Position numbers and translations under genes: made by a program. This document shows positions 1 to 64,000 of a stretch of DNA of 64,000 bases, in pieces. Within the stretch, counting starts at the first letter, position 1, and the number at the start of each line of letters is the position of its first letter. This DNA is from Lichenibacterium ramalinae. Its GTDB lineage: Bacteria; Pseudomonadota; Alphaproteobacteria; Rhizobiales; Beijerinckiaceae. A model generated the notes under the pieces. That model was not told where the DNA came from. It made no database searches and saw only the letters and a program-made list of their open reading frames with translations. The stretch lies in NCBI RefSeq assembly GCF_004137085.1, contig NZ_QYBC01000020.1:1-64000 (forward strand), in the 5' to 3' direction.

Positions 1-1
1 G

Positions 2-439
2 CTCGGCCAGGGCGACATGCTCTACATGGCGGGCGGCGGGCGCATCTCCCGCGTCCACGGCCCCTTCGTCTCCGACGACGAGGTCGAGGGCGTCGTGGCC
101 CACCTCAAGCGCCAGGGCCAGCCCGACTACCTCGACGCCGTCACCCAGGAATGCGAGGAGGGCGATGCCGCGGGCGAGGCCGCCGCGCCCGGCACGCTCG
201 ACGCGGAGGAATCCGGCGACCTCTACGACCGCGCCGTGGCGATCGTGCTGCGCGACAAGAAGTGCTCGACCTCCTACGTTCAGCGCCGGCTCGGCGTGGG
301 TTACAACAAGGCCGCCTCGCTGGTGGAGCGGATGGAGAAGGAGGGCATCGTCGCGCCCGCCAACCAGACCGGGAAACGCGAGATCCTGGTCGGCGGCGGG
401 GTCGACCGGGGCGCCTTCGACCTCGACGGAGATCGCTGA
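2..439 (+). CDS. ftsK: DNA translocase FtsK, C-terminal fragment
   Basis: This is the 3' end of a gene that begins before the window; the frame is open from base 2 to the TGA at 437-439. The visible 145 residues hold the end of the RecA-like motor (GQGDMLYMAGGGRISRVHG, then a PFVSDDEVEGVV segment) and the complete gamma winged-helix domain (YDRAVAIVLRDKKCSTSYVQ, ending in KREILVGG). The gamma domain reads KOPS sequences and contacts XerD during dimer resolution at the division septum. Family knowledge gives the role; the motifs are seen directly. The gene is followed by lolA and xth in the same direction, an order common in Rhizobiales. Confidence 0.93.
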   Translation, partial: LGQGDMLYMAGGGRISRVHGPFVSDDEVEGVVAHLKRQGQPDYLDAVTQECEEGDAAGEAAAPGTLDAEESGDLYDRAVAIVLRDKKCSTSYVQRRLGVGYNKAASLVERMEKEGIVAPANQTGKREILVGGGVDRGAFDLDGDR

Positions 440-582
440 GGACGCCGAGGCGGGGCGCCAGGACCCCGCCCCGTGACGGCGCCGCCGGGCCTGCCCAGGA
501 CGGAGGCAGCGACGGCCGGACGTCTCACAAATGCCACACCGAAGCCCTATCGCGCCGACCCATGCCCAGACGGAACCATCGC

Positions 583-1260
583 ATGAATCGTTCGCTCCCG
601 ATCGCGCTCTCGTTCGTCGCCCTGATCGGGGGTCGGGCGCTCGCCGATTCGAAGCCGCTCAACCTGCAGTCCGTGAAGGTCGTGGCGCCGAAGCCGGTCG
701 GCAAGGTCGAGCCCATCGATGCCGAAGCGCTGATCGCCAAGGCCAACGCCTATTTCAACGACGACAGCACCATGATCGCCCGCTTCACCCAGATCGGCGG
801 CGACGGGCGCCGGACGGACGGCCAGCTGCTCGTCGACCGCCCCGGCCGCATGCGCTTCGCCTACGCGCCCCCGGCCACGCTGGAGATCGTCGCCGACGGC
901 AGTTCCGTCGCGGTGATCGACCGCAAGCTCCACACGCAGGACCTGTATTTCATCGGCCAGACCCCGCTGAAGTTCCTGCTGAACGACCACGTCGACCTCG
1001 CCAGCGACACCAAGATCACGGGCGTTTCGGGCGACGCCACCACGGCCTCCATCGACATCGAGGACCGCTCCACCTTCGGCGGCACCTCCAAGATCCGCCT
1101 CACCTTCGATCGGCAGCCCTTCGCCCTGAAGCAGTGGACGGTCGTGGACCCGCAGGGCTACGAGACGGTCGTGTCGCTGTCGGACGTCGACCTGTCCACC
1201 AAGCCGGACGACAGCCAGTTCAAGATCAACACCGAGCGGATGATGGACATGCGCAAGTGA
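583..1260 (+). CDS. lolA: LolA-like outer-membrane lipoprotein carrier protein
   Basis: A 225-residue exported protein. It has an N-terminal signal peptide (MNRSLPIALSFVALIGGRALA) and a LolA-type body: an ALIAKANAYFNDDSTMIARFTQ segment, then DGQLLVDRPGRMRFAY, and a late region typical of the half-barrel (KIRLTFDRQPFALKQWTVVD). LolA carries lipoproteins across the periplasm from LolCDE to LolB; alphaproteobacteria often lack LolB. The ATG at 583 gives the shortest n-region. An in-frame ATG at 562 would add MPRRNHR, also a plausible basic n-region. It lies 143 bases after ftsK and 34 bases before xth, so the three may form one transcription unit. Confidence 0.85.
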   Translation: MNRSLPIALSFVALIGGRALADSKPLNLQSVKVVAPKPVGKVEPIDAEALIAKANAYFNDDSTMIARFTQIGGDGRRTDGQLLVDRPGRMRFAYAPPATLEIVADGSSVAVIDRKLHTQDLYFIGQTPLKFLLNDHVDLASDTKITGVSGDATTASIDIEDRSTFGGTSKIRLTFDRQPFALKQWTVVDPQGYETVVSLSDVDLSTKPDDSQFKINTERMMDMRK

Positions 1261-1294
1261 CCGGTCCGCTCCGCGGCGGCGCCCGGAGACCCTC

Positions 1295-2110
1295 GTGACC
1301 CTCACCATCGCGTCCTGGAACATCAATTCGGTGCGGCTGCGCATGCCCATCGTCAAGCGCTTCGCCGAGACGGCACGCCCCGACATCCTGTGCCTGCAGG
1401 AGACCAAGGTCCGGGACGAGGACTTCCCCTTCTCGGACCTGCGCGAACTCGGCTACGACCACATCGAGATCAGCGGGCAGAAGGGCTACCACGGCGTCGC
1501 GATCCTGTCCCGCTTGCCGCTCGAGGAGGTGACGCGCGGCCCGTTCTGCCGCGAAGGGCATGCCCGCCACATCTCGGCGCGGATCGGGGCCGGGACCGGC
1601 GCGGCGGCTGGCCTGCGCATCCACAATTTCTACGTGCCGGCGGGCGGCGACGAGCCGGATCCGGCGGTCAACCCGAAGTTCGACCACAAGCTCGATTTCC
1701 TCGACGCGATGACCCGCGGACCCGCCGAGCGCCACCTCGTGCCGGAACGGGCGGTCGTGGTCGGGGATCTCAACATCGCGCCGCTCGAGACGGACGTCTG
1801 GAGCCACAAGGCGCTGCTGAAGGTCGTCAGCCACACGCCCGTCGAGGTGGAAGCCTTCGCCCGCGTCCGGGCCGCCGGCGGCTGGGTCGATGCCATGCGG
1901 GAGCGCATCCCGCCCGCCGAGAAGCTCTACACCTGGTGGAGCTACCGCTCCCCGGACTGGTCGGCCGCCGACAAGGGCCGCCGGCTGGACCACGTGTGGC
2001 TGAGCCCGGACCTGCTGGACGGGCTCGGCGCCATCAGGGTGTTCCGCGAGGCCCGCGGCTGGGACAAGCCGTCCGACCATGTCCCCGTCACGGCCGAACT
2101 GCGGCTCTGA
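1295..2110 (+). CDS. xth: Exodeoxyribonuclease III (AP endonuclease)
   Basis: A 271-residue protein of the exonuclease III/AP endonuclease-exonuclease-phosphatase family. It begins TLTIASWNINSVRLR and contains LCLQETKV (metal-binding Glu), a GVAILSR strand, VVGDLNIAP (catalytic Asp-Asn) and the C-terminal RRLDHVWLSPDL and SDHVPV signature (catalytic Asp-His). It cuts DNA 5' of abasic sites and digests 3' ends in base-excision repair. The start is a GTG at 1295 preceded by a purine-rich CGGAG. Its 3' end overlaps the convergent gene at 2088-2531 by 23 bases. Confidence 0.93.
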   Translation: MTLTIASWNINSVRLRMPIVKRFAETARPDILCLQETKVRDEDFPFSDLRELGYDHIEISGQKGYHGVAILSRLPLEEVTRGPFCREGHARHISARIGAGTGAAAGLRIHNFYVPAGGDEPDPAVNPKFDHKLDFLDAMTRGPAERHLVPERAVVVGDLNIAPLETDVWSHKALLKVVSHTPVEVEAFARVRAAGGWVDAMRERIPPAEKLYTWWSYRSPDWSAADKGRRLDHVWLSPDLLDGLGAIRVFREARGWDKPSDHVPVTAELRL

Positions 2111-2531
2111 CGGCGGCGAGCCGCGCACCCAGCCGGGCCACCCAGTAGCGTCGCAGCGGGACGGCATTGGCCGGATAGGCTTCGAGGATCCGCCGCATCA
2201 GCGCATGCGGAACCGTCACCACCACGCTGTCCTCGTGGGCCGTGGCGGTCGCCACCTGGACCGTGGGGGCGAACAGGGCGGTCTCGTTCAGCAGCGTGCC
2301 GACGCGGGCCCACCGCACCGAAAGGCTCTCGTCCCGGTCCGTGTCCAGCGCCAGCGTCCCCTGGTCGAGCAGCACGGCGGCATCGGCCGGCTCGCCGCGG
2401 CGGAACAGCAGGTGCCCGGCCGGCAGGCGCCTCGACTCGGCCGAGAAGGCGAGCAGGCGCAGCGCTTCGCCGTCGAGGCAGGCGAAGACCGGCAGCCGTC
2501 GCAGGCGCTCCATCTCGCGTCCGAGTGCCAT
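2088..2531 (-). CDS. Cyclic nucleotide-binding-domain protein, probably ligand-degenerate
   Basis: A 147-residue single-domain protein with a CNB/cupin-like fold: LRRLPVFACLDGEALRLLAF, then LPAGHLLFRRGEPADAAVLLDQG, then a strand and helix. The phosphate-binding cassette, usually G-E-x-A-L followed by an Arg that holds the cyclic phosphate, reads NETALFAPTVQVATATA, with Gln where the Arg is expected. It therefore may not bind cAMP or cGMP. There is no DNA-binding HTH. It lies 15 bases downstream of the response regulator at 2547-3233 on the same strand, so the two probably share a transcript. The function is not known; the fold assignment is fairly secure. Confidence 0.8.
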   Translation of the reverse strand: MALGREMERLRRLPVFACLDGEALRLLAFSAESRRLPAGHLLFRRGEPADAAVLLDQGTLALDTDRDESLSVRWARVGTLLNETALFAPTVQVATATAHEDSVVVTVPHALMRRILEAYPANAVPLRRYWVARLGARLAAVRAAVRP

Positions 2532-2546
2532 GGCGGTCCGTCCCCC

Positions 2547-3233
2547 TCACGCGTTCAGGCGATAGCCGCCGGCATCGGTCACGAGCACCCGCGCATGGGC
2601 GGGGTCGTCCTCGATCTTCTGCCGCAGCCGGTAGATGTGGGTTTCCAGCGTGTGGGTCGTGATGCCGGCATTGTAGCCCCAGACTTCCCGCAGCAGGACG
2701 TCGCGGCCCACCACCTGCGGGGCCGCCCGGTACAGGAAGCGCAGGATGGCGGTCTCCTTCTCGGTGAGGCGGAGCCGCAGGCCCTTGGCGGTGACGAGCA
2801 GCTTGGCGCTGGGCTTGAACGTGAAGCCGCCGACCTGCAGCGAGGCGTCCTCGCTGCCATCGTGCTGGCGGAGGTGGGCGCGCATCCGCGCCAGGAGGCC
2901 GGCGAAGCGGAACGGCTTCGACACGCAGTCGTTGGCGCCGGCCTCGAGCGCCGACACGACGTCCTCCTCGGCCCCCGTGCCGCTCAGCATGATGATGGGG
3001 CTGGAAAAGCCCTCGGCCCGCATCAGCCGCACCATGGCCATGCTGTCCCGGTCGGGCAGGGGCATCGCCAGGATGACGAGGTCGGGATGCCCGTCGCGCC
3101 ATGCGGCATCGGCCTCGCCGGCCGAAGCCGCGCCGCAGACGGCGAATTCCGCGTGGCAGGCGATCTGTTCCGCCAGGGTCGCCCGGAGATCGTCGTCGTC
3201 GTCGACGATGAGGATCTTTCGGGCTTGGGCCAT
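2547..3233 (-). CDS. OmpR/PhoB-type response regulator lacking the phospho-acceptor Asp
   Basis: A 228-residue two-domain regulator. The receiver domain (about 1-120) keeps the acidic pocket (ILIVDDDDD), the Ser/Thr switch (IIMLSG) and the conserved Lys (CVSKPF). The winged-helix effector domain ends with TTHTLETHIYRLRQKIEDDP and GGYRL, which is clearly OmpR-like. At the phosphorylation site the sequence reads DLVILAMPLPDRDSM: residue 56 is Ala (codon GCG) where the family has Asp. I recall Rhizobiales relatives with Asp here. If the base is correct, this protein cannot be activated by the usual phosphorelay. It is followed closely by the CNB protein. Confidence 0.9.
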   Translation of the reverse strand: MAQARKILIVDDDDDLRATLAEQIACHAEFAVCGAASAGEADAAWRDGHPDLVILAMPLPDRDSMAMVRLMRAEGFSSPIIMLSGTGAEEDVVSALEAGANDCVSKPFRFAGLLARMRAHLRQHDGSEDASLQVGGFTFKPSAKLLVTAKGLRLRLTEKETAILRFLYRAAPQVVGRDVLLREVWGYNAGITTHTLETHIYRLRQKIEDDPAHARVLVTDAGGYRLNA

Positions 3234-3739
3234 GGCGCGTCGTTCCGATCGGCATGGGTGGGAGCGGCCGGCACGCCGAACCGCCGTGCCTCACCGGGGC
3301 GGTCAGGTTGCTCAAAGACGCGGGCCGGCGCAAGCGCCGAGACGGCGTGCCGTCGCCGCGGCAGCGCCGTCGTGCTAGAGGCTGCTATGCATCATCGACG
3401 TCGGCTCGATTGCGGCGCGACGCGCCGCCTCGCAGGAGAAGCCCGCAGCGGGCCCGTCGGCCCCGGCCGGAGCCGGAGCGCCCCAGGCGGGCGTCGCCGC
3501 GAAATCCCCGAGGGCCCGGGCCCTTTCCGGCGTTCGGGGCCTCGACCCGATCGACGGCGGCTCGGCCGGGCGCTCGGCGGGTCTCCCGCCGACCATGCGG
3601 AAGCGACCCCGGTGGCGCCGCCCTCCCTGGTGCACCACCGCCTTTCGGGGCGGCAGCCGCCGTCCCGCCTCGGGCGCCCGGCCCCTGGGACGGGGCGCTG
3701 CCGGCGCCCGCCCCGGACCTTTTGCATGAGCGTCGACGC
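3234..3739. other. Intergenic region between the response regulator and ndvA
   Basis: This is 506 bases between two divergently transcribed genes. It should hold the promoters of both. Both strands have open frames because of the high GC content, but none has a family-like sequence or a convincing start. I see no RNA gene and no clear terminator. Confidence 0.5.
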
Positions 3740-5479
3740 ATGATTCGCATCTACCTCCGCGTGCTCGGGGCGCTCGGGGCCGAGACCCGGCTCGCCGCCG
3801 TGCTCGTCCTCGCCAATGCCGTGCTGGCGGCGGCGCAGTTCGGCGAACCCGTGCTCTTCGGCCACATCATCGACCGCGTCACGCGGCCGGGCGGCGACAG
3901 CTGGCCGGGGGTCGCGATGCCGCTCGGCGGCTGGGCGGCGCTCGGCCTGTTCAACGTCGCCTGCGGCGTGGCCCTGGCCTTCAACGCCGACCGCCTGTCG
4001 CACCGCCGCCGGCTCGACCTGACGGCCGGCTTCTTCGAACACGTGCTGCACCTGCCGACGAGCTTTCACGGCGCCAACCATTCGGGGCGCCTGCTCAAGG
4101 TGATGCTCGAGGGGGTCAACGGCATGGCGGGCCTGTGGCTGTCGTTCTTCCGGGACAATTGCGCCTCCTTCGTCGCCCTCACCGTCATGATGCCGCTGTC
4201 GCTGGCGGTGAACTGGCGGCTCGGCCTGCTCCTCGTCGGGCTGGTGACGGCCTCGGGGACCGCCACGCTCCTGGTCCTGCGCCGAACCGAAGCGCTGCAG
4301 CACGGTGTCGAGCGCCACAACACCGGGCTCGCCGCGCGGGTCGCCGACAGCTTCGCCAACGTTCCGGTGATCCAAAGCTTCACCCGCATCGGCAGCGAGG
4401 CCAGAAGCCTGCGCCGCGTCACCGCGGACCTGCTCGCCGCCCAGATGCCGGTCCTGTCCTGGTGGGCCCTGGCCGCGGTGGCGACGCGCGCCGCCTCGAC
4501 CCTCACGCTGCTGTCGATCTTCGTCCTCGGGCTCGCGCTGCATTTCCGCGGCCTCGCCTCGGTCGGCGAGATCGTGGCCTTCATGAGCCTCGCCGCGGGG
4601 CTGATCGCCCGGCTCGACCAGCTCGTGGGCTTCGCCAACACCCTGTTCCTCCAGGTGCCCAAGCTCCGCGACTTCTTCGCCGTGCTCGACACGGTGCCGG
4701 CCGTGGCCGACCGGCCCGGCGCGCGCGACCCCGGCCGCCTCCATGGCGCGATCGCCTTCGAGGACGTGGCCTTCAGCTACGACGGCCGGCGCGACGCCAT
4801 CGCCGGGGTGAGTTTCAGCGTCGTGGCGGGCGAGACCGTGGCGCTGGTGGGCGAGACGGGGTCGGGCAAGTCGACCACGCTCGGCCTCCTGCACCGGGTC
4901 TTCGACCCCACGCGCGGCCGCGTGACGGTGGACGGCACGGACCTGCGCGACCTCAGCCTCGGCGGGCTGCGGCGCAACATCGGCGTCGTCTTCCAGGAGC
5001 CCATGCTCTTCGCCCGCTCCATCGAGGAGAACCTCAGGATGGGCGCGCTCGACGCGTCGCCGGAAGCGATCGCCTCGGCCCTGCACCGCGCCCGGGCCGC
5101 CGACTTCGTCGCCCGCCAGCCAGAAGGCCTCGCCACGGTGCTGGGCGAGCGGGGCCGCTCGCTGTCGGGCGGCGAGCGCCAGCGCCTCGCCATCGCGCGC
5201 GTGCTGCTGAAGGACCCGCCCATCCTGCTCCTCGACGAGGCGACCAGCGCCCTCGACGCCGTCACGGAGCGGCTCGTGCAGGACGCGATCGACGCCGCTG
5301 CCGTGGGGCGCACGACCTTCATCATCGCGCACCGGCTGTCGACGGTGCGCCGGGCCGACCGCATCCTGGTGTTCCACGAGGGCCGCATCGTCGAGCACGG
5401 CGGGTTCGACGAACTGCTGCGGCGCGGCGGCCGCTTCGCCGCCCTGGCGCAGGCGCAGGGCTTCGCGCCGGCGGAATAA
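3740..5479 (+). CDS. ndvA: Cyclic beta-1,2-glucan ABC exporter (NdvA/ChvA type)
   Basis: A 579-residue half-transporter, close to the length of rhizobial NdvA. An N-terminal six-helix membrane domain (about 1-320) contains the segments GEPVLFGHIIDRVT and LHLPTSFHGANHSGRLLKVM, characteristic of this subfamily. A nucleotide-binding domain follows with Walker A GETGSGKS (about 371), signature LSGGERQ (about 474), Walker B LLLDEATS (about 497) and the H-loop IAHRLS. By family it exports cyclic glucan to the periplasm, important for osmoadaptation and host interaction; the substrate is inferred. The ATG at 3740 opens the domain directly (MIRIYLRVLGALG), although its ribosome-binding site is weak. 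The gene end and the convergent glycosyltransferase end share an inverted repeat (5488-5496 with 5513-5521) that could terminate both. Confidence 0.88.
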   Translation: MIRIYLRVLGALGAETRLAAVLVLANAVLAAAQFGEPVLFGHIIDRVTRPGGDSWPGVAMPLGGWAALGLFNVACGVALAFNADRLSHRRRLDLTAGFFEHVLHLPTSFHGANHSGRLLKVMLEGVNGMAGLWLSFFRDNCASFVALTVMMPLSLAVNWRLGLLLVGLVTASGTATLLVLRRTEALQHGVERHNTGLAARVADSFANVPVIQSFTRIGSEARSLRRVTADLLAAQMPVLSWWALAAVATRAASTLTLLSIFVLGLALHFRGLASVGEIVAFMSLAAGLIARLDQLVGFANTLFLQVPKLRDFFAVLDTVPAVADRPGARDPGRLHGAIAFEDVAFSYDGRRDAIAGVSFSVVAGETVALVGETGSGKSTTLGLLHRVFDPTRGRVTVDGTDLRDLSLGGLRRNIGVVFQEPMLFARSIEENLRMGALDASPEAIASALHRARAADFVARQPEGLATVLGERGRSLSGGERQRLAIARVLLKDPPILLLDEATSALDAVTERLVQDAIDAAAVGRTTFIIAHRLSTVRRADRILVFHEGRIVEHGGFDELLRRGGRFAALAQAQGFAPAE

Positions 5480-5501
5480 GAGGTTTGCCGGCGGATGCCC
5501 G

Positions 5502-7118
5502 TCAACCGGCTGATCCGCCGGGGGCTTCCCCGCCGAGCGTCACGTCCCACAGGCGGCAACCCGGGCCCTCGCGCAGCAGGCGGGCCGAGACGGGATGGGT
5601 GGCGCGGAGCTGCGTGAACCAGCTGCGGGCCTCCTCGTCCAACACGAGCAGGTGCCGGTGGCGCGCCACGATGTCCTCCGTCGCGAGCACGCCGGTCGCC
5701 AGGGCGGAGCCCGGGGCCGCCCAGCCGTGCAGGATCTCCATGATGTGGAAATCCATCGCGTTGTTCCGCGCCCGGAACGGAAAGCGGACCACGACCTGCC
5801 AATCCAGCGGATATAGGATCGCCTGATCGGGCGCATAGCGGGCCCGGACAAGCCAGGCATCGGGGGATTCGGCGACGACCGGCAGGCCGTCGCGGGCGAA
5901 ACCCTCCTCGAGGAACCGCCCCGCAGCGTCGCTGCACGGGATCGCGCCCAGAGCTTCGCCGGGATCGACGGCGATCTTGCCGACCCCCGACGCGATGCAG
6001 ACCACGACCGCGACGGCGGACAGGCCGCCGCCGACGTTCCGGCGCAGGGCGGCGAGCCCCGCGACGACGAGCAGGGCGGCCACGGCGACGTTGGGGATGA
6101 AGTAGCGCGGCACGAAGAACGGCGTGATGAGCCGCGATCCCACCCATCCGGCGGCGGTCAGCGCGGCAAAGCCCGACAAGGCCGCCACCACCACGGCGAT
6201 GTCCCGCCGTTCGGCGCAGCACCGCAGGAGCCCCGCGACGCTCGGCGGTCGCAGGACAGCCGCGCAGACCAGCCCCACGCCGAGGAACGGCGTCAGCAGC
6301 AGGGAGCCGGTGAGCGCCACGAGGAGTTCCATGGCATCGGGCACCGGGATCCAGCCATAGGGCGTCGCCACGGCGAGCTGGGCCGCGAGCGACAGGGCGA
6401 TCCAGCCCGCCAGCGTGGCACCGGCCGGCAGCGCCGCGGCGGCGAGTGCCAGGACCAGGTGCCTGTCCCGGTCCACCACGGCCACGAGGCCGGCCGCCGC
6501 CAGCGTCGTCAGGACGTAGAAGCCTCCGAAACTGTGGGACAGCGTCGCCAGCACGCCGACCCCCGCCAGAACCGCCACACGCCCGCGCGACGGCCTGTCG
6601 ACGACGCCCAGCGTGGCCCACAGCGTGCCGACGACCAGCGCCAGGTACAGGGCGTAGGTCCGCACCTCCAGCAGAGCGTAGCCCACCATGCCGTCCACCC
6701 CGCAGAGCATCGTGAGGCCCGCCACCACGCTCGCCGGGTCGGCGACACGGCGGCCGATGCGGTACAGAAGCAAGGCCGCCACCGACAGGACGACGAGGTT
6801 CGCCGTCCGCAGCACCGCTTCCGGCGCACCCGGAAGCGCATGCGTCAGGGCCCAGCTCAGGGACAGGTAGAGCGGCGGGTTGCCGTCCGCCCCTTGCAGG
6901 GCGCCGCTCCAGACGTGAGACAGGCTCGGCGTGTCGATCAGCGTCGTGGTGTAGAGTTCGTCGAGCCACAGGCGATGCCGCGCCGCCTGCCAGATGCGCA
7001 GGCCGGCCGCGACCAGCAGCAAGGCGCAGGCCCCGGCAAGCGCTCGGGACGGGGCGGAAGCGAGGCGGCGGCGGGAACGCCCATCGACACCGGAGGGGAT
7101 CGGGACCGAGGTCGACAT
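5502..7118 (-). CDS. GT-C-type polytopic membrane glycosyltransferase (GT39-like)
   Basis: A 538-residue integral membrane protein with about 10-12 hydrophobic helices in the first 400 residues and a hydrophilic C-terminal domain. After the first helix comes RLWLDELYTT, matching the acidic first-loop motif of GT-C enzymes that use polyprenyl-phosphate sugars; a second acidic/aromatic loop (ADGNPPLYLSLSW) follows. Such proteins add sugars to lipid A, proteins or polysaccharides on the periplasmic face. Donor and acceptor cannot be told. I chose the ATG at 7118 (MSTSVPIPSG) because the longer open frame upstream is low-complexity. It is convergent with ndvA and divergent from the acyltransferase gene. 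Confidence 0.75.
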   Translation of the reverse strand: MSTSVPIPSGVDGRSRRRLASAPSRALAGACALLLVAAGLRIWQAARHRLWLDELYTTTLIDTPSLSHVWSGALQGADGNPPLYLSLSWALTHALPGAPEAVLRTANLVVLSVAALLLYRIGRRVADPASVVAGLTMLCGVDGMVGYALLEVRTYALYLALVVGTLWATLGVVDRPSRGRVAVLAGVGVLATLSHSFGGFYVLTTLAAAGLVAVVDRDRHLVLALAAAALPAGATLAGWIALSLAAQLAVATPYGWIPVPDAMELLVALTGSLLLTPFLGVGLVCAAVLRPPSVAGLLRCCAERRDIAVVVAALSGFAALTAAGWVGSRLITPFFVPRYFIPNVAVAALLVVAGLAALRRNVGGGLSAVAVVVCIASGVGKIAVDPGEALGAIPCSDAAGRFLEEGFARDGLPVVAESPDAWLVRARYAPDQAILYPLDWQVVVRFPFRARNNAMDFHIMEILHGWAAPGSALATGVLATEDIVARHRHLLVLDEEARSWFTQLRATHPVSARLLREGPGCRLWDVTLGGEAPGGSAG

Positions 7119-7413
7119 CGACGCGCTGCTCCGCGGACGACCGCGCCGCGCCGGAAAGCTTGCTCCAAGAACGTTAACCCGGTCTCGCAGGCGATCGCGC
7201 GGCGGCCGGGGCGTCGTCGGCCGGCGGGCGCGACAGGCGTGGCCCGGGGCCAACAATTGCTATAGGACCGGCCGGACCATCCCCCGCTCGCGATCGCCGT
7301 CGCGGCCCGTCCCGTGAAACCAGACCGATGCGTCCCGCCGCCCCACCTCCCGCGCCCCAGCACCGGCCATCGACGGGCCCTGCGCGATCCGCTCCGGCCG
7401 GAGGCGGCCCAGT

Positions 7414-8292
7414 TTGCCGGGACTGAGCCTGCCCCGATCGGTCCGCCACCTCCTGGAGCACGGCCTCTTCCGCATCGCCGGCGCCACCTTCCGCGGTCTC
7501 GGCCTGCAGCGCGCCTCCGCCGTGTCGGGGCTGCTGTGGCGGGTCGGCGCGCCGCTGCTGAAGCGCCACGGCCGTGCCCTCGGCCACCTCGCCGCCAGCC
7601 TCCCGGATACGACGGCGGCGGAGCGCGAGGCGATCGCCAGGGCCATGTGGGAGAACCTCGGGCGCACCTTCGCCGAAGCCTTCTTCCTCCGTGAGATCGC
7701 CGCCGAGGGGCGGGTCGACGAGAGCAACCGGGCCGTGCTGGAGGCGTGGCTGGACTGGCCGGGCGGCAAGGTGGCCTGCGCGGCGCATCTCGCCAACTGG
7801 GAACTCGCCGTCGCACCCGCCCAGGCCGAGCGGGTCGACCTGTGGAGCATCTACCAGACCCTGAAGAATCCGCGGGTCGACGCGGATGTCCACGCCATGC
7901 GCGCCTTCCTGTACCGGGGCGGCCTGGTCGCCAAGGGACCGGGCGTGCCGCGCCAGTTCCTCAAGGTCGTGCGGGACGGCGGCGCGGTGGCGCTGCTGTC
8001 CGACCTGCGGGACTATACCGGCGTCGCCGTGCCGTTCCTTGGACGCCCGGCGCCCTCGACCACCTTCCCGGCCCTCCTGGCCGTGGCGGCCGGCGCGCCG
8101 GTCCTGGTCTGCTGCATGCGCCGCCTGCCGGGCGTGCGCTTCCTGCAGACCTACACGCTGATCGCCATGCCGGACACCGGCGACCGTGCCGCCGACGTCG
8201 CCCAGGTCACGGCCGAGATCCAGGCGGTCTTCGACGGCTTCGTCCGCCGCTGGCCCGAGCAATGGATGTGGGCGCACCGGCGCTGGGGCTGA
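7414..8292 (+). CDS. LpxL/HtrB-like lysophospholipid (lipid A) acyltransferase
   Basis: A 292-residue protein of the LpxL/LpxM acyltransferase family. The catalytic H-x4-E motif is AHLANWE (about 127-133). The later motifs KNPRVDADVHAMR and FLKVVRDGGAVALLSDLRD, and the terminal PEQWMWAHRRW, match the family. It probably adds a secondary acyl chain to lipid A at the inner membrane. The start is the TTG at 7414, preceded at 7400-7404 by GGAGG with good spacing; no ATG fits the N-terminus. At about 292 residues it is slightly shorter than E. coli LpxL. The chain specificity is not evident from sequence. Confidence 0.85.
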   Translation: MPGLSLPRSVRHLLEHGLFRIAGATFRGLGLQRASAVSGLLWRVGAPLLKRHGRALGHLAASLPDTTAAEREAIARAMWENLGRTFAEAFFLREIAAEGRVDESNRAVLEAWLDWPGGKVACAAHLANWELAVAPAQAERVDLWSIYQTLKNPRVDADVHAMRAFLYRGGLVAKGPGVPRQFLKVVRDGGAVALLSDLRDYTGVAVPFLGRPAPSTTFPALLAVAAGAPVLVCCMRRLPGVRFLQTYTLIAMPDTGDRAADVAQVTAEIQAVFDGFVRRWPEQWMWAHRRWG

Positions 8293-8311
8293 ACGGGGCC
8301 GTCGCGGCGCA

Positions 8312-11300
8312 TCACGCCGCCCGCATGACCGCCTCGACCAGCACGCGCGTCGCCGCGCCCCCCGCCTCCGCCACTTCGACCTCCTCGCCCTCCTCGGCGC
8401 GGGCCACGGCGGCGCCGAGCGGCGTCGCGATGGACAGGAGGCCGCCGGGGCGGTCGTCCGCGCCCTCGGTCAGCCGCAGCGTCAGCCGGCGACGATCGGG
8501 GAACAGCAGGGCCACGCGGTCGCCGATGCCGATCCGCTCGCCGCGCGGCTCCGGCCCGCCCGGGGCGGGCGCCGGGGCTGCCGGCGCGGCGGCGACGCGG
8601 TGCTCGACGACCCGCGCCACCGCGGCCCGTCCGGCCTCGCCCGCGACGGGCGCGATGCCGTCCCGCTCCAGCGTGGCGACGAGGTCCGCCATCACCCCGT
8701 CCGGGTCCCGGTAGAAGCTCGACGCGAAGCAGCGCCAGAAACGCCAGCCGACGCGCTCCAGGATGCGCTGGCGGCGCATGTCCTCGCGCCAGCGCTCGGG
8801 GCCGTGGAAACTGTCGCCGTCGCATTCCACGGCGAGCCGCCGGCCCTCCAGGTCCTCGACGACGAGGTCGATGCGGAAGCCTTGCGAGCCGACCTGGGAC
8901 TCGACGCGGTAGCCGAGCGCGACCAGCCGGGCCAGCACGTCGCGTTCGAAGCCCGATTCGCAGCGTGCCGCGAGGTCGGCGTCGGGCGGGGCCGACGGCA
9001 TGGGCCGCTCGAAATGCGCGATCAGCCTGTGTTTGAGGTCGTTGACGGCGAGGTCGTCGGCCGTCACGGAGCGCACCAGCACCAGCCGGTCCCGCGCGCG
9101 CGAGGCCGCCACGTTAAAGCGCTGCTCGTAGGGCAGGGTGGTGAGCGAGGTGCGGCGGCTCCGGTCCGCCACCATGGACAAGAAGACGACGTCGCGCTCG
9201 TTGCCCTGGAAGCCGGCGCTGTTGGAGCAGAGCACCCGGTGGCGCTGCATGGCCTCCTCGCCGATGCGCTCGGTGAGCAGGACCCTCACCAGCTCCGCCT
9301 GCTCGGCGCCGATGAGCGAGATCACGCCGACCGAGCGGCCGGCGCCCTCGGGCCCGGCGATCAGCGCCGCCACCTCCTCCACGATGACGTCGGCCTCGGC
9401 GCGGTTGATCTTGCGGGCGCCGTCGCGCTTGCCGTGCGGCACCAGGATGTCGACCAGCGGCGGGTCGAGCCGCTCGCCCGCCGCCGGCACGCGCAGCGGC
9501 ACCAGCGTCTCGGGATAGAAGCTCATCGAGAAGCGGATGATGGGCTCGACGCAGCGGAAGTGCTCCTTCAGCATCAGCCGGCTGTCCGGGAACACCGCCC
9601 GCATCAGGTCGTAGAGGCTTTCGCCCGGCTCCAGCAGCGCCGCATAGGGCAGGCGCGACAGGTAGCGGTGCCGCAGCTGCGCCACCTTGCCCTGGCTGAC
9701 GAAGGGCGGCGTCGGGCTCACCTGGCGATCGTCGCCGACCGCGAGGATCTTGCGGCCGCGGAGCAGGGCCGGCAGTTCCGTGACGTCGGACTGCGACGCC
9801 TCGTCGAGGATCACGAGGTCGAAGGCCGCCATGTCGGAGGGCAGTTGCTCGGCGACGCGCCAGGTCGGCATGATCCAGCAGGGCACGGCATCGTAGCAGC
9901 GCGCCATGGCGTCGCGGGCGACGCGGCGGTGCCGGCCCGCGCCCTTGCCGGTCCCCTTGCCGAGGCGGCCCAGCGCCCGGACATATTCGACGAGGGCCGA
10001 TTTCACCCGGGGCGAGAGCCGGCGTTCGAGCGCCAGGAAGGCCCGCTCGCGCACGAGTTCCACGAAGAGCTTGCGGCCGCGGCGGTCCGCGGCGTCGCGC
10101 TCGCGCGCCAGGGCCGAGAGGGCGTCGCTCCGGTCGATGTCGGCGAGGCGCCGCTCCGCCACCGCCCGGTCCCACGCCCGGGCCCAGTCGGCGGGCAGGA
10201 TGCCGGGCGCCGGGTCCGCGCGCAGGCGGGCGGCCCAGCGCGGCGCGCCGGCCGCCTCGACGGCCGCCGCGGCGGCGCGGATCGCGGCGAAGGCCGCATC
10301 GAGCGCCCTGACGTCGCCGATCCGCGCCAGCAGGGCACGCCACAGCCCGCCCACCCTGTCGGCCTGCAGGTCGGCGCGACCGACGAGCTGTTCGGCGATC
10401 TGGCGGGCCATGACGGAGGTCCGGTCCGCGCCGGGAAAGCGCGCCGCCAAGGCCTCGATGCCGGCCCGGACCGCGACGAGCCGGGCCGCGCCGGCGGCGG
10501 CGTCGAGTTGGGCGGCGAGGCCGCGCGCCGCCGCGGCGTCGCGGGCGAGGGCCACGACGGCGAGGGGATCGAGGCCCGGCAGGCCGAGGGCGGCGAGGGC
10601 GGTGCGCGCCGCCTCGGCCCGGTCGAGCAGGCGTGCCGCGGGCCCCGGCCCGCCGGGCTCGGCTCCGGCATCGAGTCCGCTTTCGGCGGCGAGGTGGCGC
10701 CACTTCGCCGCGAGGGCGGCGCGGGCCGCCGCGAGGGCGAGGGCATCGGCGACGGCCTGCCAGGCTGCGGGCTCGCGACCGGGCGGCTGGGCCCCGACGC
10801 GGATCGCCGCCACGCGGTCCTTGGCGGGCGCGTGGCCGAGCGACAGCCGAGGCCAGGGCCTTTCGCCGCGCGCCGCCCGGGCCACGGCCTCGCGCGCCTC
10901 GGGATCGGCCTCGATGCCGGCCGGCAGGTCGACGGCCAGCGCGGCGAGCCGGCCGCGTTCGGCCTCGGTGGCGCGCCAGGCGTCGCAGCAGCCGACGAGG
11001 GCCGCGCCCCAGTCGGAGCCGTCCCGCGCCAGGGCCGCGGCGATGTGCGGGGCGAGCCAGGCCTGGCCGGCCAGGGCCTCGGCGGCTTCGGCGAGGTTTC
11101 GCAGGGCCGAGGCGGCCCGCGCCGCGGCTTCGGCCGCCGGGGGGGCGACGTGCAGCGGCCGTGCCGGGCCGGCCGCCGCCGCCGCCGCGAGCGCTTCGGC
11201 GCCGAGCAGGTCGTCGTGCCAGGCCGCGAGCGCCTCGGCGGCCGGCAGGTCCTTGGGGTCGGGCAGGTCGGCCGCGGCGTGGTCGAGGTGGTCGCCGACG

Positions 11301-13204
11301 GCGGCGCGCGCCGCGGCGAGGCGGGCCATGAGGGCGGCGTCGAGCCCCGTCTCGCCGACGTAGAGCTCCGGCGGGTCGTCGAACCAGGCGATGGCCCCGC
11401 GGTCTTCGGCGAGGACGCGGGCGAGGTCGGCCGGCAGTTCGCCGGCGGGGCCGATGGGCCGGTCCTGCAGGCCCGCGATGCCGTCGACCTCGGCGTCGAT
11501 GGCGGCGAGGCGGCCCCGGATCTTGACGATCTCGGCCTCGCAGCGGCGGATGGCGGCGAGCCGGATCTCGGGCCGGCTTTCCTCGACCACGGCCTGGATC
11601 TCGCGGAGGGCGCCTTCGACCTGGCGCAGGCCCTGGCGCTCGCTCGACAGGATCGCGATGGTGAGCGGCCGCACCTTCTCGGGCAGCTGGTCGCGCAGCA
11701 CACTGAGCGCCGCCTCGCCGCGCGACACCACCAGCACGCGCTGCCCCAGGGCCATGGCGTGGCAGATGATGTTGGCGATCGTATGCGTCTTGCCGGTGCC
11801 GGGCGGCCCCTGCACGACGAGGCCCTCGGCCTCGGCGAGGCGGTGCACGATGGCGACCTGGTCGTCGTTGAAGGGCTTGGGAAAGAAGACGTCGCCGGGC
11901 GCGGGGCCGAAGGAGGGGGCGGCGTCCGGCCCCTGGGTGTCGCCGAGGGTCGGCCCGAGCGCCGTCCAGCCGGGCCCGACGGCGTCGGCGGGCGGCGTGA
12001 CGAGCCGGGCGGCGAGGCCGTCCACGGGACGCCCCGCCTCGGCGGCGGCGCGGAACCGGGCGATGTCGTCGAGCACCACGTGCTGCGATCGAGGCCGCGC
12101 ATAGAGCACCCAGTCGCCGGCGATCTCCGGTCCGGTGCCGCCCGGGGATGGCTCGCCCTCGGCACGGTAGGACCCGTCGGCGGCGAGGCGCGCGGCGGCG
12201 AGGCGGAGCAGGGGCTCGAAGCTGTCCGGGCGGAAGGGCGACAGCCCGTCCTCGGCCTCGGCCCGGGCGAGATGGGCCCGGACGGCGGCTTCGAGCTGGC
12301 CGAGGCCCTCGCAGCCCATCTCCTCGTAGGGCTTGAGGTCGACGCGGGGCTCCGCCCCGGTCGGCCGGACCGTCAGGCGGCCGTCCTCGCCGAGCTCGAT
12401 CTCGACCGCGCAATCGACGAGCGGCCGTTCGACCGTGCGGGTCTCGCCCCGCCACCGCACCGTGCCGATGCCCCAGACCGCCTCGACGGCGCCCTCGCCG
12501 CCGCCGAGCTCCAGGACCTGCTGCACCCGGTAGAGCTGCCCGTAGAGCGCCGCGGTGCGGCGGCGGAGCCGTTCCGCGGCGGCCCAGTCCGCCCAGCACC
12601 CGTCGCGCCCGATCCCGTCTTGCCCGATCCCGTCGCGCCAAGCGGCAAGCTGCTCGCCGAGGCCGGGCTGCTCGGCGAAGCGCAGCCGGAGGTCGTAGTC
12701 GCCGTGTCCCTCGCCCCCGTCCCGGGCCGGCACGGGGGCGAAGTCCTCCTCGGCCGCCCGGTCGGCGGCGAGCAGCGCCGAGCGCTCGCCGGCCGTCACG
12801 GTGCGGAGGATCTCGGGCTTCGGTTCGGGGAGGGTGTCGGGATCCGCGATCTCCGCGAGCCAGGGCGCGAGGCCGGGCGGGGGCGGGGGCGGGGGCACGC
12901 GCGGCAGGCGGTCGACGACCATCCAGGCTGCGGCCTCGCCGTCGCCGACGTCGAGCGCGATGCCGGGCAGCCCGGCGACGTCGGCCGAGCGGATCGCCAT
13001 GGCGGTGCCGTCCGGGAGGCGGTGGTCGGCCAGGCGGAAGGCCACCCGCTCGTCGAGCCTCACCACCTGCTCGATATAGTCCAGCAGGTCGACGAGCTTC
13101 TCGGCGCCCGTCCTCGCGTCCGCGGCGGTGTCGAATGCGTTCAGGGGTCCGTCCTCGGCTGCGCCATCCCCAGCACAGAAGCCCGGATGGGCGCGCCAAG
13201 GCAA
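8312..13204 (-). CDS. Large SF1 helicase-nuclease with a GreA/GreB-like C-terminal domain
   Basis: A 1630-residue multidomain protein. The N-terminal third matches no family I recognise and has a Pro-rich linker. Next comes a COG1112/Upf1-type superfamily 1 helicase: Walker A GPPGTGKT (466-473), an inserted Ala-rich helical region (about 650-1050), motif II VILDEAS (DEAS at 1134-1137), motif III GDDRQVSPT, then GFQGNERDVVFLSMV and FNVAASRARDRL. A PD-(D/E)xK-like MTES_1575/Vsr-type nuclease follows (FRIDLVV, AVECDG at 1458-1463, then WREDMRRQRILERVGW). About 1545-1612 resembles the GreA/GreB C-terminal domain (IGDRVALL, GLLSIATPLGAAV). Helicase-MTES_1575 proteins occur in nucleic-acid defence or repair; a role here is inference. 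The gene sits 20 bases from the convergent acyltransferase gene and diverges from hisZ. The start at 13204 is the only upstream ATG. Confidence 0.85.
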   Translation of the reverse strand: MPWRAHPGFCAGDGAAEDGPLNAFDTAADARTGAEKLVDLLDYIEQVVRLDERVAFRLADHRLPDGTAMAIRSADVAGLPGIALDVGDGEAAAWMVVDRLPRVPPPPPPPGLAPWLAEIADPDTLPEPKPEILRTVTAGERSALLAADRAAEEDFAPVPARDGGEGHGDYDLRLRFAEQPGLGEQLAAWRDGIGQDGIGRDGCWADWAAAERLRRRTAALYGQLYRVQQVLELGGGEGAVEAVWGIGTVRWRGETRTVERPLVDCAVEIELGEDGRLTVRPTGAEPRVDLKPYEEMGCEGLGQLEAAVRAHLARAEAEDGLSPFRPDSFEPLLRLAAARLAADGSYRAEGEPSPGGTGPEIAGDWVLYARPRSQHVVLDDIARFRAAAEAGRPVDGLAARLVTPPADAVGPGWTALGPTLGDTQGPDAAPSFGPAPGDVFFPKPFNDDQVAIVHRLAEAEGLVVQGPPGTGKTHTIANIICHAMALGQRVLVVSRGEAALSVLRDQLPEKVRPLTIAILSSERQGLRQVEGALREIQAVVEESRPEIRLAAIRRCEAEIVKIRGRLAAIDAEVDGIAGLQDRPIGPAGELPADLARVLAEDRGAIAWFDDPPELYVGETGLDAALMARLAAARAAVGDHLDHAAADLPDPKDLPAAEALAAWHDDLLGAEALAAAAAAGPARPLHVAPPAAEAAARAASALRNLAEAAEALAGQAWLAPHIAAALARDGSDWGAALVGCCDAWRATEAERGRLAALAVDLPAGIEADPEAREAVARAARGERPWPRLSLGHAPAKDRVAAIRVGAQPPGREPAAWQAVADALALAAARAALAAKWRHLAAESGLDAGAEPGGPGPAARLLDRAEAARTALAALGLPGLDPLAVVALARDAAAARGLAAQLDAAAGAARLVAVRAGIEALAARFPGADRTSVMARQIAEQLVGRADLQADRVGGLWRALLARIGDVRALDAAFAAIRAAAAAVEAAGAPRWAARLRADPAPGILPADWARAWDRAVAERRLADIDRSDALSALARERDAADRRGRKLFVELVRERAFLALERRLSPRVKSALVEYVRALGRLGKGTGKGAGRHRRVARDAMARCYDAVPCWIMPTWRVAEQLPSDMAAFDLVILDEASQSDVTELPALLRGRKILAVGDDRQVSPTPPFVSQGKVAQLRHRYLSRLPYAALLEPGESLYDLMRAVFPDSRLMLKEHFRCVEPIIRFSMSFYPETLVPLRVPAAGERLDPPLVDILVPHGKRDGARKINRAEADVIVEEVAALIAGPEGAGRSVGVISLIGAEQAELVRVLLTERIGEEAMQRHRVLCSNSAGFQGNERDVVFLSMVADRSRRTSLTTLPYEQRFNVAASRARDRLVLVRSVTADDLAVNDLKHRLIAHFERPMPSAPPDADLAARCESGFERDVLARLVALGYRVESQVGSQGFRIDLVVEDLEGRRLAVECDGDSFHGPERWREDMRRQRILERVGWRFWRCFASSFYRDPDGVMADLVATLERDGIAPVAGEAGRAAVARVVEHRVAAAPAAPAPAPGGPEPRGERIGIGDRVALLFPDRRRLTLRLTEGADDRPGGLLSIATPLGAAVARAEEGEEVEVAEAGGAATRVLVEAVMRAA

Positions 13205-13326
13205 GCCGTGGCGCGCCCCCCGTTCACCGTCGCGCGTGAAACGGGTCGCCTCCGCGCCGCGGCATTGCTAAAGGGGAGCCCGTCCGCCGGCGTGCGGGCC
13301 GGCTCGAGACAGCGGCGGAACCAGAC

Positions 13327-14451
13327 GTGAACACAGCAGGGCCGGGGTCGGCGCGCGGGAGCGCGGGACCCGCACTCCTCCACCACTTCGCCGAGGCCGG
13401 CTACGAGACCGTGGAGCCGCCGTTGCTGCACGACGCCGGCACCTTCCTCGACCTCGGCGGCGAGGACATCCGCGCCCGCCTCTACCTCACCACCGATGCG
13501 TCGGGCGCCGAGCTCTGCCTGCGGCCCGAATACACGATCCCGGCCGCCCGGGCCTACCTCGCCTCCGACGCCGCCGGCCGGCCGGCGGCCTTCAGCTACT
13601 GCGGCCCGGTGTTCCGGATGCGGGCGAACGGGCCCGGCGAGTTCGCCCAGGCCGGGCTCGAAAGCTTCGGCCGGTCGGACATCGCCGCCGCCGATGCCGA
13701 GATCCTGGCCCTGTCGCTCGACGCCGTGGAGCGCTGCGGCACGCGCCTCACCGGCGTGGCGCTCGGCGACGCCGGCCTCGTCTCGGCCCTGCTCGACGCC
13801 ATCGACCTGCCGCCGCTGTGGCAGCGCCGCCTGAAGCGCGGCCTCGAGAAGGGGCAGGGGCTCGATGCCGTGCTGCGCGGGGCGCCGACGCGCCGCGCCG
13901 AACATTCCGGCCTGCTGGCCGCCCTGGCGGGGGCCGAGGGCAAGGACGCCCACGCCCTCGTGGCCGACCTGCTCGCCATCGCCGGCATCGCGGCCGTGGG
14001 CGGCCGATCGGTGGGGGAGATCGCCGACCGGTTCCTGGCCCAGGTGGCGCAGGGCGCCGCGCCCGACTTCGGCGACGAGCGCCGGCGCGTGCTCGCCGCC
14101 TTCTTCGCCGTGACGGGCGAGCCCGACCGGGCGTCGGGCCAGATCCGGGCGCTGGCCGAGGAGGCCGGGCTCGACCTCGGCCGCGCCCTCGACCTCTTCG
14201 ACGAGCGCACCGGCTTCATCGCCGCGCAGGGCGTCGACCTCGGCCGGCTCGTGTTCCGCACCGCCTTCGCCCGCAACCTCGACTATTACACGGGCTTCGT
14301 CTTCGAGGCGCATGCCGTCTCCCCGGACGGGCCGGTGATCGGCGGCGGCCGCTACGACCGGCTGGCCCAGGCGCTCGGCAGCGCCGACCCCGTGCCGGCC
14401 GTGGGCGCCTCGATCTGGCTCGACCGCCTGGACCCGGAGACGACCGCGTGA
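13327..14451 (+). CDS. hisZ: ATP phosphoribosyltransferase regulatory subunit HisZ
   Basis: A 374-residue class II aminoacyl-tRNA synthetase-like protein without aminoacylation function. Seen are motif 2-like [32 protein letters not shown], the region [15 protein letters not shown] and the terminal GGGRYDRLA. HisZ binds HisG and enables its catalysis at the first step of histidine synthesis. The start is a GTG at 13327. Its TGA overlaps the GTG start of hisG (GTGA, 14448-14451), indicating translational coupling. The usual hisS neighbour is not adjacent; the large helicase gene diverges upstream. Confidence 0.92.
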
Positions 14452-15419
14452 GCGCCGACAAGCCCTTCGTCCTCGCCGTCCCGTCCAAGGGGCGGCTGCA
14501 GGAGAACGCCTTTGCGTTCTTCGCCCGGGCCGGACTGAAGCTCGTCCAGGGCGGCGGCAGCCGCGACTACCGCGGGCAGCTCGCCGGCTTCGACGGGCTC
14601 GAGGTGGCGTTCCTGCCGGTGTCGGAGATCGTCGCCAACCTCGGCGAGGGCTCCGCCCATTTCGGCGTCGCCGGCGAGGACGTGCTGCGCGAGGCCATCC
14701 CGGACACCGACCGCTCGGTGGCCTTCCTGTCGCGGCTCGGCTTCGGCCATGCCGACGTCGTGGTGGCGGTGCCGCGTGCCTGGATCGACGTCCGCACCAT
14801 GGCGGACCTCGAGGACGTCGCGGCGAGCTTCCACGCCCGGCGCGGCCGCCGCATGCGGGTCGCCACCAAATACGTGAACCTCACCCGTCGCTTCTTCGCC
14901 GAGCGCGGCGTCGTCGACTACCGCATCGTCGAGAGCCTCGGCGCCACCGAGGGCGCGCCGGCGGCGGGCGGCGCGGAGCTCATCGTCGACATCACCACGA
15001 CGGGCGCGACGCTGCAGGCCAATGCCCTGAAGGTGCTCGACGACGGCACGATGCTGCGCTCCGAGGCCAACCTCGCGGCCTCGCTCAAGGCCGAGTGGAG
15101 CGACGGGCACCGCCGCACCGCGCGCGCCCTGCTCGGCCGCATCGCCGCCGAGGAGCGGGCCCGCACCACGCGCGAGCTGCGCGCCCGCTTCCCCGGGGCG
15201 GCGCCCAGCCTCGAAGACGAGACCTTGGTGGGGTTCGGCGCCGAGATCGTCGGCCGCGAGGACGGCCGCCTCGTGCTGCGCGGGCCCAAGGCGCGGGTGC
15301 CGGAGATCGCCGACTGGCTGATCGGGCAGGGGGCCGCCGAGGTGGCGGTGGCGCCGCTCGACTACGTGTTCTCGGCCCGCGACCCGCTCTTCGAGGCTCT
15401 GGTGGCGCGGCTGGGGTGA
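14448..15419 (+). CDS. hisG: ATP phosphoribosyltransferase catalytic subunit HisG
   Basis: A 323-residue protein that condenses ATP and PRPP to begin histidine biosynthesis. It opens with [16 protein letters not shown] and contains [30 protein letters not shown] and the PRPP-binding loop [16 protein letters not shown]. The last 90 or so residues ([20 protein letters not shown] and beyond) resemble an ACT-like regulatory domain, so this looks like a long-form HisG that nonetheless has a HisZ partner. The GTG start overlaps the hisZ stop. Confidence 0.93.
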
Positions 15420-15483
15420 CGGCCGGCCCTGAGTCGGGGAGTCGCAGGCCGGAACCGCGCGCGAATCGGGGGATTCCCCCACC

Positions 15484-16251
15484 ATGCCGCAGCACGTCGA
15501 TCACGCTTCCTCCGCGTCGCGCCCGGTCCGGGCCAGGCCCGTCCGGCGCCCCGCGCCGCCACCCTCGGACGACCTCCGCGCCAAGGCCTTGGAGGTTCAC
15601 CGGCGGCTCGGCGCGGTGTTCGGCCTGCCGATCCCGTATTTCCACAGCCTCGACCCCTTGAGCGAGCTGGTGTCGTCGCTGCTGTCGCACCGCACCCGCA
15701 ATGCCGAGTCGGGCCGCGCCTTCAAGGCGCTGCGGGCCCGCTTCCCCGACTGGTCCGACATGGTCGAGGCCGACACCGCCGAGGTCGAGGCGGCCATCCA
15801 CGGCGTGACCTGGCCCGAGGCCAAGGCGCCGCGCATCCAGCAGGTGCTGGGCGACGTGCGCGACCGCCACGGCGACCTCAGCCTCGACTTCCTCGCCGAC
15901 ATGGACCCGGAGGATGCGCGCGCCTGGCTCGCCGCCATCCCGGGCGTCGGGCCGAAGACCAGCGCCGCCGTGCTGTCCTTCTCGACGCTGCGCATGCCGG
16001 CGCTGCCGGTCGACAGCCACCACCACCGCGTGGCGCAGCGGCTGGGCCTCATCGGCCCCAAGGTCGACGTCGGGCCGTCGCACGACCTGCTGCGCGCGCA
16101 ACTGCCGCCGGACTGGTCGGCGCAGGACCTCTACGACGACCACGAGGTGCTGATGCTGCACGGCCAGAAGACCTGCCACTTCCGCGGCCCCGCCTGCGGG
16201 CGGTGCGCGCTGCTCGACCTGTGCCCGACCGGGCAGGCGCGGGGCGCGTAG
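15484..16251 (+). CDS. Endonuclease III-like DNA glycosylase with Fe-S cluster
   Basis: A 255-residue HhH-GPD protein. The helix-hairpin-helix and catalytic Lys lie in AAIPGVGPKTSAAV, the catalytic Asp in LPVDSHHHRVAQRLG. Four Cys near the C-terminus (CHFRGPACGRCALLDLC, spacing C-x6-C-x2-C-x5-C) bind a 4Fe-4S cluster. The enzyme removes damaged pyrimidines and cuts at abasic sites. It differs from E. coli Nth enough (SHHHR for THIFR) to be the nth paralogue seen in many alphaproteobacteria, so I leave the symbol empty. The first 30 residues are basic and Pro-rich. It is convergent with dcd. Confidence 0.87.
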   Translation: MPQHVDHASSASRPVRARPVRRPAPPPSDDLRAKALEVHRRLGAVFGLPIPYFHSLDPLSELVSSLLSHRTRNAESGRAFKALRARFPDWSDMVEADTAEVEAAIHGVTWPEAKAPRIQQVLGDVRDRHGDLSLDFLADMDPEDARAWLAAIPGVGPKTSAAVLSFSTLRMPALPVDSHHHRVAQRLGLIGPKVDVGPSHDLLRAQLPPDWSAQDLYDDHEVLMLHGQKTCHFRGPACGRCALLDLCPTGQARGA

Positions 16252-16276
16252 GGGACTGGCGCGGAAGCGCCGCCCG

Positions 16277-17389
16277 TCACCCCTTGCGGAAATGCTTCGA
16301 CAGCTTGAGCCCCTGCGCCTGGTAGTTCGACCCCGCCACGGCGCCGTAGAGCGTGCGCGGCGGCTCCGACATGCGCTCGTAGACGAGCCGCCCGACGATC
16401 TGCCCGTCCTCCAGCACGAAGGGCACGTCGCGCGAGCGCACCTCCAGCACGGCGCGCGAGGCGGCGCCGCCGGCCTCGGCACAGCCGAAGCCGGGATCGA
16501 AGAAGCCCGCGTAATGCACCCGGAACTCGCCCACCAGAGGGTCGAAGGGCGTCATCTCGGCGGCGTGGTCGGGCGGCACCCGCACGGCCTCCTTCGAGGC
16601 CAGCAGGTAGAACTCGCCGGGATCGAGGATCAGCTCGCGACGCGCGCGGACGTGGATGGCCTCCCAATAGTCGCGCGGGTCCAGCGCATCGACGAGGTCG
16701 ACGTCGATGATGCCGGTGTGGCGCTTGGCCCGGTAGCCGACGAGGCCCGCGCCGTCGAACCCCGCGAGGTCGATCGACACCGCGACGCCGCCGGCGATCA
16801 CGGGCTCGGCGCCCGCCACCAGCGGCTCCGCGGCGTGGAGGGCGCGGTGGGCATCGTCGTCGAGCCGCGCGTCGCCCACGGCGAAGCGGATCTGCGACAG
16901 GCGCGAGCCCGCCCGGACCCGCACCGGGAAGGTGCGGGGCGAGACTTCGGCGTAGAGCGGGCCCGCATAGCCGGCCTCGATCGTGTCGAAGCGGCGCGCC
17001 CGGTCGGCGATGACCCGGGTGAAGACGTCGATGCGCCCCGTGGAGGATTTTGGGTTGGCGGCGGCCCGCACCTCGGAGGGAAGGGCCAGGCGGTCGTCGA
17101 GTTCCACCACCGTCACGGTGCCGGGCTCGAGGATGACGCCGGCGGCGAGGTCGAGCGCGTCGGCCGACTGTGCCGCGATGCCGTCCATCACGCTGCGGCC
17201 CCCGCCGGGCAGGAAGCTCGCCCGCACGCGCCACGCCCGCCGGCCGAGCCGCAGGTCGAGGCTCGCGGGCTGCAGCACGGGGGCGGCGGCGTCGGGCGGG
17301 AGCGCCGACACGATGGCGCCGGCGTCGCGCAGGGCCTGGATCTGGTGGGCGGCGAGGAGGCCCGGCGCGAAAGCCGCGGTTGCAGTCAT
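16277..17389 (-). CDS. dcd: 2'-deoxycytidine 5'-triphosphate deaminase, two-domain form
   Basis: A 370-residue protein, about twice the length of E. coli Dcd, fitting the alphaproteobacterial form with two dUTPase-like domains. The N-terminal half carries PASLDLRLG and NPKSSTGRIDVFTRV, matching the substrate loop of Dcd; the C-terminal half repeats the fold (GLVGYRAKRHTGIIDV, DPGEFYLLASKE). It deaminates dCTP to dUTP for dTTP synthesis. I chose the ATG at 17389 (MTATAAFAPGLLAAHQIQAL) because the longer reading upstream is not family-like. It diverges from metZ across a 201-base gap holding the palindrome at 17500-17520. Confidence 0.88.
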   Translation of the reverse strand: MTATAAFAPGLLAAHQIQALRDAGAIVSALPPDAAAPVLQPASLDLRLGRRAWRVRASFLPGGGRSVMDGIAAQSADALDLAAGVILEPGTVTVVELDDRLALPSEVRAAANPKSSTGRIDVFTRVIADRARRFDTIEAGYAGPLYAEVSPRTFPVRVRAGSRLSQIRFAVGDARLDDDAHRALHAAEPLVAGAEPVIAGGVAVSIDLAGFDGAGLVGYRAKRHTGIIDVDLVDALDPRDYWEAIHVRARRELILDPGEFYLLASKEAVRVPPDHAAEMTPFDPLVGEFRVHYAGFFDPGFGCAEAGGAASRAVLEVRSRDVPFVLEDGQIVGRLVYERMSEPPRTLYGAVAGSNYQAQGLKLSKHFRKG

Positions 17390-17499
17390 GGTGTGGGGTC
17401 CGGGGTCGAAAGCGTGCCAGCAGGTCGAGGTACGACGAACCGCCGCGCCCGCCAAGCCGCCGGCTCGACACCAGGGTAGTGACGCGTTTTGGAGTGGCA

Positions 17500-17520
17500 A
17501 AAAGAACGGATCGTTCTTTT
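17500..17520. promoter_or_regulatory. 21-bp palindrome between dcd and metZ
   Basis: A perfect inverted repeat, AAAAGAACG-GAT-CGTTCTTTT, in an AT-rich patch midway between two divergent starts. It is 111 bases from dcd and 71 from metZ. Its place between divergent genes argues for an operator rather than a terminator. No regulator is identified. Confidence 0.5.
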
Positions 17521-17590
17521 ATCCAGTCCAACCCCTTGCCTCGGCCGCAGGTCGGCGTATGACGGAGGCACGACACAGCGCGAGCCCGCC

Positions 17591-18811
17591 ATGACCGACA
17601 AGTCCGCCACCCTTCGCCCCGCCACCCGCCTCGTCCATGGCGGCACCATGCGCTCGCAGTTCGGCGAGACCTCCGAGGCGCTCTTCCTGACCCAGGGCTT
17701 CGTCTACGAGACGGCCGAGGCCGCCGAGGCGCGGTTCAAGGGCGAGGAACCCGGCTTCATCTACGCGCGCTTCTCGAACCCGACCGTGCGGATGTTCGAG
17801 GAGCGCATGGCGCTGCTCGAAGGCGCCGAGGACGCGCGCGCCACCGCGTCCGGCATGGCGGCCGTGACGGCGGCCATGATGGGCCAGGTGAAGGCGGGCG
17901 ACCACGTGGTCGCCGCCAAGGCGCTGTTCGGCTCGTGCCGCTACATCGTGGAAGACCTGCTGCCGCGCTTCGGCGTCGAATCCACCCTCGTGGACGGCGA
18001 CGACCTCGACCAGTGGCGCGCCGCCCTGCGTCCCAACACCCGGACGCTGTTCCTCGAATCGCCCACCAACCCGACGCTGGACCTCGTCGACATCGCGGCC
18101 GTGGCGGAGATCGCCCATGCGGGCGGCGCCACGCTGGTGGTCGACAACGTCTTCGCCACGCCGCTGCTGCAGAGCCCGCTGGCGCTCGGCGCCGATTGCG
18201 TCATCTATTCGGCCACCAAGCACATCGACGGGCAGGGGCGCTGCCTCGGCGGCGTGATCCTGGCGAGCCGGGACTTCATCGACAAGCACGTCCACAACCT
18301 GCTGCGGCAGACCGGCCCCTCCATGTCGCCGTTCAACGCCTGGGTGCTGCTCAAGGGCCTCGAAACCCTGCCGGTGCGGGTGGCGGCCCAGACCGCCTCG
18401 GCCGGGCGCATCGCCGACGCCCTGGCCGGCATGCCGGGCGTCACCAGGGTGCTGTACCCGGGCCGCCCCGACCATCCCCACTACGCCCTGGCGCAGCGCC
18501 AGATGAAGGGCGGCTCGACGCTGATCGCCTTCGAGGTCGAGGGCGGCAAGGCCGGCGCCTTCCGGGTGGCGAATGCGCTGCGCATCATCGGCATCTCCAA
18601 CAACCTCGGCGACTCCAAGAGCCTCGTCACCCATCCCGGCACCACCACCCACCAGCGCCTGTCGCGGGAGGTGCGCGAGGGGCTCGGCATCTCGGAAGGG
18701 ATGCTGCGGCTGTCGGTCGGCCTCGAGGACGCCGACGACCTCATCGACGACCTGCGCGGCGCGCTCGACGCCGCGGCACGGGGCATTCCCCTGGCCAAGG
18801 CCGCCGAATGA
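17591..18811 (+). CDS. metZ: O-succinylhomoserine sulfhydrylase
   Basis: A 406-residue Cys/Met-metabolism PLP enzyme. It has TRLVHGGTMRSQFGETSEAL at the N-terminus, YARFSNPTVRMFEERMALLE, and the PLP lysine in IYSATKHIDGQGRCLGG; the C-terminus carries SLVTHPGTTTHQRLS. The segment around GQGRCLGGVI is typical of MetZ rather than MetB. It makes homocysteine from O-succinylhomoserine and sulfide. The ATG at 17591 follows a purine-rich stretch. I looked for a SAM-II riboswitch, common before alphaproteobacterial met genes, and did not find one. Confidence 0.9.
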   Translation: MTDKSATLRPATRLVHGGTMRSQFGETSEALFLTQGFVYETAEAAEARFKGEEPGFIYARFSNPTVRMFEERMALLEGAEDARATASGMAAVTAAMMGQVKAGDHVVAAKALFGSCRYIVEDLLPRFGVESTLVDGDDLDQWRAALRPNTRTLFLESPTNPTLDLVDIAAVAEIAHAGGATLVVDNVFATPLLQSPLALGADCVIYSATKHIDGQGRCLGGVILASRDFIDKHVHNLLRQTGPSMSPFNAWVLLKGLETLPVRVAAQTASAGRIADALAGMPGVTRVLYPGRPDHPHYALAQRQMKGGSTLIAFEVEGGKAGAFRVANALRIIGISNNLGDSKSLVTHPGTTTHQRLSREVREGLGISEGMLRLSVGLEDADDLIDDLRGALDAAARGIPLAKAAE

Positions 18812-18865
18812 CGTGACGGGCGCGCCGGGCTGCGGCATAGTCGGCGGCATCGAACAGGTGCCGCC

Positions 18866-19258
18866 ATGTACACAGCCGTCACAAGCGACATCCAGATCAC
18901 CGTCATCCCGCAATACCTCGCCGACCAATCGGAGCCGGACGAGGGGCGGTTCGTCTGGGCCTACACGATCGAAGTCGCCAACCTCGGCCGCCGCACCGTC
19001 CAGCTCGTGGCCCGGCACTGGGTCATCACGGACGCGGCCGGCAAGGTCGAGACCGTGAGCGGCCTCGGCGTGGTGGGCGAGCAGCCGGTGCTCAACCCGG
19101 GCGAAACGTTCCGCTACACGTCCGGATGCCCGCTTTCCACCTCGTCGGGCGTGATGGAGGGGCATTACCGCATGGTCGACGACGGCGGCGGCTCCTTCGA
19201 CGCGGAGATCCCGGCCTTCTCGCTCGACTCGCCGCAGACCCGGCGCGTCCTGAACTGA
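18866..19258 (+). CDS. apaG: ApaG-domain protein
   Basis: A 130-residue single-domain protein with the ApaG fold: IQITVIPQYL, FVWAYTIEVANLG, VQLVARHWVITDA, GVVGEQPVLNPGETF, YTSGCPLSTSSGVMEGHY. These blocks are highly conserved in ApaG. The bacterial protein has been linked to Co2+/Mg2+ resistance, but the biochemical role is unsettled. It starts 54 bases after metZ, in the same direction, and may be cotranscribed. Confidence 0.92.
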   Translation: MYTAVTSDIQITVIPQYLADQSEPDEGRFVWAYTIEVANLGRRTVQLVARHWVITDAAGKVETVSGLGVVGEQPVLNPGETFRYTSGCPLSTSSGVMEGHYRMVDDGGGSFDAEIPAFSLDSPQTRRVLN

Positions 19259-19298
19259 CGTGCCCGTCTCTCGCCGAGCCGGGCCGGCGGAGCCGCCG

Positions 19299-21143
19299 TC
19301 ACGGGGCCGGCAGGCGCTCCAGCTCGTCGATGAGCCCTTCGATCACGCCGAGGCCGATGCTCCAGAAGCCGGGGTCCTGGGCGTCGAGCCCGAAGGGCTT
19401 CAGCAATTCGGAATGGTGCTGGGACCCGCCTGCCGCCAGCAGCGCCAGGTAGCGCTCGGCGAAACCGTCGGGCGCGGCCCGGAACACGCCGTAGAGCGAG
19501 TTCACCAGGCAGTCGCCGAAGGCATAGGCGTAGACGTAGAACGGCGAGTGCACGAAATGCGGCACGTAGGACCAGTAGGTCTCGTAGCCGGGGCCGAGCC
19601 GGATCGCCGGCCCGAGGCTGTCGGCCTGCACCGACATCCACAGCTCGCCGATGCGCTCCGCCGTCAGTTCGCCCGACCGCCGCTCCTCGTGCAGCCGGCG
19701 CTCGAAGGAATAGAACGCGACCTGCCGCACCACGGTGTTCAGCATGTCCTCGACCTTGGCGGCGAGGAGGGCGAAGCGGGCTTCCGGCGTCTCGGCCCGG
19801 GCCACCATGGCCCGGAACGTCAGCATCTCGCCGAACACCGAGGCGGTCTCGGCCAGCGTCAGCGGCGTCTGCGCCATGAGCGCGCCCTGCGGGGCGGCAA
19901 GCGTCTGGTGCACGCCGTGGCCGAGCTCGTGCGCCAGCACCATGACGTCGCGCGGCCGGCCCTGGTAGTTCATCAGCACGTAGGGATGCACGGCCGGCAC
20001 CGTGGGGTGCGAGAAGGCGCCCGGCGCCTTGCCGGGGCGGATCTCGGCATCGATCCAGCCCTCGTCGAAGAAGCGCCGGGCGATGTCGGCGAGGCGCGGC
20101 GAGAAGCCCCGGTAGGCGTCCAACACCGTGTCGCGCGCCGCCGCCCAGGGCACGGTCGCGGGCGGCGCGAAGGGCAGGGGGGCGTTGCGGTCCCAATGGT
20201 TCAGCTGCTCCCGGCCGAACCAGCGCGCCTTCATGCGGTAATAGCGGTGCGACAGGCGCGGGTGGGCGGCCTGCACGGCCTGAACCAGCGCATCCACCAC
20301 GTCGCGCTCCACGCGGTTGGCGAGGTGGCGCGAGTCGGCGACGTCCTCGAAGCCGCGCCAGCGGTTGGCGATCTCGAGGTCCTTGGCGAGCGTGTTGGTG
20401 ATGAGCGCGAAGGTCCGGCGGTGCGCCGCCAGCGTCTCGCCCAGCGCCGCCGCGGCCCGTTCGCGCCGGCGCTCGTCGGGGTCCTGCAGCAGGTTCAGCG
20501 TCGGCTCCAGCGCCAGGGCCTCGCCGTCCACGTCGAAGCGCAGGGCCGTGATGGTCTCGTCGAAGAGCCGCGTCCAGGCGGCGCGGCCCGTCACGGCCTT
20601 CTCGTGGAACAGCTGCTCGAGCTTGGTGTCGAGCTGGTGCGGCCGCTCCTTGCGCATGTCGTCGAGCCAGGGACGGTAACGGGCGAGCGGTCCCTCCGCG
20701 GCGAGCCGGTCCAGCGTCGCGTCGGGCAGGGCGTTCATCTCCAGGGTGAAGAAGATCAGGTTCGACGACACGGCCGTCACCCGGTCCTGCGCATCCGCCA
20801 TGAACTTGGCCCGGGCCGGGTCCGACGTGTCCTCGGCGTAGAGGAGCTGCGCGTAGGAGGCGGCGCGGCCGAGCGCCTCGTCGAGCGCCTCGTAGCGCGC
20901 GATGGCCCGGGCGAGGCCGGCTCCGGCGTCCTCCGCCGCCGCCCGTTCGGCGAGGCGGCCGCGGTAGTCCGCCGCGAAACCCTCGGCGTCGCGCCCGGCG
21001 GCGTCGAGGTCGCGGGCGAAGGCGGCGGACTCCATGCCGGCGTAGAGGTCGGCCAGGCTCCAGCGCGGCACGGCGCCGAGGGCTTCGGCATCGGCCGCTG
21101 AACGGGCCTGGTGGAAGGCTGGACGACGGCGTGAAGCGATCAT
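19299..21143 (-). CDS. pepF: M3-family oligoendopeptidase F
   Basis: A 614-residue zinc metallopeptidase. The zinc motif is LAHELGHGVHQ (HELGH about 403-407), with the downstream Glu in LAETASVFGEML. The N-terminal alpha-helical domain begins PRWSLADLYAGMES, typical of PepF/M3B. It cleaves short peptides in the cytoplasm. The ATG at 21143 gives a slightly extended basic N-terminus. It diverges from the sigma-54 regulator gene. Confidence 0.9.
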   Translation of the reverse strand: MIASRRRPAFHQARSAADAEALGAVPRWSLADLYAGMESAAFARDLDAAGRDAEGFAADYRGRLAERAAAEDAGAGLARAIARYEALDEALGRAASYAQLLYAEDTSDPARAKFMADAQDRVTAVSSNLIFFTLEMNALPDATLDRLAAEGPLARYRPWLDDMRKERPHQLDTKLEQLFHEKAVTGRAAWTRLFDETITALRFDVDGEALALEPTLNLLQDPDERRRERAAAALGETLAAHRRTFALITNTLAKDLEIANRWRGFEDVADSRHLANRVERDVVDALVQAVQAAHPRLSHRYYRMKARWFGREQLNHWDRNAPLPFAPPATVPWAAARDTVLDAYRGFSPRLADIARRFFDEGWIDAEIRPGKAPGAFSHPTVPAVHPYVLMNYQGRPRDVMVLAHELGHGVHQTLAAPQGALMAQTPLTLAETASVFGEMLTFRAMVARAETPEARFALLAAKVEDMLNTVVRQVAFYSFERRLHEERRSGELTAERIGELWMSVQADSLGPAIRLGPGYETYWSYVPHFVHSPFYVYAYAFGDCLVNSLYGVFRAAPDGFAERYLALLAAGGSQHHSELLKPFGLDAQDPGFWSIGLGVIEGLIDELERLPAP

Positions 21144-21321
21144 CGGTCTGGCGTGTCCTGGTCGTGGCGCGGTCTCTGGGCCGTCCCCATAGGCTCATCG
21201 CATCGCGCCGTCACGGGGCTGTCGACGGCCGGGCTGCCCCGCCCCGGCGTTAAGGCGCGGTTTACCCTCGTGTCCGATGGTGACCCTGCCGGCGGCGTCG
21301 AGTCCACGGCATCGGGGACGC

Positions 21322-22791
<1,470 letters not shown>

Positions 22792-22804
22792 CCGGCCGCC
22801 GGCC

Positions 22805-22880
22805 CGTCGTCCCGGCACGGCGGTGCCCGGTCGTCCCGGCATCGCGCTGCCATGTCATCGCGGCACCACGGTGCCGTGCC
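22805..22880 (+). repeat. Degenerate tandem repeat before the L,D-transpeptidase gene
   Basis: Three imperfect units of about 25 bp, each built around TCGTCCCGGCA or TCATCGCGGCA followed by a GGTGCC or CTGCC end. They lie between the sigma-54 regulator stop and the next start. No function is evident. Confidence 0.45.
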
Positions 22881-23025
22881 AATCGGCGTCTCCACCCGCC
22901 TTTTCGGCCCATCTCCGTTGCTTTCGGGGCGGGGGCACGCTTCACCTGTCCCCTGGGCGCAAGCGCCCTTGCGGCCCCAAGCACGTCTTTCGGGCTCCGC
23001 GATTTCGACAAAGGGTTCATCCGGG

Positions 23026-24981
23026 ATGAAAGCGCAGCGCGGCCATGCCGCTCTCTTGACGTCGACGGCCCTGCTGCTGGTCGGCACGCTCCTGCTGCCG
23101 GGGCAGGCCGAGGCCGGCCCGCGCCGCCATCGCGAAGCCGCGCTCCACGGCGGTACGGGCCAGGGCGATACGGGCCACGGCGCGATGCTGCCCGACCCCG
23201 CCGACCTCGAACCCGGCGACGGCGCCCGGGCCGCCATGTCGCGGCTCGTGGCCGAGCCCGGCAGCGTGCTCGACGCCTATGCGCCGACGAGCGGCGGCGG
23301 CGGCGGGCTTTGGCCCGATGCCGGACCCGGGCCCATGCTGGCCGCCACCGGCGACGCGCTCCCGACCGGCTCCGTGTCGACGGGCAGGGCCGGTGCCGCC
23401 GGGCCGGTGGCACCGGCGGCGGCGCCCGTGGCGTCGCCGGCCGGGCCCGATCCGCTCGCCTACGGCCCTGCCTCGCCCGACCTGCCGCTGCTCGACGCCA
23501 CCACGCTCCAGCACGCCATCGAGGCCTGGGTCGGGCCGGAACCGCTGCGCGGGCTCCGCTCGATCCCGGCCGCCGTGGCCGACGAGAAGCGCTTCGACGC
23601 CCGCGCGGCCGTGCGGGACTTCTACGCCGCTCGCGGCTTCGCGCCCCTCTGGATCGTCGATGGCGGCTTCGATGGCGCGGCGCGCTCCGCCCTGGCGCGC
23701 ATCGACCATGCCGCCGAGGACGGGCTCGACCTGCGGGCCACGCCCGTCACGGTGCCGCACGGCGGCGACCCCGCCGCCCTGGCGACGGCCGAGCTTTCGC
23801 TCACCGAAGCCGTGGTCGACTACGCCCGCCAGGCGAGCGGGGGGCGCGTCGACCCGGCCCGGATCGGCCCATCAGTGGCGGTCCGGCCGGAGGTCGCCGG
23901 CCCGGCCAAGGTTCTGGCGGCGCTGCGCGACGCCGCGGACGCCGGCGAAGCCCTGCGCGGCTTCAACCCGCCCCATCGCGGCTACCTGCTGCTGCGCGCC
24001 AAGCTCGCCGAGATGCGGCGTGGCGCCGACATGGCCGAGCGCGGCCCCATCCCGGCCGGCCCGGCGCTGAAGCCCGGCATGACGGATGCCCGCGTGCCGC
24101 TGGTGCGGGCGCGCTTCGGCCTCGACATCGCGGCGGCGGGCGGCGACGGCCTCGTCTACGACACGCGGGTGGCGAGCGCGGTGGCGGATTACCAGCGGGC
24201 GCACGGGTTGCCGGCGTCGGGCGTGCTGACGGCCCGCACCGTGGCGAGCCTCTCGGGCGGGCAGCCGAAGCGCCTCGAGGACGAGATCATCGCCAACATG
24301 GAGCGCTGGCGCTGGCTGCCGCGCGACCTCGGCGCCCGCTACGTGGCGGTCAACATCCCCGACTACTCGCTCGACGTCTTCGAGGGCGACCGCCTCGTGC
24401 ACCACGCCCGCGTCGTGGTGGGCAAGCCCGACCACGAGACGCCCGTCTTCTCCGAGACGATGAAGTTCATCATCGTCAACCCCTACTGGAACGTGCCGCT
24501 CTCCATCGTCAACAAGGAGATGATGCCCAAGCTCGCCGCGAACCCGAACTACTTCGAGGACCACGGCTACGAGGTGGTGCAGCGCAACGGCGAAACCTAC
24601 GTCCGCCAGCCGCCGGGCGACAGCAATGCGTTGGGCCGCATCAAGTTCATGTTCCCCAACAAGTTCTCGGTATACCTGCACGACACCAATGCCCGGTCGT
24701 ATTTCGGGCGGGAGGACCGCGCGCTCAGCCACGGCTGCGTGCGCGTGGACCAGCCCTTCAAGCTCGCCGAGGCGGTGCTGGGGCGCGACCGGGGCTGGAG
24801 CGAGGCCCGGGTTGAGTCCATGGTGGGCGGCGCCGAGCGCACCGTGAACCTGCCGCGTCCCGTGCAGGTCCACATGAACTACTTCACGGCCTTCGTGGAC
24901 GAGACCGGACAGCTGCGCCTGCGCGACGACATCTACGGCTATTCCGCCAAGGTGCGGGCGGCGCTCGGCCTCGTGGGCTGA
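23026..24981 (+). CDS. Large L,D-transpeptidase (YcbB-like)
   Basis: A 651-residue exported protein. A signal peptide (MKAQRGHAALLTSTALLLVG) precedes a long Gly/Ala/Pro-rich spacer (about 40-160). Next come a YcbB-type scaffold (FDARAAVRDFYAARGFAPLW), a peptidoglycan-binding domain (PLVRARFGLD to GLPASGVLTARTVASL) and the YkuD catalytic domain with SHGCVRVD (Cys about 571). It forms 3-3 cross-links in peptidoglycan or attaches proteins to it. I took the ATG at 23026 because it starts a clean signal peptide; the upstream open frame is repeat-derived. It follows the sigma-54 regulator and precedes the DUF882 protein. Confidence 0.9.
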   Translation: MKAQRGHAALLTSTALLLVGTLLLPGQAEAGPRRHREAALHGGTGQGDTGHGAMLPDPADLEPGDGARAAMSRLVAEPGSVLDAYAPTSGGGGGLWPDAGPGPMLAATGDALPTGSVSTGRAGAAGPVAPAAAPVASPAGPDPLAYGPASPDLPLLDATTLQHAIEAWVGPEPLRGLRSIPAAVADEKRFDARAAVRDFYAARGFAPLWIVDGGFDGAARSALARIDHAAEDGLDLRATPVTVPHGGDPAALATAELSLTEAVVDYARQASGGRVDPARIGPSVAVRPEVAGPAKVLAALRDAADAGEALRGFNPPHRGYLLLRAKLAEMRRGADMAERGPIPAGPALKPGMTDARVPLVRARFGLDIAAAGGDGLVYDTRVASAVADYQRAHGLPASGVLTARTVASLSGGQPKRLEDEIIANMERWRWLPRDLGARYVAVNIPDYSLDVFEGDRLVHHARVVVGKPDHETPVFSETMKFIIVNPYWNVPLSIVNKEMMPKLAANPNYFEDHGYEVVQRNGETYVRQPPGDSNALGRIKFMFPNKFSVYLHDTNARSYFGREDRALSHGCVRVDQPFKLAEAVLGRDRGWSEARVESMVGGAERTVNLPRPVQVHMNYFTAFVDETGQLRLRDDIYGYSAKVRAALGLVG

Positions 24982-25193
24982 CGCCGCAGCGGCCCCGCGG
25001 CTGAGGCGCCATCGCGTCCCCGGGGAAGGGTGCGCCGTTGCCAGGGCGCCGGACGGCGGCCCTGCCGCGCGGGATTGCGGCTTCTTTTTCCCGCCGCGTG
25101 GCGCTATGGAGACAGGAACAGCCGCGGAACCGGCCCTCTGGCCACGGGGCTCACGAATCGTTAACGTCGTCCGACAATAGATCGGTTCGGTCA

Positions 25194-27125
25194 TTGCGCG
25201 TGGCTTTCCGGAGCCGCAGCGCCAAACGAGCGAGTTCCGCATTGAAAGCATGGCGCGAGCGATCCTGGCTGAAGGCTTCCTGCCTTCTGCCCACACTCTT
25301 CGCCGCCGTGACGGGCGCCGCCATCCTCCTCGCTCCGGGTGCGACCGAGACCGCCGAAGCCAACGGCGACACCCGCACCATCCACCTGCACCATGCCCAC
25401 ACGCATGAAGCGATCGACGCCACCTACATGGTGGACGGGCGCTACGATCCCATCGTCCTCGAGAAGCTGAACTGGTTCCTGCGCGATTGGCGGCGCGACG
25501 AGCCGACCCACATGGACCCCAAGCTCTTCGACACGATCTGGGAAGTGTATCGCGAGTCGGGCTCGCGCCAGCCGATCGAGGTGATGTCGGCCTACCGCTC
25601 GCCCGAAACCAATTCCATGCTGCGCCGTGCGTCGCGGTCCGTCGCCGAACATTCCCAGCACATCCTGGGCAAGGCGATGGACCAGCACTACGTCGACGTG
25701 CCGATGTCGAAGATCCGCGAGATCGCCATGCGGCTGCAGCGCGGCGGGGTCGGCTTCTATCCCACGGCAGGAACGCCCTTCGTCCACATGGACGTCGGCG
25801 GCGTGCGGCACTGGCCCCGCATGAGCTACGACCAGCTGTCGCGCCTCTTCCCCGACGGCAAGACGGTCCACATCCCGTCGAACGGGCAGCCGCTGCCCGG
25901 CTACGAGATGGCCCGCGCCGAACTGGAGCAGCGTGGCGACAGCTTCAGCTATCCCACCGCCGGCGAGGTGAAGTCGAAGGGCTTCTTCGCCTGGCTGTTC
26001 GGCGGCGGCGACGACGAGGGCGACGGCGAGGCCGCCCGTGACGGCGGCGTACCGCGCGACAGCGCCCCCGCGCCCCGGCGGCGGGGCGCCACGCAGGTGG
26101 CGGCCCTCGACCCCGCGCCGGTCGGCAGCACGGGCGGCGACCCCGCCGACCAGGGCCTGACCAACACCGGCAAGGATGCCGGCGTCCACCTGTTCTCCTT
26201 CTTCGACTCCAAGCCGGACGCGCCGGCCGCCGCGCCGGTGCCGGTCGCCGCCCAGCCCGCCCGTCGCGGCACCCGCGGCCGCACGGAGGTGGCGAGCCTG
26301 CCGATGGCCGAGCCGATCAGCCCCGAGGCGCAGCAGGCGCTCGCCCAGGAAATGCAGCGGCAGGAACAGGCCAAGGCCGCCCAGGCGCAGGCCAAGGCCG
26401 CCCAGGCTCAGGCGGCGGCCGAGGCCCAGGCGGCCGCGCAGGTCGCCGCTCAGGAGCGGGCGGCCCAGGCCCAGGCGCAGGCCCAGTCTGCATCCCAAGT
26501 CGCGGCGCCGGCTTCGCCCCCGCGCGATCCCGAGCCGACCGGCCGCGGCGCCACCCCGCTGCCGCCGCGGCGGCCCGTGGAACTCGCCTCCGCCGGCCCG
26601 GTCGCGCCCGTGCCGCCCCTGCGCCCCTCCGAGACGGGCCGCTCCGACCGGGCGCCGCCGCCGGGCGCGCCCCGCATCGGTGCCGTCGCGCTCAACGCTG
26701 CTTTGGCCCGGCCGAACCTGCCGGCCGCCATCACCCAGGGCCTGGGGCAGGCGACCCCGCCGCGGGTCCTCGCCTTCGCCCCGCCGGCCCCCGCCGCCGG
26801 CGTCCCGCTGCCGGTGGCCCGGCCCCAGCTCGTGGCGGCGCGCCTCGACCGCTCGAACTTCCACAGCCTGACCGGCACCACCCGGGCCGAGCGCCTGCCG
26901 GCCCGGGCCGGCATGGGATCGGCGGTCTCGGCCCTGCGGCCGGCCGCCCAGGCCAGCCTGGCGGCGCTGGCCGCCGACGGCACGGCCGCGCCGCGCCGCG
27001 GCTTCGGTGCCAAGGCGACGGACCTGCCGACCGACCGCTTCTCCGGCGCCGCCGTATCGGGCGGGGAGCGCGTCAGCACGGCCACGCTGCACAAGCGCCC
27101 CGTCCCGGCCACCGCCGACGATTGA
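25194..27125 (+). CDS. DUF882/M15-like zinc peptidase domain protein with long Ala/Gln-Pro tail
   Basis: About 643 residues. After a basic N-terminus and a signal-anchor helix (CLLPTLFAAVTGAAILL) comes the DUF882 (YcbK, MEROPS M15-like) domain, about 60-200. Its likely metal ligands are in EHSQHILGKAMDQHY and FVHMDVGGVRHWPR. The remaining 400 residues are low complexity: an Ala/Gln-rich run, then Pro-rich segments. Related domains act as murein endopeptidases, so a periplasmic role with the neighbouring L,D-transpeptidase is likely. The start is uncertain: the TTG at 25194 and GTG at 25200 are both in frame, and no ATG fits. Confidence 0.82.
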   Translation: MRVAFRSRSAKRASSALKAWRERSWLKASCLLPTLFAAVTGAAILLAPGATETAEANGDTRTIHLHHAHTHEAIDATYMVDGRYDPIVLEKLNWFLRDWRRDEPTHMDPKLFDTIWEVYRESGSRQPIEVMSAYRSPETNSMLRRASRSVAEHSQHILGKAMDQHYVDVPMSKIREIAMRLQRGGVGFYPTAGTPFVHMDVGGVRHWPRMSYDQLSRLFPDGKTVHIPSNGQPLPGYEMARAELEQRGDSFSYPTAGEVKSKGFFAWLFGGGDDEGDGEAARDGGVPRDSAPAPRRRGATQVAALDPAPVGSTGGDPADQGLTNTGKDAGVHLFSFFDSKPDAPAAAPVPVAAQPARRGTRGRTEVASLPMAEPISPEAQQALAQEMQRQEQAKAAQAQAKAAQAQAAAEAQAAAQVAAQERAAQAQAQAQSASQVAAPASPPRDPEPTGRGATPLPPRRPVELASAGPVAPVPPLRPSETGRSDRAPPPGAPRIGAVALNAALARPNLPAAITQGLGQATPPRVLAFAPPAPAAGVPLPVARPQLVAARLDRSNFHSLTGTTRAERLPARAGMGSAVSALRPAAQASLAALAADGTAAPRRGFGAKATDLPTDRFSGAAVSGGERVSTATLHKRPVPATADD

Positions 27126-27248
27126 TGGCGCGGGCCGGCGGGCCCGCCGGCCGGACGTTGACCGGCGTGCCTGAAACCCGCATGACACGCCTCCGCGGCG
27201 CGTGACGCCCCTCGTCGGGGCGGCCCGCGGCAGGAAGGCAGGGCGTCC

Positions 27249-27854
27249 ATGCAGAAGTTCGATCACCTCAGCGGCGTCGCGGCGCCCCTCAAGATCGACA
27301 ACGTCGACACCGACAAGATCATCCCGGCGCAGTACCTCAAGACCATCAAGCGCACGGGGCTCGGCCGCGCCCTGTTCGCCGAGATGCGCTACCGGGACGA
27401 CGGTTCGGACGATCCCGCCTTCGTGCTGAACCAGCCCGCCTATCGCGGCGCCACGATCCTGGTGGCGGGCGACAACTTCGGCTGCGGCTCGTCGCGCGAA
27501 CATGCGCCCTGGGCGCTGCTGGATTTCGGCATCCGCTGCGTGATCTCGACCAGCTTCGCCGACATCTTCTACAACAACTGCTTCAAGAACGGCATCCTGC
27601 CGATCGTGGTGACGGCCGAGCAACTCGCCCTGCTGTTCGACGATGCCGAGCGCGGCGCCAATGCCCGCGTGTCGGTCGACCTCGCCGCCCAGGAGATCCG
27701 CGGTCCCGACGGCGGCGCGATCCACTTCGACATCGACCCGTTCCGCAAGCATTGCCTGCTCGAAGGCCTCGACGACGTGGGGTTGACCATGTCGCGGACG
27801 GACGCGATCGAGAGTTTCGAATCGGCCGCGGCCGGGACGCGTCCCTGGGTCTGA
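27249..27854 (+). CDS. leuD: 3-isopropylmalate dehydratase small subunit
   Basis: A 201-residue LeuD. It carries the swivel-domain motifs [33 protein letters not shown] and [16 protein letters not shown]. With LeuC it interconverts 2- and 3-isopropylmalate in leucine synthesis. The ATG at 27249 is preceded by AGGAAGGCAGGG. No leuC or leuB is adjacent. Confidence 0.95.
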
Positions 27855-27946
27855 CCGCCGCCCCTGCGGCGGCGCGGCCGTCCGTCCGGGTGAACCGGGA
27901 CGCCGCGGGCGCGTTGGACCCGGCATTTCACCGAGAGGACAGCCCC

Positions 27947-28204
27947 ATGGCCGCCACGAAAAAGCTCGCGAAGTTCACCGTCACCGAGGCCGGCGAGGGC
28001 TTCAACCTGCACATCGAGGATGAGGGCGGGCAGGTGCTGGAGCTCAGCGCCACCCGCGACCAGGTCGACCTCATCGTCGACAAGCTCGACGAACTGCTGT
28101 CGCAGGACGATTCCGCCGACGAGATCGATGGCGAGGAGGCCGGCGACGACGAGGCGGACGAGGACGAGGTGAAGGACGACGAGATCGACGGCAAGAAGCG
28201 CTGA
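27947..28204 (+). CDS. Small acidic protein, function unknown
   Basis: An 85-residue protein with a basic start (MAATKKLAKFTVTEAGEG), a beta-like core (NLHIEDEGGQVLELSATRDQVDLIVDKLDELL) and an Asp/Glu-rich tail of about 30 residues. A clear GAGAGGA lies before the ATG. I do not recognise a family. It follows leuD by 92 bases in the same direction and could share its transcript. The acidic tail suggests binding of a basic partner, but this is a guess. Confidence 0.7.
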   Translation: MAATKKLAKFTVTEAGEGFNLHIEDEGGQVLELSATRDQVDLIVDKLDELLSQDDSADEIDGEEAGDDEADEDEVKDDEIDGKKR

Positions 28205-28281
28205 ACGGTTCGCTCCGCAGGCGTCGCCCTGGGATCGCCTCGGCGGTTCGAGGGCGATGAGGTGGCGCGCGGTCCCGACCT

Positions 28282-28312
28282 GGAGCGAGTTCGCCCAAGG
28301 CGAAGTCGCTCC
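28282..28312. repeat. REP-like palindrome, copy 1
   Basis: A 31-base near-perfect palindrome with arms beginning GGAGCGAGTTCGCC and a 3-base loop. The copy at 37133-37163 has the same length and layout. Both are intergenic, which fits a dispersed REP-like family. Confidence 0.55.
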
Positions 28313-28471
28313 GGGGGGGGTCCGTGCCGCTGCCGTCACGTGGCGGGCGCGCGACGCGGGCGGTACCGGCTCCCGGCGGCCCGCACGGTGCGGGCGAGTT
28401 CCTTCCCAGCTTCGGGGACTTTCTGTTAACCTCGGCCTCCGACCGTCGCCGAAGGTCCCCGGAGCACCCGC

Positions 28472-29683
28472 ATGAGGCCGAACCGCGTCGCCTGGTCCTT
28501 CCTCACCGCCGCAGGGCTGTGGGCGACCTCCCTGTCGCCCACCCCCTCGGCGGCACAGACGCCGCCCCAACCGGATTTCGGCGCCTGCCTGGCGCAGCTC
28601 AAGGGAGCGGCGGCGGCGCGTGGTATCTCGGCGGCGACGTTCGATGCCGTCACGGCCGGGATGCAGCCTAACGACGTGCTGCATTTCCAGGACGAACAGC
28701 CCGAGTTCACCACCCCGGTCTGGGACTATATGGCGGGCCTCGTCGACCAGGAGCGGGTGGATGACGGCCAGGCTATGCTGGCCCGCTATGGCGACGCGCT
28801 CGGCCGCATCGAGGCGCGCTTCGGGGTCAGCCGCTACGTGCTGGTGGCGCTGTGGGGCGTCGAATCTGATTACGGCAAGAACCTCGGCTATCGGCCGATC
28901 GTGCAGTCGCTCGCCACCCTGAGCTGCTACGGCCACAAGCCGCGCTACTACGAGGGCGAACTCTTCTCGGCCCTGTCCATCCTGCAGAACGGCGATACCA
29001 AGCCGGAACGCTTCGTCGGCTCCTGGGCGGGTGCCTTCGGCCAAACGCAGTTCATGCCCTCCACCCTGGCCCGCAATGCCGTCGACATGGACGGCGACGG
29101 CCATGCCGACATCATCGATTCCGTGCCGGACGCGCTCGGCTCCACGGCCAACTACCTGCGCAAGTCCGGCTGGGTGACGGGCGTGCCCTGGGGCATGGAG
29201 GTGCGGCTGCCGCCCGGCTATTCCGGCCCGGCCGGCCGCAAGGCCCACCACCCCATGGCGTTCTGGGCGGCGCGCGGCGTGAAGCGGGTCGACGGCGCGC
29301 CGCTCGGGGCCGGCAGCGCCGGGCTGCTGCTGCCGGCGGGCCGCAACGGTCCCGCCTTCCTGGTGACGGGCAATTTCGAGGCGGTCTTCGCCTATAATGC
29401 CGCCGAGATCTATGCGCTGGCCATCGGCCACCTGTCGGACCGCCTGCGCGGCGGCGGCCCGCTCGCCACGCCCTGGCCGACCGACGACCCCGGCCTCGCC
29501 CGGGTCGAACGCCGCGAGTTGCAGGAACGGCTGGCCGGCAAGGGGTTCGACATCGGCAACCGCGACGGCGTCATGGGCACCAAGACGCGCGCCGCCATCG
29601 CGTCCTTCCAGCAGTCCCTCGGGGTGAAGCCCGACGGGCGCGCCAGCGCCAGCGTGCTCAAGGCCCTGCAGGACGGGCGGTGA
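28472..29683 (+). CDS. MltB-like lytic murein transglycosylase
   Basis: A 403-residue exported enzyme. A signal peptide ends near PSAAQT. The SLT_2/MltB catalytic domain follows with the catalytic Glu in LWGVESDYGKN (about 130), then SWAGAFGQTQFMPST and VDMDGDGHADII. A C-terminal peptidoglycan-binding domain is seen at about 345-400 (RRELQERLAGKGFDIGNRDG, FQQSLGVKPDGRAS). It cleaves glycan strands to 1,6-anhydro ends. There is no lipobox Cys at the signal end, so it is probably soluble in the periplasm. GGAG precedes the ATG. Confidence 0.9.
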   Translation: MRPNRVAWSFLTAAGLWATSLSPTPSAAQTPPQPDFGACLAQLKGAAAARGISAATFDAVTAGMQPNDVLHFQDEQPEFTTPVWDYMAGLVDQERVDDGQAMLARYGDALGRIEARFGVSRYVLVALWGVESDYGKNLGYRPIVQSLATLSCYGHKPRYYEGELFSALSILQNGDTKPERFVGSWAGAFGQTQFMPSTLARNAVDMDGDGHADIIDSVPDALGSTANYLRKSGWVTGVPWGMEVRLPPGYSGPAGRKAHHPMAFWAARGVKRVDGAPLGAGSAGLLLPAGRNGPAFLVTGNFEAVFAYNAAEIYALAIGHLSDRLRGGGPLATPWPTDDPGLARVERRELQERLAGKGFDIGNRDGVMGTKTRAAIASFQQSLGVKPDGRASASVLKALQDGR

Positions 29684-29723
29684 AGGGGCGGCCGGCGGGG
29701 GGCACGCCCCCGCCTCTGCTCCG

Positions 29724-31244
29724 TCAGAACGGCAGGCCGGGCAGGCTGCGGGTGTTCTCGGCCTTGACGGCCTGCAACTCCTCCGGCACATAGCCCAGCG
29801 CCTTCAGGATCGTCGGGGCGATCTCGGCGGTGCCGACCGGCGTCGCCACGGTCCGGGCCGCGATGCCGGGGCCCGCCACCACCAGCGGCACGTTGCGGTC
29901 CTCGAGGGCGAGGCCGCCGTGTTCGGCGCCCTTCTTGCCCGACGTGTAGACGACGCCCGGGTCGGTCCCCACCATGATGTCCGGGGCGCGGCTGTCGGTG
30001 GCGGGGTCGGCGAAGAGCGCCGCGACGGCGGCCGGCGGGTAGAGCGTGCCGATGCCGAGCGCGGCCCTGTCCTTCTCCAGCGCGGCGAGGGCCTCGGGCA
30101 GCTTCGCGGCCCGTTCGGAGGGCTTCAGCCAGATCAGGGCGCCGTCGTCGGCGTCGTGGAAGGCATGGCCGGGGAGCTTCTCGTAGGGCGCGTCGTCGGT
30201 CGGCCGCAGGCCGGCGGGGTCGATCGGCGACTGGCCGTGCTTGGACGACAGGACGATCAGCGTCGTGCCGTCGAGGCCGTTGACCTTCAACCCCTCCACC
30301 AGCCGGCCGAGCGCGCCGTCGACATAGTCGAACTGCGCGGCGAGCCCGTCGTTGGGCCGGCTCGAGGCGTCGGCATAGCCGCCCTTGGCCTCCGGTGGGT
30401 CGCCGGGGCCGGCCTTGGGCAGCTTCTGGCCGACGCTGACGGCCTGGAAGTTCATGCCGAACAGGGCCGGCACGCCCACCTTGCCGGCGCCCGTGCCGTC
30501 GAGGCCCCGCATCATGTTGAGCACGGCCGCCACGTGTTTCTCGTCGAAGTCCCGCTCGGCCGCGAAGGAGCCGGTCGTCTTGACTTTGGTGCCGGGGATC
30601 AGCGCGTCCTGCTCCACGGCGTAGAGCTCGTCGAGCCCCTGGCCCGATGGGCCGGCCAGCCACTCGTAGGCGGGGTGCTTGTCGGCCCAGGCGGTGCGGC
30701 CGCCGTGCCCGTGCACGACCTCGAAGATCGTGTTGGCCCGCAGGTAGTCGTGCGGGTAGACCGGCGCGCAGACCGTGCCGGTGAGGCGCAGCGGGAGCTT
30801 GGCGGCGTCGATCTGCGTCATGGGCTTGCCGATCGTGCCGCCGGCATCGGCGCGCTTCGGATCGACGTCGATCTCGGACGCGAAGGGGACTTCCGTCCCG
30901 GCCTCGCCCTTGCAGCCGGAGCCGGCCGGGAACAGCGTCCGGTCGTAGCTGTCGTCGTAGTAGACGCCGGTCGTGGCCGGGCCGCCGCCCGTCACCTGGG
31001 CGGCGAGGCCCGGGAAGCTGTCGGAGATCAGCGGCGTCATGGCCTGGCGGTAGGTCACCCCGGCCCGGCTCAGCCGGGCCAGGGCGCCGTTCGGATGGCG
31101 GGCCGCGTGCTCGGCGAGGTCGACCGCATGCATCCCGTCGATGCTGATCAGCAGCACGTGGGCGTAGGGCGCAGGGGCGGCGAAGGCGGCGGTGGTGGAC
31201 AGGAGGGCGAGGGCGCCCGCGGCCGCGCGGCCGAACTGTGTCAT
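29724..31244 (-). CDS. Secreted alkaline phosphatase-superfamily phosphodiesterase/nucleotide pyrophosphatase
   Basis: A 506-residue protein with a signal peptide (QFGRAAAGALALLSTTAAFA). The fold begins HVLLISIDGMHAVDL (metal Asp), then TPLISDSFPGLAAQVTGG, where Ser or Thr is the nucleophile. Later metal ligands lie in LIVLSSKHGQSPID and AEHGGLALEDRNVPLVVAG. This layout fits type I phosphodiesterase/nucleotide pyrophosphatase enzymes. The natural substrate is unknown. At the usual GTD or SKHG site it has Lys-His-Gly. It diverges from the GST gene. Confidence 0.82.
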   Translation of the reverse strand: MTQFGRAAAGALALLSTTAAFAAPAPYAHVLLISIDGMHAVDLAEHAARHPNGALARLSRAGVTYRQAMTPLISDSFPGLAAQVTGGGPATTGVYYDDSYDRTLFPAGSGCKGEAGTEVPFASEIDVDPKRADAGGTIGKPMTQIDAAKLPLRLTGTVCAPVYPHDYLRANTIFEVVHGHGGRTAWADKHPAYEWLAGPSGQGLDELYAVEQDALIPGTKVKTTGSFAAERDFDEKHVAAVLNMMRGLDGTGAGKVGVPALFGMNFQAVSVGQKLPKAGPGDPPEAKGGYADASSRPNDGLAAQFDYVDGALGRLVEGLKVNGLDGTTLIVLSSKHGQSPIDPAGLRPTDDAPYEKLPGHAFHDADDGALIWLKPSERAAKLPEALAALEKDRAALGIGTLYPPAAVAALFADPATDSRAPDIMVGTDPGVVYTSGKKGAEHGGLALEDRNVPLVVAGPGIAARTVATPVGTAEIAPTILKALGYVPEELQAVKAENTRSLPGLPF

Positions 31245-31466
31245 GATCGAATCGTCCCTGCGAGGATGGTGGGGATGGGCTAGGCAGGGCTCATGACGGG
31301 TGCATGACGGCGGACGTGCTCGACCGCCGGCGTGCCTGGCGGCCGGCGTGCCGGTCCGACCTCGCCGTGCCGGACGACGGACGTCCGCGGGCGACATTGC
31401 GGTGGGACTCGCGGGAGTGGCACGGTTACAATCCGGCGTCGCTGCCCGCAGGTGAACTGACGTCCC

Positions 31467-32141
31467 ATGCCATCGCAAACCACATTGTACTATGCGCCCG
31501 GGGCCTGCTCGCTCGCGCCCCACATCGCGCTCGAGGAGGTCGGGCTTCCCTTCGAGGCGATCCCGATCGACACGAAGGCCGGCGAACACCGGCGCGCCCC
31601 TTACCTCGCCATCAACGCCAAGGGACGGGTCCCGGCTCTGGCGGTCGACGATTGGGTGCTGACCGAAAACCCGGCCATCCTGCAGTTCATCGCGCGGACG
31701 GGCGAGGATGGGCGGCTTTGGCCGCAGGACCCGCGCCAGCAGGCCCGGGCGACGGAGTGGCTGGGCTGGCTGGCCTCCACCGTCCATGTCGCCTACGCCC
31801 ACGTCCGCCGCGCCGAGCGTTACGCCACCTCGGACGCTGCCCTCGAGGACGTGCGCGCCAAGGGCGTCGAAGCGTGCCGGGACCTTTGGCGCGACGTGGA
31901 CCGGGCCATCGGGCCGGGGCCATGGGCCCTCGGCGAGCTTTATTCGGTCGTCGACGCCTATCTCGTCGTGTTCTGGACCTGGGGACGCGGCCCCGTGCTG
32001 GGCTTCGACATCGAGCAGGCCTGTCCGACCTGGTCGGCCCATGCCCGTCGCATGGCCCTGCGGCCTGCCGTTCAAAGGGCGTTCCGACGCGAAGCCCTGC
32101 AGCTGCCCGGGGCGCCGGCCCCGAACCCCGCCGACCCGTGA
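31467..32141 (+). CDS. Glutathione S-transferase family protein
   Basis: A 224-residue GST. The thioredoxin-like N-terminal domain has LYYAPGACSLAPHIALEEVG (catalytic Ser region, beta-class-like), INAKGRVPAL and LTENPAILQFIA, the glutathione-gamma-Glu site. An all-helical C-terminal domain follows (about 90-210, with LGELYSVVDAYLVVF). It likely conjugates or reduces small molecules with glutathione. The GNAT gene follows after 9 bases, so the two probably form an operon. Confidence 0.88.
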   Translation: MPSQTTLYYAPGACSLAPHIALEEVGLPFEAIPIDTKAGEHRRAPYLAINAKGRVPALAVDDWVLTENPAILQFIARTGEDGRLWPQDPRQQARATEWLGWLASTVHVAYAHVRRAERYATSDAALEDVRAKGVEACRDLWRDVDRAIGPGPWALGELYSVVDAYLVVFWTWGRGPVLGFDIEQACPTWSAHARRMALRPAVQRAFRREALQLPGAPAPNPADP

Positions 32142-32150
32142 GGCCTTCGC

Positions 32151-32732
32151 ATGGATGAGCCGCCCGGATCCGACCTTCCCCGCAGCATCGCCGCCACCAC
32201 CCTGCGATCGGACCGGCTCGTGCTGCGGCCCCTGCAGGCCGGCGATGCCGAGGCCATCGCGGCCCTCCTCGACGATGTCGAGGTCGTGCGCTGGACGAGC
32301 CGCATCCCCCATCCCTACCGGCTCGCCGACGCCGTCTACTTCCTCACCGAGATCGCCCCGCGCGAGACCTGCTGGGGCATCGCGGTCGCGGGAGGCGCCC
32401 TCGCGGGCGTCGGCGGACTGGCGGCCCGGGCCGATGCGCCCGATGTCGAGCTCGGCTACTGGCTGGGACGGCCGTTCTGGGGCCGGGGCTATGCCACCGA
32501 GGCGGCCGGGCTCATGCTGGACCAGGCCTGGTCCGAGGGGAGGGCGCGCGTCCTGTCGGGCTATTTCGACGGCAACCTGCGCTCGCGCCGGGTGCTCGGG
32601 AAGCTCGGCTTCCGCGAGGTCGGTCGCTCGACGCGGCACAACCTCGCCCTCGGCCGCGACCTGCCCCACGTCGACATGCTGGTCGAGCGTCCGGCGGCGT
32701 CAGGCTCCGCTGCGGCCGCCCCCGGTGGATGA
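32151..32732 (+). CDS. GNAT acetyltransferase (RimJ/RimL-like)
   Basis: A 193-residue acetyltransferase. It begins LRSDRLVLRPLQAGDAEAIA, has the acetyl-CoA loop GRPFWGRGYATEA and the late motif NLRSRRVLGKLGFREVG. These fit the RimJ/RimL-type GNAT group that acetylates protein N-termini or small amines; the substrate is not known. It begins 9 bases after the GST stop. Its last 33 bases overlap the 3' end of purD on the other strand. Confidence 0.88.
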   Translation: MDEPPGSDLPRSIAATTLRSDRLVLRPLQAGDAEAIAALLDDVEVVRWTSRIPHPYRLADAVYFLTEIAPRETCWGIAVAGGALAGVGGLAARADAPDVELGYWLGRPFWGRGYATEAAGLMLDQAWSEGRARVLSGYFDGNLRSRRVLGKLGFREVGRSTRHNLALGRDLPHVDMLVERPAASGSAAAAPGG

Positions 32733-34013
32733 ACCCGCAGCGCCCCCGCGCAGCCCGATGTCGCGCCGGCAGAAGCCCTCGGGCCAGTCGAGCCGGTCCA
32801 CCGCCGCATAGGCGCGGGCGCGGGCCGCTCCGGCATCGGGGCCGAGCCCCGTGAGGGTGAGGACGCGGCCGCCGTCGGCCAGGATGCGGCCGTCCTCGGC
32901 GCGGGTGCCGGCGTGGAACAGCGTGACGCCCTCGGCCGCGGCGGCGGCGTCGAGCCCGCGGATTTCGGTGCCCTTCAGCGGCGCGTCGGGGTAGCCGCGC
33001 GCCGCCACCACCACCGACACGCCGACCTCCGGCCTGAACCGCACCGGCCCCTCCGGCAGGGCGCCGCGGGCCACGGCGTCGAGCAGGGGCAGCAGGTCCT
33101 GGTCAAGCCGCGGCAGGAAGGCCTGGGTCTCGGGGTCGCCGAAGCGGACATTGTATTCGATCAGCTTCGGTCCCGCGGCCGTCAGCATCAGGCCGGCGAA
33201 GAGCACGCCCTTGAAGGGCGTGCCTCGCTCCGCGAGGCCGCGCAGCGTCGGCACGACGATCTCGGCCATGATGCGGGCTTCGAGCGCAGCGTCGAGCACC
33301 GGGGCGGGCGAGATGGCCCCCATCCCGCCCGTGTTGGGTCCGGTGTCGCCGTCGCCGACACGCTTGTGGTCCTGCGCCGAAGCGAAGGGCAGGGCGCGGG
33401 TGCCGTCGCAGAGCGCGAAGAAGGACAGTTCCTCGCCCTCCAGGAACTCCTCGATCACCACGGAAGCACCGGCCACGCCGAAGCCGCCCCCGAACATGAA
33501 CTCCAGCGTGCGGGCGGCCTCGGCGCGGTCCGCCGCGATCACCACGCCCTTGCCGGCCGCGAGCCCGTCCGCCTTGATGACGGTGGGGTAGGGGATGGCG
33601 GCGAGATGGGCCTCGGCGGCCTCGCGGCTGTCGAACCGCCCGTAGCCGGCCGTCGGGATGGCGAAGTCGCGGGCGAGGTCCTTGGTGAAACCCTTCGAGC
33701 CTTCGAGCCGCGCGGCGGCGCGCGACGGGCCGAAGACCGGGATGCCGGCCGCCTCCAGCGCGTCGGCGACGCCCGCGACCAGCGGCGCCTCCGGGCCCAC
33801 CACGACGAGGCCGACGGCTTCGCGCCGGGCCAGCGCCACCACGGCGGCGGGGTCGGTCGGGTCCAGCGCCAGGTTGGTGGCGATGGCGGCCGTGCCGGGG
33901 TTGCCGGGCGCGACGAGCAGCCTGCCGAGGCGCGGGCTGCCCGCCAGGGCCGCCGCGAGGGCATGTTCGCGGCCGCCCGCGCCGAGGATGAGGACGTCGA
34001 TTCTGTCGGCCAC
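32700..34013 (-). CDS. purD: Phosphoribosylamine-glycine ligase
   Basis: A 437-residue ATP-grasp enzyme. It begins [17 protein letters not shown] and has [53 protein letters not shown] and [16 protein letters not shown]. It makes glycinamide ribonucleotide in purine synthesis. I chose the GTG at 34013 because it starts just before the family N-terminus; an ATG at 34133 would add 40 unfamiliar residues. The C-terminal 15 residues are a Gly/Ser extension. Confidence 0.93.
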
Positions 34014-34212
34014 TGGAGTGAGGTTCCCGCGCGTGAGGTGGTGGCGGCTTGTGCCACGGATCTCCGGCGGGTTCAAAAAGCGCTGCCCGAAGGCGGCGGC
34101 CCGGCGCCGGGCGCCATCCCCCGGCCCGGCCACGGCATGGCTTCACCGGCCCTTAATTCGCCGCCGTTAGCGTCGACAGGGTCGGGGGCCGTGAAGGGAT
34201 GCAAGGCGCGCG

Positions 34213-36600
34213 ATGGCGAGGGGGCGGGACAGGGATGGCGGACGACCCCAGCGCCGGGAGCCGCGTCTCGGCGAGGATCGCCAGGGCGATCTGCGCGCCT
34301 TCCCCGAGGATCGAGCCGGCGCCCGCGCCCGGCCCCGCGCCGCCCGCGACGACCGGCGCGAGCCCACCTTTTCCGAGGCCGACGACCGCCGGCCGCGCCG
34401 TGGCGAGATCGACGTGAGCCGCGAGCGCGGCGGTTCGGGCCGCAGGGGTTCGGGCGGCGGCGGGGGCGCGGGAGGGCGCGGCACGGGCCCTCGGCTGCGC
34501 CGCCGGCGCGGGCTGTTCGGCCACCTCGTCTACTGGTGCCTCATCCTCGGCATCTGGGGGGCGCTCGGCGCCGCCGGCACCGTCGTCTACGAGGCGAGCC
34601 GGCTGCCACCCATCGACACGCTCGAAGTGCCCAAGCGGCCCCCCAACATCGCCATCCAGGGCGACGACGGCACCCCGCTGGCCAACCGCGGCGACACGGG
34701 CGGCGCCGCCATCCGGCTGGCGGACCTGCCCGCCTACCTGCCCAAGGCCTTCGTGGCCATCGAGGACCGGCGCTTCTTCTTCCATCACGGCCTCGACCCC
34801 GCCGGCATCGCGCGGGCGCTGCTGGCGAACCTCGTCCACCGCGGCGGCGTGCAGGGCGGCTCCACGCTGACCCAGCAGCTCGCCAAAAACGTGTTCCTGA
34901 CCCAGGAGCGCACCCTGTCGCGCAAGATCCAGGAAGCCATCCTGGCCATCTGGCTCGAGCACAAATACACCAAGAACCAGATCCTCGAACTCTACCTCAA
35001 CCGCGTCTACTTCGGTTCCGGCTCCTATGGGGTGGAGGCGGCGGCGCTGCACTATTTCGGCCACGGCGCCGCCAAGGTCACGGTGGCGGAGGCCGCCATG
35101 CTGGCGGGGCTGATGAAGGCGCCGACGAAGCTCGCCCCCAACCGCAACCCGCAGGGCGCCATCGACCGCGCCGCGCAGGTGATCGGCGCGATGCGCGAGG
35201 AGGGCTACGTCACCGATGCCGTGGCCCGCGACGCGCTGGCCCATCCGGCCCATGCCGTGAAGGAGCGCGGCAACGGCGACGTGAACTACGCGGCCGACTA
35301 CGTGATGGACATGCTCGACGACACGATCGGCGCCGTCGAGGAGGACATCGTCGTCACCACCACCATCAGCCCGGCGCTGGAGGCGGCCGGTGAGCGCGCG
35401 CTCGTCGACACGCTGAACAAGGGCGGCGGCAAATACGGCGTCAGCCAGGGCGCTCTGGTGTCGCTGGCGCCCGACGGGGCCATCAAGGCCCTGATCGGCG
35501 GGCGCGACTATGCCGACAGCCAGTTCGACCGCGCCGTCTCGGCCAAGCGGCAGCCCGGGTCCTCGTTCAAGCCCTTCGTCTACCTGTCGGCGTTGGAAGC
35601 CGGCCTGACGCCCGACTCGGTGCGGGAGGACGGGCCCATCACCATCAAGGGCTGGCACCCGGAGAACTACAGCCGCGAATATTTCGGGCCCGTGACGCTG
35701 ACCAAGGCGCTGTCGCTGTCGCTCAACACCGTCGCGGTGCGGCTCGGCGTCGAGGTCGGGCCCAGGACCGTCGTGGCGACCGCACACCGGCTCGGCATCG
35801 CCTCCGAATTGCAGCCCAACGCCTCGATCGCCCTCGGCACCTCGGAAGTCTCGCCCCTGGAGCTCACCGCCGCCTACGCGCCCTTCGCCAACGGCGGCAT
35901 CGCGGTGCAACCGCACATCATCACCCGGGTGAAGACCACGTCGGGCAAGCTGCTCTACCAGCGCCGCAACGCCAACCTCGGCCGCGCCGTCGACCCGGTC
36001 TACGTCGGCATGATGAACGCCATGATGGAGGAAACGCTGCTGACCGGCACGGCCCGCAAGGCCGAGCTGCCTGGCTGGCAGGCGGCGGGCAAGACCGGCA
36101 CCAGCCAGGATTGGCGCGACGCCTGGTTCGTGGGCTACACGAGCCGCCTCGTCACCGGGGTGTGGTTCGGCAACGACGACGGCACCCCCACCCGCAAGGC
36201 GTCGGGCGGCAACCTGCCCGTGGAAGCCTGGAGCCGCTTCATGAAGGTGGCGCTGAAGGGGACCGTGCCGGTGCCGCTGCCCGGGGACTGGCACGCCCCG
36301 GCCGCGCCCGCATCCGACGGCACCCCGCTGGCCTCGCTCATCGACCGCACCAACGCCTTCCTCGGCGGCGGCAGCACGCCGGCGCCTCGCCCCGCGCCCG
36401 CGGCGGCGCCCTCCGGGGGGGCGCCCCCCACCACCGGCTCCATCGCGGCCGCGGCCCCGCCGCCCGGCGTCGACGACCCCCGCTACAGCGACGACCCGCT
36501 GCCGCCGGCGGTGGTGCCCGAGGAGGTTCCGCCGCGCCCGCGCCGCGCCGCGGCGTCGGGGGACGACCGCAGCCTGCTCGACAAGCTCTTCGGCGGGTAG
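34213..36600 (+). CDS. Class A penicillin-binding protein (PBP1A family)
   Basis: A 795-residue bifunctional peptidoglycan synthase. The N-terminal 90 residues are an Arg/Gly-rich cytoplasmic tail, followed by one membrane helix (HLVYWCLILGIWGALGAAG). The GT51 domain has EDRRFFFHHGLD (about 183), GGSTLTQQLAKN and KIQEAILAIWLEHKYTKNQI. The transpeptidase domain has SSFK (about 450), SLN and KTGT (about 626). A Pro/Ala-rich tail of 100 residues follows. It polymerises glycan strands and cross-links them at the cytoplasmic membrane. The length of the basic leader depends on the start; the ATG at 34213 is assumed. Confidence 0.92.
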   Translation: MARGRDRDGGRPQRREPRLGEDRQGDLRAFPEDRAGARARPRAARDDRREPTFSEADDRRPRRGEIDVSRERGGSGRRGSGGGGGAGGRGTGPRLRRRRGLFGHLVYWCLILGIWGALGAAGTVVYEASRLPPIDTLEVPKRPPNIAIQGDDGTPLANRGDTGGAAIRLADLPAYLPKAFVAIEDRRFFFHHGLDPAGIARALLANLVHRGGVQGGSTLTQQLAKNVFLTQERTLSRKIQEAILAIWLEHKYTKNQILELYLNRVYFGSGSYGVEAAALHYFGHGAAKVTVAEAAMLAGLMKAPTKLAPNRNPQGAIDRAAQVIGAMREEGYVTDAVARDALAHPAHAVKERGNGDVNYAADYVMDMLDDTIGAVEEDIVVTTTISPALEAAGERALVDTLNKGGGKYGVSQGALVSLAPDGAIKALIGGRDYADSQFDRAVSAKRQPGSSFKPFVYLSALEAGLTPDSVREDGPITIKGWHPENYSREYFGPVTLTKALSLSLNTVAVRLGVEVGPRTVVATAHRLGIASELQPNASIALGTSEVSPLELTAAYAPFANGGIAVQPHIITRVKTTSGKLLYQRRNANLGRAVDPVYVGMMNAMMEETLLTGTARKAELPGWQAAGKTGTSQDWRDAWFVGYTSRLVTGVWFGNDDGTPTRKASGGNLPVEAWSRFMKVALKGTVPVPLPGDWHAPAAPASDGTPLASLIDRTNAFLGGGSTPAPRPAPAAAPSGGAPPTTGSIAAAAPPPGVDDPRYSDDPLPPAVVPEEVPPRPRRAAASGDDRSLLDKLFGG

Positions 36601-36711
36601 CCAAGCCGATGCCGCCCGGCTCCGGGCGCGTTCCGGCGGAGGCGGAAGGGCCGAAGCGGCGAGGCAGCGGAGCGAAGCGCCTGACCGGCGATGCGACCCC
36701 GACGCCCCTCG

Positions 36712-37133
36712 GCCCTCCGATCGAGCCGCACCGCTCCGGCCTGCTCGATATCGGCGACGGCCACCGGATCCATTGAGGGTTCTGCGGCCACCCCGAGGGT
36801 CGGCCGGCGGTGTTCCGCCACGGCGGCCCGGATGCGGGGTGTGCCCCGGACCATCGTCGCCCGTTCGACCCCGCCCGCACCAACCTGCTGCCCAACCCGG
36901 CCTGAAGCGGGCAATACGCCGAGGACCGCTTCGCCCTGGCCTTCGCCCGCAGCGAGAGCCACTGCTTCGTCGACGGCGGCTTGCTGGCGGAGGGGCGGCT
37001 GCTGGGCGATGCCGGTCGGCTGCGCGGCATTCCCGGCGTCATCATCCAGGGGCGCTACAACCTCGCCACGCCGGCCTGCTCAGCCTGAGACCAGCACGGT
37101 GCCCTGGCCCGAGGCCGGGTTCCGCCTGGTCTA
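36712..37133 (+). pseudogene. pip: Proline iminopeptidase remnant
   Basis: Reading one frame across stops gives EPHRSGLLDIGDGHRIH, a TGA (36774) where Trp is expected, GFCGHPEGRPAVFRHGGPDAG, CAPDHRRPFDPARTNLL, another TGA (36903), then QYAEDRFALAFARSESH and RGIPGVIIQGRYNLATPA. These match the start and end of proline iminopeptidase. About 190 central residues, including the catalytic GGSWGS, are missing. The active-site Asp in the QGRYD motif is Asn here. After another stop the last family residues (WPEAGFRLV) appear in a different frame. The gene has at least two stops, one deletion and one frameshift and is clearly dead. Confidence 0.8.
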
Positions 37134-37234
37134 GAGCGCTTTCGCCTTCGGCGAATGCGCTCCAACTTCGAAGCGAGAGCAGTTCCATCGGCTTGGAGCC
37201 GCCAAGGCGACTCGGAGAAAGCCGATACTGCTCT
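37133..37234. repeat. Composite palindromic element, REP-like copy 2 plus a long hairpin
   Basis: The first part (37133-37163) is a 31-base palindrome like that at 28282-28312, with core TTCGCC-TTC-GGCGAA. The second (37176-37234) is a hairpin: AGAGCAGT and ATCGGCTT at the left pair with AAGCCGAT and ACTGCTCT at the right. The element abuts the end of the dead pip gene. Confidence 0.6.
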
Positions 37235-37445
37235 AAGGCGCCGGCCACGCCTAGGACGAGCCCGGGAGCCTGCCGGAACTGCTGCGGGCGACGCATCGCC
37301 GTCTCGGCGAGGCCTGACCCGGTCGTCCTGCGGTGACGGTGCCGTCACGCCCGCCTGACGCCGCGCCGCCGTCCGTGCTAAGGCGTCGATGGAAGACCCA
37401 CGCGCCGGCCCCGCACGCCGGGCGGCCTGCACCGGAACGGAACAG

Positions 37446-37961
37446 ATGACAGCGGAGCTCCGGGCGCCTGGGCCCGATCTCGCGGCCGGCTTCAAGCTCG
37501 CCATGCGCCGGCTCGCCGCCACCGTGACCATCGTCACGGCCGGGCGCGAAGGCTCGCGCTTCGGCATGACGGCCACGGCCGTCACGTCGGTCACGGCGGC
37601 GCCGCCCACGCTGCTGATCTGCGTCAATCAAAGCGCCAGCATCCACGACATCATCGTGGAGACGGGGCACTACTGCATCAACATCCTCGGTACGCACCAT
37701 GCCCCGCTGGTGGCGCCCTTCGGCGGCGGCGCCGGCGGCGAGGCCCGCTTCGGCCACGGCACCTGGAGCCACCGCGACGGCGGCGTGCCCTACCTCGACG
37801 ACGCCCAGGCCAGCCTGTTCTGCGCCCTGCGCCAGACCGTGGCTTACGGCTCGCATTCGATCCTCATCGGCGAGGTGCAGGCGGTCCGGCTGTCCGATGC
37901 GATCGCGCCCCTGCTCTACCAGGACGGCGCCTTGGCGGCCTCTCGCGCGCTGGATCCCTGA
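37446..37961 (+). CDS. Flavin reductase-like domain protein
   Basis: A 171-residue protein of the flavin reductase-like FMN-binding family (HpaC/NADH:FMN oxidoreductase type). Typical blocks are FKLAMRRLAATVTIVTA, FGMTATAVTSVTAAPPTLLICVN, GHYCINIL and HSILIGEVQAVRL. Such proteins reduce FMN for a partner monooxygenase; no partner is adjacent. The ATG at 37446 has GGAAC before it and is preferred to the ATG at 37389. A strong intrinsic terminator follows. Confidence 0.85.
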   Translation: MTAELRAPGPDLAAGFKLAMRRLAATVTIVTAGREGSRFGMTATAVTSVTAAPPTLLICVNQSASIHDIIVETGHYCINILGTHHAPLVAPFGGGAGGEARFGHGTWSHRDGGVPYLDDAQASLFCALRQTVAYGSHSILIGEVQAVRLSDAIAPLLYQDGALAASRALDP

Positions 37962-37988
37962 GGCGCTCGTCTCAGCGACGTCTCGGGT

Positions 37989-38015
37989 CCGCCCGCGCCG
38001 GGCGGTTTGTTTTTT
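37989..38015 (+). terminator. Intrinsic terminator after the flavin reductase gene
   Basis: A perfect 7-bp stem, CCGCCCG-CGC-CGGGCGG, is followed by TTTGTTTTTT. It lies 28 bases after the stop. This is the clearest intrinsic terminator I see in the window. Confidence 0.85.
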
Positions 38016-38239
38016 AGGAGTATGCGGCCTCAGTCGGCCGACAGCAGCCGCATCCTCGCCCTCGGATGGAATCGACCGGTCGCGCCTTCGTCGCCTCGAC
38101 GAAGAGCACGCCGAAGTCACCCATAAAGCAGGGTGTCGAAACGATGAGAACGGCTATGGTCTGTGCGGTGGCGGTTTGAACCGACAAGCGGTCCGGCGAT
38201 CCGGAGATCGACGCTAAACCGTATCGGCCATGCTGGGAC

Positions 38240-38314
38240 TGGAGCGGGCGAAGGGATTCGAACCCTCGACCCCAACCTTGGCAAGGTTGTGCTCTACCAC
38301 TGAGCTACACCCGC
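38240..38314 (-). tRNA. tRNA-Gly(GCC)
   Basis: A 75-nt cloverleaf including the encoded CCA. Acceptor arms are GCGGGTG and CGCCCGC with a G-T pair; the anticodon loop is TTGCCAA with stem CAACC/GGTTG; the T arm is GAGGG-TTCGAAT-CCCTT. The anticodon GCC reads GGC and GGU Gly codons. Confidence 0.97.
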
Positions 38315-38414
38315 ATCCGTGTCGCGCGGCGACGCGCTCTCTATGCCCCACCGGCGGGAGCGTGGCAAGGGGGTCGGGGGAAATTCACCGACCCCTCGAC
38401 CCGAGCCGGGGACG

Positions 38415-40010
<1,596 letters not shown>

Positions 40011-40218
40011 CAGGTGATGCGTCTACCGTCGACGGAGCACGGCCGCGAGACCCGCGTAGAGCCGTGAAGGGACAGGCACGATCGATCGTGCGCCGAGGAG
40101 CGACGCGGGACGCCCATTGATGACCGTGAGATAGGCCCAAACCACGACAAGTCAACGACGCTGCGGGCCGCCGTGGTGGATTCGACGCCGAAACCGCGGT
40201 ATGGGGCCGATCCAGGCC

Positions 40219-40512
40219 TCACCGGAGCCGGATCATCACGGCCAAGGGCGTCGCGGGGCTGGGTGCCGCCGGGCCGGGCGACGTCGCGCCGGCCGGGATC
40301 GATCCCGTCGGCATCGTGTCGACCCCGGCTTCCGCGGCGAGCTGGGCCGCCCTCGGCGACACCGGGCGCTCCGCCACCAGCGCGACGCGGCCCGAGCGGG
40401 ACAGCCAGTCCAGCGTATGGGCGCCGGCGAGGCTCGCCACCGACAGGACGGCGGCGGCGACCGCGTACCACCGCACCGCCTGGCCCGTGCCCGTGTCCCC
40501 GTGATCCGCCAT
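40219..40512 (-). CDS. Small single-pass membrane protein, unknown
   Basis: A 97-residue protein with one predicted helix near the N-terminus (WYAVAAAVLSVASLAGAHTL) and a Pro/Ala/Ser-rich tail. No family is recognised. It sits between parE and rhlE on the same strand as both. The ATG at 40512 is the most reasonable start; an in-frame ATG at 40551 exists. Confidence 0.5.
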   Translation of the reverse strand: MADHGDTGTGQAVRWYAVAAAVLSVASLAGAHTLDWLSRSGRVALVAERPVSPRAAQLAAEAGVDTMPTGSIPAGATSPGPAAPSPATPLAVMIRLR

Positions 40513-40648
40513 GGCCGTCCCCCTGCCGTCGTCTTGGCAGGATGGCCCCACGGCCTTGACGCTCCATTAAGCGTGAAGGGACCCTTGCCGCATCGCGTCG
40601 CTTTCGCGCGATGCCGTTCCGGCGCGGCGGGCCGGCGGGACGACGCCG

Positions 40649-42778
40649 TCAGACGTCCACGAGGTCGGCCGCCCCCGAGGCGCGCTCCTGGATGAAGGCG
40701 AACCGCGCTTCCGGCTTGTTCCCCATCAGCCGCTCGACGGCATCGGTGGTGCCGGCGTGGTCCTCCTCCTGCACCGTCACGCGCAGCAGCGTGCGCTTGG
40801 CGGGGTCCATGGTGGTGTCCTTCAGGTCGCGCATGGGCATCTCGCCGAGGCCCTTGAAGCGGCTGATCTCGACCTTGCCGCGCCCCGTCATGCCGCTCTT
40901 GAGGAGGTAGTCCTTGTGGGCGTCGTCGCGCGCGTAGACGCTCTTGGTGCCCTGGGTCAGCCGATAGAGCGGCGGCACGGCGATGAACAGGTGGCCGCCG
41001 TCGATCAGCTTGGGCATCTGCCGGAAGAAGAAGGTGATGAGCAGCGACGCGATATGGGCGCCGTCGACGTCGGCGTCGGTCATGATGATGACCTTGTCGT
41101 AGCGCAGCTCGCCGTCGCGGTAGTGGGCCCCGGTGCCGCAGCCGAGCGCCAGGCCGAGGTCGGCGAGCTGCTGGTTCTGGGCGAGCTTGTCGCGGGTCGC
41201 GTTGGCGACGTTGAGGATCTTGCCGCGCAGCGGCAGCACGGCTTGGCTGGCCCGGTCCCGCGCCTGCTTGGCCGAGCCGCCGGCGCTGTCGCCCTCGACG
41301 ATGAACAGCTCGGAGCCCTGGGCGGCCGAGTTCGAACAGTCGGCGAGCTTGCCGGGCAGGCGCAGCTTGCGGGTGGCGGACTTGCGCGCCACGTCCTTGT
41401 CGGCCTTGCGGCGCAGGCGCTCGTCGGCCCGCTCGATGCTCCAATCGAGCAGCTTCGTCGCCTGCGAGGGCGCCGCCGCCAGCCAATGGTCGAAGGCGTC
41501 CCGCAGGACGGCGTCGACGATCCGCCCGGCCTCCACGGTCTGCAGCCGCCCCTTGTTCTGGCCCTGGAACTCCGGCTCGCGGATGAACACCGAGAGCAGC
41601 GCGGCGCAGTTCAGCATGACGTCGTCGGCCGTGACGTTTGCGGCCCGGCGGCTCTGGCCGATGCGCTCGGCATGGTCCTTGAGGCCGCGGAGCAGGGCGG
41701 TGCGCAGCCCGTTCTCGTGCGTGCCGCCGTTCGGCGTCGGGATGGTGTTGCAGTAGGAGTGGACGAAGCCGTCGTCGTCGCTGAGCCACGTCACCGCCCA
41801 TTCGAGCGAGCCGTGGCCCCCCGGCCGCGTCACCTTGCCGGTGAAGGGCGCGTCGGCGACGAAGCTGCGGCCCTCGACCTCCTGGGCCAGGTGGTCCTTG
41901 AGGCCGCCGGGGAAGCGGAAGGTGGCCTCCTCGGGCGTCTTCGTGCCCTCGACGAGGCTCGCGGCACAGTGCCACCGCACTTCCACGCCGCCGAACAGGT
42001 AGGCCTTGGACCGCGCCATGCGGAACAGCCGCGCCGGCTCCATCCGGGCTTCGGCGCCGAAGATCTGCGGGTCGGGCTTGAAGCGCACCCGCGTGCCGCG
42101 CCGGTTGGCGACGCGGCCCACCGTCTCGAGCGGGCCCAGCACCAGCCCGCGCTCGAAGCTCTGCCGATACAGCGTCTGGCCGCGCGCCACCTCGACGTCG
42201 AGCCGCTCCGCCAGGGCATTGACGACGGAGATGCCGACCCCGTGCAGGCCGCCGGAGGTCTGGTAGGCGCCCGAATCGAATTTGCCGCCCGCATGCAGCG
42301 TCGTCATGATGACTTCGAGCGCCGAGCGGTCGGGGAACTTCGGATGGGGGTCGACCGGGATGCCGCGGCCGTTGTCCGTCACCGAGATGAAGCCGTCCGC
42401 CTCGAGCGCCACGTCGATGCGGGTGGCGTGCCCCGCCACCGCCTCGTCCATGGCATTGTCGATCACCTCGGCGAAGAGGTGGTGCAGGCCGGCCTCGTCG
42501 GTGCCGCCGATATACATGCCGGGCCGGCGCCGCACCGGCTCCAACCCTTCCAGCACCTCGATCGACGCGGCCGTGTAGCCGCTCTCGTCGGGCGTGCCGT
42601 CGCGGGGCGGCGCTGCGGCCGGTCGGCGGCGCCCGCGGCCGGCCTCGGCCGTGCCGGCGGCCGGCAGGCCGTCGTTCACCGGCGTATCGTCGTTCACCGG
42701 CGAACCGTCGTTCACCGGATGGGCGAACAGATCGTCGGGGGTGGCGACGGCGGCGACGGCGGCGGACCGTTTCGGCAT
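40649..42778 (-). CDS. parE: DNA topoisomerase IV subunit B
   Basis: A 709-residue type IIA topoisomerase ATPase subunit. After a 65-residue variable leader comes the GHKL ATPase domain: EVIDNAMDEAVAG (catalytic Glu, Mg-binding Asn), TDNGRGIPVD, HAGGKFDSGAYQTSGGLHGVG. The TOPRIM domain has FIVEGDSAGGSAKQARDR and IIMTDADVDGAHIASLL. Its sequence and the absence of the long GyrB insert favour ParE. With ParC it decatenates chromosomes. The leader has a three-copy peptide repeat (PVND). Confidence 0.93.
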   Translation of the reverse strand: MPKRSAAVAAVATPDDLFAHPVNDGSPVNDDTPVNDGLPAAGTAEAGRGRRRPAAAPPRDGTPDESGYTAASIEVLEGLEPVRRRPGMYIGGTDEAGLHHLFAEVIDNAMDEAVAGHATRIDVALEADGFISVTDNGRGIPVDPHPKFPDRSALEVIMTTLHAGGKFDSGAYQTSGGLHGVGISVVNALAERLDVEVARGQTLYRQSFERGLVLGPLETVGRVANRRGTRVRFKPDPQIFGAEARMEPARLFRMARSKAYLFGGVEVRWHCAASLVEGTKTPEEATFRFPGGLKDHLAQEVEGRSFVADAPFTGKVTRPGGHGSLEWAVTWLSDDDGFVHSYCNTIPTPNGGTHENGLRTALLRGLKDHAERIGQSRRAANVTADDVMLNCAALLSVFIREPEFQGQNKGRLQTVEAGRIVDAVLRDAFDHWLAAAPSQATKLLDWSIERADERLRRKADKDVARKSATRKLRLPGKLADCSNSAAQGSELFIVEGDSAGGSAKQARDRASQAVLPLRGKILNVANATRDKLAQNQQLADLGLALGCGTGAHYRDGELRYDKVIIMTDADVDGAHIASLLITFFFRQMPKLIDGGHLFIAVPPLYRLTQGTKSVYARDDAHKDYLLKSGMTGRGKVEISRFKGLGEMPMRDLKDTTMDPAKRTLLRVTVQEEDHAGTTDAVERLMGNKPEARFAFIQERASGAADLVDV
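42671..42718. repeat. 18-bp tandem repeat in the parE leader
   Basis: Two full units and one partial unit of GTCGTTCACCGGCG plus four variable bases. On the coding strand they give the repeated peptide PVND near residues 21-36 of ParE. The reading frame is kept because the unit is a multiple of three. Confidence 0.75.
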
Positions 42779-43027
42779 CGAGAAACCTTCAGGGGATGCG
42801 TTGGCGGGAACAGACCGTGTACATACTCACGCAATGGTTAACATGAAAGCCTTGCGACGCCGAGTCCTCGCCGAGTGCCGGCGCGGTCGCGGGGCCGCCC
42901 GCGCGATGCGGCGATTCCCCCCGGCCGCGATCTGCTCTACAGGTGCGGCCCGCCGCCCGAGCCCCCGAGCCCGCTTGCCGTCCTCCCCCCGCCCGTCCCG
43001 CACCGGGCCTCCCGTCCCGACCGCGCC

Positions 43028-44821
43028 GTGAACCCGCTCGTGCTCGACGTGGGTCGCTCCATGATGGGGCGCGCCTGGCGCTCGCGCCTCGACGAGGACG
43101 GGTCGCGCCGTGCCATGGCGATCGCCCAGGCCCACGGCATGCCCGACATCCTGTCGCGCGTGCTGGCGAGCCGCGGTCGCGACGTCGCCGATTGCGCCGC
43201 CTTCCTCGATCCGTCGCTGCGTAGCCTCATGCCGGACCCCGACGCCATGGTCGACATGCCGGCCGCGGTGGACAGGCTCGCCCGCGCCGTGCGGGCGGGG
43301 GAGCGCGTGGCGGTGATCGGCGATTACGATGTCGACGGGGCGGCGGCGGCGTCCCTGCTGGTGGGCTATCTCCGGGCCGCGGGGCTGGATCCCGCCATCC
43401 ACATCCCGGACCGGCTCGTCGACGGCTACGGCCCGAGCGTGCCGGCCGTCGACGCCCTCGCCGACGGGGGCGCGACGCTGCTGGTGACGGTGGACTGCGG
43501 TTCGACCAGCTTCGCGCCGCTCGAGGCGGCGGCCGGGCGGGGGCTCGACACGGTGGTGATCGACCACCACCAGGTCGGCGCCGAGCTGCCCCGGGCGGCC
43601 GCCCTGGTCAACGCCAACCGGCACGACGACCTGTCCGGCCTCGGCCACCTCTGCGCGGCGGGCGCGGTCTTCATGGTGCTGGTGGCGCTGCACCGGGCGT
43701 TGAAGCGCGACGGCTTCTGGGACGGCCGTGCGGCGCCGGACCTCCTCGCCGCCCTCGACCTCGTGGCGCTGGCCACGGTGGCGGACGTGGTGCCGCTCGT
43801 GGGGCTGAACCGCGCCTTCGTCGCCAAGGGCCTCGCCGTGATGGCGCGGCGTGGACGCCCGGGCCTCGCGGCGCTGTTCGACGTCGCCGGCGCCGAGGGC
43901 TCGCCGACGCCCTTCCACCTCGGCTATCTCGTGGGGCCGCGCATCAATGCCGGCGGTCGCATCGGCGATTCGGCCCTGGGGGCCCGCCTCCTGCTGACCG
44001 AGGACCCCGTCGCGGCGGCCGCCATCGCCGCCGACCTCGACCGGCTCAACCGCGAGCGCCGCGTCATCGAACTCGCCGCCGTCGAGGAGGCCGAAGCGGA
44101 GGCGCTGGCGGCCCTCGTCGGACACGATCCCGCCGTGGTGGTGGCGGCCGCGGAGGGCTGGCACCCCGGCATCGTCGGGCTGGTGGCGGCGCGCCTGCGC
44201 GAGCGCTTCGACCGCCCCGCCTTCGCCATCGCGCTGTCGGGCGGCAGCGGCACGGGCTCGGGGCGGTCGATCCCCGGGGCCGACCTCGGGGATGCGGTGA
44301 GGCAGGCCCTCGCCCAGGGGCTCGTGCTCAAGGGCGGCGGTCACGCCATGGCGGCGGGCGTGACGCTGCAGGCGGGCGCCGTCGCGGCGTTCCGCGACTT
44401 CCTCGCCGGGCATTTCGCCGAAGCCGTCGGCCGGTCCCGGGCCGAGGCGAGGCTCGACATCGACGCGACGCTCGGGGCGGGCGCCGCCACGCCCGAGCTG
44501 ATCGGCGGCCTCGACGCCGCCGGGCCCTTCGGCGCCGGCGCGCCCGAGCCCGTCGTGGCGCTGCCGGGCCACCGCGTGGTGGACCACGGCACGATGGGGG
44601 ACGGCCATCTCCGCGCCACGCTGGCGGCACGCGACGGCAGCCGCATCCGGGCCGTCGCGTTCCGGGCCGCCGGCACGCCGCTGGGGCAGGGCATCGCCGA
44701 AGCCCGCGGCCGCCTCGTCCATGCCGCCGGCACCCTGACGGTCAACCGCTGGGGCGGCGGGCAGGGGCGGGCCGAGCTGCGCCTCCTCGACGCCGCGCTC
44801 CTGCCCGACCAGCCGGGCTGA
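43028..44821 (+). CDS. recJ: Single-stranded-DNA-specific exonuclease RecJ
   Basis: A 597-residue DHH-family 5'-3' exonuclease. The catalytic motifs are VIGDYDVDGAAAASLL (motif I), TVDCGST, VIDHHQ (DHH) and TVADVVPL. The DHHA1 domain has GGGHAMAAG (about 438). The C-terminal OB-like domain ends the protein. RecJ acts in recombination, mismatch repair and base-excision repair. The start is the GTG at 43028, which gives the family N-terminus; an in-frame ATG at 42875 adds a low-complexity leader. It is convergent with nadK. Confidence 0.9.
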   Translation: MNPLVLDVGRSMMGRAWRSRLDEDGSRRAMAIAQAHGMPDILSRVLASRGRDVADCAAFLDPSLRSLMPDPDAMVDMPAAVDRLARAVRAGERVAVIGDYDVDGAAAASLLVGYLRAAGLDPAIHIPDRLVDGYGPSVPAVDALADGGATLLVTVDCGSTSFAPLEAAAGRGLDTVVIDHHQVGAELPRAAALVNANRHDDLSGLGHLCAAGAVFMVLVALHRALKRDGFWDGRAAPDLLAALDLVALATVADVVPLVGLNRAFVAKGLAVMARRGRPGLAALFDVAGAEGSPTPFHLGYLVGPRINAGGRIGDSALGARLLLTEDPVAAAAIAADLDRLNRERRVIELAAVEEAEAEALAALVGHDPAVVVAAAEGWHPGIVGLVAARLRERFDRPAFAIALSGGSGTGSGRSIPGADLGDAVRQALAQGLVLKGGGHAMAAGVTLQAGAVAAFRDFLAGHFAEAVGRSRAEARLDIDATLGAGAATPELIGGLDAAGPFGAGAPEPVVALPGHRVVDHGTMGDGHLRATLAARDGSRIRAVAFRAAGTPLGQGIAEARGRLVHAAGTLTVNRWGGGQGRAELRLLDAALLPDQPG

Positions 44822-44833
44822 GGACGGGCGCCG

Positions 44834-45622
44834 TCAGCCGAACTGTTCGCGCAGGATGCGCTCGTCCAGCGAATGGCCGGGGTCGTGCAGCAGCACGAGG
44901 CCGGTCTCGTGGTCCATGCGGATCTCGATCGTGGCGACGTCCTTGATCTCGTGGTGGTCGGCCGTGGCCGCCACGGGCCGCTTCTCGGCCTCGAGTACCT
45001 CCACGGTGACGCGCGCCCGGTCCGACAGGAGCGCGCCGCGCCAGCGCCGTGGCCGGAAGGCCGAGATCGGCGTCAGCGCCATCAGGGCGGCGTCGAGCGG
45101 CAGGATGGGGCCGTTGGCCGACAGGTTGTAGGCCGTGGATCCCGCCGGCGTCGCCACCAGCAGGCCGTCCGCCACGAGTTCGCTCAGCCGCTCGCGGCCG
45201 TCGATCGAGATCCTGACCTTGGCGACCTGGGAGGACTGGCGCAGCAGCGACACCTCGTTGATGGCGCGGGCCGTCGAAACTTCGCCGCGCCGGTCCGTCG
45301 CCGTCATCACCAGCGGGTGCACCATGGACCGTGCCGCGGCCCCCAGCCGTTCGTGCAGGCCTTCCTCGCCGTATTCGTTCATTAGAAAGCCGACCGAACC
45401 CCGGTTCATGCCGTAGATCGGCTTGCCCGACCCCATGAAACGGTGGAGCACCTGCAGCATCAGCCCGTCGCCGCCGAGCGCCACGACCACGCCGGCCCGG
45501 TCGGGATCGACGTTGCCGTAGGCGGCCGTGAGCCGGGCCAGCGCGGCATCGGCCTCGACCGTGCCGGATGACAGAAAGGCGATGGCGTCGTGGCGGTGCG
45601 GCTCGGCCTGCGCCAGGGTCAT
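44834..45622 (-). CDS. nadK: NAD kinase
   Basis: A 262-residue NAD kinase. Seen are [16 protein letters not shown] (GGDG, ATP and catalytic Asp), [22 protein letters not shown], and the NAD site [22 protein letters not shown]. It makes NADP from NAD. The short N-terminus without a long extension is typical for alphaproteobacteria. Confidence 0.95.
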
Positions 45623-45727
45623 GTCGGCTCCGTGGCCCTCGCCGTCTCGGCGACGGCGGCCGGAGGTTAGATCAGGATGGGGCCGGATGGAATCGCCACG
45701 GCGCCGCCTGGTGCGCTTCGTCCCCCG

Positions 45728-46162
45728 TCAACGCTGCGAGAACAGGCCCGGGATGAGGGCGGCCCGCTCGGCCGCCAACGGCCCGCACAGCCCCTCGGTG
45801 GCCGTGTCGCGCGCCCGCGCCCGATAGGCGGCCTCGAAGGCGGCGCGGCGCGGGCCCGTCGGCATGATGTCGACGGATGCGATGCCTTTGCTTTCGGCGA
45901 AGGCGAAGAGCCTGTCGTAGTCGACCGACAGGGTGCGGCATTGGGCTTCGATCAGCACGACATCGGCCAGCACCTGCAGGGCGTCGGCGTCGGCGGGTTG
46001 CCGCGTGGGTGCCCGGCCCGGGCCGCGGCTCTGGTGCCGGCTCTGGTCCCGCCCTCCGTCCTGGTCCTCGCCGGCCGATGCCGCCGGAAGCCAGGCGGCC
46101 AGGACGCCGAGGGCGATCGCGGCGGCGGCCGCGAGGCCGAAACGGGTGTTGGGGCAGGGCAT
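45728..46162 (-). CDS. Exported protein of unknown function
   Basis: A 144-residue protein with a signal peptide (TRFGLAAAAAIALGVLAAWLPAASA). The mature part has two Cys (EAQCRTLSVDYDRLFAFAE and TEGLCGPLAAERAALIPGLF) that could form a disulfide. No family is recognised. The start at 46162 gives a normal signal peptide; the upstream open frame in the same phase encodes only the tandem repeat. Confidence 0.65.
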   Translation of the reverse strand: MPCPNTRFGLAAAAAIALGVLAAWLPAASAGEDQDGGRDQSRHQSRGPGRAPTRQPADADALQVLADVVLIEAQCRTLSVDYDRLFAFAESKGIASVDIMPTGPRRAAFEAAYRARARDTATEGLCGPLAAERAALIPGLFSQR

Positions 46163-46179
46163 CGGACGGGTTCCGCTGC

Positions 46180-46258
46180 GACAGGGGGGCAGGCGACAGG
46201 GGGGCAGGCGACAGGGGGGCAGGCGACAGGCGGCAGGAAACAGGCGGCAGGAAACAGG
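46180..46258. repeat. Short tandem repeats upstream of the exported-protein gene
   Basis: Three exact copies of a 15-bp unit, GACAGGGGGGCAGGC (46180-46224), are followed by two copies of ACAGGCGGCAGGAA (46226-46253) and a partial third. They lie in the probable promoter or leader region of the gene ending at 45728, and could vary in number. Confidence 0.85.
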
Positions 46259-46365
46259 GGCACGGAACCGGCGGCAGGACAGCGGCCCGCGAGCGCCGCG
46301 GGTCCGCGCCATCGGGGATGCCGGGTCGCAGGCGCCGGCCGATCGTCAGGCGGTCGCCGTGCCGG

Positions 46366-46409
46366 TCACTCGGCGCTCACTCGGCCGTCACTTGGCCGTC
46401 ACTTGGCGG
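46366..46409. repeat. Four-copy 11-bp tandem repeat
   Basis: Units of TCACTCGGCGC, TCACTCGGCCG, TCACTTGGCCG and TCACTTGGCGG, phase-shifted by slight changes. The last unit contains the stop of the BTLCP gene (46399) and the others lie just after it. Each unit carries a TCA that is a stop (TGA) on the minus strand. Confidence 0.8.
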
Positions 46410-47031
46410 TGAACTGCGGGCCGGCGGCCGGGGTGCCGATCGACTGCCACAGGTTGGGGTCGGCCTGCGACTGGCGCTTGATGAACTTGTATCCCGTGTC
46501 GGACCAGGGGAGAACCTTGTCGGTGAGGTTGTCGAGAACGAAGTCGCCGCGGCTCGTCTTCACGGTGAGGATGGCGTGGCCTTCGCCATCGAGGTCCTTG
46601 ACCACCGTCATGAGAAGCGCCTGGCGGGGATAGCCCGCGTGGATGAGGAGCTTGCGCTTGAGCAGCGCATAGTCCTCGCAATCGCCCTTGCCGTCGGTCG
46701 GGTAGTCCCAGCGGTCCACGACGCCCCAATGGTCCATGTCGGTCTCGGGCGTCACGGCGGCGTTCACCTGTCGGTCGATCCGCTCGATGTCCCGGAAGGC
46801 GGCCGGCGTGAGGTCGATGTCGACCGGGTCGAGCGGCTGCACGTCGCAGTCGGACGCATATCGGTTGCAGAAGTCGACCCAGCCGTAGGGGACGCTGGTG
46901 CGCCCGCCGACGGCGGCGGCGCTGGCATGGGGCAGGGCGGGAGCCGCCGCGGCGGTGCTGGCCGGCGCGATCACGGCACTCGCCAGGGCCCAACCGGCCA
47001 GGATCGCCGCCTTCGTCCAATCCATCGCCAT
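46399..47031 (-). CDS. Transglutaminase-like cysteine peptidase (BTLCP, DUF920)
   Basis: A 210-residue exported protein. A signal peptide (AILAGWALASAVIAPASTAAAA) is followed by the BTLCP fold. The catalytic triad is seen as Cys in KGDCEDYALLKR, His in EGHAILTV and Asp in FVLDNLTDKVLPW. In other bacteria such enzymes (LapG) cut adhesins, usually with a partner regulator; none is encoded nearby. It is a common periplasmic protein in Rhizobiales. The ATG at 47031 starts MAMDWTKAAI. Confidence 0.88.
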   Translation of the reverse strand: MAMDWTKAAILAGWALASAVIAPASTAAAAPALPHASAAAVGGRTSVPYGWVDFCNRYASDCDVQPLDPVDIDLTPAAFRDIERIDRQVNAAVTPETDMDHWGVVDRWDYPTDGKGDCEDYALLKRKLLIHAGYPRQALLMTVVKDLDGEGHAILTVKTSRGDFVLDNLTDKVLPWSDTGYKFIKRQSQADPNLWQSIGTPAAGPQFTAK

Positions 47032-47460
47032 GACGCCCTCTCGTTCCGCTGTGAGAGCATCATGGCCGCTGCCGACTGCAGTCGATTGAAGTAAAACTGT
47101 AGCGTTTTACGCGCTCGTCTTCATCTTTGCAGGAACGCCGGCTCTGGTGAGCGAGACGTAAACGTAAACTCGAAGATCGCGTGGGTTCCGCTCGGCCCTC
47201 TATGGTGTCGGTCATCTTAGGCCGGCGTTGACCAATCACGATAACCCACGGCGATCCGGTGACATTCTGGACACCATGGCGGGCGTCCGGGGTTAGTTAA
47301 CGCAGGGGCGCGGCGGCGGCCATCGTCGTAAGGATTGCGGCGCGACGGCGGCGACGGGACCGCCGGACCGGCGCGCGCCGCAGCATCCAGGGCTGCCTCG
47401 CGGCCGGACTTGCCGCGACTCTGCGATCGTCGGTTGAACAGTTCGCCCGTCCTGCTTAGC
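47032..47460. other. Intergenic region between the BTLCP and outer-membrane-like genes, with an inverted repeat
   Basis: A 429-base gap between divergent starts. At 47091-47110 lies GTAAAAC-TGTAGC-GTTTTAC, 60 bases upstream of the BTLCP start. Two direct GTAAAC copies follow near 47160. This gap is less GC-rich than its neighbours. No convincing gene is seen in it. Confidence 0.5.
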
Positions 47461-48393
47461 ATGGGGTCGCTCCGTCCTGTCCACGCGACGGAGCGCCTGA
47501 TTCCGTGGCGTCGACCGGGACCTGAGGGCGGGCATGGGCGACGGGTCTTCGACGTGACGGGTCCGTTTCCGGCCGCATCCCGCGATGCGGGGCCGAGCGG
47601 CTCGCCAGCCGCATGCTTCGCCTGCGCGCTGGCACTGGCCGTGTCGCCGCACCCGGCCCAGGCCAGCGCCTGGGGGCGCCAGGCCGGCACGGGCTTCCTG
47701 GCGTTCGGCGCGGAGGCGTCGGGCGGCGCCCAGTCCTTCGGTCGGGACGGGCGCCTGGCGCCGACCCGCTCCTATGCCAAGACCGAGGGGGCCGCCTATG
47801 CCGAATATGGCGTGACCGACACGCTGATGTTCGTCGCCCGTCCGTCGTTCGACCTCGTGGGGCTCGGCGCGCCGGCGGGCGGCCGCTACCGCGGGCCCGG
47901 CAGCACCGCGATCGGGGCCCAATACGAGGCCCTGGTCTACGGCCCGGCCGTCCTCGCCGTTCAGGGCAGCGTTGCGCTGCCCGGCACGGCGTCGCGCGCC
48001 AACCCCGCGGCAGTCGGCAACACCGCCCGGGAGGCCGACCTGCGGGGGCTCGCCGGCCTCGCCTTCGCGGTCGGCCCCTACCCGGCCTTCCTCGACCTGC
48101 AGCAGGCCTATCGGTTCCGCTCCGGCGGGGCCGCCGCGCAGTGGCATTCCGACGTGACCATCGGCTTCCGCCCGGCACCGCGCCTGCTGCTTATGGCGCT
48201 GAGCACCACCGTTGTGCCGCTGGGTCCGGGCACCCCCTGGTTCCCGCGGTCCCGCTCCTCCAAGCTCGGGCTCGAAGGCGTCTACGACCTCACGGCCGCC
48301 TGGTCCCTGGCGCTCGGCGCCTCGACCACCGTCTACGGCCGCGGCGCCCTGCTGGATCGGGGCGTCTCGGCGAGCCTGTGGTACCGGTTCTGA
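47461..48393 (+). CDS. Putative outer-membrane beta-barrel protein
   Basis: Up to 310 residues. A hydrophobic segment (SPAACFACALALAVSPHPAQAS) looks like a signal peptide, followed by alternating strands such as GFLAFGAEASGG, AYAEYGVTDTLMFVARPSF, GAQYEALVYGPAVLAVQGSVAL and ASLWYRF. The protein ends in Phe, as barrel proteins usually do. It may belong near the phenol-degradation MetA-like transporter family, but this is weak. The start is uncertain: the ATG at 47461 leaves a long n-region and the GTG at 47554 would give a normal signal. Confidence 0.65.
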   Translation: MGSLRPVHATERLIPWRRPGPEGGHGRRVFDVTGPFPAASRDAGPSGSPAACFACALALAVSPHPAQASAWGRQAGTGFLAFGAEASGGAQSFGRDGRLAPTRSYAKTEGAAYAEYGVTDTLMFVARPSFDLVGLGAPAGGRYRGPGSTAIGAQYEALVYGPAVLAVQGSVALPGTASRANPAAVGNTAREADLRGLAGLAFAVGPYPAFLDLQQAYRFRSGGAAAQWHSDVTIGFRPAPRLLLMALSTTVVPLGPGTPWFPRSRSSKLGLEGVYDLTAAWSLALGASTTVYGRGALLDRGVSASLWYRF

Positions 48394-48456
48394 CGCCCCC
48401 GCCCCGGCCGGAATCCCGTTGTCTGACGCCGGTTTTCGGGTAAACTCGGTCCTGCT

Positions 48457-48532
48457 GCCGGTTTAGCTCAGATGGTAGAGCACCTGATTTGTAATCAGGG
48501 GGTCGCGGGTTCGATCCCTGCAACCGGCACCA
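48457..48532 (+). tRNA. tRNA-Thr(UGU)
   Basis: A 76-nt cloverleaf with encoded CCA. Acceptor GCCGGTT/AACCGGC, D arm GCTC...GAGC, anticodon stem CCTGA/TCAGG with loop TTTGTAA, T arm GCGGG-TTCGATC-CCTGC. The anticodon TGT reads ACA codons. Its 3' 39 bases are copied at 55484 and 59867, marking it as the integration target of the island downstream. Confidence 0.97.
48494..48532 (+). repeat. Attachment site, left copy (inside tRNA-Thr)
   Basis: The 39 bases from the 3' anticodon stem to the CCA are identical at 55484-55522 and 59867-59905. This is the left end of the composite island. Integration at the tRNA 3' end keeps the gene whole, as here. Confidence 0.85.
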
Positions 48533-48572
48533 AGCGTTTTCAGCGGGTTAGAGTAGGTTTTTAGGTCAGGGT

Positions 48573-48610
48573 GCTTCCGGAATAACCGGGATCGGAAGCA
48601 AATCGGAAGC
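48573..48610. repeat. Possible arm-type integrase sites, left element
   Basis: GCTTCCGG is followed by an inverted CGGAAGC and a direct second CGGAAGC, 40 bases after the att core. The same arrangement (GCTTCCC, GGGAAGC, GGGAAGC) occurs at 55562-55599 beside the second att copy. These could be arm-type binding sites. Confidence 0.45.
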
Positions 48611-48656
48611 GGTGGCGCGAAAGCCTGGTTTCGGATCAGTTTCGGAACGGCCGCGT

Positions 48657-48804
48657 GGCGATTCGGGCCGGCGCGCCGCTGATCGTCGTCGGCCGCGCCC
48701 TCGGCCACGCCGACGCCCGGATGGTCGACCAGCATTACGCCCACCTCGCGCCGAGCTACATGGCCGATACGATCAGGAGCACGGCGCCGAACCTGACGCT
48801 GTAA
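48657..48804 (+). pseudogene. Tyrosine-recombinase (integrase) C-terminal remnant
   Basis: The frame from about 48657 to the TAA at 48802-48804 reads GAPLIVVGRALGHADARMVDQ, then HYAHLAPSYMADTIRSTAP. This is the C-terminal catalytic end of phage-type integrases: the LGH box (GRALGHAD) and the nucleophile Tyr in QHYAHL. Only about 49 residues remain, and no start codon or upstream motif (R...K) is visible. It lies next to tRNA-Thr where an island integrase is expected. Confidence 0.8.
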
Positions 48805-48912
48805 GGGCCGAAATCCTCGCTAGGTGAGGCTCCTCCTTTTAGCATGCACGGAAAACGAGTATCTGTCGGCTGTGCTTGGTCGAGACGGACCGCGCAGGCC
48901 GGAGGCGTCGCG

Positions 48913-49275
48913 ATGGCATTTGATTTCTTTGCCCGAGCTGAAGCTCGTATACAAAAAGAGGCTGCCGATCGTCGTCGCGTTGACGAAGCATATAAGATCC
49001 GGTGCGAGCGTACTGAAAGCTTAGTCAAAGCTTTTGTGCCCTACGCTAAACAGGTGCTCTATCGAGAAAAACTTAATTTTGAACTCGACGGCCCGACGGT
49101 CACTCTGCAAGACGGGCAAAAGCGTCTCCGGCTGGACGCAATGGATAACACTCATTTTCGCATGCGCAAGGCCTCTTTGCTCGGCCTCGACGGCGACGAT
49201 TGGGACGACGGGACTGTATTCGACAACGACGAAGCGCTAACTGACGCACTAGACGCCTGGGCTCAGAAGTCCTAG
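48913..49275 (+). CDS. Small hypothetical protein of the island
   Basis: A 120-residue hydrophilic protein beginning MAFDFFARAEARIQKEAADR. Its codon use is less GC-rich than the core genes. A beta-like core (LNFELDGPTVTLQDGQKRL) and an acidic tail (LGLDGDDWDDGTVFDNDEAL) can be seen. I do not recognise a family. GGAGG lies 11 bases upstream. Confidence 0.6.
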   Translation: MAFDFFARAEARIQKEAADRRRVDEAYKIRCERTESLVKAFVPYAKQVLYREKLNFELDGPTVTLQDGQKRLRLDAMDNTHFRMRKASLLGLDGDDWDDGTVFDNDEALTDALDAWAQKS

Positions 49276-49364
49276 CCATTCCCATCTCAAACAGGCGGCC
49301 AAGCCGACCGGTATCGATCCGGCCGCGGCGCTTCCACGGACGTACTGGAAGCGCCACAGCTCGT

Positions 49365-49613
49365 TCAGGCGACCGCGTCGTGCGCCTGTTGCAGCTTCTC
49401 TGCCGCGGATATGACCTCGTTGAGAACGTGATCGAGCGCCCGCGCTTCGGTCGCGGTCAGCATATAAATGCGATAGCCGTCGTACTCGCGAAACACGCCT
49501 CGCGCCTCTTGTGCGTTTTGTTCCAAGTGGCTCTGCATCACGTCGACCAGCTCAGCGGCGCCGAGCATGTCCGCGACTGCACAGCCGAGCGCGTCCGACT
49601 GATCGGGGCTCAT
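49365..49613 (-). CDS. Small hypothetical protein of the island
   Basis: An 82-residue protein, mostly helical (VADMLGAAELVDVMQSHLEQ, ARALDHVLNEVISAAEKLQQ). Not recognised. Its ATG overlaps the TGA of the small frame at 49610-49723 (ATGA), which suggests translational coupling of two tiny genes on the minus strand. Confidence 0.5.
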   Translation of the reverse strand: MSPDQSDALGCAVADMLGAAELVDVMQSHLEQNAQEARGVFREYDGYRIYMLTATEARALDHVLNEVISAAEKLQQAHDAVA

Positions 49614-49723
49614 GACGTCGCTCGCAGCGATACGCCGGCCGTGGCCAGCTTATGCGCCGCGATCATGCAGGCGGCTCGACGCTGTGCGCTCATGCCTCTT
49701 CGGCCCCTCAGACCGTTCGCCAT
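49610..49723 (-). CDS. Tiny hypothetical protein coupled to the next gene
   Basis: A 37-residue frame (MANGLRGRRG MSAQRRAACM IAAHKLATAG and onwards) whose TGA overlaps the following ATG. The overlap is the main support. The start is uncertain: 49723 or the internal ATG at 49693. The upstream ribosome-binding site is weak. Confidence 0.3.
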   Translation of the reverse strand: MANGLRGRRGMSAQRRAACMIAAHKLATAGVSLRATS

Positions 49724-50038
49724 AGGAAGGGCCCCAAGCTGGAGAAATTTTGAATAGGATGAAAGCCCCGGCGGGTTGGCAAGGGGCAGCAACCTAAGAT
49801 TTTGGCGAGAGTTTCCCTTCCCGTTGCAGATGCACAACACAGGTTCCGCCTTGGGTCAGACCCAAAGCTTGGCTGCTATGATGGCACCCTCGCAGCGGGT
49901 GGTCGCAGCCATCATGCCGGCAATAGACCGCCCGTCGCCGCCCATCCGACTGGGCAGCGCACAAGTTCCGCCCGATTGACGCGCTCGCTCGATCGGCGTT
50001 CCCTCTGCAAGGGAATTCGTGTTGGGGAGACGAGTGCG
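49724..50038. other. Intergenic leader before the Tyr-rich gene
   Basis: A 315-base gap that probably holds the promoters of two divergent units. A GGGGAGA ribosome-binding site lies just before 50039. I see no gene, repeat or RNA here. Confidence 0.4.
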
Positions 50039-50620
50039 ATGTCGGGATACGGCTACGCGTCATACGGTGCTGGTTACGGCTACTACGAAATCTCATTGGG
50101 TGGTTACAACACAGCTCGCGGCGCGTTGACCGGGCCTGGTTCCTCGGCTTACGGGCAGCAGGGTGACATTACGAGCTATGCTCACGAGAACTACAATGGA
50201 GGCATATTCGAGCAAACCACCCTGACGCGTGGGAACACCTATCAGGTCGCCACGAGCTACAGCTACGCAGCCGGATATTACTATTACGGGTCTGATTACG
50301 GCGCTAGCGGCACTAGCGCATACTCCAATCTGAACTCGTATTCGAGCTATTCGTCAGCGTTGGGCAACTCTCAAGAAGGACTGCTCGACTACTCGTCATC
50401 GTCAAGCTCGCACGTTGCCTCCGACGGTTACGATCGTCGGACATCCACCGGATTTTCGCTTCAAAATTATGCGGGTGGGTCTTACAATACGAGTTATCAC
50501 TCGTTTTCCGGCCTGTTCACTTATGCAGGGGATCCTGTGCCGGGCTCCTCCAGCAGCTATTCGTCGACCACGAGCTATGACGCTGCAACGGGGTATGTGA
50601 CGGCCTATCACACGCCTTGA
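50039..50620 (+). CDS. Tyr/Ser/Gly-rich low-complexity protein
   Basis: A 193-residue protein with extreme composition: about 31 Tyr (16%), with Ser and Gly making up much of the rest, and almost no Lys or Arg. Clusters include GYGYASYGAGYGYYE, AAGYYYYGSDYGAS and LDYSSSSSSH. It has no signal peptide or membrane helix and no recognised domain. The composition resembles silk-, prion- or adhesive-like proteins and phase-separating sequences; any function is inference. GGGGAGA precedes the ATG. A hairpin follows the stop. Confidence 0.7.
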   Translation: MSGYGYASYGAGYGYYEISLGGYNTARGALTGPGSSAYGQQGDITSYAHENYNGGIFEQTTLTRGNTYQVATSYSYAAGYYYYGSDYGASGTSAYSNLNSYSSYSSALGNSQEGLLDYSSSSSSHVASDGYDRRTSTGFSLQNYAGGSYNTSYHSFSGLFTYAGDPVPGSSSSYSSTTSYDAATGYVTAYHTP

Positions 50621-50628
50621 AGCAGATC

Positions 50629-50654
50629 GCGATCAGGTCGAGTCACCTGATCGC
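50629..50654 (+). terminator. Hairpin after the Tyr-rich gene
   Basis: GCGATCAGGT-CGAGTC-ACCTGATCGC: a perfect 10-bp stem 9 bases after the stop codon. It has no T run, so it may be a terminator only with help, or an mRNA-stabilising hairpin. Confidence 0.45.
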
Positions 50655-51196
50655 GTGAAGATGCTCGCAAAAACAAGGCACTAGAGCTGAAGTCGCGAGC
50701 CAAGGCGAGCGGCGACGGCTCTAGCGAGGTGCCCCCCTGTCGATACAAGTGCCCAACAGTATGCTGGCAAGCTGATAGCACCCCTGTCGGTCGACCGAGT
50801 GAGACGGCCTGTTCCTCAGTGGCGGTTGGAAGCCGAAGCGGCGGCTGGCCGACCTGTTCTCAGGATGGTCTCCGTAAGGGCTCCGGCTTGCGATCGTCGG
50901 GGAGGATCTCCCGCAGGTGGCTATGCCGACGAATAGCCCTTGGCGCGGAGGTGGTCGGCGATGGCGCGGCGGGGCGCCCGAGCCGCGGGCCGCCGCTGCG
51001 CCGCCTCCCCTCCTCGATTAGCGAGCCTCGCTATGTCGTTTTCGTTCGGCGCGGAGAACGTCGATCCTTTCTCAGCGGCCTGCCGGAGACCCAGCGCCAA
51101 TCGCGCCAGAGTGCCGCTGCATCGTTGAAGACCCGTGTCCCGATGCAGGCGCGGTCCTACCTCCAACCATCCGATCGGGAGCGCGAGGCAGCGGGC
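50655..51196. other. Intergenic region with a 53-bp copy of the receiver-gene end
   Basis: This 542-base stretch has no secure gene. At 50873-50925 lies a 53-base segment differing at only 2 positions from 52931-52983, which encodes the C-terminus of the receiver protein at 52918-53334. On the minus strand a frame ending at 50921 reads REAIADHLRAKGYSS-like residues, but is not recognised. Confidence 0.5.
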
Positions 51197-51973
51197 ATGG
51201 CACGGGTCTTCATCACTGGATCTTCGGACGGGCTCGGGCGCAATGCCGCCAAGCTCCTGGTCGAACTCGGGCACGAGGTCGTGCTGCACGCCCGTAACGA
51301 GGACCGGGCGCGCGAGGCTGCGGCGGCCGTGCCGGGCGCGGAGCGGACACTGATCGGCGATTTCGCCAGCCTCGCCGCGGTCAAGCGCTTAGCCGCAAAG
51401 GCCAACGAGCTTGGCTCTTTCGATGCCGTGATCCACAATGCCGCCGTGGGCTACCGCGAGAAGCGGCGGCTAACGAGCCAGGACGGCTTCTCCCACGTCC
51501 TCGCTATCAACACGCTCGCACCCTACGCGCTGGTTGCCCTGATGCACCCGCCGAAACGGCTTGTCTTCGTCTCATCGGAATTGCACCGGCGCGGGCGGGT
51601 CGACCTGGCCGATTTCGACTGGGAGCGGCGACCGTGGAATGGCACCCAGGCCTATTCCGACACGAAGCTGCATGACGCGATGCTGGCCTTCGCACTTGCC
51701 AGACGCTGGCCGTCGACGCTGTCGAACGCGATGGAGCCGGGCTGGGTCGCCACCAAGATGGGCGGCGCTCGCGCGACCGGCGATCTCGACGCTGCGCACC
51801 GCACGCAGGTTTGGCTCGCCGTCGATAATCAGCAAGCCGCTACCGTGACGGGTGGCTACTTCTTCCACCGCCAGTCCCGCCTTGCCAGCAATGCCGCTCG
51901 GGACACGGCCCTTCAGGACGGTCTGATCGCGGCCTGTGAACGATTGACCGGCATCGCGCTCCCGTCGAGCTGA
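51197..51973 (+). CDS. Short-chain dehydrogenase/reductase
   Basis: A 258-residue SDR. The cofactor motif is FITGSSDGLGRNAAKLL, the NNAG-like site reads HNAAVGY, and the catalytic Tyr-Lys is in AYSDTKLHDAML with Ser in VFVSSE. The longer substrate loop (WERRPWNGTQAYS) and lack of the usual C-terminus resemble retinol-dehydrogenase-type SDRs. It likely uses NADP because of ARNEDRAREAA after strand two. Substrate unknown. The ATG at 51197 begins the fold directly. It is convergent with the RraA-like gene; both lie between copies of a 53-bp repeat. Confidence 0.85.
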   Translation: MARVFITGSSDGLGRNAAKLLVELGHEVVLHARNEDRAREAAAAVPGAERTLIGDFASLAAVKRLAAKANELGSFDAVIHNAAVGYREKRRLTSQDGFSHVLAINTLAPYALVALMHPPKRLVFVSSELHRRGRVDLADFDWERRPWNGTQAYSDTKLHDAMLAFALARRWPSTLSNAMEPGWVATKMGGARATGDLDAAHRTQVWLAVDNQQAATVTGGYFFHRQSRLASNAARDTALQDGLIAACERLTGIALPSS

Positions 51974-52021
51974 CGTCCGATCTCCGAAATACGCCCATTT
52001 CGCCAAGCCGTGAGCCGCGGA

Positions 52022-52696
52022 TCACAGGACGCGAAAACGCTCCCAGACGTCCGCCAGCTTGCCGCCGGCGAGCAACAAGTCTCGCGCCTTGTTTTCCGTG
52101 GATGCCTTGGCCATGGCGAGCGCGATGGCGCGCTCCGCGTAGGCGCTCGGAACGACCGTGATGCCATCCTCGTCGGCGACGATGAGATCGCCCGTCTCGA
52201 CCCGCACGCCTCCCAACTGAATGCTGGTGTCGACCTCCTGGATGGAGACCCGCCCCAGGCTGTCGGTCGGACGACAGCCGCGGCCAGAGATCAAGAACCC
52301 CATCTCGGTGATCTTGCGGCGATCCCGGATCAGGCCGTCGATCACGGCTCCGCGCGCCCCACGTCCTCGCGCCGCCGTGGAGAACAGCTCTCCCCAGGCC
52401 GCGGCAGGATGGCGAGAACAATCCACTACGGCGACATCACCAATCCGCAGGCTGTCGATAAAATCGATCTCGCCTCCGTAATGCCGTGCCGGCGCAGCCT
52501 CGACAGGGACGCTCAATGCGGTGCGAGCCCAACCTATCAGCGTCCCGGGGCCACCCAGCGGCACCAAGCCAGGCGAGACCGTTTGGCCGCGGAGGCCCAT
52601 TGCGTCGCAGACGTCCGAGAAGACAGCGCTGTAGGTGGCGGAAGCAACTGCGTCGAGGTCGACCCCAGGGTTCGGTCGGGATGACGTGTCCGTCAT
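52022..52696 (-). CDS. RraA-like protein (HMG/CHA aldolase family)
   Basis: A 224-residue member of the RraA/dimethylmenaquinone methyltransferase-like fold, which includes RNase E inhibitor RraA and 4-hydroxy-4-methyl-2-oxoglutarate aldolases. Typical blocks are VFSDVCDAMGLRGQ, GDVAVVDCSRH, GELFSTAARGRGARGAVIDG, IRDRRKITEMGF and DLIVADEDGITVVP. The GxxxxxxARGxxGxxxDGxxRD layout supports the metal-binding aldolase group. Substrate is not predicted. It is preceded by no obvious operon partner. Confidence 0.82.
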   Translation of the reverse strand: MTDTSSRPNPGVDLDAVASATYSAVFSDVCDAMGLRGQTVSPGLVPLGGPGTLIGWARTALSVPVEAAPARHYGGEIDFIDSLRIGDVAVVDCSRHPAAAWGELFSTAARGRGARGAVIDGLIRDRRKITEMGFLISGRGCRPTDSLGRVSIQEVDTSIQLGGVRVETGDLIVADEDGITVVPSAYAERAIALAMAKASTENKARDLLLAGGKLADVWERFRVL

Positions 52697-52917
52697 AAAG
52701 GCTCTCTCGTGTGAGCATCATGGAACGTGCAAGCTGCGAACTCACGAATGGCCCCGAAAGGTCGAGCGGCTCCCTGAATGCTTGGTTCGACAAGAACCAC
52801 AATGGGCGATGGAGGACCACCGAAACGCCACGAGGAAGTGGAGGTCACACATTACGCACCTTAGCGCCGCGACCGATTCATCTCGCCCTTGCATTTTCTG
52901 TGTATGGACGCTTCGCA

Positions 52918-53334
52918 TCATGAGGGCCGTCGTAAGGGCTCCGGCTTGCGATCGTCCGGTAGGATCTCCCGCAGGTGGCTATGGACCGTCTCGGCGCTGA
53001 ACGGTTTCCCGATGAAGCGGGCGCCGTCGGGCATGTCGCCATCAGCGGGCTTGAGCCGGCCCGAAGCGATGACGATCGCGACATAGGGCCATCTCACGCA
53101 AGCTTCACGGGCCAGGGCAAAGCCGTTTCTCGAGCCCGGCATCTCGACGTCGGAAAACAGAACAGCGATGTCGAGGTGCCGCTGCTCCAGAACCGCTATG
53201 GCGGCGTCGCCGCTCTCCGCTTCCATCGTGCGAAACCCAGCGTGGTCGAGGATTTCCGCAACGTCCATGCGGAGAAGCGCGTCATCGTCGACGACGAGTG
53301 CGTAGGGTCGGAGGTCGTCGCGAGGCTCTACCAT
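52918..53334 (-). CDS. Receiver-domain-only response regulator
   Basis: A 138-residue CheY-like protein. The acidic pair is VVDDDALLRMDV, the phospho-acceptor Asp is in VLFSDVEMPGSRNG and the conserved Lys is in FIGKPF. The REMPG-like loop with GSRNG is typical of the single-domain regulators common in Rhizobiales. No output domain is present and no kinase is nearby. Its last 53 bases are duplicated at 50873-50925. It lies just downstream of umuC on the same strand. Confidence 0.88.
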   Translation of the reverse strand: MVEPRDDLRPYALVVDDDALLRMDVAEILDHAGFRTMEAESGDAAIAVLEQRHLDIAVLFSDVEMPGSRNGFALAREACVRWPYVAIVIASGRLKPADGDMPDGARFIGKPFSAETVHSHLREILPDDRKPEPLRRPS

Positions 53335-53364
53335 GGCGTCCGAATGCGCGATCGTTCGATAGGT

Positions 53365-54627
53365 TCAAACCGCCAGCAAGTCGCCCCATCGCGTCGTGTA
53401 CCGGGCCGAGAGGTGCTCGGCCCGCAGCGTCCAGCCCTTCGCACCCGTGGCGGTGCCATATCCGACCGTGCCCCGGCCGTAGCGGCGGTTCAGGGCGTCG
53501 ATCGACGCCATCAGCAATTTGCTGCGCGGGTCGTCGGGGTGGAGGAACAGCGAGCCCTGAACGGCGCCGGCCTTGATCAGCGCCGGGAAAATCACGCCGG
53601 CTTTCTTGTAGAGGAAGCCATCGCGCCAGATGCAGTCCAGGCCGAACATGGCGGCCTTGGTGAGCCGCCCCGTGTCCGCCGTCGCCACGGTGAGCTGCAC
53701 GGGCCGCGTGGCGCCGTACTGGGCCTGGTCGGGGCGGTGGCGGTTCGTGTGGGCGAAGACGATGAGGCTCGCGGTCGCGAGCCCTTGCCGGCGCATCTTC
53801 TCCGCCGCCCGCGCCGTGTGGCTGGCGACCGCCTCTTCCATCTCGCGCCGGAGCCCGACGGCCCGGCCGAAGGACCGCGTGGCCATGATGCTCTTTCGGT
53901 CCGGGCTATGCCGCTCGAGGTCGAGGCAGGGCAGGCCGCGCAGCTCGTGCACCATGCGCTCGATGTTGACGTTGAAGGCGCGTCGCGCCACCTGCGGATC
54001 CGTGGCGCGCAGTTCGAGCGGCGTGGTGATCCCGATCGCCCGCATGCGCTCGGCGAGCCGGCTGGCGACGCCCCACAGATCCGTCAGTTCCATGCGGCCG
54101 AGCGCCTCCTCCTGCGCCTCGCGGGTCAGCAGCATGCAGACGCCCCCGGAAGCAGGGTCGCGCTTGGCCGTCCGGTTCGCCACCTTGGCCAACGTCTTCG
54201 TCGGCGCGATGCCGACCGAGACCGGGATGCCGGTCCACTGCAGCACGGTCGCCCGGAGTCGGCGCGCGTGCGCCTCGAGCCGGTGCTCGAAGCCCCCGAA
54301 GCCGAGGAAGGCCTCGTCGATCGAATAGACCTCCAGCTCCGGGGTGAAGTCCGACAGGACGCGCATCACGCGAGCCGACAGGTCGCCGTAGAGGGTGTAG
54401 TTGCTCGACCGCACCACGATCCCGCTGCCGGCGTGACGGTCCTTCACGAGGTGCCACGGGTCGCCCATGGCGATCCCCAGGGCCTTCGCCTCGTTCGAGC
54501 GGGCGATCACGCAACCGTCGTTGTTCGACAGCACGACGATCGGCAGGCCGCGCAGCGACGGTTGGAAGAGCCGCTCGCAGGAGGCGTAGAAGTTGTTGCA
54601 GTCGACGAGGGCGACGGGGCGGGCCAT
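53365..54627 (-). CDS. umuC: Y-family DNA polymerase UmuC (Pol V)
   Basis: A 420-residue translesion polymerase. Motifs in order: [17 protein letters not shown] (catalytic Asp), [25 protein letters not shown] (about 102), [32 protein letters not shown] and a C-terminal DUF4113-type segment ([20 protein letters not shown]). It needs UmuD' for function. The ATG at 54627 starts the fold; umuD ends 8 bases before it (54635), so they form an operon. Its 3' 579 bases are present again, inverted, at 55716-56294. Confidence 0.93.
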
Positions 54628-54634
54628 GGGGCCC

Positions 54635-55195
54635 TCAGAAGGTCCGGATGACGCCGGTGACGACGCCCCACACCTCGAAGGCCGAGGCCTCCGTGATGAC
54701 GATCGGCGCGAAGGCCGGGTTGGCCGCCTCGAGCACGACGCCACCGGCCTTGAGCCGATAGGTCTTGATCGTGAACTCGCCCCCGACGAGGCCGAGCACG
54801 ATGCAGCCGCTCACGGCCGAGCGGGAGCGGTCGACCACGGCGATGTCCCCCGGCAGCATGCCGCGGTCGCGCATGCTCTCGCCCGAGATCCGCACCGCGA
54901 AGGTGGCGGCCGGGTTCTTGACGAGCAGATCGTTGAAGTCGAGCGGCCGGTCCATGTAGTCGTCCGCCGGGCTCGGGAAGCCGCACGCCGCCGCCGCCGA
55001 GGCGAGGGGCACAGATGCCGTCCTGAGAGCCGAAACGTCGAGGAAGGCGTTGATGTCGCCAGCGCGCAGGCTCCCGTCCCGCATGCGCTTGGCGAAAGCG
55101 GCGAGCGGCAGCGGCAGGCGCACCACCGCCGAGGGCTCGCCGGGCGGCCGACCGGCGCCGGACCTGGCGCCTCCTCTCTTCCGCAGTTCGGTCAT
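54635..55195 (-). CDS. umuD: UmuD-like S24 peptidase
   Basis: A 186-residue UmuD, about 45 residues longer at the N-terminus than E. coli UmuD. The self-cleavage site is [11 protein letters not shown] (Cys71-Gly72), the nucleophile Ser is in ISGESM (Ser107) and the general-base Lys in FTIKTY (Lys144). The spacing matches E. coli (24-25, 60, 97). The extension begins [18 protein letters not shown], a form common in plasmid- and island-borne UmuD. I see no canonical alphaproteobacterial SOS box (GAAC or GTTC with 7-base spacing) upstream. Confidence 0.92.
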
Positions 55196-55203
55196 GACTC
55201 GGT

Positions 55204-55243
55204 CCCCGCTGATTACCGTTACAAATATCAACTTAGAGCGGGG
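55204..55243. promoter_or_regulatory. Inverted repeat upstream of umuD
   Basis: CCCCGCT (55204-55210) pairs with AGCGGGG (55237-55243) around an AT-rich patch containing GATTACCGTTACAAATATCA. It lies just before the umuD start and may be the operator or a leader hairpin. Confidence 0.4.
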
Positions 55244-55483
55244 TGATTTGCAAGGGGTTTGTCCCGAGCGGTCCGACAGTCCTGCCTTCGCAACGGCACC
55301 AAGCTGACGGGACGCCGTCGAGATCGTTTGCCCGCTGCCCTTGAGGGTAGCGGGCGCTTTCAGCGTTGTGGACGCCCGAGAAGGGCGCTTATCAGGCGCC
55401 CGATGGGGCAGGGTAGGGCGTGGACGGCAGCGCAGACCGTCCAACGCCATCTCGCAAGATCAGGCACTTGACCTCGATTTGTC

Positions 55484-55522
55484 ATCAGGGGGTCGCGGGT
55501 TCGATCCCTGCAACCGGCACCA
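55484..55522 (+). repeat. Attachment site, middle copy
   Basis: An exact 39-base copy of the 3' end of tRNA-Thr. The upstream half of a tRNA is absent, so this is not a gene. It marks the junction between two tandem elements. Downstream bases (AGCGTTGTCAGCG) also resemble those after the tRNA. Confidence 0.85.
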
Positions 55523-55561
55523 AGCGTTGTCAGCGACTTAGTCTCGCTTCTCGGGCAAGGC

Positions 55562-55599
55562 GCTTCCCAAAAAGCTCAATTGGGAAGCATATGGGAAGC
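55562..55599. repeat. Possible arm-type integrase sites, second element
   Basis: GCTTCCC followed by inverted and direct GGGAAGC copies, in the same spacing as at 48573-48610. Both sets follow an att copy by about 40 bases. Confidence 0.45.
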
Positions 55600-55715
55600 G
55601 CATCGCTTTGATGCCGCGGTGGCCGGCTGTTCCGGGCGAAAATCCTCAGCGGCGCCAAACAGCAATTTCACCTGCCGGCGTCCGATCCCGTCATGCTGGG
55701 CCACTGGGCAGTCTG

Positions 55716-56294
55716 CTGCGCGGCATGCCCTGCCTCGACCTCGAGCGTCACAGCCCCGACCGGAAGAGCATCATGGCGACGCGGTCCTTCGGGCGACCGG
55801 TCGGGCTCCGGCGCGAGATGGAGGAGGTCGTCGCCAGCCATACGGCGCGGGCGGCGGAGAAGATTCGGCGCCAGGGCCTCGCAACGGCGAGCCTCATCGT
55901 CTTCGCCCACACGAACCGCCACCGCCCCGACCAGGCGCAGTATGGCGCCAAGCGGCTCGTCCAGCTGACCGTGGCGACTGCAGACACGGGTCGGCTCACC
56001 AAGGCCGCCATGTTCGGCCTGGACTGCATCTGGCGCGATGGCTTCCTCTACAAGAAGGCCGGCGTGATTTTCCCGACGCTGATCAAGGCCGGCGCCGTGC
56101 AGGGCTCGCTGTTCCTTCACCCCGACGACCCGCGGAGCAAGTCGCTGATGGCGTCCATCGACGTCCTGAACCGCTGCTACGGCCGGGGCACGGTCGCATG
56201 TGGCACCGCCACGGGTGCGAAGGGCGGGACGCTGCGGGCCGAGCACCTCTCGGCCCGGTACACGACGCGCTGGGGCGGCCTGCTGGCGGTTTGA
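55716..56294 (+). pseudogene. umuC: umuC 3' fragment, inverted copy
   Basis: The frame encodes the last 192 residues of UmuC, from [16 protein letters not shown] to GGLLAV, about 95% identical to those of the intact gene at 53365-54627 and in opposite orientation. The catalytic palm and fingers are missing. An ORF from 55608 runs into it, but that leader is not UmuC. Differences from the intact copy include PTLIK for PALIK and SLMAS for LLMAS. Confidence 0.9.
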
Positions 56295-56424
56295 ACGGCG
56301 TCGGACTACGTGGCGTTCTCGTCGGTACGGCGGTTCAGCCCCGCGCAAACGAAGATCACACGCCTGAACTTTCGCCAAGTGGTTGCGTTTAGCTGAACCA
56401 AATTTCCAATCTGAAGGCAATACC

Positions 56425-56700
56425 GTGAAAGTTCTTCGCTCGCTTCTATTCGTGGCTGCATCCTTTGCGGCACAATGCACCGCTCAAGCCGCTCCGCTCA
56501 ATAGATGTGTTGGTGGTGAGCCCTGGTATCGTGGTTCCACGTCATCACAGGATATCAGGGGAGCGGGCGAGTTCTTTCGTCGTCCTGACGGATCCATGTA
56601 TTTTATACACGGGGGTAACAACCAGGGCAAACAAGAAGTAGATATTGAATGCTTCAATCACCTGCATAATCCGCCTCCGGTCTATAAATCGAACTGGTGA
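56425..56700 (+). CDS. Small secreted protein of the island
   Basis: A 91-residue protein starting at a GTG with GAAGG 7 bases upstream. A signal peptide (KVLRSLLFVAASFAAQCTAQAA) is followed by a 68-residue mature part with two Cys (LNRCVGGEPWYRG, DIECFNHLH) that may pair. It is less GC-rich than the core. Not recognised. Confidence 0.6.
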   Translation: MKVLRSLLFVAASFAAQCTAQAAPLNRCVGGEPWYRGSTSSQDIRGAGEFFRRPDGSMYFIHGGNNQGKQEVDIECFNHLHNPPPVYKSNW

Positions 56701-56843
56701 GATAAAGAAAGCACCCCGCGAGTAGTTCGTGTCAAGTCGGGTAAACCGCACCGGTCACGGCGACGACGATCCGACGATCGTCGAACCTGTGGCCGAAGCA
56801 GGGTAGGGCGCCGTCGGCGATCGCCGCGACGCTCCTCGCTGGG

Positions 56844-57264
56844 TCAGGCCTTTTTGCCGCCGCGGCCAGCCTTCTTGGGTGCGTCGGGCTCCGGCTCGGC
56901 CTCTTGGGCTGCGTCGTCGACCTCTGCCGCGCCTGCTGCGCCCTAGGCCGATGGCCTTGGCCAGAACGGAGCGGTGCGCCGCGTAGGCCGGCGCCACCAT
57001 CGGATAGTCGTGCGGAAGGCCCCACTTTGCACGGTAGTCGGCCGGCGTCATGCCGAGGCCGGCGAGGTAGCGCTTCATCGACTTCAGCTTGCGGCCGTCC
57101 TCGAGGCTGATGAGGTAGTCGTCCGTGATGGACTCCTTGACCGGCAGGGCGGGCTTGGGCGGCTCCCCGGAGACCGCCGGATCGGCCCCTTGGCTCCGCT
57201 CCCAATCAAACGCCGTCCCCGACGCTCCGTCCGCAGGCGCGATGATACAGCCGCGACACGGCAT
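56844..57264 (-). pseudogene. MucR/Ros-like regulator, truncated and frameshifted
   Basis: The frame holds the core of a MucR-family protein: PALPVKESITDDYLISLEDG, KRYLAGLGMTPADYRAKWGL and DYPMVAPAYAAHRSVLAKAI. The usual N-terminal helical region is absent, replaced by unrelated sequence. After GLGR a one-base shift is needed to reach the natural tail (AAGAAEVDDAAQ, then PKKAGRGGKKA and TGA at 56844-56846). Three of the four zinc-finger ligands are lost: Cys to Ser, His to Tyr and the second His to Leu. MucR proteins regulate exopolysaccharide and cell-cycle genes. If the frameshift is real, the gene is probably inactive. Confidence 0.65.
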
Positions 57265-57561
57265 TGGGTGGCCTGACGCCCCACCGACAAACCTCCGCAG
57301 CATCAGCCGATCGATCACCTCGACGCAGACGGCTGCCGCTTGGGCTTTTGCCGTCAAGGCAACCTGCCATCCAGGGCCCATACCTGTCTTTCGCGCCAAC
57401 GACGGCCGATCACGGACGGGCGCTTCGGTCGATTTGCGTGTCCGATCGTCGAGCCGCTGGCCCAAGCTACGACTTCGACCCGTGAGAGGGTGACGGGTCT
57501 GGCTGCCGTCATCGCTACGATAGGCCGCCGACATTGAGCTTATGGTACTGGCCCTAGCCAT

Positions 57562-58470
57562 TTATCGGCGCATCCAGATCACATCTCCGAACGCGGCATT
57601 CCTTATTCGTGCCGGATCTCCTTCCTTATTGACCTTATAGGGATTAAAACCCAAGTGTATAAGGTGGTCAGCGGTCTCCTTTATGCTATGCCCGTACCTT
57701 TCAGCATGCCTTTCTTCTAGTTCGGTTTGGATGATAACATCTCGGTTTTTGCCTATCATTCTTGCGGAACCTTTGATGACAGGGTACTCGAAACCTTCGA
57801 CATCGATCTTAATGTAGTCAATTTTCCCGATCTCAAAACGGTCGATCATTGCGTCTAAAGTGCTTAATTCGACTTCTATCGTTGCAGAGCTTTTCTTCGA
57901 TATGCAGGTCTCGCCCGGATTGCTTTCATTGAACTGGATATCTACGGAGCCGAGCTGGCTACCGAGGGCGATGTTTACGGCTGTGGTGTTGATTACGTGG
58001 TTTTTTTCAAGGTTCCTTTGCAGATAGCGAAAGGTCGTTGGGTGAGCTTCGAAGGATATAACTCGCCCTGTCGGTCCTACGAGTTTAGAGGCTGGCAGGG
58101 TGTAAGTGCCTATATTAGCACCAGCATCGACGAAAACGCTGCCTGGTTTAAGATTTTTGCTGATGAATCGCCAAATGTCCGGGTCTCTAGCGCCAGCGAC
58201 GCAGGTAACGAACGAGCTGTAGTTATTCGGCATACTGACGTACGATAGGCCATCTGGAGACGTGAACTCGATATCGCGTCCTCTCATTTCTGAATGCAGA
58301 AAACTTAAAGCGCGCTTCCACCTTTCTGTTTTTTTCTCATTGAAAAGGTCTGACTCATTTATCAAACGATATTTTGAGTATAGAGCTAGCAATCTGGAAG
58401 GCACGAATGGGGTAATTTTTTTCTTGAGGGAGCGCTCTGAGTCTACGGTGTTGGACTGCTTCTCATGCAT
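57562..58470 (-). CDS. FkbM-family methyltransferase
   Basis: A 302-residue SAM-dependent methyltransferase. The FkbM domain (about 90-260) has the SAM motif VFVDAGANIGTYTLPASKLV, ISFEAHPTTFRYLQRN, and IDYIKIDVEGFEYPVIKG. FkbM enzymes methylate sugars or polyketides, often in surface polysaccharide clusters; no such cluster is next to it. Base composition is strikingly lower in GC than the surroundings, a sign of recent transfer. The ATG at 58470 is followed by a polar, basic N-terminus. Confidence 0.88.
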   Translation of the reverse strand: MHEKQSNTVDSERSLKKKITPFVPSRLLALYSKYRLINESDLFNEKKTERWKRALSFLHSEMRGRDIEFTSPDGLSYVSMPNNYSSFVTCVAGARDPDIWRFISKNLKPGSVFVDAGANIGTYTLPASKLVGPTGRVISFEAHPTTFRYLQRNLEKNHVINTTAVNIALGSQLGSVDIQFNESNPGETCISKKSSATIEVELSTLDAMIDRFEIGKIDYIKIDVEGFEYPVIKGSARMIGKNRDVIIQTELEERHAERYGHSIKETADHLIHLGFNPYKVNKEGDPARIRNAAFGDVIWMRR

Positions 58471-59010
58471 CTAGGATACATCCGGGTAGCCACACGAGCA
58501 TGCATCATGCACAATCAAATAAATTGACGCAATAAGGCTCAGAGAACGCCGAATTAAACCGGAACGCAACCTTCAGACCGCGCGGGCTCCGGTAAAGCCT
58601 CCTTTTGAATGCGAAGGTGCTCCGAACCGGCGCGCGAGGGCGCGAAGGAAAGCGAGCGCATGGCTACCGACAACCGTTCGTCCCGGTGGCGATCCGGCGG
58701 ACTTTGCGATCCGGCCGCCGGGGGTCGTCAAGTGTCCAAGGTAAAAGACGTCGGTTTCCTGCTCTCGAAGCGCCACTCGGGAGCGGCAACGTCGGCTGTC
58801 CTGTCGTCACCCGCTGCCTTCGCGCAGGCCCCCGTGGGACTGACCGCCTCGACAGTCTCGTCATAGACCGTTTCCCCTGGTCATCGGCGACCGTGTTCCT
58901 GAACCTCAGTGTCTCAGGCTCATCCACGCAGGCAACCCGTGGGGACCAAACCCGGCTCGCCCAAAACGCCATTCCCGGCCATCCCGGCCGTGAACCAACG
59001 CAAACGCCTC
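58471..59010. other. Region with no assignable gene
   Basis: A 540-base region. Short open frames exist on both strands (for example 58573-58776 on minus and 58609-58866 on plus), but none looks like a known family or has a clear ribosome-binding site. It may hold decayed sequence. Confidence 0.4.
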
Positions 59011-59390
59011 ATGTCCTCCGGGCACCCCATCACGGTCGCCGGCATCACCACGACGCTCGACCACGACACCGGCACCGCAACGGCGGTCGACGCGTCCACG
59101 ACGCCGGTCTCGGGCAAAAGCTGGCAGACCATCACCATGACGCTGCCGGACCTCGCCGCGAACCTTCTCGGCCTCGTGCTGAACCCTACCTTCGCCGCCG
59201 CGAGCAGCCGAACGTCCAGCAGGCCGTCCTCACCATCAAGGCGGTGTCGACCGCGCTCGTCTGCGACGTTTCGGCCGGCTCGACACTCGCCAAGAGCATC
59301 GAAGCTCAGGTCGATGCCCACCAGGGCGTGACGAACCTGATCGACGTCTCGTCCACGACCGTCTGCGCCGCACCGCGCCGGCGCGCCGCG
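59011..59390 (+). pseudogene. Phage-like small gene, frameshifted
   Basis: The first part reads GHPITVAGITTTLDHDTGTA to LLGLVLNPTFAAAS in one frame. After about 59205 the sensible reading moves to another frame: NVQQAVLTIKAVSTALVCDV, SAGSTLAKSIEAQVDAHQGV, NLIDVSSTTVC. One protein split by a frameshift explains both better than two genes. Its function is unknown; small genes of this kind occur in phage-derived regions. The frame end is unclear. Confidence 0.45.
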
Positions 59391-59408
59391 CACGGGAGGG
59401 GAATGACC

Positions 59409-59784
59409 ATGCCCGACACCGAGATCAACGTCGTCAACCGGCCCGAGCGCGTGATCCGCACGGTCCTGAAGCTGTGGCCGATCGCGGCGGCCGTCGTGCT
59501 AACGGTCGTCACCGGCGCGCTCTGGCTCGTGCACCTCGAGGGGAAGGGCGGACACCAACACGTCCGACATCACCCGCGTGCAGGCCGCATTCGCCGTGAG
59601 CGACGTGCGCTGGAGCGCGGACCAGGCGGCGCAGAACGCCCGCGTCGACCGCATCGAAGAAGGGCGCACCGTCGGGCTGCGACGGCTGAGCGCGGTCGAG
59701 GAGGCCGTGAAGGGCCAGAAGGATATCCTCTGTGACATCAACGCCAAGCTCGATCAGGCGCGCATGGGCAGGCGGGCGCGCTGA
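59409..59784 (+). pseudogene. Small membrane protein with coiled-coil end, frameshifted
   Basis: A GGGAGGGG site precedes the ATG at 59409. The first frame gives PDTEINVVNRPERVIRTVLK and a membrane helix (LWPIAAAVVLTVVTGALWLV), up to LEGKGG. A one-base shift near 59555 then leads to NTSDITRVQAAFAVSDVRWS and a helical end (RLSAVEEAVKGQKDILCDIN) closing at 59784. A membrane-anchored helical protein of this sort resembles phage accessory proteins. It could also be intact if the shift is a sequencing error. Confidence 0.45.
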
Positions 59785-59866
59785 CGATCGTTTGGAACCG
59801 ACGAGGGCGAAGGCCGTCCTCGTCCAACGAAGCCAAGCCGAAGCAAAGGCTTGACCTCGATTTTTT

Positions 59867-59905
59867 ATCAGGGGGTCGCGGGTTCGATCCCTGCAACCGG
59901 CACCA
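59867..59905 (+). repeat. Attachment site, right copy
   Basis: The third exact 39-base copy of the tRNA-Thr 3' end. Unlike the other two it is not followed by the GCTTCC/GGAAGC sites, as expected of the outer right end. Confidence 0.85.
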
Positions 59906-60287
59906 ACACCAACAGTGTCTTCGCATTGCCGTCTTGGCCGGTACTGCGGTCCGGGTGTGGGTTGTGGGAGCGGATGGGAAGCAGAGCCGCCGCGGACTGC
60001 CGCCGAAATGATTTTCTGCGGCAGCCCCAGCGCGTCGACGAACATTGCCGCATCGCTGCCGTTACCTCGCGGAGCCAGAGGGGCGCCTCGGCTCAGACGG
60101 CCGCGACGCGAGTCCCTCAGAGCGATCTCGTCGCGGCCGTTCACCATACTCCACCCGACCGTCGGATGACCGACCGTGTCGGTGCGTCCTCAGCCTTGGG
60201 GCCGAGGGGCGCGGCCGTCTCTCGCCCGGCTCTGCTCGGGGAACCGAGCGAGCCCCGGCCCGATTGCCTTCCGACAAGGAGGCACCC
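59906..60287. other. Intergenic region past the right att copy
   Basis: A 382-base stretch with no assignable gene. It ends with a strong AAGGAGG site for the next start. Nothing else is recognised. Confidence 0.4.
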
Positions 60288-60515
60288 ATGCCGTTGAACC
60301 CGCGACCGCTCCACCCCGACGATCAACCTGGCGCCGATCAGGAGCCGCGAGGCTTTCGGGAATGGTCCCACAAGGTCGGCGACGGCCCATCAGGTGTCGG
60401 CCAAGACCAGGTCCCTTTCGTCTCCATCGCCGACCTCCGCCACCCCTTCGTCAAGTTGGCTGCGGTTGCCTTCATCGGCTACACGCTGGCCAAGCTCATT
60501 CACGGTCGCCACTGA
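60288..60515 (+). CDS. Small tail-anchored protein, unknown
   Basis: A 75-residue protein. The N-terminal 50 residues are polar (PLNPRPLHPDDQPGADQEPR), followed by one C-terminal hydrophobic helix (PFVKLAAVAFIGYTLAKLI) and HGRH. The AAGGAGG 7 bases before the ATG is one of the strongest ribosome-binding sites in the window. Not recognised. Confidence 0.65.
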   Translation: MPLNPRPLHPDDQPGADQEPRGFREWSHKVGDGPSGVGQDQVPFVSIADLRHPFVKLAAVAFIGYTLAKLIHGRH

Positions 60516-61016
60516 CGGAGGGGCGGCACGCTTCCGAGCCCGCCTTGCAGTCGCCGCCGTCACCGTTCCGCGTCCTCCTGCGGCCGGTCGGCTCGCCGGG
60601 CCCGTCGGTGAAGGCGACCGCGACCAGGGTCGGGCTGGCGAACACGAGGACGACGGCGGCCCGGGTGAGGCGCCTCACGAGACGTCGCCGATCCTTCCCG
60701 TCGTCGGATCCACGATCTCGTCTCCGCGGTGGCCGGTGATCCCGGCCATGGCGGGTCGGACGACGGGAGCGGCAGCCGCACGGGTGGCGTGGGGCGGGGC
60801 ACGTCGGGCCGTTCCCAGGCCCAACGGCCGGTCGGGCCGGGGTCGGGGCGCGGTGGCGGGGCAGAGTTCCGCCCGCCAGGCTCCTGTATCCCGACGAAGC
60901 TCCGGACCATCGTCACGGATCGGCCGCGCCGATCGGGTCACGCCGAAAGGGTTCAGCTGGCAGTCACGTACCGCGACAGAATGTCAGGCCAACAAGGGCG
61001 AACCGTGGAGGCAGAC
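60516..61016. other. Region with two doubtful minus-strand frames
   Basis: A 501-base gap. On the minus strand a frame 60675-60941 ends in a TGA overlapping a GTG that opens a 60-residue frame (60496-60678) with a hydrophobic N-terminus (TRAAVVLVFASPTLVAVAF). The overlap hints at two tiny coupled genes, but no ribosome-binding site or homology supports them. I do not call them. Confidence 0.35.
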
Positions 61017-61208
61017 ATGGCCGGCAAGCACAGCGACAAGGGCGAGACCGCCAAGCAGGCAGCGCAGAGCGCCGCGAAGGTCGTGTTGGCCAAGCACCCT
61101 GCCGTGGTGGCCGGGTCGGTCCAGCCGACCACGGTCCGGCAGGATGTCGCCTCTGCCGCGGTGCTCGATGTCGGCACCCGGAATATCGGTCGGGGGCTGA
61201 AGCGGTAA
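61017..61208 (+). CDS. Small hypothetical protein
   Basis: A 63-residue protein (MAGKHSDKGETAKQAAQSAA onward) with GGAGG 5 bases before the ATG. It is Ala/Lys/Val-rich and probably helical. An in-frame ATG at 60981 is possible. Not recognised. Confidence 0.5.
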   Translation: MAGKHSDKGETAKQAAQSAAKVVLAKHPAVVAGSVQPTTVRQDVASAAVLDVGTRNIGRGLKR

Positions 61209-61505
61209 ATCCGCCGATTCCTCACCGCCATCGCACGGACCGAAGATGGCGCGAGGCCCCGAGAGAACCGACCGGCGGCTCTCTCGGGAGCCGCCCGGGG
61301 TCGGGCGACGCGGGCGGCGAACTCGCGCCCGACGGTGGCGAGGGTGGGGCGCCGTGAATCCCGCTGTGCCATCGGCATGGGTGTCCTCTGGACGCCGACA
61401 GCCGTCGTCGACCTCCGAACGTTCCGTGAGGGTCGGGGCCGGTGCAAGGAGGGTAGCCTTGCCTTGGCCCGGTTTTTCCAACATCGTCAGTCCATGACGG
61501 GACCC

Positions 61506-61964
61506 ATGGGCGACAGTGACAACAAGCGCGATCGAGGGCGACCCGCGACCGCTGCGACGCCGATCCTGGTGCAAGTGATGCCGTCCGACGTTGCTGGTCT
61601 CGATGCCTATATCGCAGCCCAGCCCGACCCGAAGCCGTCCCGTCCCGAGGCCATCGGCCTCGCGCTCCGCGGCTGGCTGACGGGGCTGGGCCACCTTTCG
61701 GCCGGCGAGGGTGCAGACGCGCCGCCCGACGTATCACGGGACGGTCCGGCGCCTGACCGCTACGCCGATGCCGACCCGAACGAGGGCGTCATGGTGACCG
61801 GCGTGGGCCCGATGACGCTGCGCCGCGCTGTCCGCAAGCTGCCGGACTGGCGCGAACATCATGGGCTCGGCCTGATCAACGTCTATCGTGGGGCCAACAA
61901 GCGACCGGGCCTGTTCGACGAGGCGGACTTGGGCAGGCTGGCGCAGATGGAGCAGTTCCGGTGA
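61506..61964 (+). CDS. Possible ribbon-helix-helix DNA-binding protein, first of the small-gene cluster
   Basis: A 152-residue protein. Residues 10-55 (TPILVQVMPSDVAGLDAYIA and PKPSRPEAIGLALRGWL) fit a ribbon-helix-helix fold: a beta strand, then a helix, then a second helix. The C-terminal half (MTLRRAVRKLPDWREHHGLG) is conserved-looking but unknown. Its TGA overlaps the next GTG (61961), indicating coupling. The start could be the ATG at 61494. It may regulate its own cluster, which is inference. Confidence 0.55.
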   Translation: MGDSDNKRDRGRPATAATPILVQVMPSDVAGLDAYIAAQPDPKPSRPEAIGLALRGWLTGLGHLSAGEGADAPPDVSRDGPAPDRYADADPNEGVMVTGVGPMTLRRAVRKLPDWREHHGLGLINVYRGANKRPGLFDEADLGRLAQMEQFR

Positions 61965-62071
61965 GCGAACCGTCGTCCTTCCGCCGCGAAGCCGTCCGCC
62001 GTGCCTTCGCCGACCACCTCGGCGTTGGGGGCTGCCGGCCGGCAGCCGCGCTACCCGGCGCCGGAGCATGA
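61961..62071 (+). CDS. 36-residue coupled small frame
   Basis: Starts at a GTG overlapping the stop before it (GTGA) and ends with a TGA overlapping the next ATG (ATGA). The peptide begins VSEPSSFRREAVRRAFADHL. The overlaps at both ends are its support; the function is unknown, and it may serve mostly for coupling. Confidence 0.4.
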   Translation: MSEPSSFRREAVRRAFADHLGVGGCRPAAALPGAGA

Positions 62072-62271
62072 GCTCCAAGCCCGATCTCACCTTCGCCGTC
62101 CATCCCCGGCCGCCCGAAGCGATGCCGAAGTTGAGCGAGCCGGTGCTCGACCTGTCGCCTCCGGTCGGGCCGCCGCCGCCCGTGGCGGCCGTCGCGAACC
62201 CATCGGACGACCGCGACACCTTCCTGGCGAACCTTGCCTTTCTCGTGCGGTTCGCGTTCGGGCGGTACTGA
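62068..62271 (+). CDS. Small hypothetical protein with Pro-rich middle
   Basis: A 67-residue protein starting SSKPDLTFAVHPRPPEAMPK. It has a Pro-rich middle and a hydrophobic aromatic end (TFLANLAFLVRFAFGRY). GGAG lies just before the ATG. Not recognised. Confidence 0.5.
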   Translation: MSSKPDLTFAVHPRPPEAMPKLSEPVLDLSPPVGPPPPVAAVANPSDDRDTFLANLAFLVRFAFGRY

Positions 62272-62328
62272 CGTGCTGAGCGGCTTCGGCGACCTCGCGG
62301 CCACCCGTGATCCTAAGGAGCGAACCGA

Positions 62329-62586
62329 ATGGGCTGCCGACGCCGAGCCTCGCACCGCCAACCGTTCCTGAAGGTGACGGGGGCCGAGACGACCGCCGAC
62401 ATCGGCGCCCTCACCGATCGCCTGAGGCGTGCCCTCGGCGAGGCCGAGGTGCTGGGCCTGCAGGACATCAGGGGGCACCTCGACGAGGCGCTGAGACTCG
62501 CGGTTCGGCATGCCGCGAAGGACAGGGTGATCGCGGGAGAGGGCCCGGAAGCGCATTCCATCGGCCAGCACGAGCCGGCCGCGTGA
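62329..62586 (+). CDS. Small hypothetical protein
   Basis: An 85-residue protein with AAGGAG upstream. A helical region (ALTDRLRRALGEAEVLGLQD and LDEALRLAVRHAAKD) dominates. Its TGA overlaps the next ATG (TGATG). Not recognised. Confidence 0.5.
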   Translation: MGCRRRASHRQPFLKVTGAETTADIGALTDRLRRALGEAEVLGLQDIRGHLDEALRLAVRHAAKDRVIAGEGPEAHSIGQHEPAA

Positions 62587-62870
62587 TGCGCGTCTACCGG
62601 GAGGTCCTGCTGGATGCTGCTCGCGCGCTCGCGGCCGATGGCGACCTCAACCTGCGCCTCAGCCGTGTCGCCTGCTGTCTGATCCAACTCGACGACAGCG
62701 ATGTGCCGCCACGCGCCATGGAGGCTTTCGAGCGCGTGCGCGCCCCGCTGATCGACAAGCCGCTCGTCGTGCAGGGTCGGCTGGTGCCGCGTGATCTCGA
62801 CGAGTTGAAGGGGAGATCGGTGGTGCGGGGTCTCGGTGATCTTGTGGTGGCGGAGCTGGGCGGGGCGTGA
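62586..62870 (+). CDS. Small hypothetical protein, last of the cluster
   Basis: A 94-residue protein beginning MRVYREVLLDAARALAADGD. It has two Cys in tandem (SRVACCLIQLDD) and a helical character. The ATG at 62586 shares a base with the preceding stop. A GTG at 62583 is also in frame. Not recognised. Confidence 0.5.
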   Translation: MRVYREVLLDAARALAADGDLNLRLSRVACCLIQLDDSDVPPRAMEAFERVRAPLIDKPLVVQGRLVPRDLDELKGRSVVRGLGDLVVAELGGA

Positions 62871-63881
62871 GGCGGCGCCACGGCTCACGAGACGGTCGCG
62901 ATCTCGTGGATCGCCGCCTCGTGAGAAGCACGGCGTGTGGAACGCCGCGATGTCGGCGGGAACGACGGCCGTTCGGTGATCGCGTCCGACGTCCTTCATC
63001 GCGCGTCACCGACCCGACCTGCCCTCCGAGGATCGCCGACGAGGCGAGAACCCGCGGGTGCCGCCGGACCCACCTCCCGAGCGATGCGGCCCCGCGACCG
63101 GGAGCCCACGGCGCGCTGATCGCCGAAGGGGTCCGGCGATCGATGGCGAGGCCGCGATAGGCTGCCGCGAATCGGGAAGCGCTGCGCGACCTCGTCCGAG
63201 GTGAAGTGCACCGGGGAACCCTCACGATCTTCGGTCGGGTGCGGGCCACCGAGGTGGGCTGCCCGCCGGATGGAAGGCGACCGCCGCTCCACGCCGACGG
63301 CCTCGATCTTGCGGCGCGGCGCTCGCACAGCCGCAGGATCTGGCCGATGTCGACCACAATTGTTCCAGGACGAGACGCCGGCGAAGGGCAGGTGCACCAC
63401 AGCTTCGCGGAAGCGCTCGTGTCGCACCCGACCACCGCCATCTCCCCGGCTGCCATGGCGTTGAGCGTCGTCGTGGCAGTCTGGGTGGAGAAGCTCGGCC
63501 AGCAGGTGGAGCTGAGGCGGACCACAACCGAACCCAAGCCGGCACGGCTGCCGCGGCGAGCACGGCCCTGACCCGCCGCCGGCCCGATGGGCCGCGACGG
63601 CTCGCCGACGCGCCCGCCAACGACGACGCCGAGGGCGCGATCACGCTGGACGACGTCCTGATCCTGGCATGCCTCGTCGTGATCTTCGTCGGCAGCCTGG
63701 GGCTGCTCGCCGACATGCTGCTCGACGGGTCGAGCGATGCGGTGGCGCTGCTGCGGCGGTGACGGGACAGGGGCGACGCGGTTTGAACCCGGTGCCACGG
63801 CCCTCGCGATGTACCGGCGGGGCAGGGGAGCGCCCGCCCGCTTGACGGGCAGGCCCGCGTCCTGCGATCGCAGGCCTCGCC
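62871..63881. other. One kilobase without a secure gene
   Basis: Open frames occur on both strands, none convincing. On the plus strand the end of one frame (63616-63762) gives a membrane-helix protein end (TLDDVLILACLVVIFVGSLG, ending ALLRR), but no ATG, GTG or TTG opens it, so it may be the end of a broken gene. The rest may be decayed. Confidence 0.4.
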
Positions 63882-64000
63882 ATGTCGTTCTCCGCCCTCC
63901 TCCAGCTCGGCCTCGCCTGTGCCATCTTCGTCTCGGCCGCCGCCAGCGCCAAGGCCTGGGCTCTCGCGCCCGCCCTGTGGCGTCTGGCCCTGACGCTGGG
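63882..64000 (+). CDS. Small membrane protein, 5' end only
   Basis: The frame from the ATG at 63882 runs off the window: MSFSALLQLGLACAIFVSAA, then SAKAWALAPALWRLALTLG. The first hydrophobic helix and the start look real. It could belong to a small four-helix transporter-like family, but too little is visible to tell. Confidence 0.5.
   Translation, partial: MSFSALLQLGLACAIFVSAAASAKAWALAPALWRLALTL

Follow-up and report, generated by a model that had tools for sequence, protein, structure and literature searches.

Here, we have analysed a stretch of 64,000 nucleotides from Lichenibacterium ramalinae (the window) and found that one of its genes encodes a protein of 1630 residues in which an N-terminal region, a predicted SF1 helicase, a predicted Vsr-like nuclease of the MTES_1575 family and a domain resembling the C-terminal part of GreA and GreB (Gre-C) follow one another. 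An initial annotation had listed five motifs in a given order, and all are present in that order: GPPGTGKT (residues 466-473), DEAS (1134-1137), GDDRQVSPT (from 1157), AVECDG with E1460 and D1462, and GLLSIATPLG with ATPLG at 1593-1597. The reading of these motifs as an SF1 helicase, an MTES_1575/Vsr-like nuclease and a Gre-C-like end was likewise borne out by Pfam, structure comparison and modelling. We tentatively propose that the protein, a helicase-nuclease encoded by a single, horizontally moving gene, most likely acts as an effector against phages or plasmids, and that its tail would aim it at RNA polymerase.

Domain architecture of the protein

The open reading frame lies on the minus strand, begins with a TTG that is 122 bp away from the start of the divergent hisZ-like gene and runs for 1630 codons plus a stop (Table 1). 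Most relatives show homology only from about residue 35 onward, which leaves the true start uncertain. Pfam places AAA_11/AAA_12 at residues 445-509 and 1197-1377, MTES_1575 at 1419-1512 and GreA_GreB at 1556-1626. As the Pfam E values are strong and 36 relatives across phyla were found in a scan of genome contigs, several of them matched over at least 1500 residues, the match of this frame is not due to chance.

Table 1. Features of the helicase-nuclease-Gre-C gene and its flanks (window coordinates)
Feature	Coordinates	Strand	Basis or note
Whole gene: N-terminal region, SF1 helicase, MTES_1575 nuclease, Gre-C tail (predicted domains)	8312..13204	minus	1630 aa
N-terminal region, residues about 35-440, family-conserved, fast evolving	11885..13102	minus	family alignment
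SF1 helicase RecA1 start (predicted), residues 445-520, Walker A GPPGTGKT	11645..11872	minus	AAA_11 E 3.2e-16
Insert of ~570 residues, Walker A to motif II	9935..11644	minus	delimited by the helicase motif matches on either side
Helicase motif II (DEAS) to motif VI, residues 1091-1385	9050..9934	minus	AAA_12 E 1.3e-14
MTES_1575 (Vsr-like PD-(D/E)XK) nuclease (predicted), residues 1419-1512; D1446, E1460, D1462	8669..8950	minus	PF18741 E 1.8e-31
Linker: conserved VEHRV/YTEHRV motif, then variable stretch	8549..8668	minus	low pLDDT, alignment
GreA/GreB C-terminal-type FKBP-like domain (predicted), residues 1553-1627	8324..8548	minus	PF01272, 1grj, model
HisZ/histidyl-tRNA synthetase-like flank, divergent	13327..14451	plus	PF13393 E 4.4e-42
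Lipid A acyltransferase-like flank, convergent	7414..8292	plus	PF03279 E 3.8e-30

The Walker A motif, a DExx box and motifs III to VI of an SF1 helicase of UPF1/SMUBP2 type are found in order, and the nearest sequences in the PDB are those of SMUBP-2, UPF1/NAM7 and Sen1. Walker A is identical across all relatives that span it, and those that cover DEAS, GD(D/H)(K/R)Q(V/I)SP, QG.E(R/K)D and SRARD have retained these motifs. Judged by these motifs, the predicted ATPase motor is intact. Comparison of the window gene with those of L. minor and a third congener gave dN/dS values of 0.05-0.18 in the helicase and nuclease domains, indicating purifying selection, and of 0.16-0.34 in the Gre domain. 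The fastest-evolving parts (0.38-0.49) are the N-terminal region, at about 0.4, and the helicase insert, at 0.43-0.49. By analogy, we infer that such fast evolution is of the kind often shown by sensing parts.

Structure prediction had been suggested in the initial annotation for the N-terminal region, the nuclease and the tail. It gave confident models of the latter two, with Vsr-type and GreA/Gfh1-type domains as the best matches, and was less informative for the N-terminal region, where the AlphaFold2 model had a pLDDT of 78, Foldseek matched nothing at E<=1e-3 and the best VIA Z was 4.6. Pfam reported no family for this region in the window protein, nor did the PDB contain a sequence match to it; the absence of a fold assignment does not prove a new fold.

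The nuclease scored 108.5 bits with PF18741 against a curated cut-off of 38.2, which places it in that family with the catalytic ID and E-x-DGD residues intact. In the AlphaFold2 model of residues 1400-1630, its pLDDT is mostly 87-98, and by VIA it matches I-Bth0305I (Z 12.2) and Vsr (Z 10.4). That the motif might be degenerate throughout the family had been raised as an objection to the domain reading; we reject degeneracy, since the catalytic motif is kept across the family, with the positions E, ID, E.DGD, W, Q, ER and FWRC invariant in an alignment of 23 rows. Sequence and model together thus describe an intact putative PD-(D/E)XK nuclease of Vsr fold. The linker that follows is disordered in the model.

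The identity of the tail deserves closer argument, for the window protein taken alone stays below the Pfam gathering score of PF01272 (26.9 bits): the full-protein scan gave 20.2 bits (E 5.8e-4), and scans overall 20.2-26.1. This is what could be said for the view that a small beta domain resembles Gre-C by chance, a reading that we consider extremely improbable and reject on the following evidence. PF01272 matches all 13 of the 13 aligned family tails, each searched alone (best E 1.2e-10), and exceeds the threshold in the relatives L086 (31.1 bits), L093 (33.3) and G091 (27.9). A tail profile finds E. coli GreA (1grj) in the PDB at E 3.3e-4, and hhalign aligns the tail with the host's own GreA at E 4e-7 and a probability of 93%. 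When the window and L. minor are left out of the tail model, the host GreA scores 24.3 bits with it, while the best of 1000 shuffled window tails scores 7.2. The tail is modelled with a pLDDT of 94-97, and its best Foldseek matches are GreA, Gfh1, GreB and Rnk, which are all RNA polymerase ligands. By VIA, GreA and Gfh1 reach Z 9.9-10.7, Rnk (3bmb) 8.1, and the trigger factor and FKBP rows about 7. A Gre-like fold, on whose presence at residues 1540-1612 the initial annotation had staked its interpretation, is recovered by profile, AlphaFold2, Foldseek and VIA alike, and the model, Foldseek and VIA assign it the FKBP-like Gre-C type. We take the tail, on sequence and model, to be a genuine Gre-C domain used as a module.

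The protein is not a Gre factor, because the GreA_N coiled coil is absent from the 24 Pfam families that its scan lists with E values up to 1; the nuclease occupies the place where it would be. The host genome has a separate canonical GreA of 162 residues. The GreA/GreB loop is only loosely kept in the tails, SPLG being replaced by ATPLG in the window, ATALG in L. minor and HVAG in L008, so that binding to RNA polymerase may be altered or lost.

Family, tails and genomic context

A Gre-C ending is found in the alphaproteobacterial branch of Lichenibacterium, Microvirga and Bradyrhizobium, and in Rhodopirellula, a Blastocatellia MAG and a Hyphomicrobiales MAG; gamma, delta, Nitrosomonas and other homologues end soon after the nuclease and have no Gre tail. 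Two more distant helicase-MTES_1575 proteins (L049, L093) also carry Gre-C. Other proteins have further combinations behind MTES_1575: Gre-C with a RAMA/DUF4357-like part in L086, Gre-C with DUF3320 in the isolated remnant L088, DUF3320 alone in L041 and WGR in L050. As relatives carry wHTH, RAMA, WGR or nothing at this place, the tail would be an interchangeable aiming module. The core tree has an uncertain root and long branches to the distant rows. On it the Gre label has to change 5 times, and well supported branches force at least 4 of these changes; L009 was scored as tail-less in this count, but its gene runs off the contig end. Repeated gain and repeated loss are both compatible with these changes. 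The Lichenibacterium ramalinae genome also holds a second, distant helicase-MTES_1575 protein (L002; C13:159249-162212, a 2326-aa open frame at 31% identity), which gave no Gre-C match.

The initial annotation had proposed a search for the same fusion in other Hyphomicrobiales and for its neighbourhoods. Such copies were found in Microvirga and Bradyrhizobium, and the distribution outside the genus is very patchy: a profile of nuclease and Gre (E<=1e-20) is matched in 2/297 genomes of the order, 8/289 of the class and 6/398 of the phylum. Within Lichenibacterium, a protein query finds the gene in 5 of 6 genomes. No long homologue appeared in a scan of viral contigs, which reaches close relatives only, and phage records gave a single weak partial match.

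In several relatives the surroundings are of a defence type. Some copies are carried on plasmids. The Microvirga copies are 90-93% identical, their neighbourhoods are mostly different, and some adjoin repC and an HNH gene. The M. sesbaniae copy (L026) sits between Tn7-like tniABQ genes upstream and a TPR-GreAB-C-PIN pair downstream; there, at 15568-22064, two adjacent genes contain Permuted_GreAB-C, HTH_upstream_double_PIN and PIN-TPR-GreABC domains. On Sphingobium plasmids a relative adjoins restriction endonuclease, methyltransferase and AbiE genes, and in Variovorax paradoxus one lies near a DUF4194/AAA ATPase pair, which we read as Wadjet-like. In Acinetobacter BREX loci the homologue stands directly behind brxL. 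On the Acinetobacter plasmids (L103 1-13627, L042 100-13627), these are type 1 BREX loci with a tail-less homologue after a 63-bp gap, and in L103 a DUF262-HNH gene lies between pglX and pglZ. Taken together, the sequences indicate that the helicase-nuclease family is mobile and moves horizontally.

The window copy itself has ordinary neighbours, with no defence genes among them by Pfam. The link to defence drawn in the initial annotation finds indirect support in the context of the relatives (patchiness, plasmids, BREX, restriction-modification, Wadjet-like and TPR-GreAB-C-PIN neighbours) and none around the window copy. From that context, we consider a role in defence likely.

Taken literally, the earlier placement of the gene in the core chromosome next to hisZ is correct, but the site is less settled than this implies. 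The hisZ-like gene is the first gene of a hisZ-dcd-metZ-like block that is conserved in the congeners. To its left (the side of window positions 13205-13326), the flank differs in all three genomes compared, namely the window, G063 and L. minor (G090). The helicase gene of the latter two is at another locus that they share, and the site left of hisZ thus looks possibly variable. In G063 the lipid A acyltransferase-like gene lies a long way from hisZ, and in G090 the two are on different contigs. An ABC transporter neighbour is common to the window and the congeners G091 and G092. In codon composition (GC3 0.95) the helicase-nuclease gene of the window matches the chromosome around it.

Elsewhere in the window, a 584-aa open reading frame of strong coding composition (5502-7256, minus) has no Pfam match at E<=1e-4, and a umuC/umuD-like pair (53365-55450, minus) includes a UmuD-like frame with about 150 extra residues before the match. 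Positions 49802-50620 and 57562-58470, the latter an FkbM methyltransferase gene, have a low GC3 (0.61 and 0.52, against about 0.9 for most genes) and are possible foreign stretches.

Relation to known systems

Conflict systems with Gre domains were already known, and so were defence proteins that join a helicase to MTES_1575. The MTES_1575 family takes its definition from a large helicase-REase-wHTH protein (PMC3710099). Like the window protein, the SF1 helicase-Vsr-like REase-wHTH proteins of this type, the named anti-phage proteins ProA (NF058533) and Hhe (NF042953), and PDC-S37 are long proteins in which an SF1 helicase precedes an MTES_1575/Vsr-like nuclease. The window protein differs from the helicase-MTES_1575-wHTH group in its N-terminal region, which has no DUF4011, transglutaminase or HEPN match, and in carrying Gre-C where those proteins have a DUF3320 wHTH. 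Membership in ProA or Hhe is rejected, as the scores are far under the cut-offs (239.3 bits against 1500 and 167.9 against 2000, respectively); the DUF4011 N-terminus of Hhe is absent in Pfam scans of the window protein. The best PADLOC match is PDC-S37 (PDLC05009), at 232.5 bits over 298-1341 of 1550, which covers helicase and nuclease only; the relatives score similarly with this model, which has no stated cut-off.

According to Kaur et al. 2021 (PMC8195603), it is GreA/B-C that contacts the polymerase, by way of the beta-prime coiled coil at its secondary channel; they predicted that the target of TPR-GreA/B-C-PIN proteins is polymerase engaged in the transcription of viral DNA. These systems (PF20698, PF24388) resemble the window protein in having Gre-C within a conflict protein. 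They differ in combining it with TPR, PIN and variable effectors, while the window protein has an SF1 helicase, a Vsr-like nuclease and Gre-C at its C-terminus; with no PIN domain (PF20698) in its Pfam scan, it does not belong to them. GreA, GreB, Gfh1 and Rnk have the C-terminal FKBP-like domain in common with the window tail (Z about 8-11); the window protein is set apart from them in that its Pfam scan gave no match to the GreA_N coiled coil. Nhi/Hna and Hachiman are also reported to unite helicase and nuclease in one protein or complex; we take them to use other helicase and nuclease families and to have no Gre domain.

In the open-access literature searched, we found no report of a helicase-nuclease fused to Gre-C, no paper combining GreA or GreAB with a helicase, REase, WGR or RAMA, and no match for PDC-S37; a survey of BREX (PMC12839542) mentions neither MTES nor GreB.

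Possible action at RNA polymerase

To understand how such a protein may act, we consider that the fast-evolving N-terminal region and helicase insert could sense an invader or its nucleic acid, that the SF1 motor would load and translocate, and that the Vsr-like domain would cut DNA (possibly RNA). Like the corresponding domains of GreA, GreB and Gfh1, the Gre-C tail could dock on RNA polymerase at the coiled coil of its secondary channel, and the motor and nuclease would thereby be tethered to transcription complexes. This would follow the logic of the TPR-GreA/B-C-PIN proteins with a helicase-nuclease in place of PIN. Four lines of evidence speak for this mobile effector with a polymerase-aiming tail: the intact architecture seen in Pfam, alignments and models; the interchangeable tails, with the forced changes of Gre state on the tree; the defence-type ecology, including the mobile Microvirga copies; and the precedent of Gre-C in conflict systems, with its predicted docking on polymerase (PMC8195603). 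Weighing against it are the ordinary neighbourhood of the window copy, the missed cut-offs that leave the family outside the named defence systems, the loosely kept Gre loop and the many homologues that have no such tail. We consider docking itself, argued from Gre-C precedent, to be evenly balanced. The explanation as a whole we place somewhat below that, since the steps to defence and to docking are not independent.

In another reading, the protein would be a defence helicase-nuclease in which Gre-C serves as an FKBP-like module for contacts with proteins other than RNA polymerase: it would sense a phage protein, keep the nuclease inactive or mediate assembly. The partial conservation of the GreA/GreB loop, the Z of about 7 with trigger factor and FKBP, and the replacement of the tail by unrelated modules in relatives would all suit it. 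Since the best structure and sequence matches are specifically GreA, GreB, Gfh1 and Rnk, ligands of RNA polymerase, we regard it as rather unlikely. Less probable still is a housekeeping or stress factor for transcription-coupled repair or for resolving R-loops or backtracking, which would remove stalled polymerase and nick damaged DNA. The presence of the gene in most genomes of the genus, its core-like GC3, purifying selection and the kinship of its motor to SMUBP-2, UPF1 and Sen1 are consistent with such a role, but it sits poorly with the very patchy occurrence outside the genus, the lack of a single conserved locus within it, the plasmid and defence-gene neighbours of relatives and the fast evolution of the N-terminal region and insert.

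To return to the polymerase-aimed effector, its most specific form would be a transcription-aimed restriction enzyme, in which Gre-C finds RNA polymerase on invading DNA and the motor and nuclease strip and cut the template. We regard this version as possible, though rather unlikely. To our knowledge, the recruitment of conflict proteins to RNA polymerase by Gre-C domains is a prediction that has yet to be proven, and the present protein offers a testable example of it. If the proposal is true, immunity would be linked directly to transcription, and the nuclease would cut DNA where RNA polymerase reads it. The family would then represent a common helicase-nuclease chassis whose aiming modules at the C-terminus can be swapped, and exchanging the tail (Gre, wHTH, RAMA or WGR) would retarget the same chassis.
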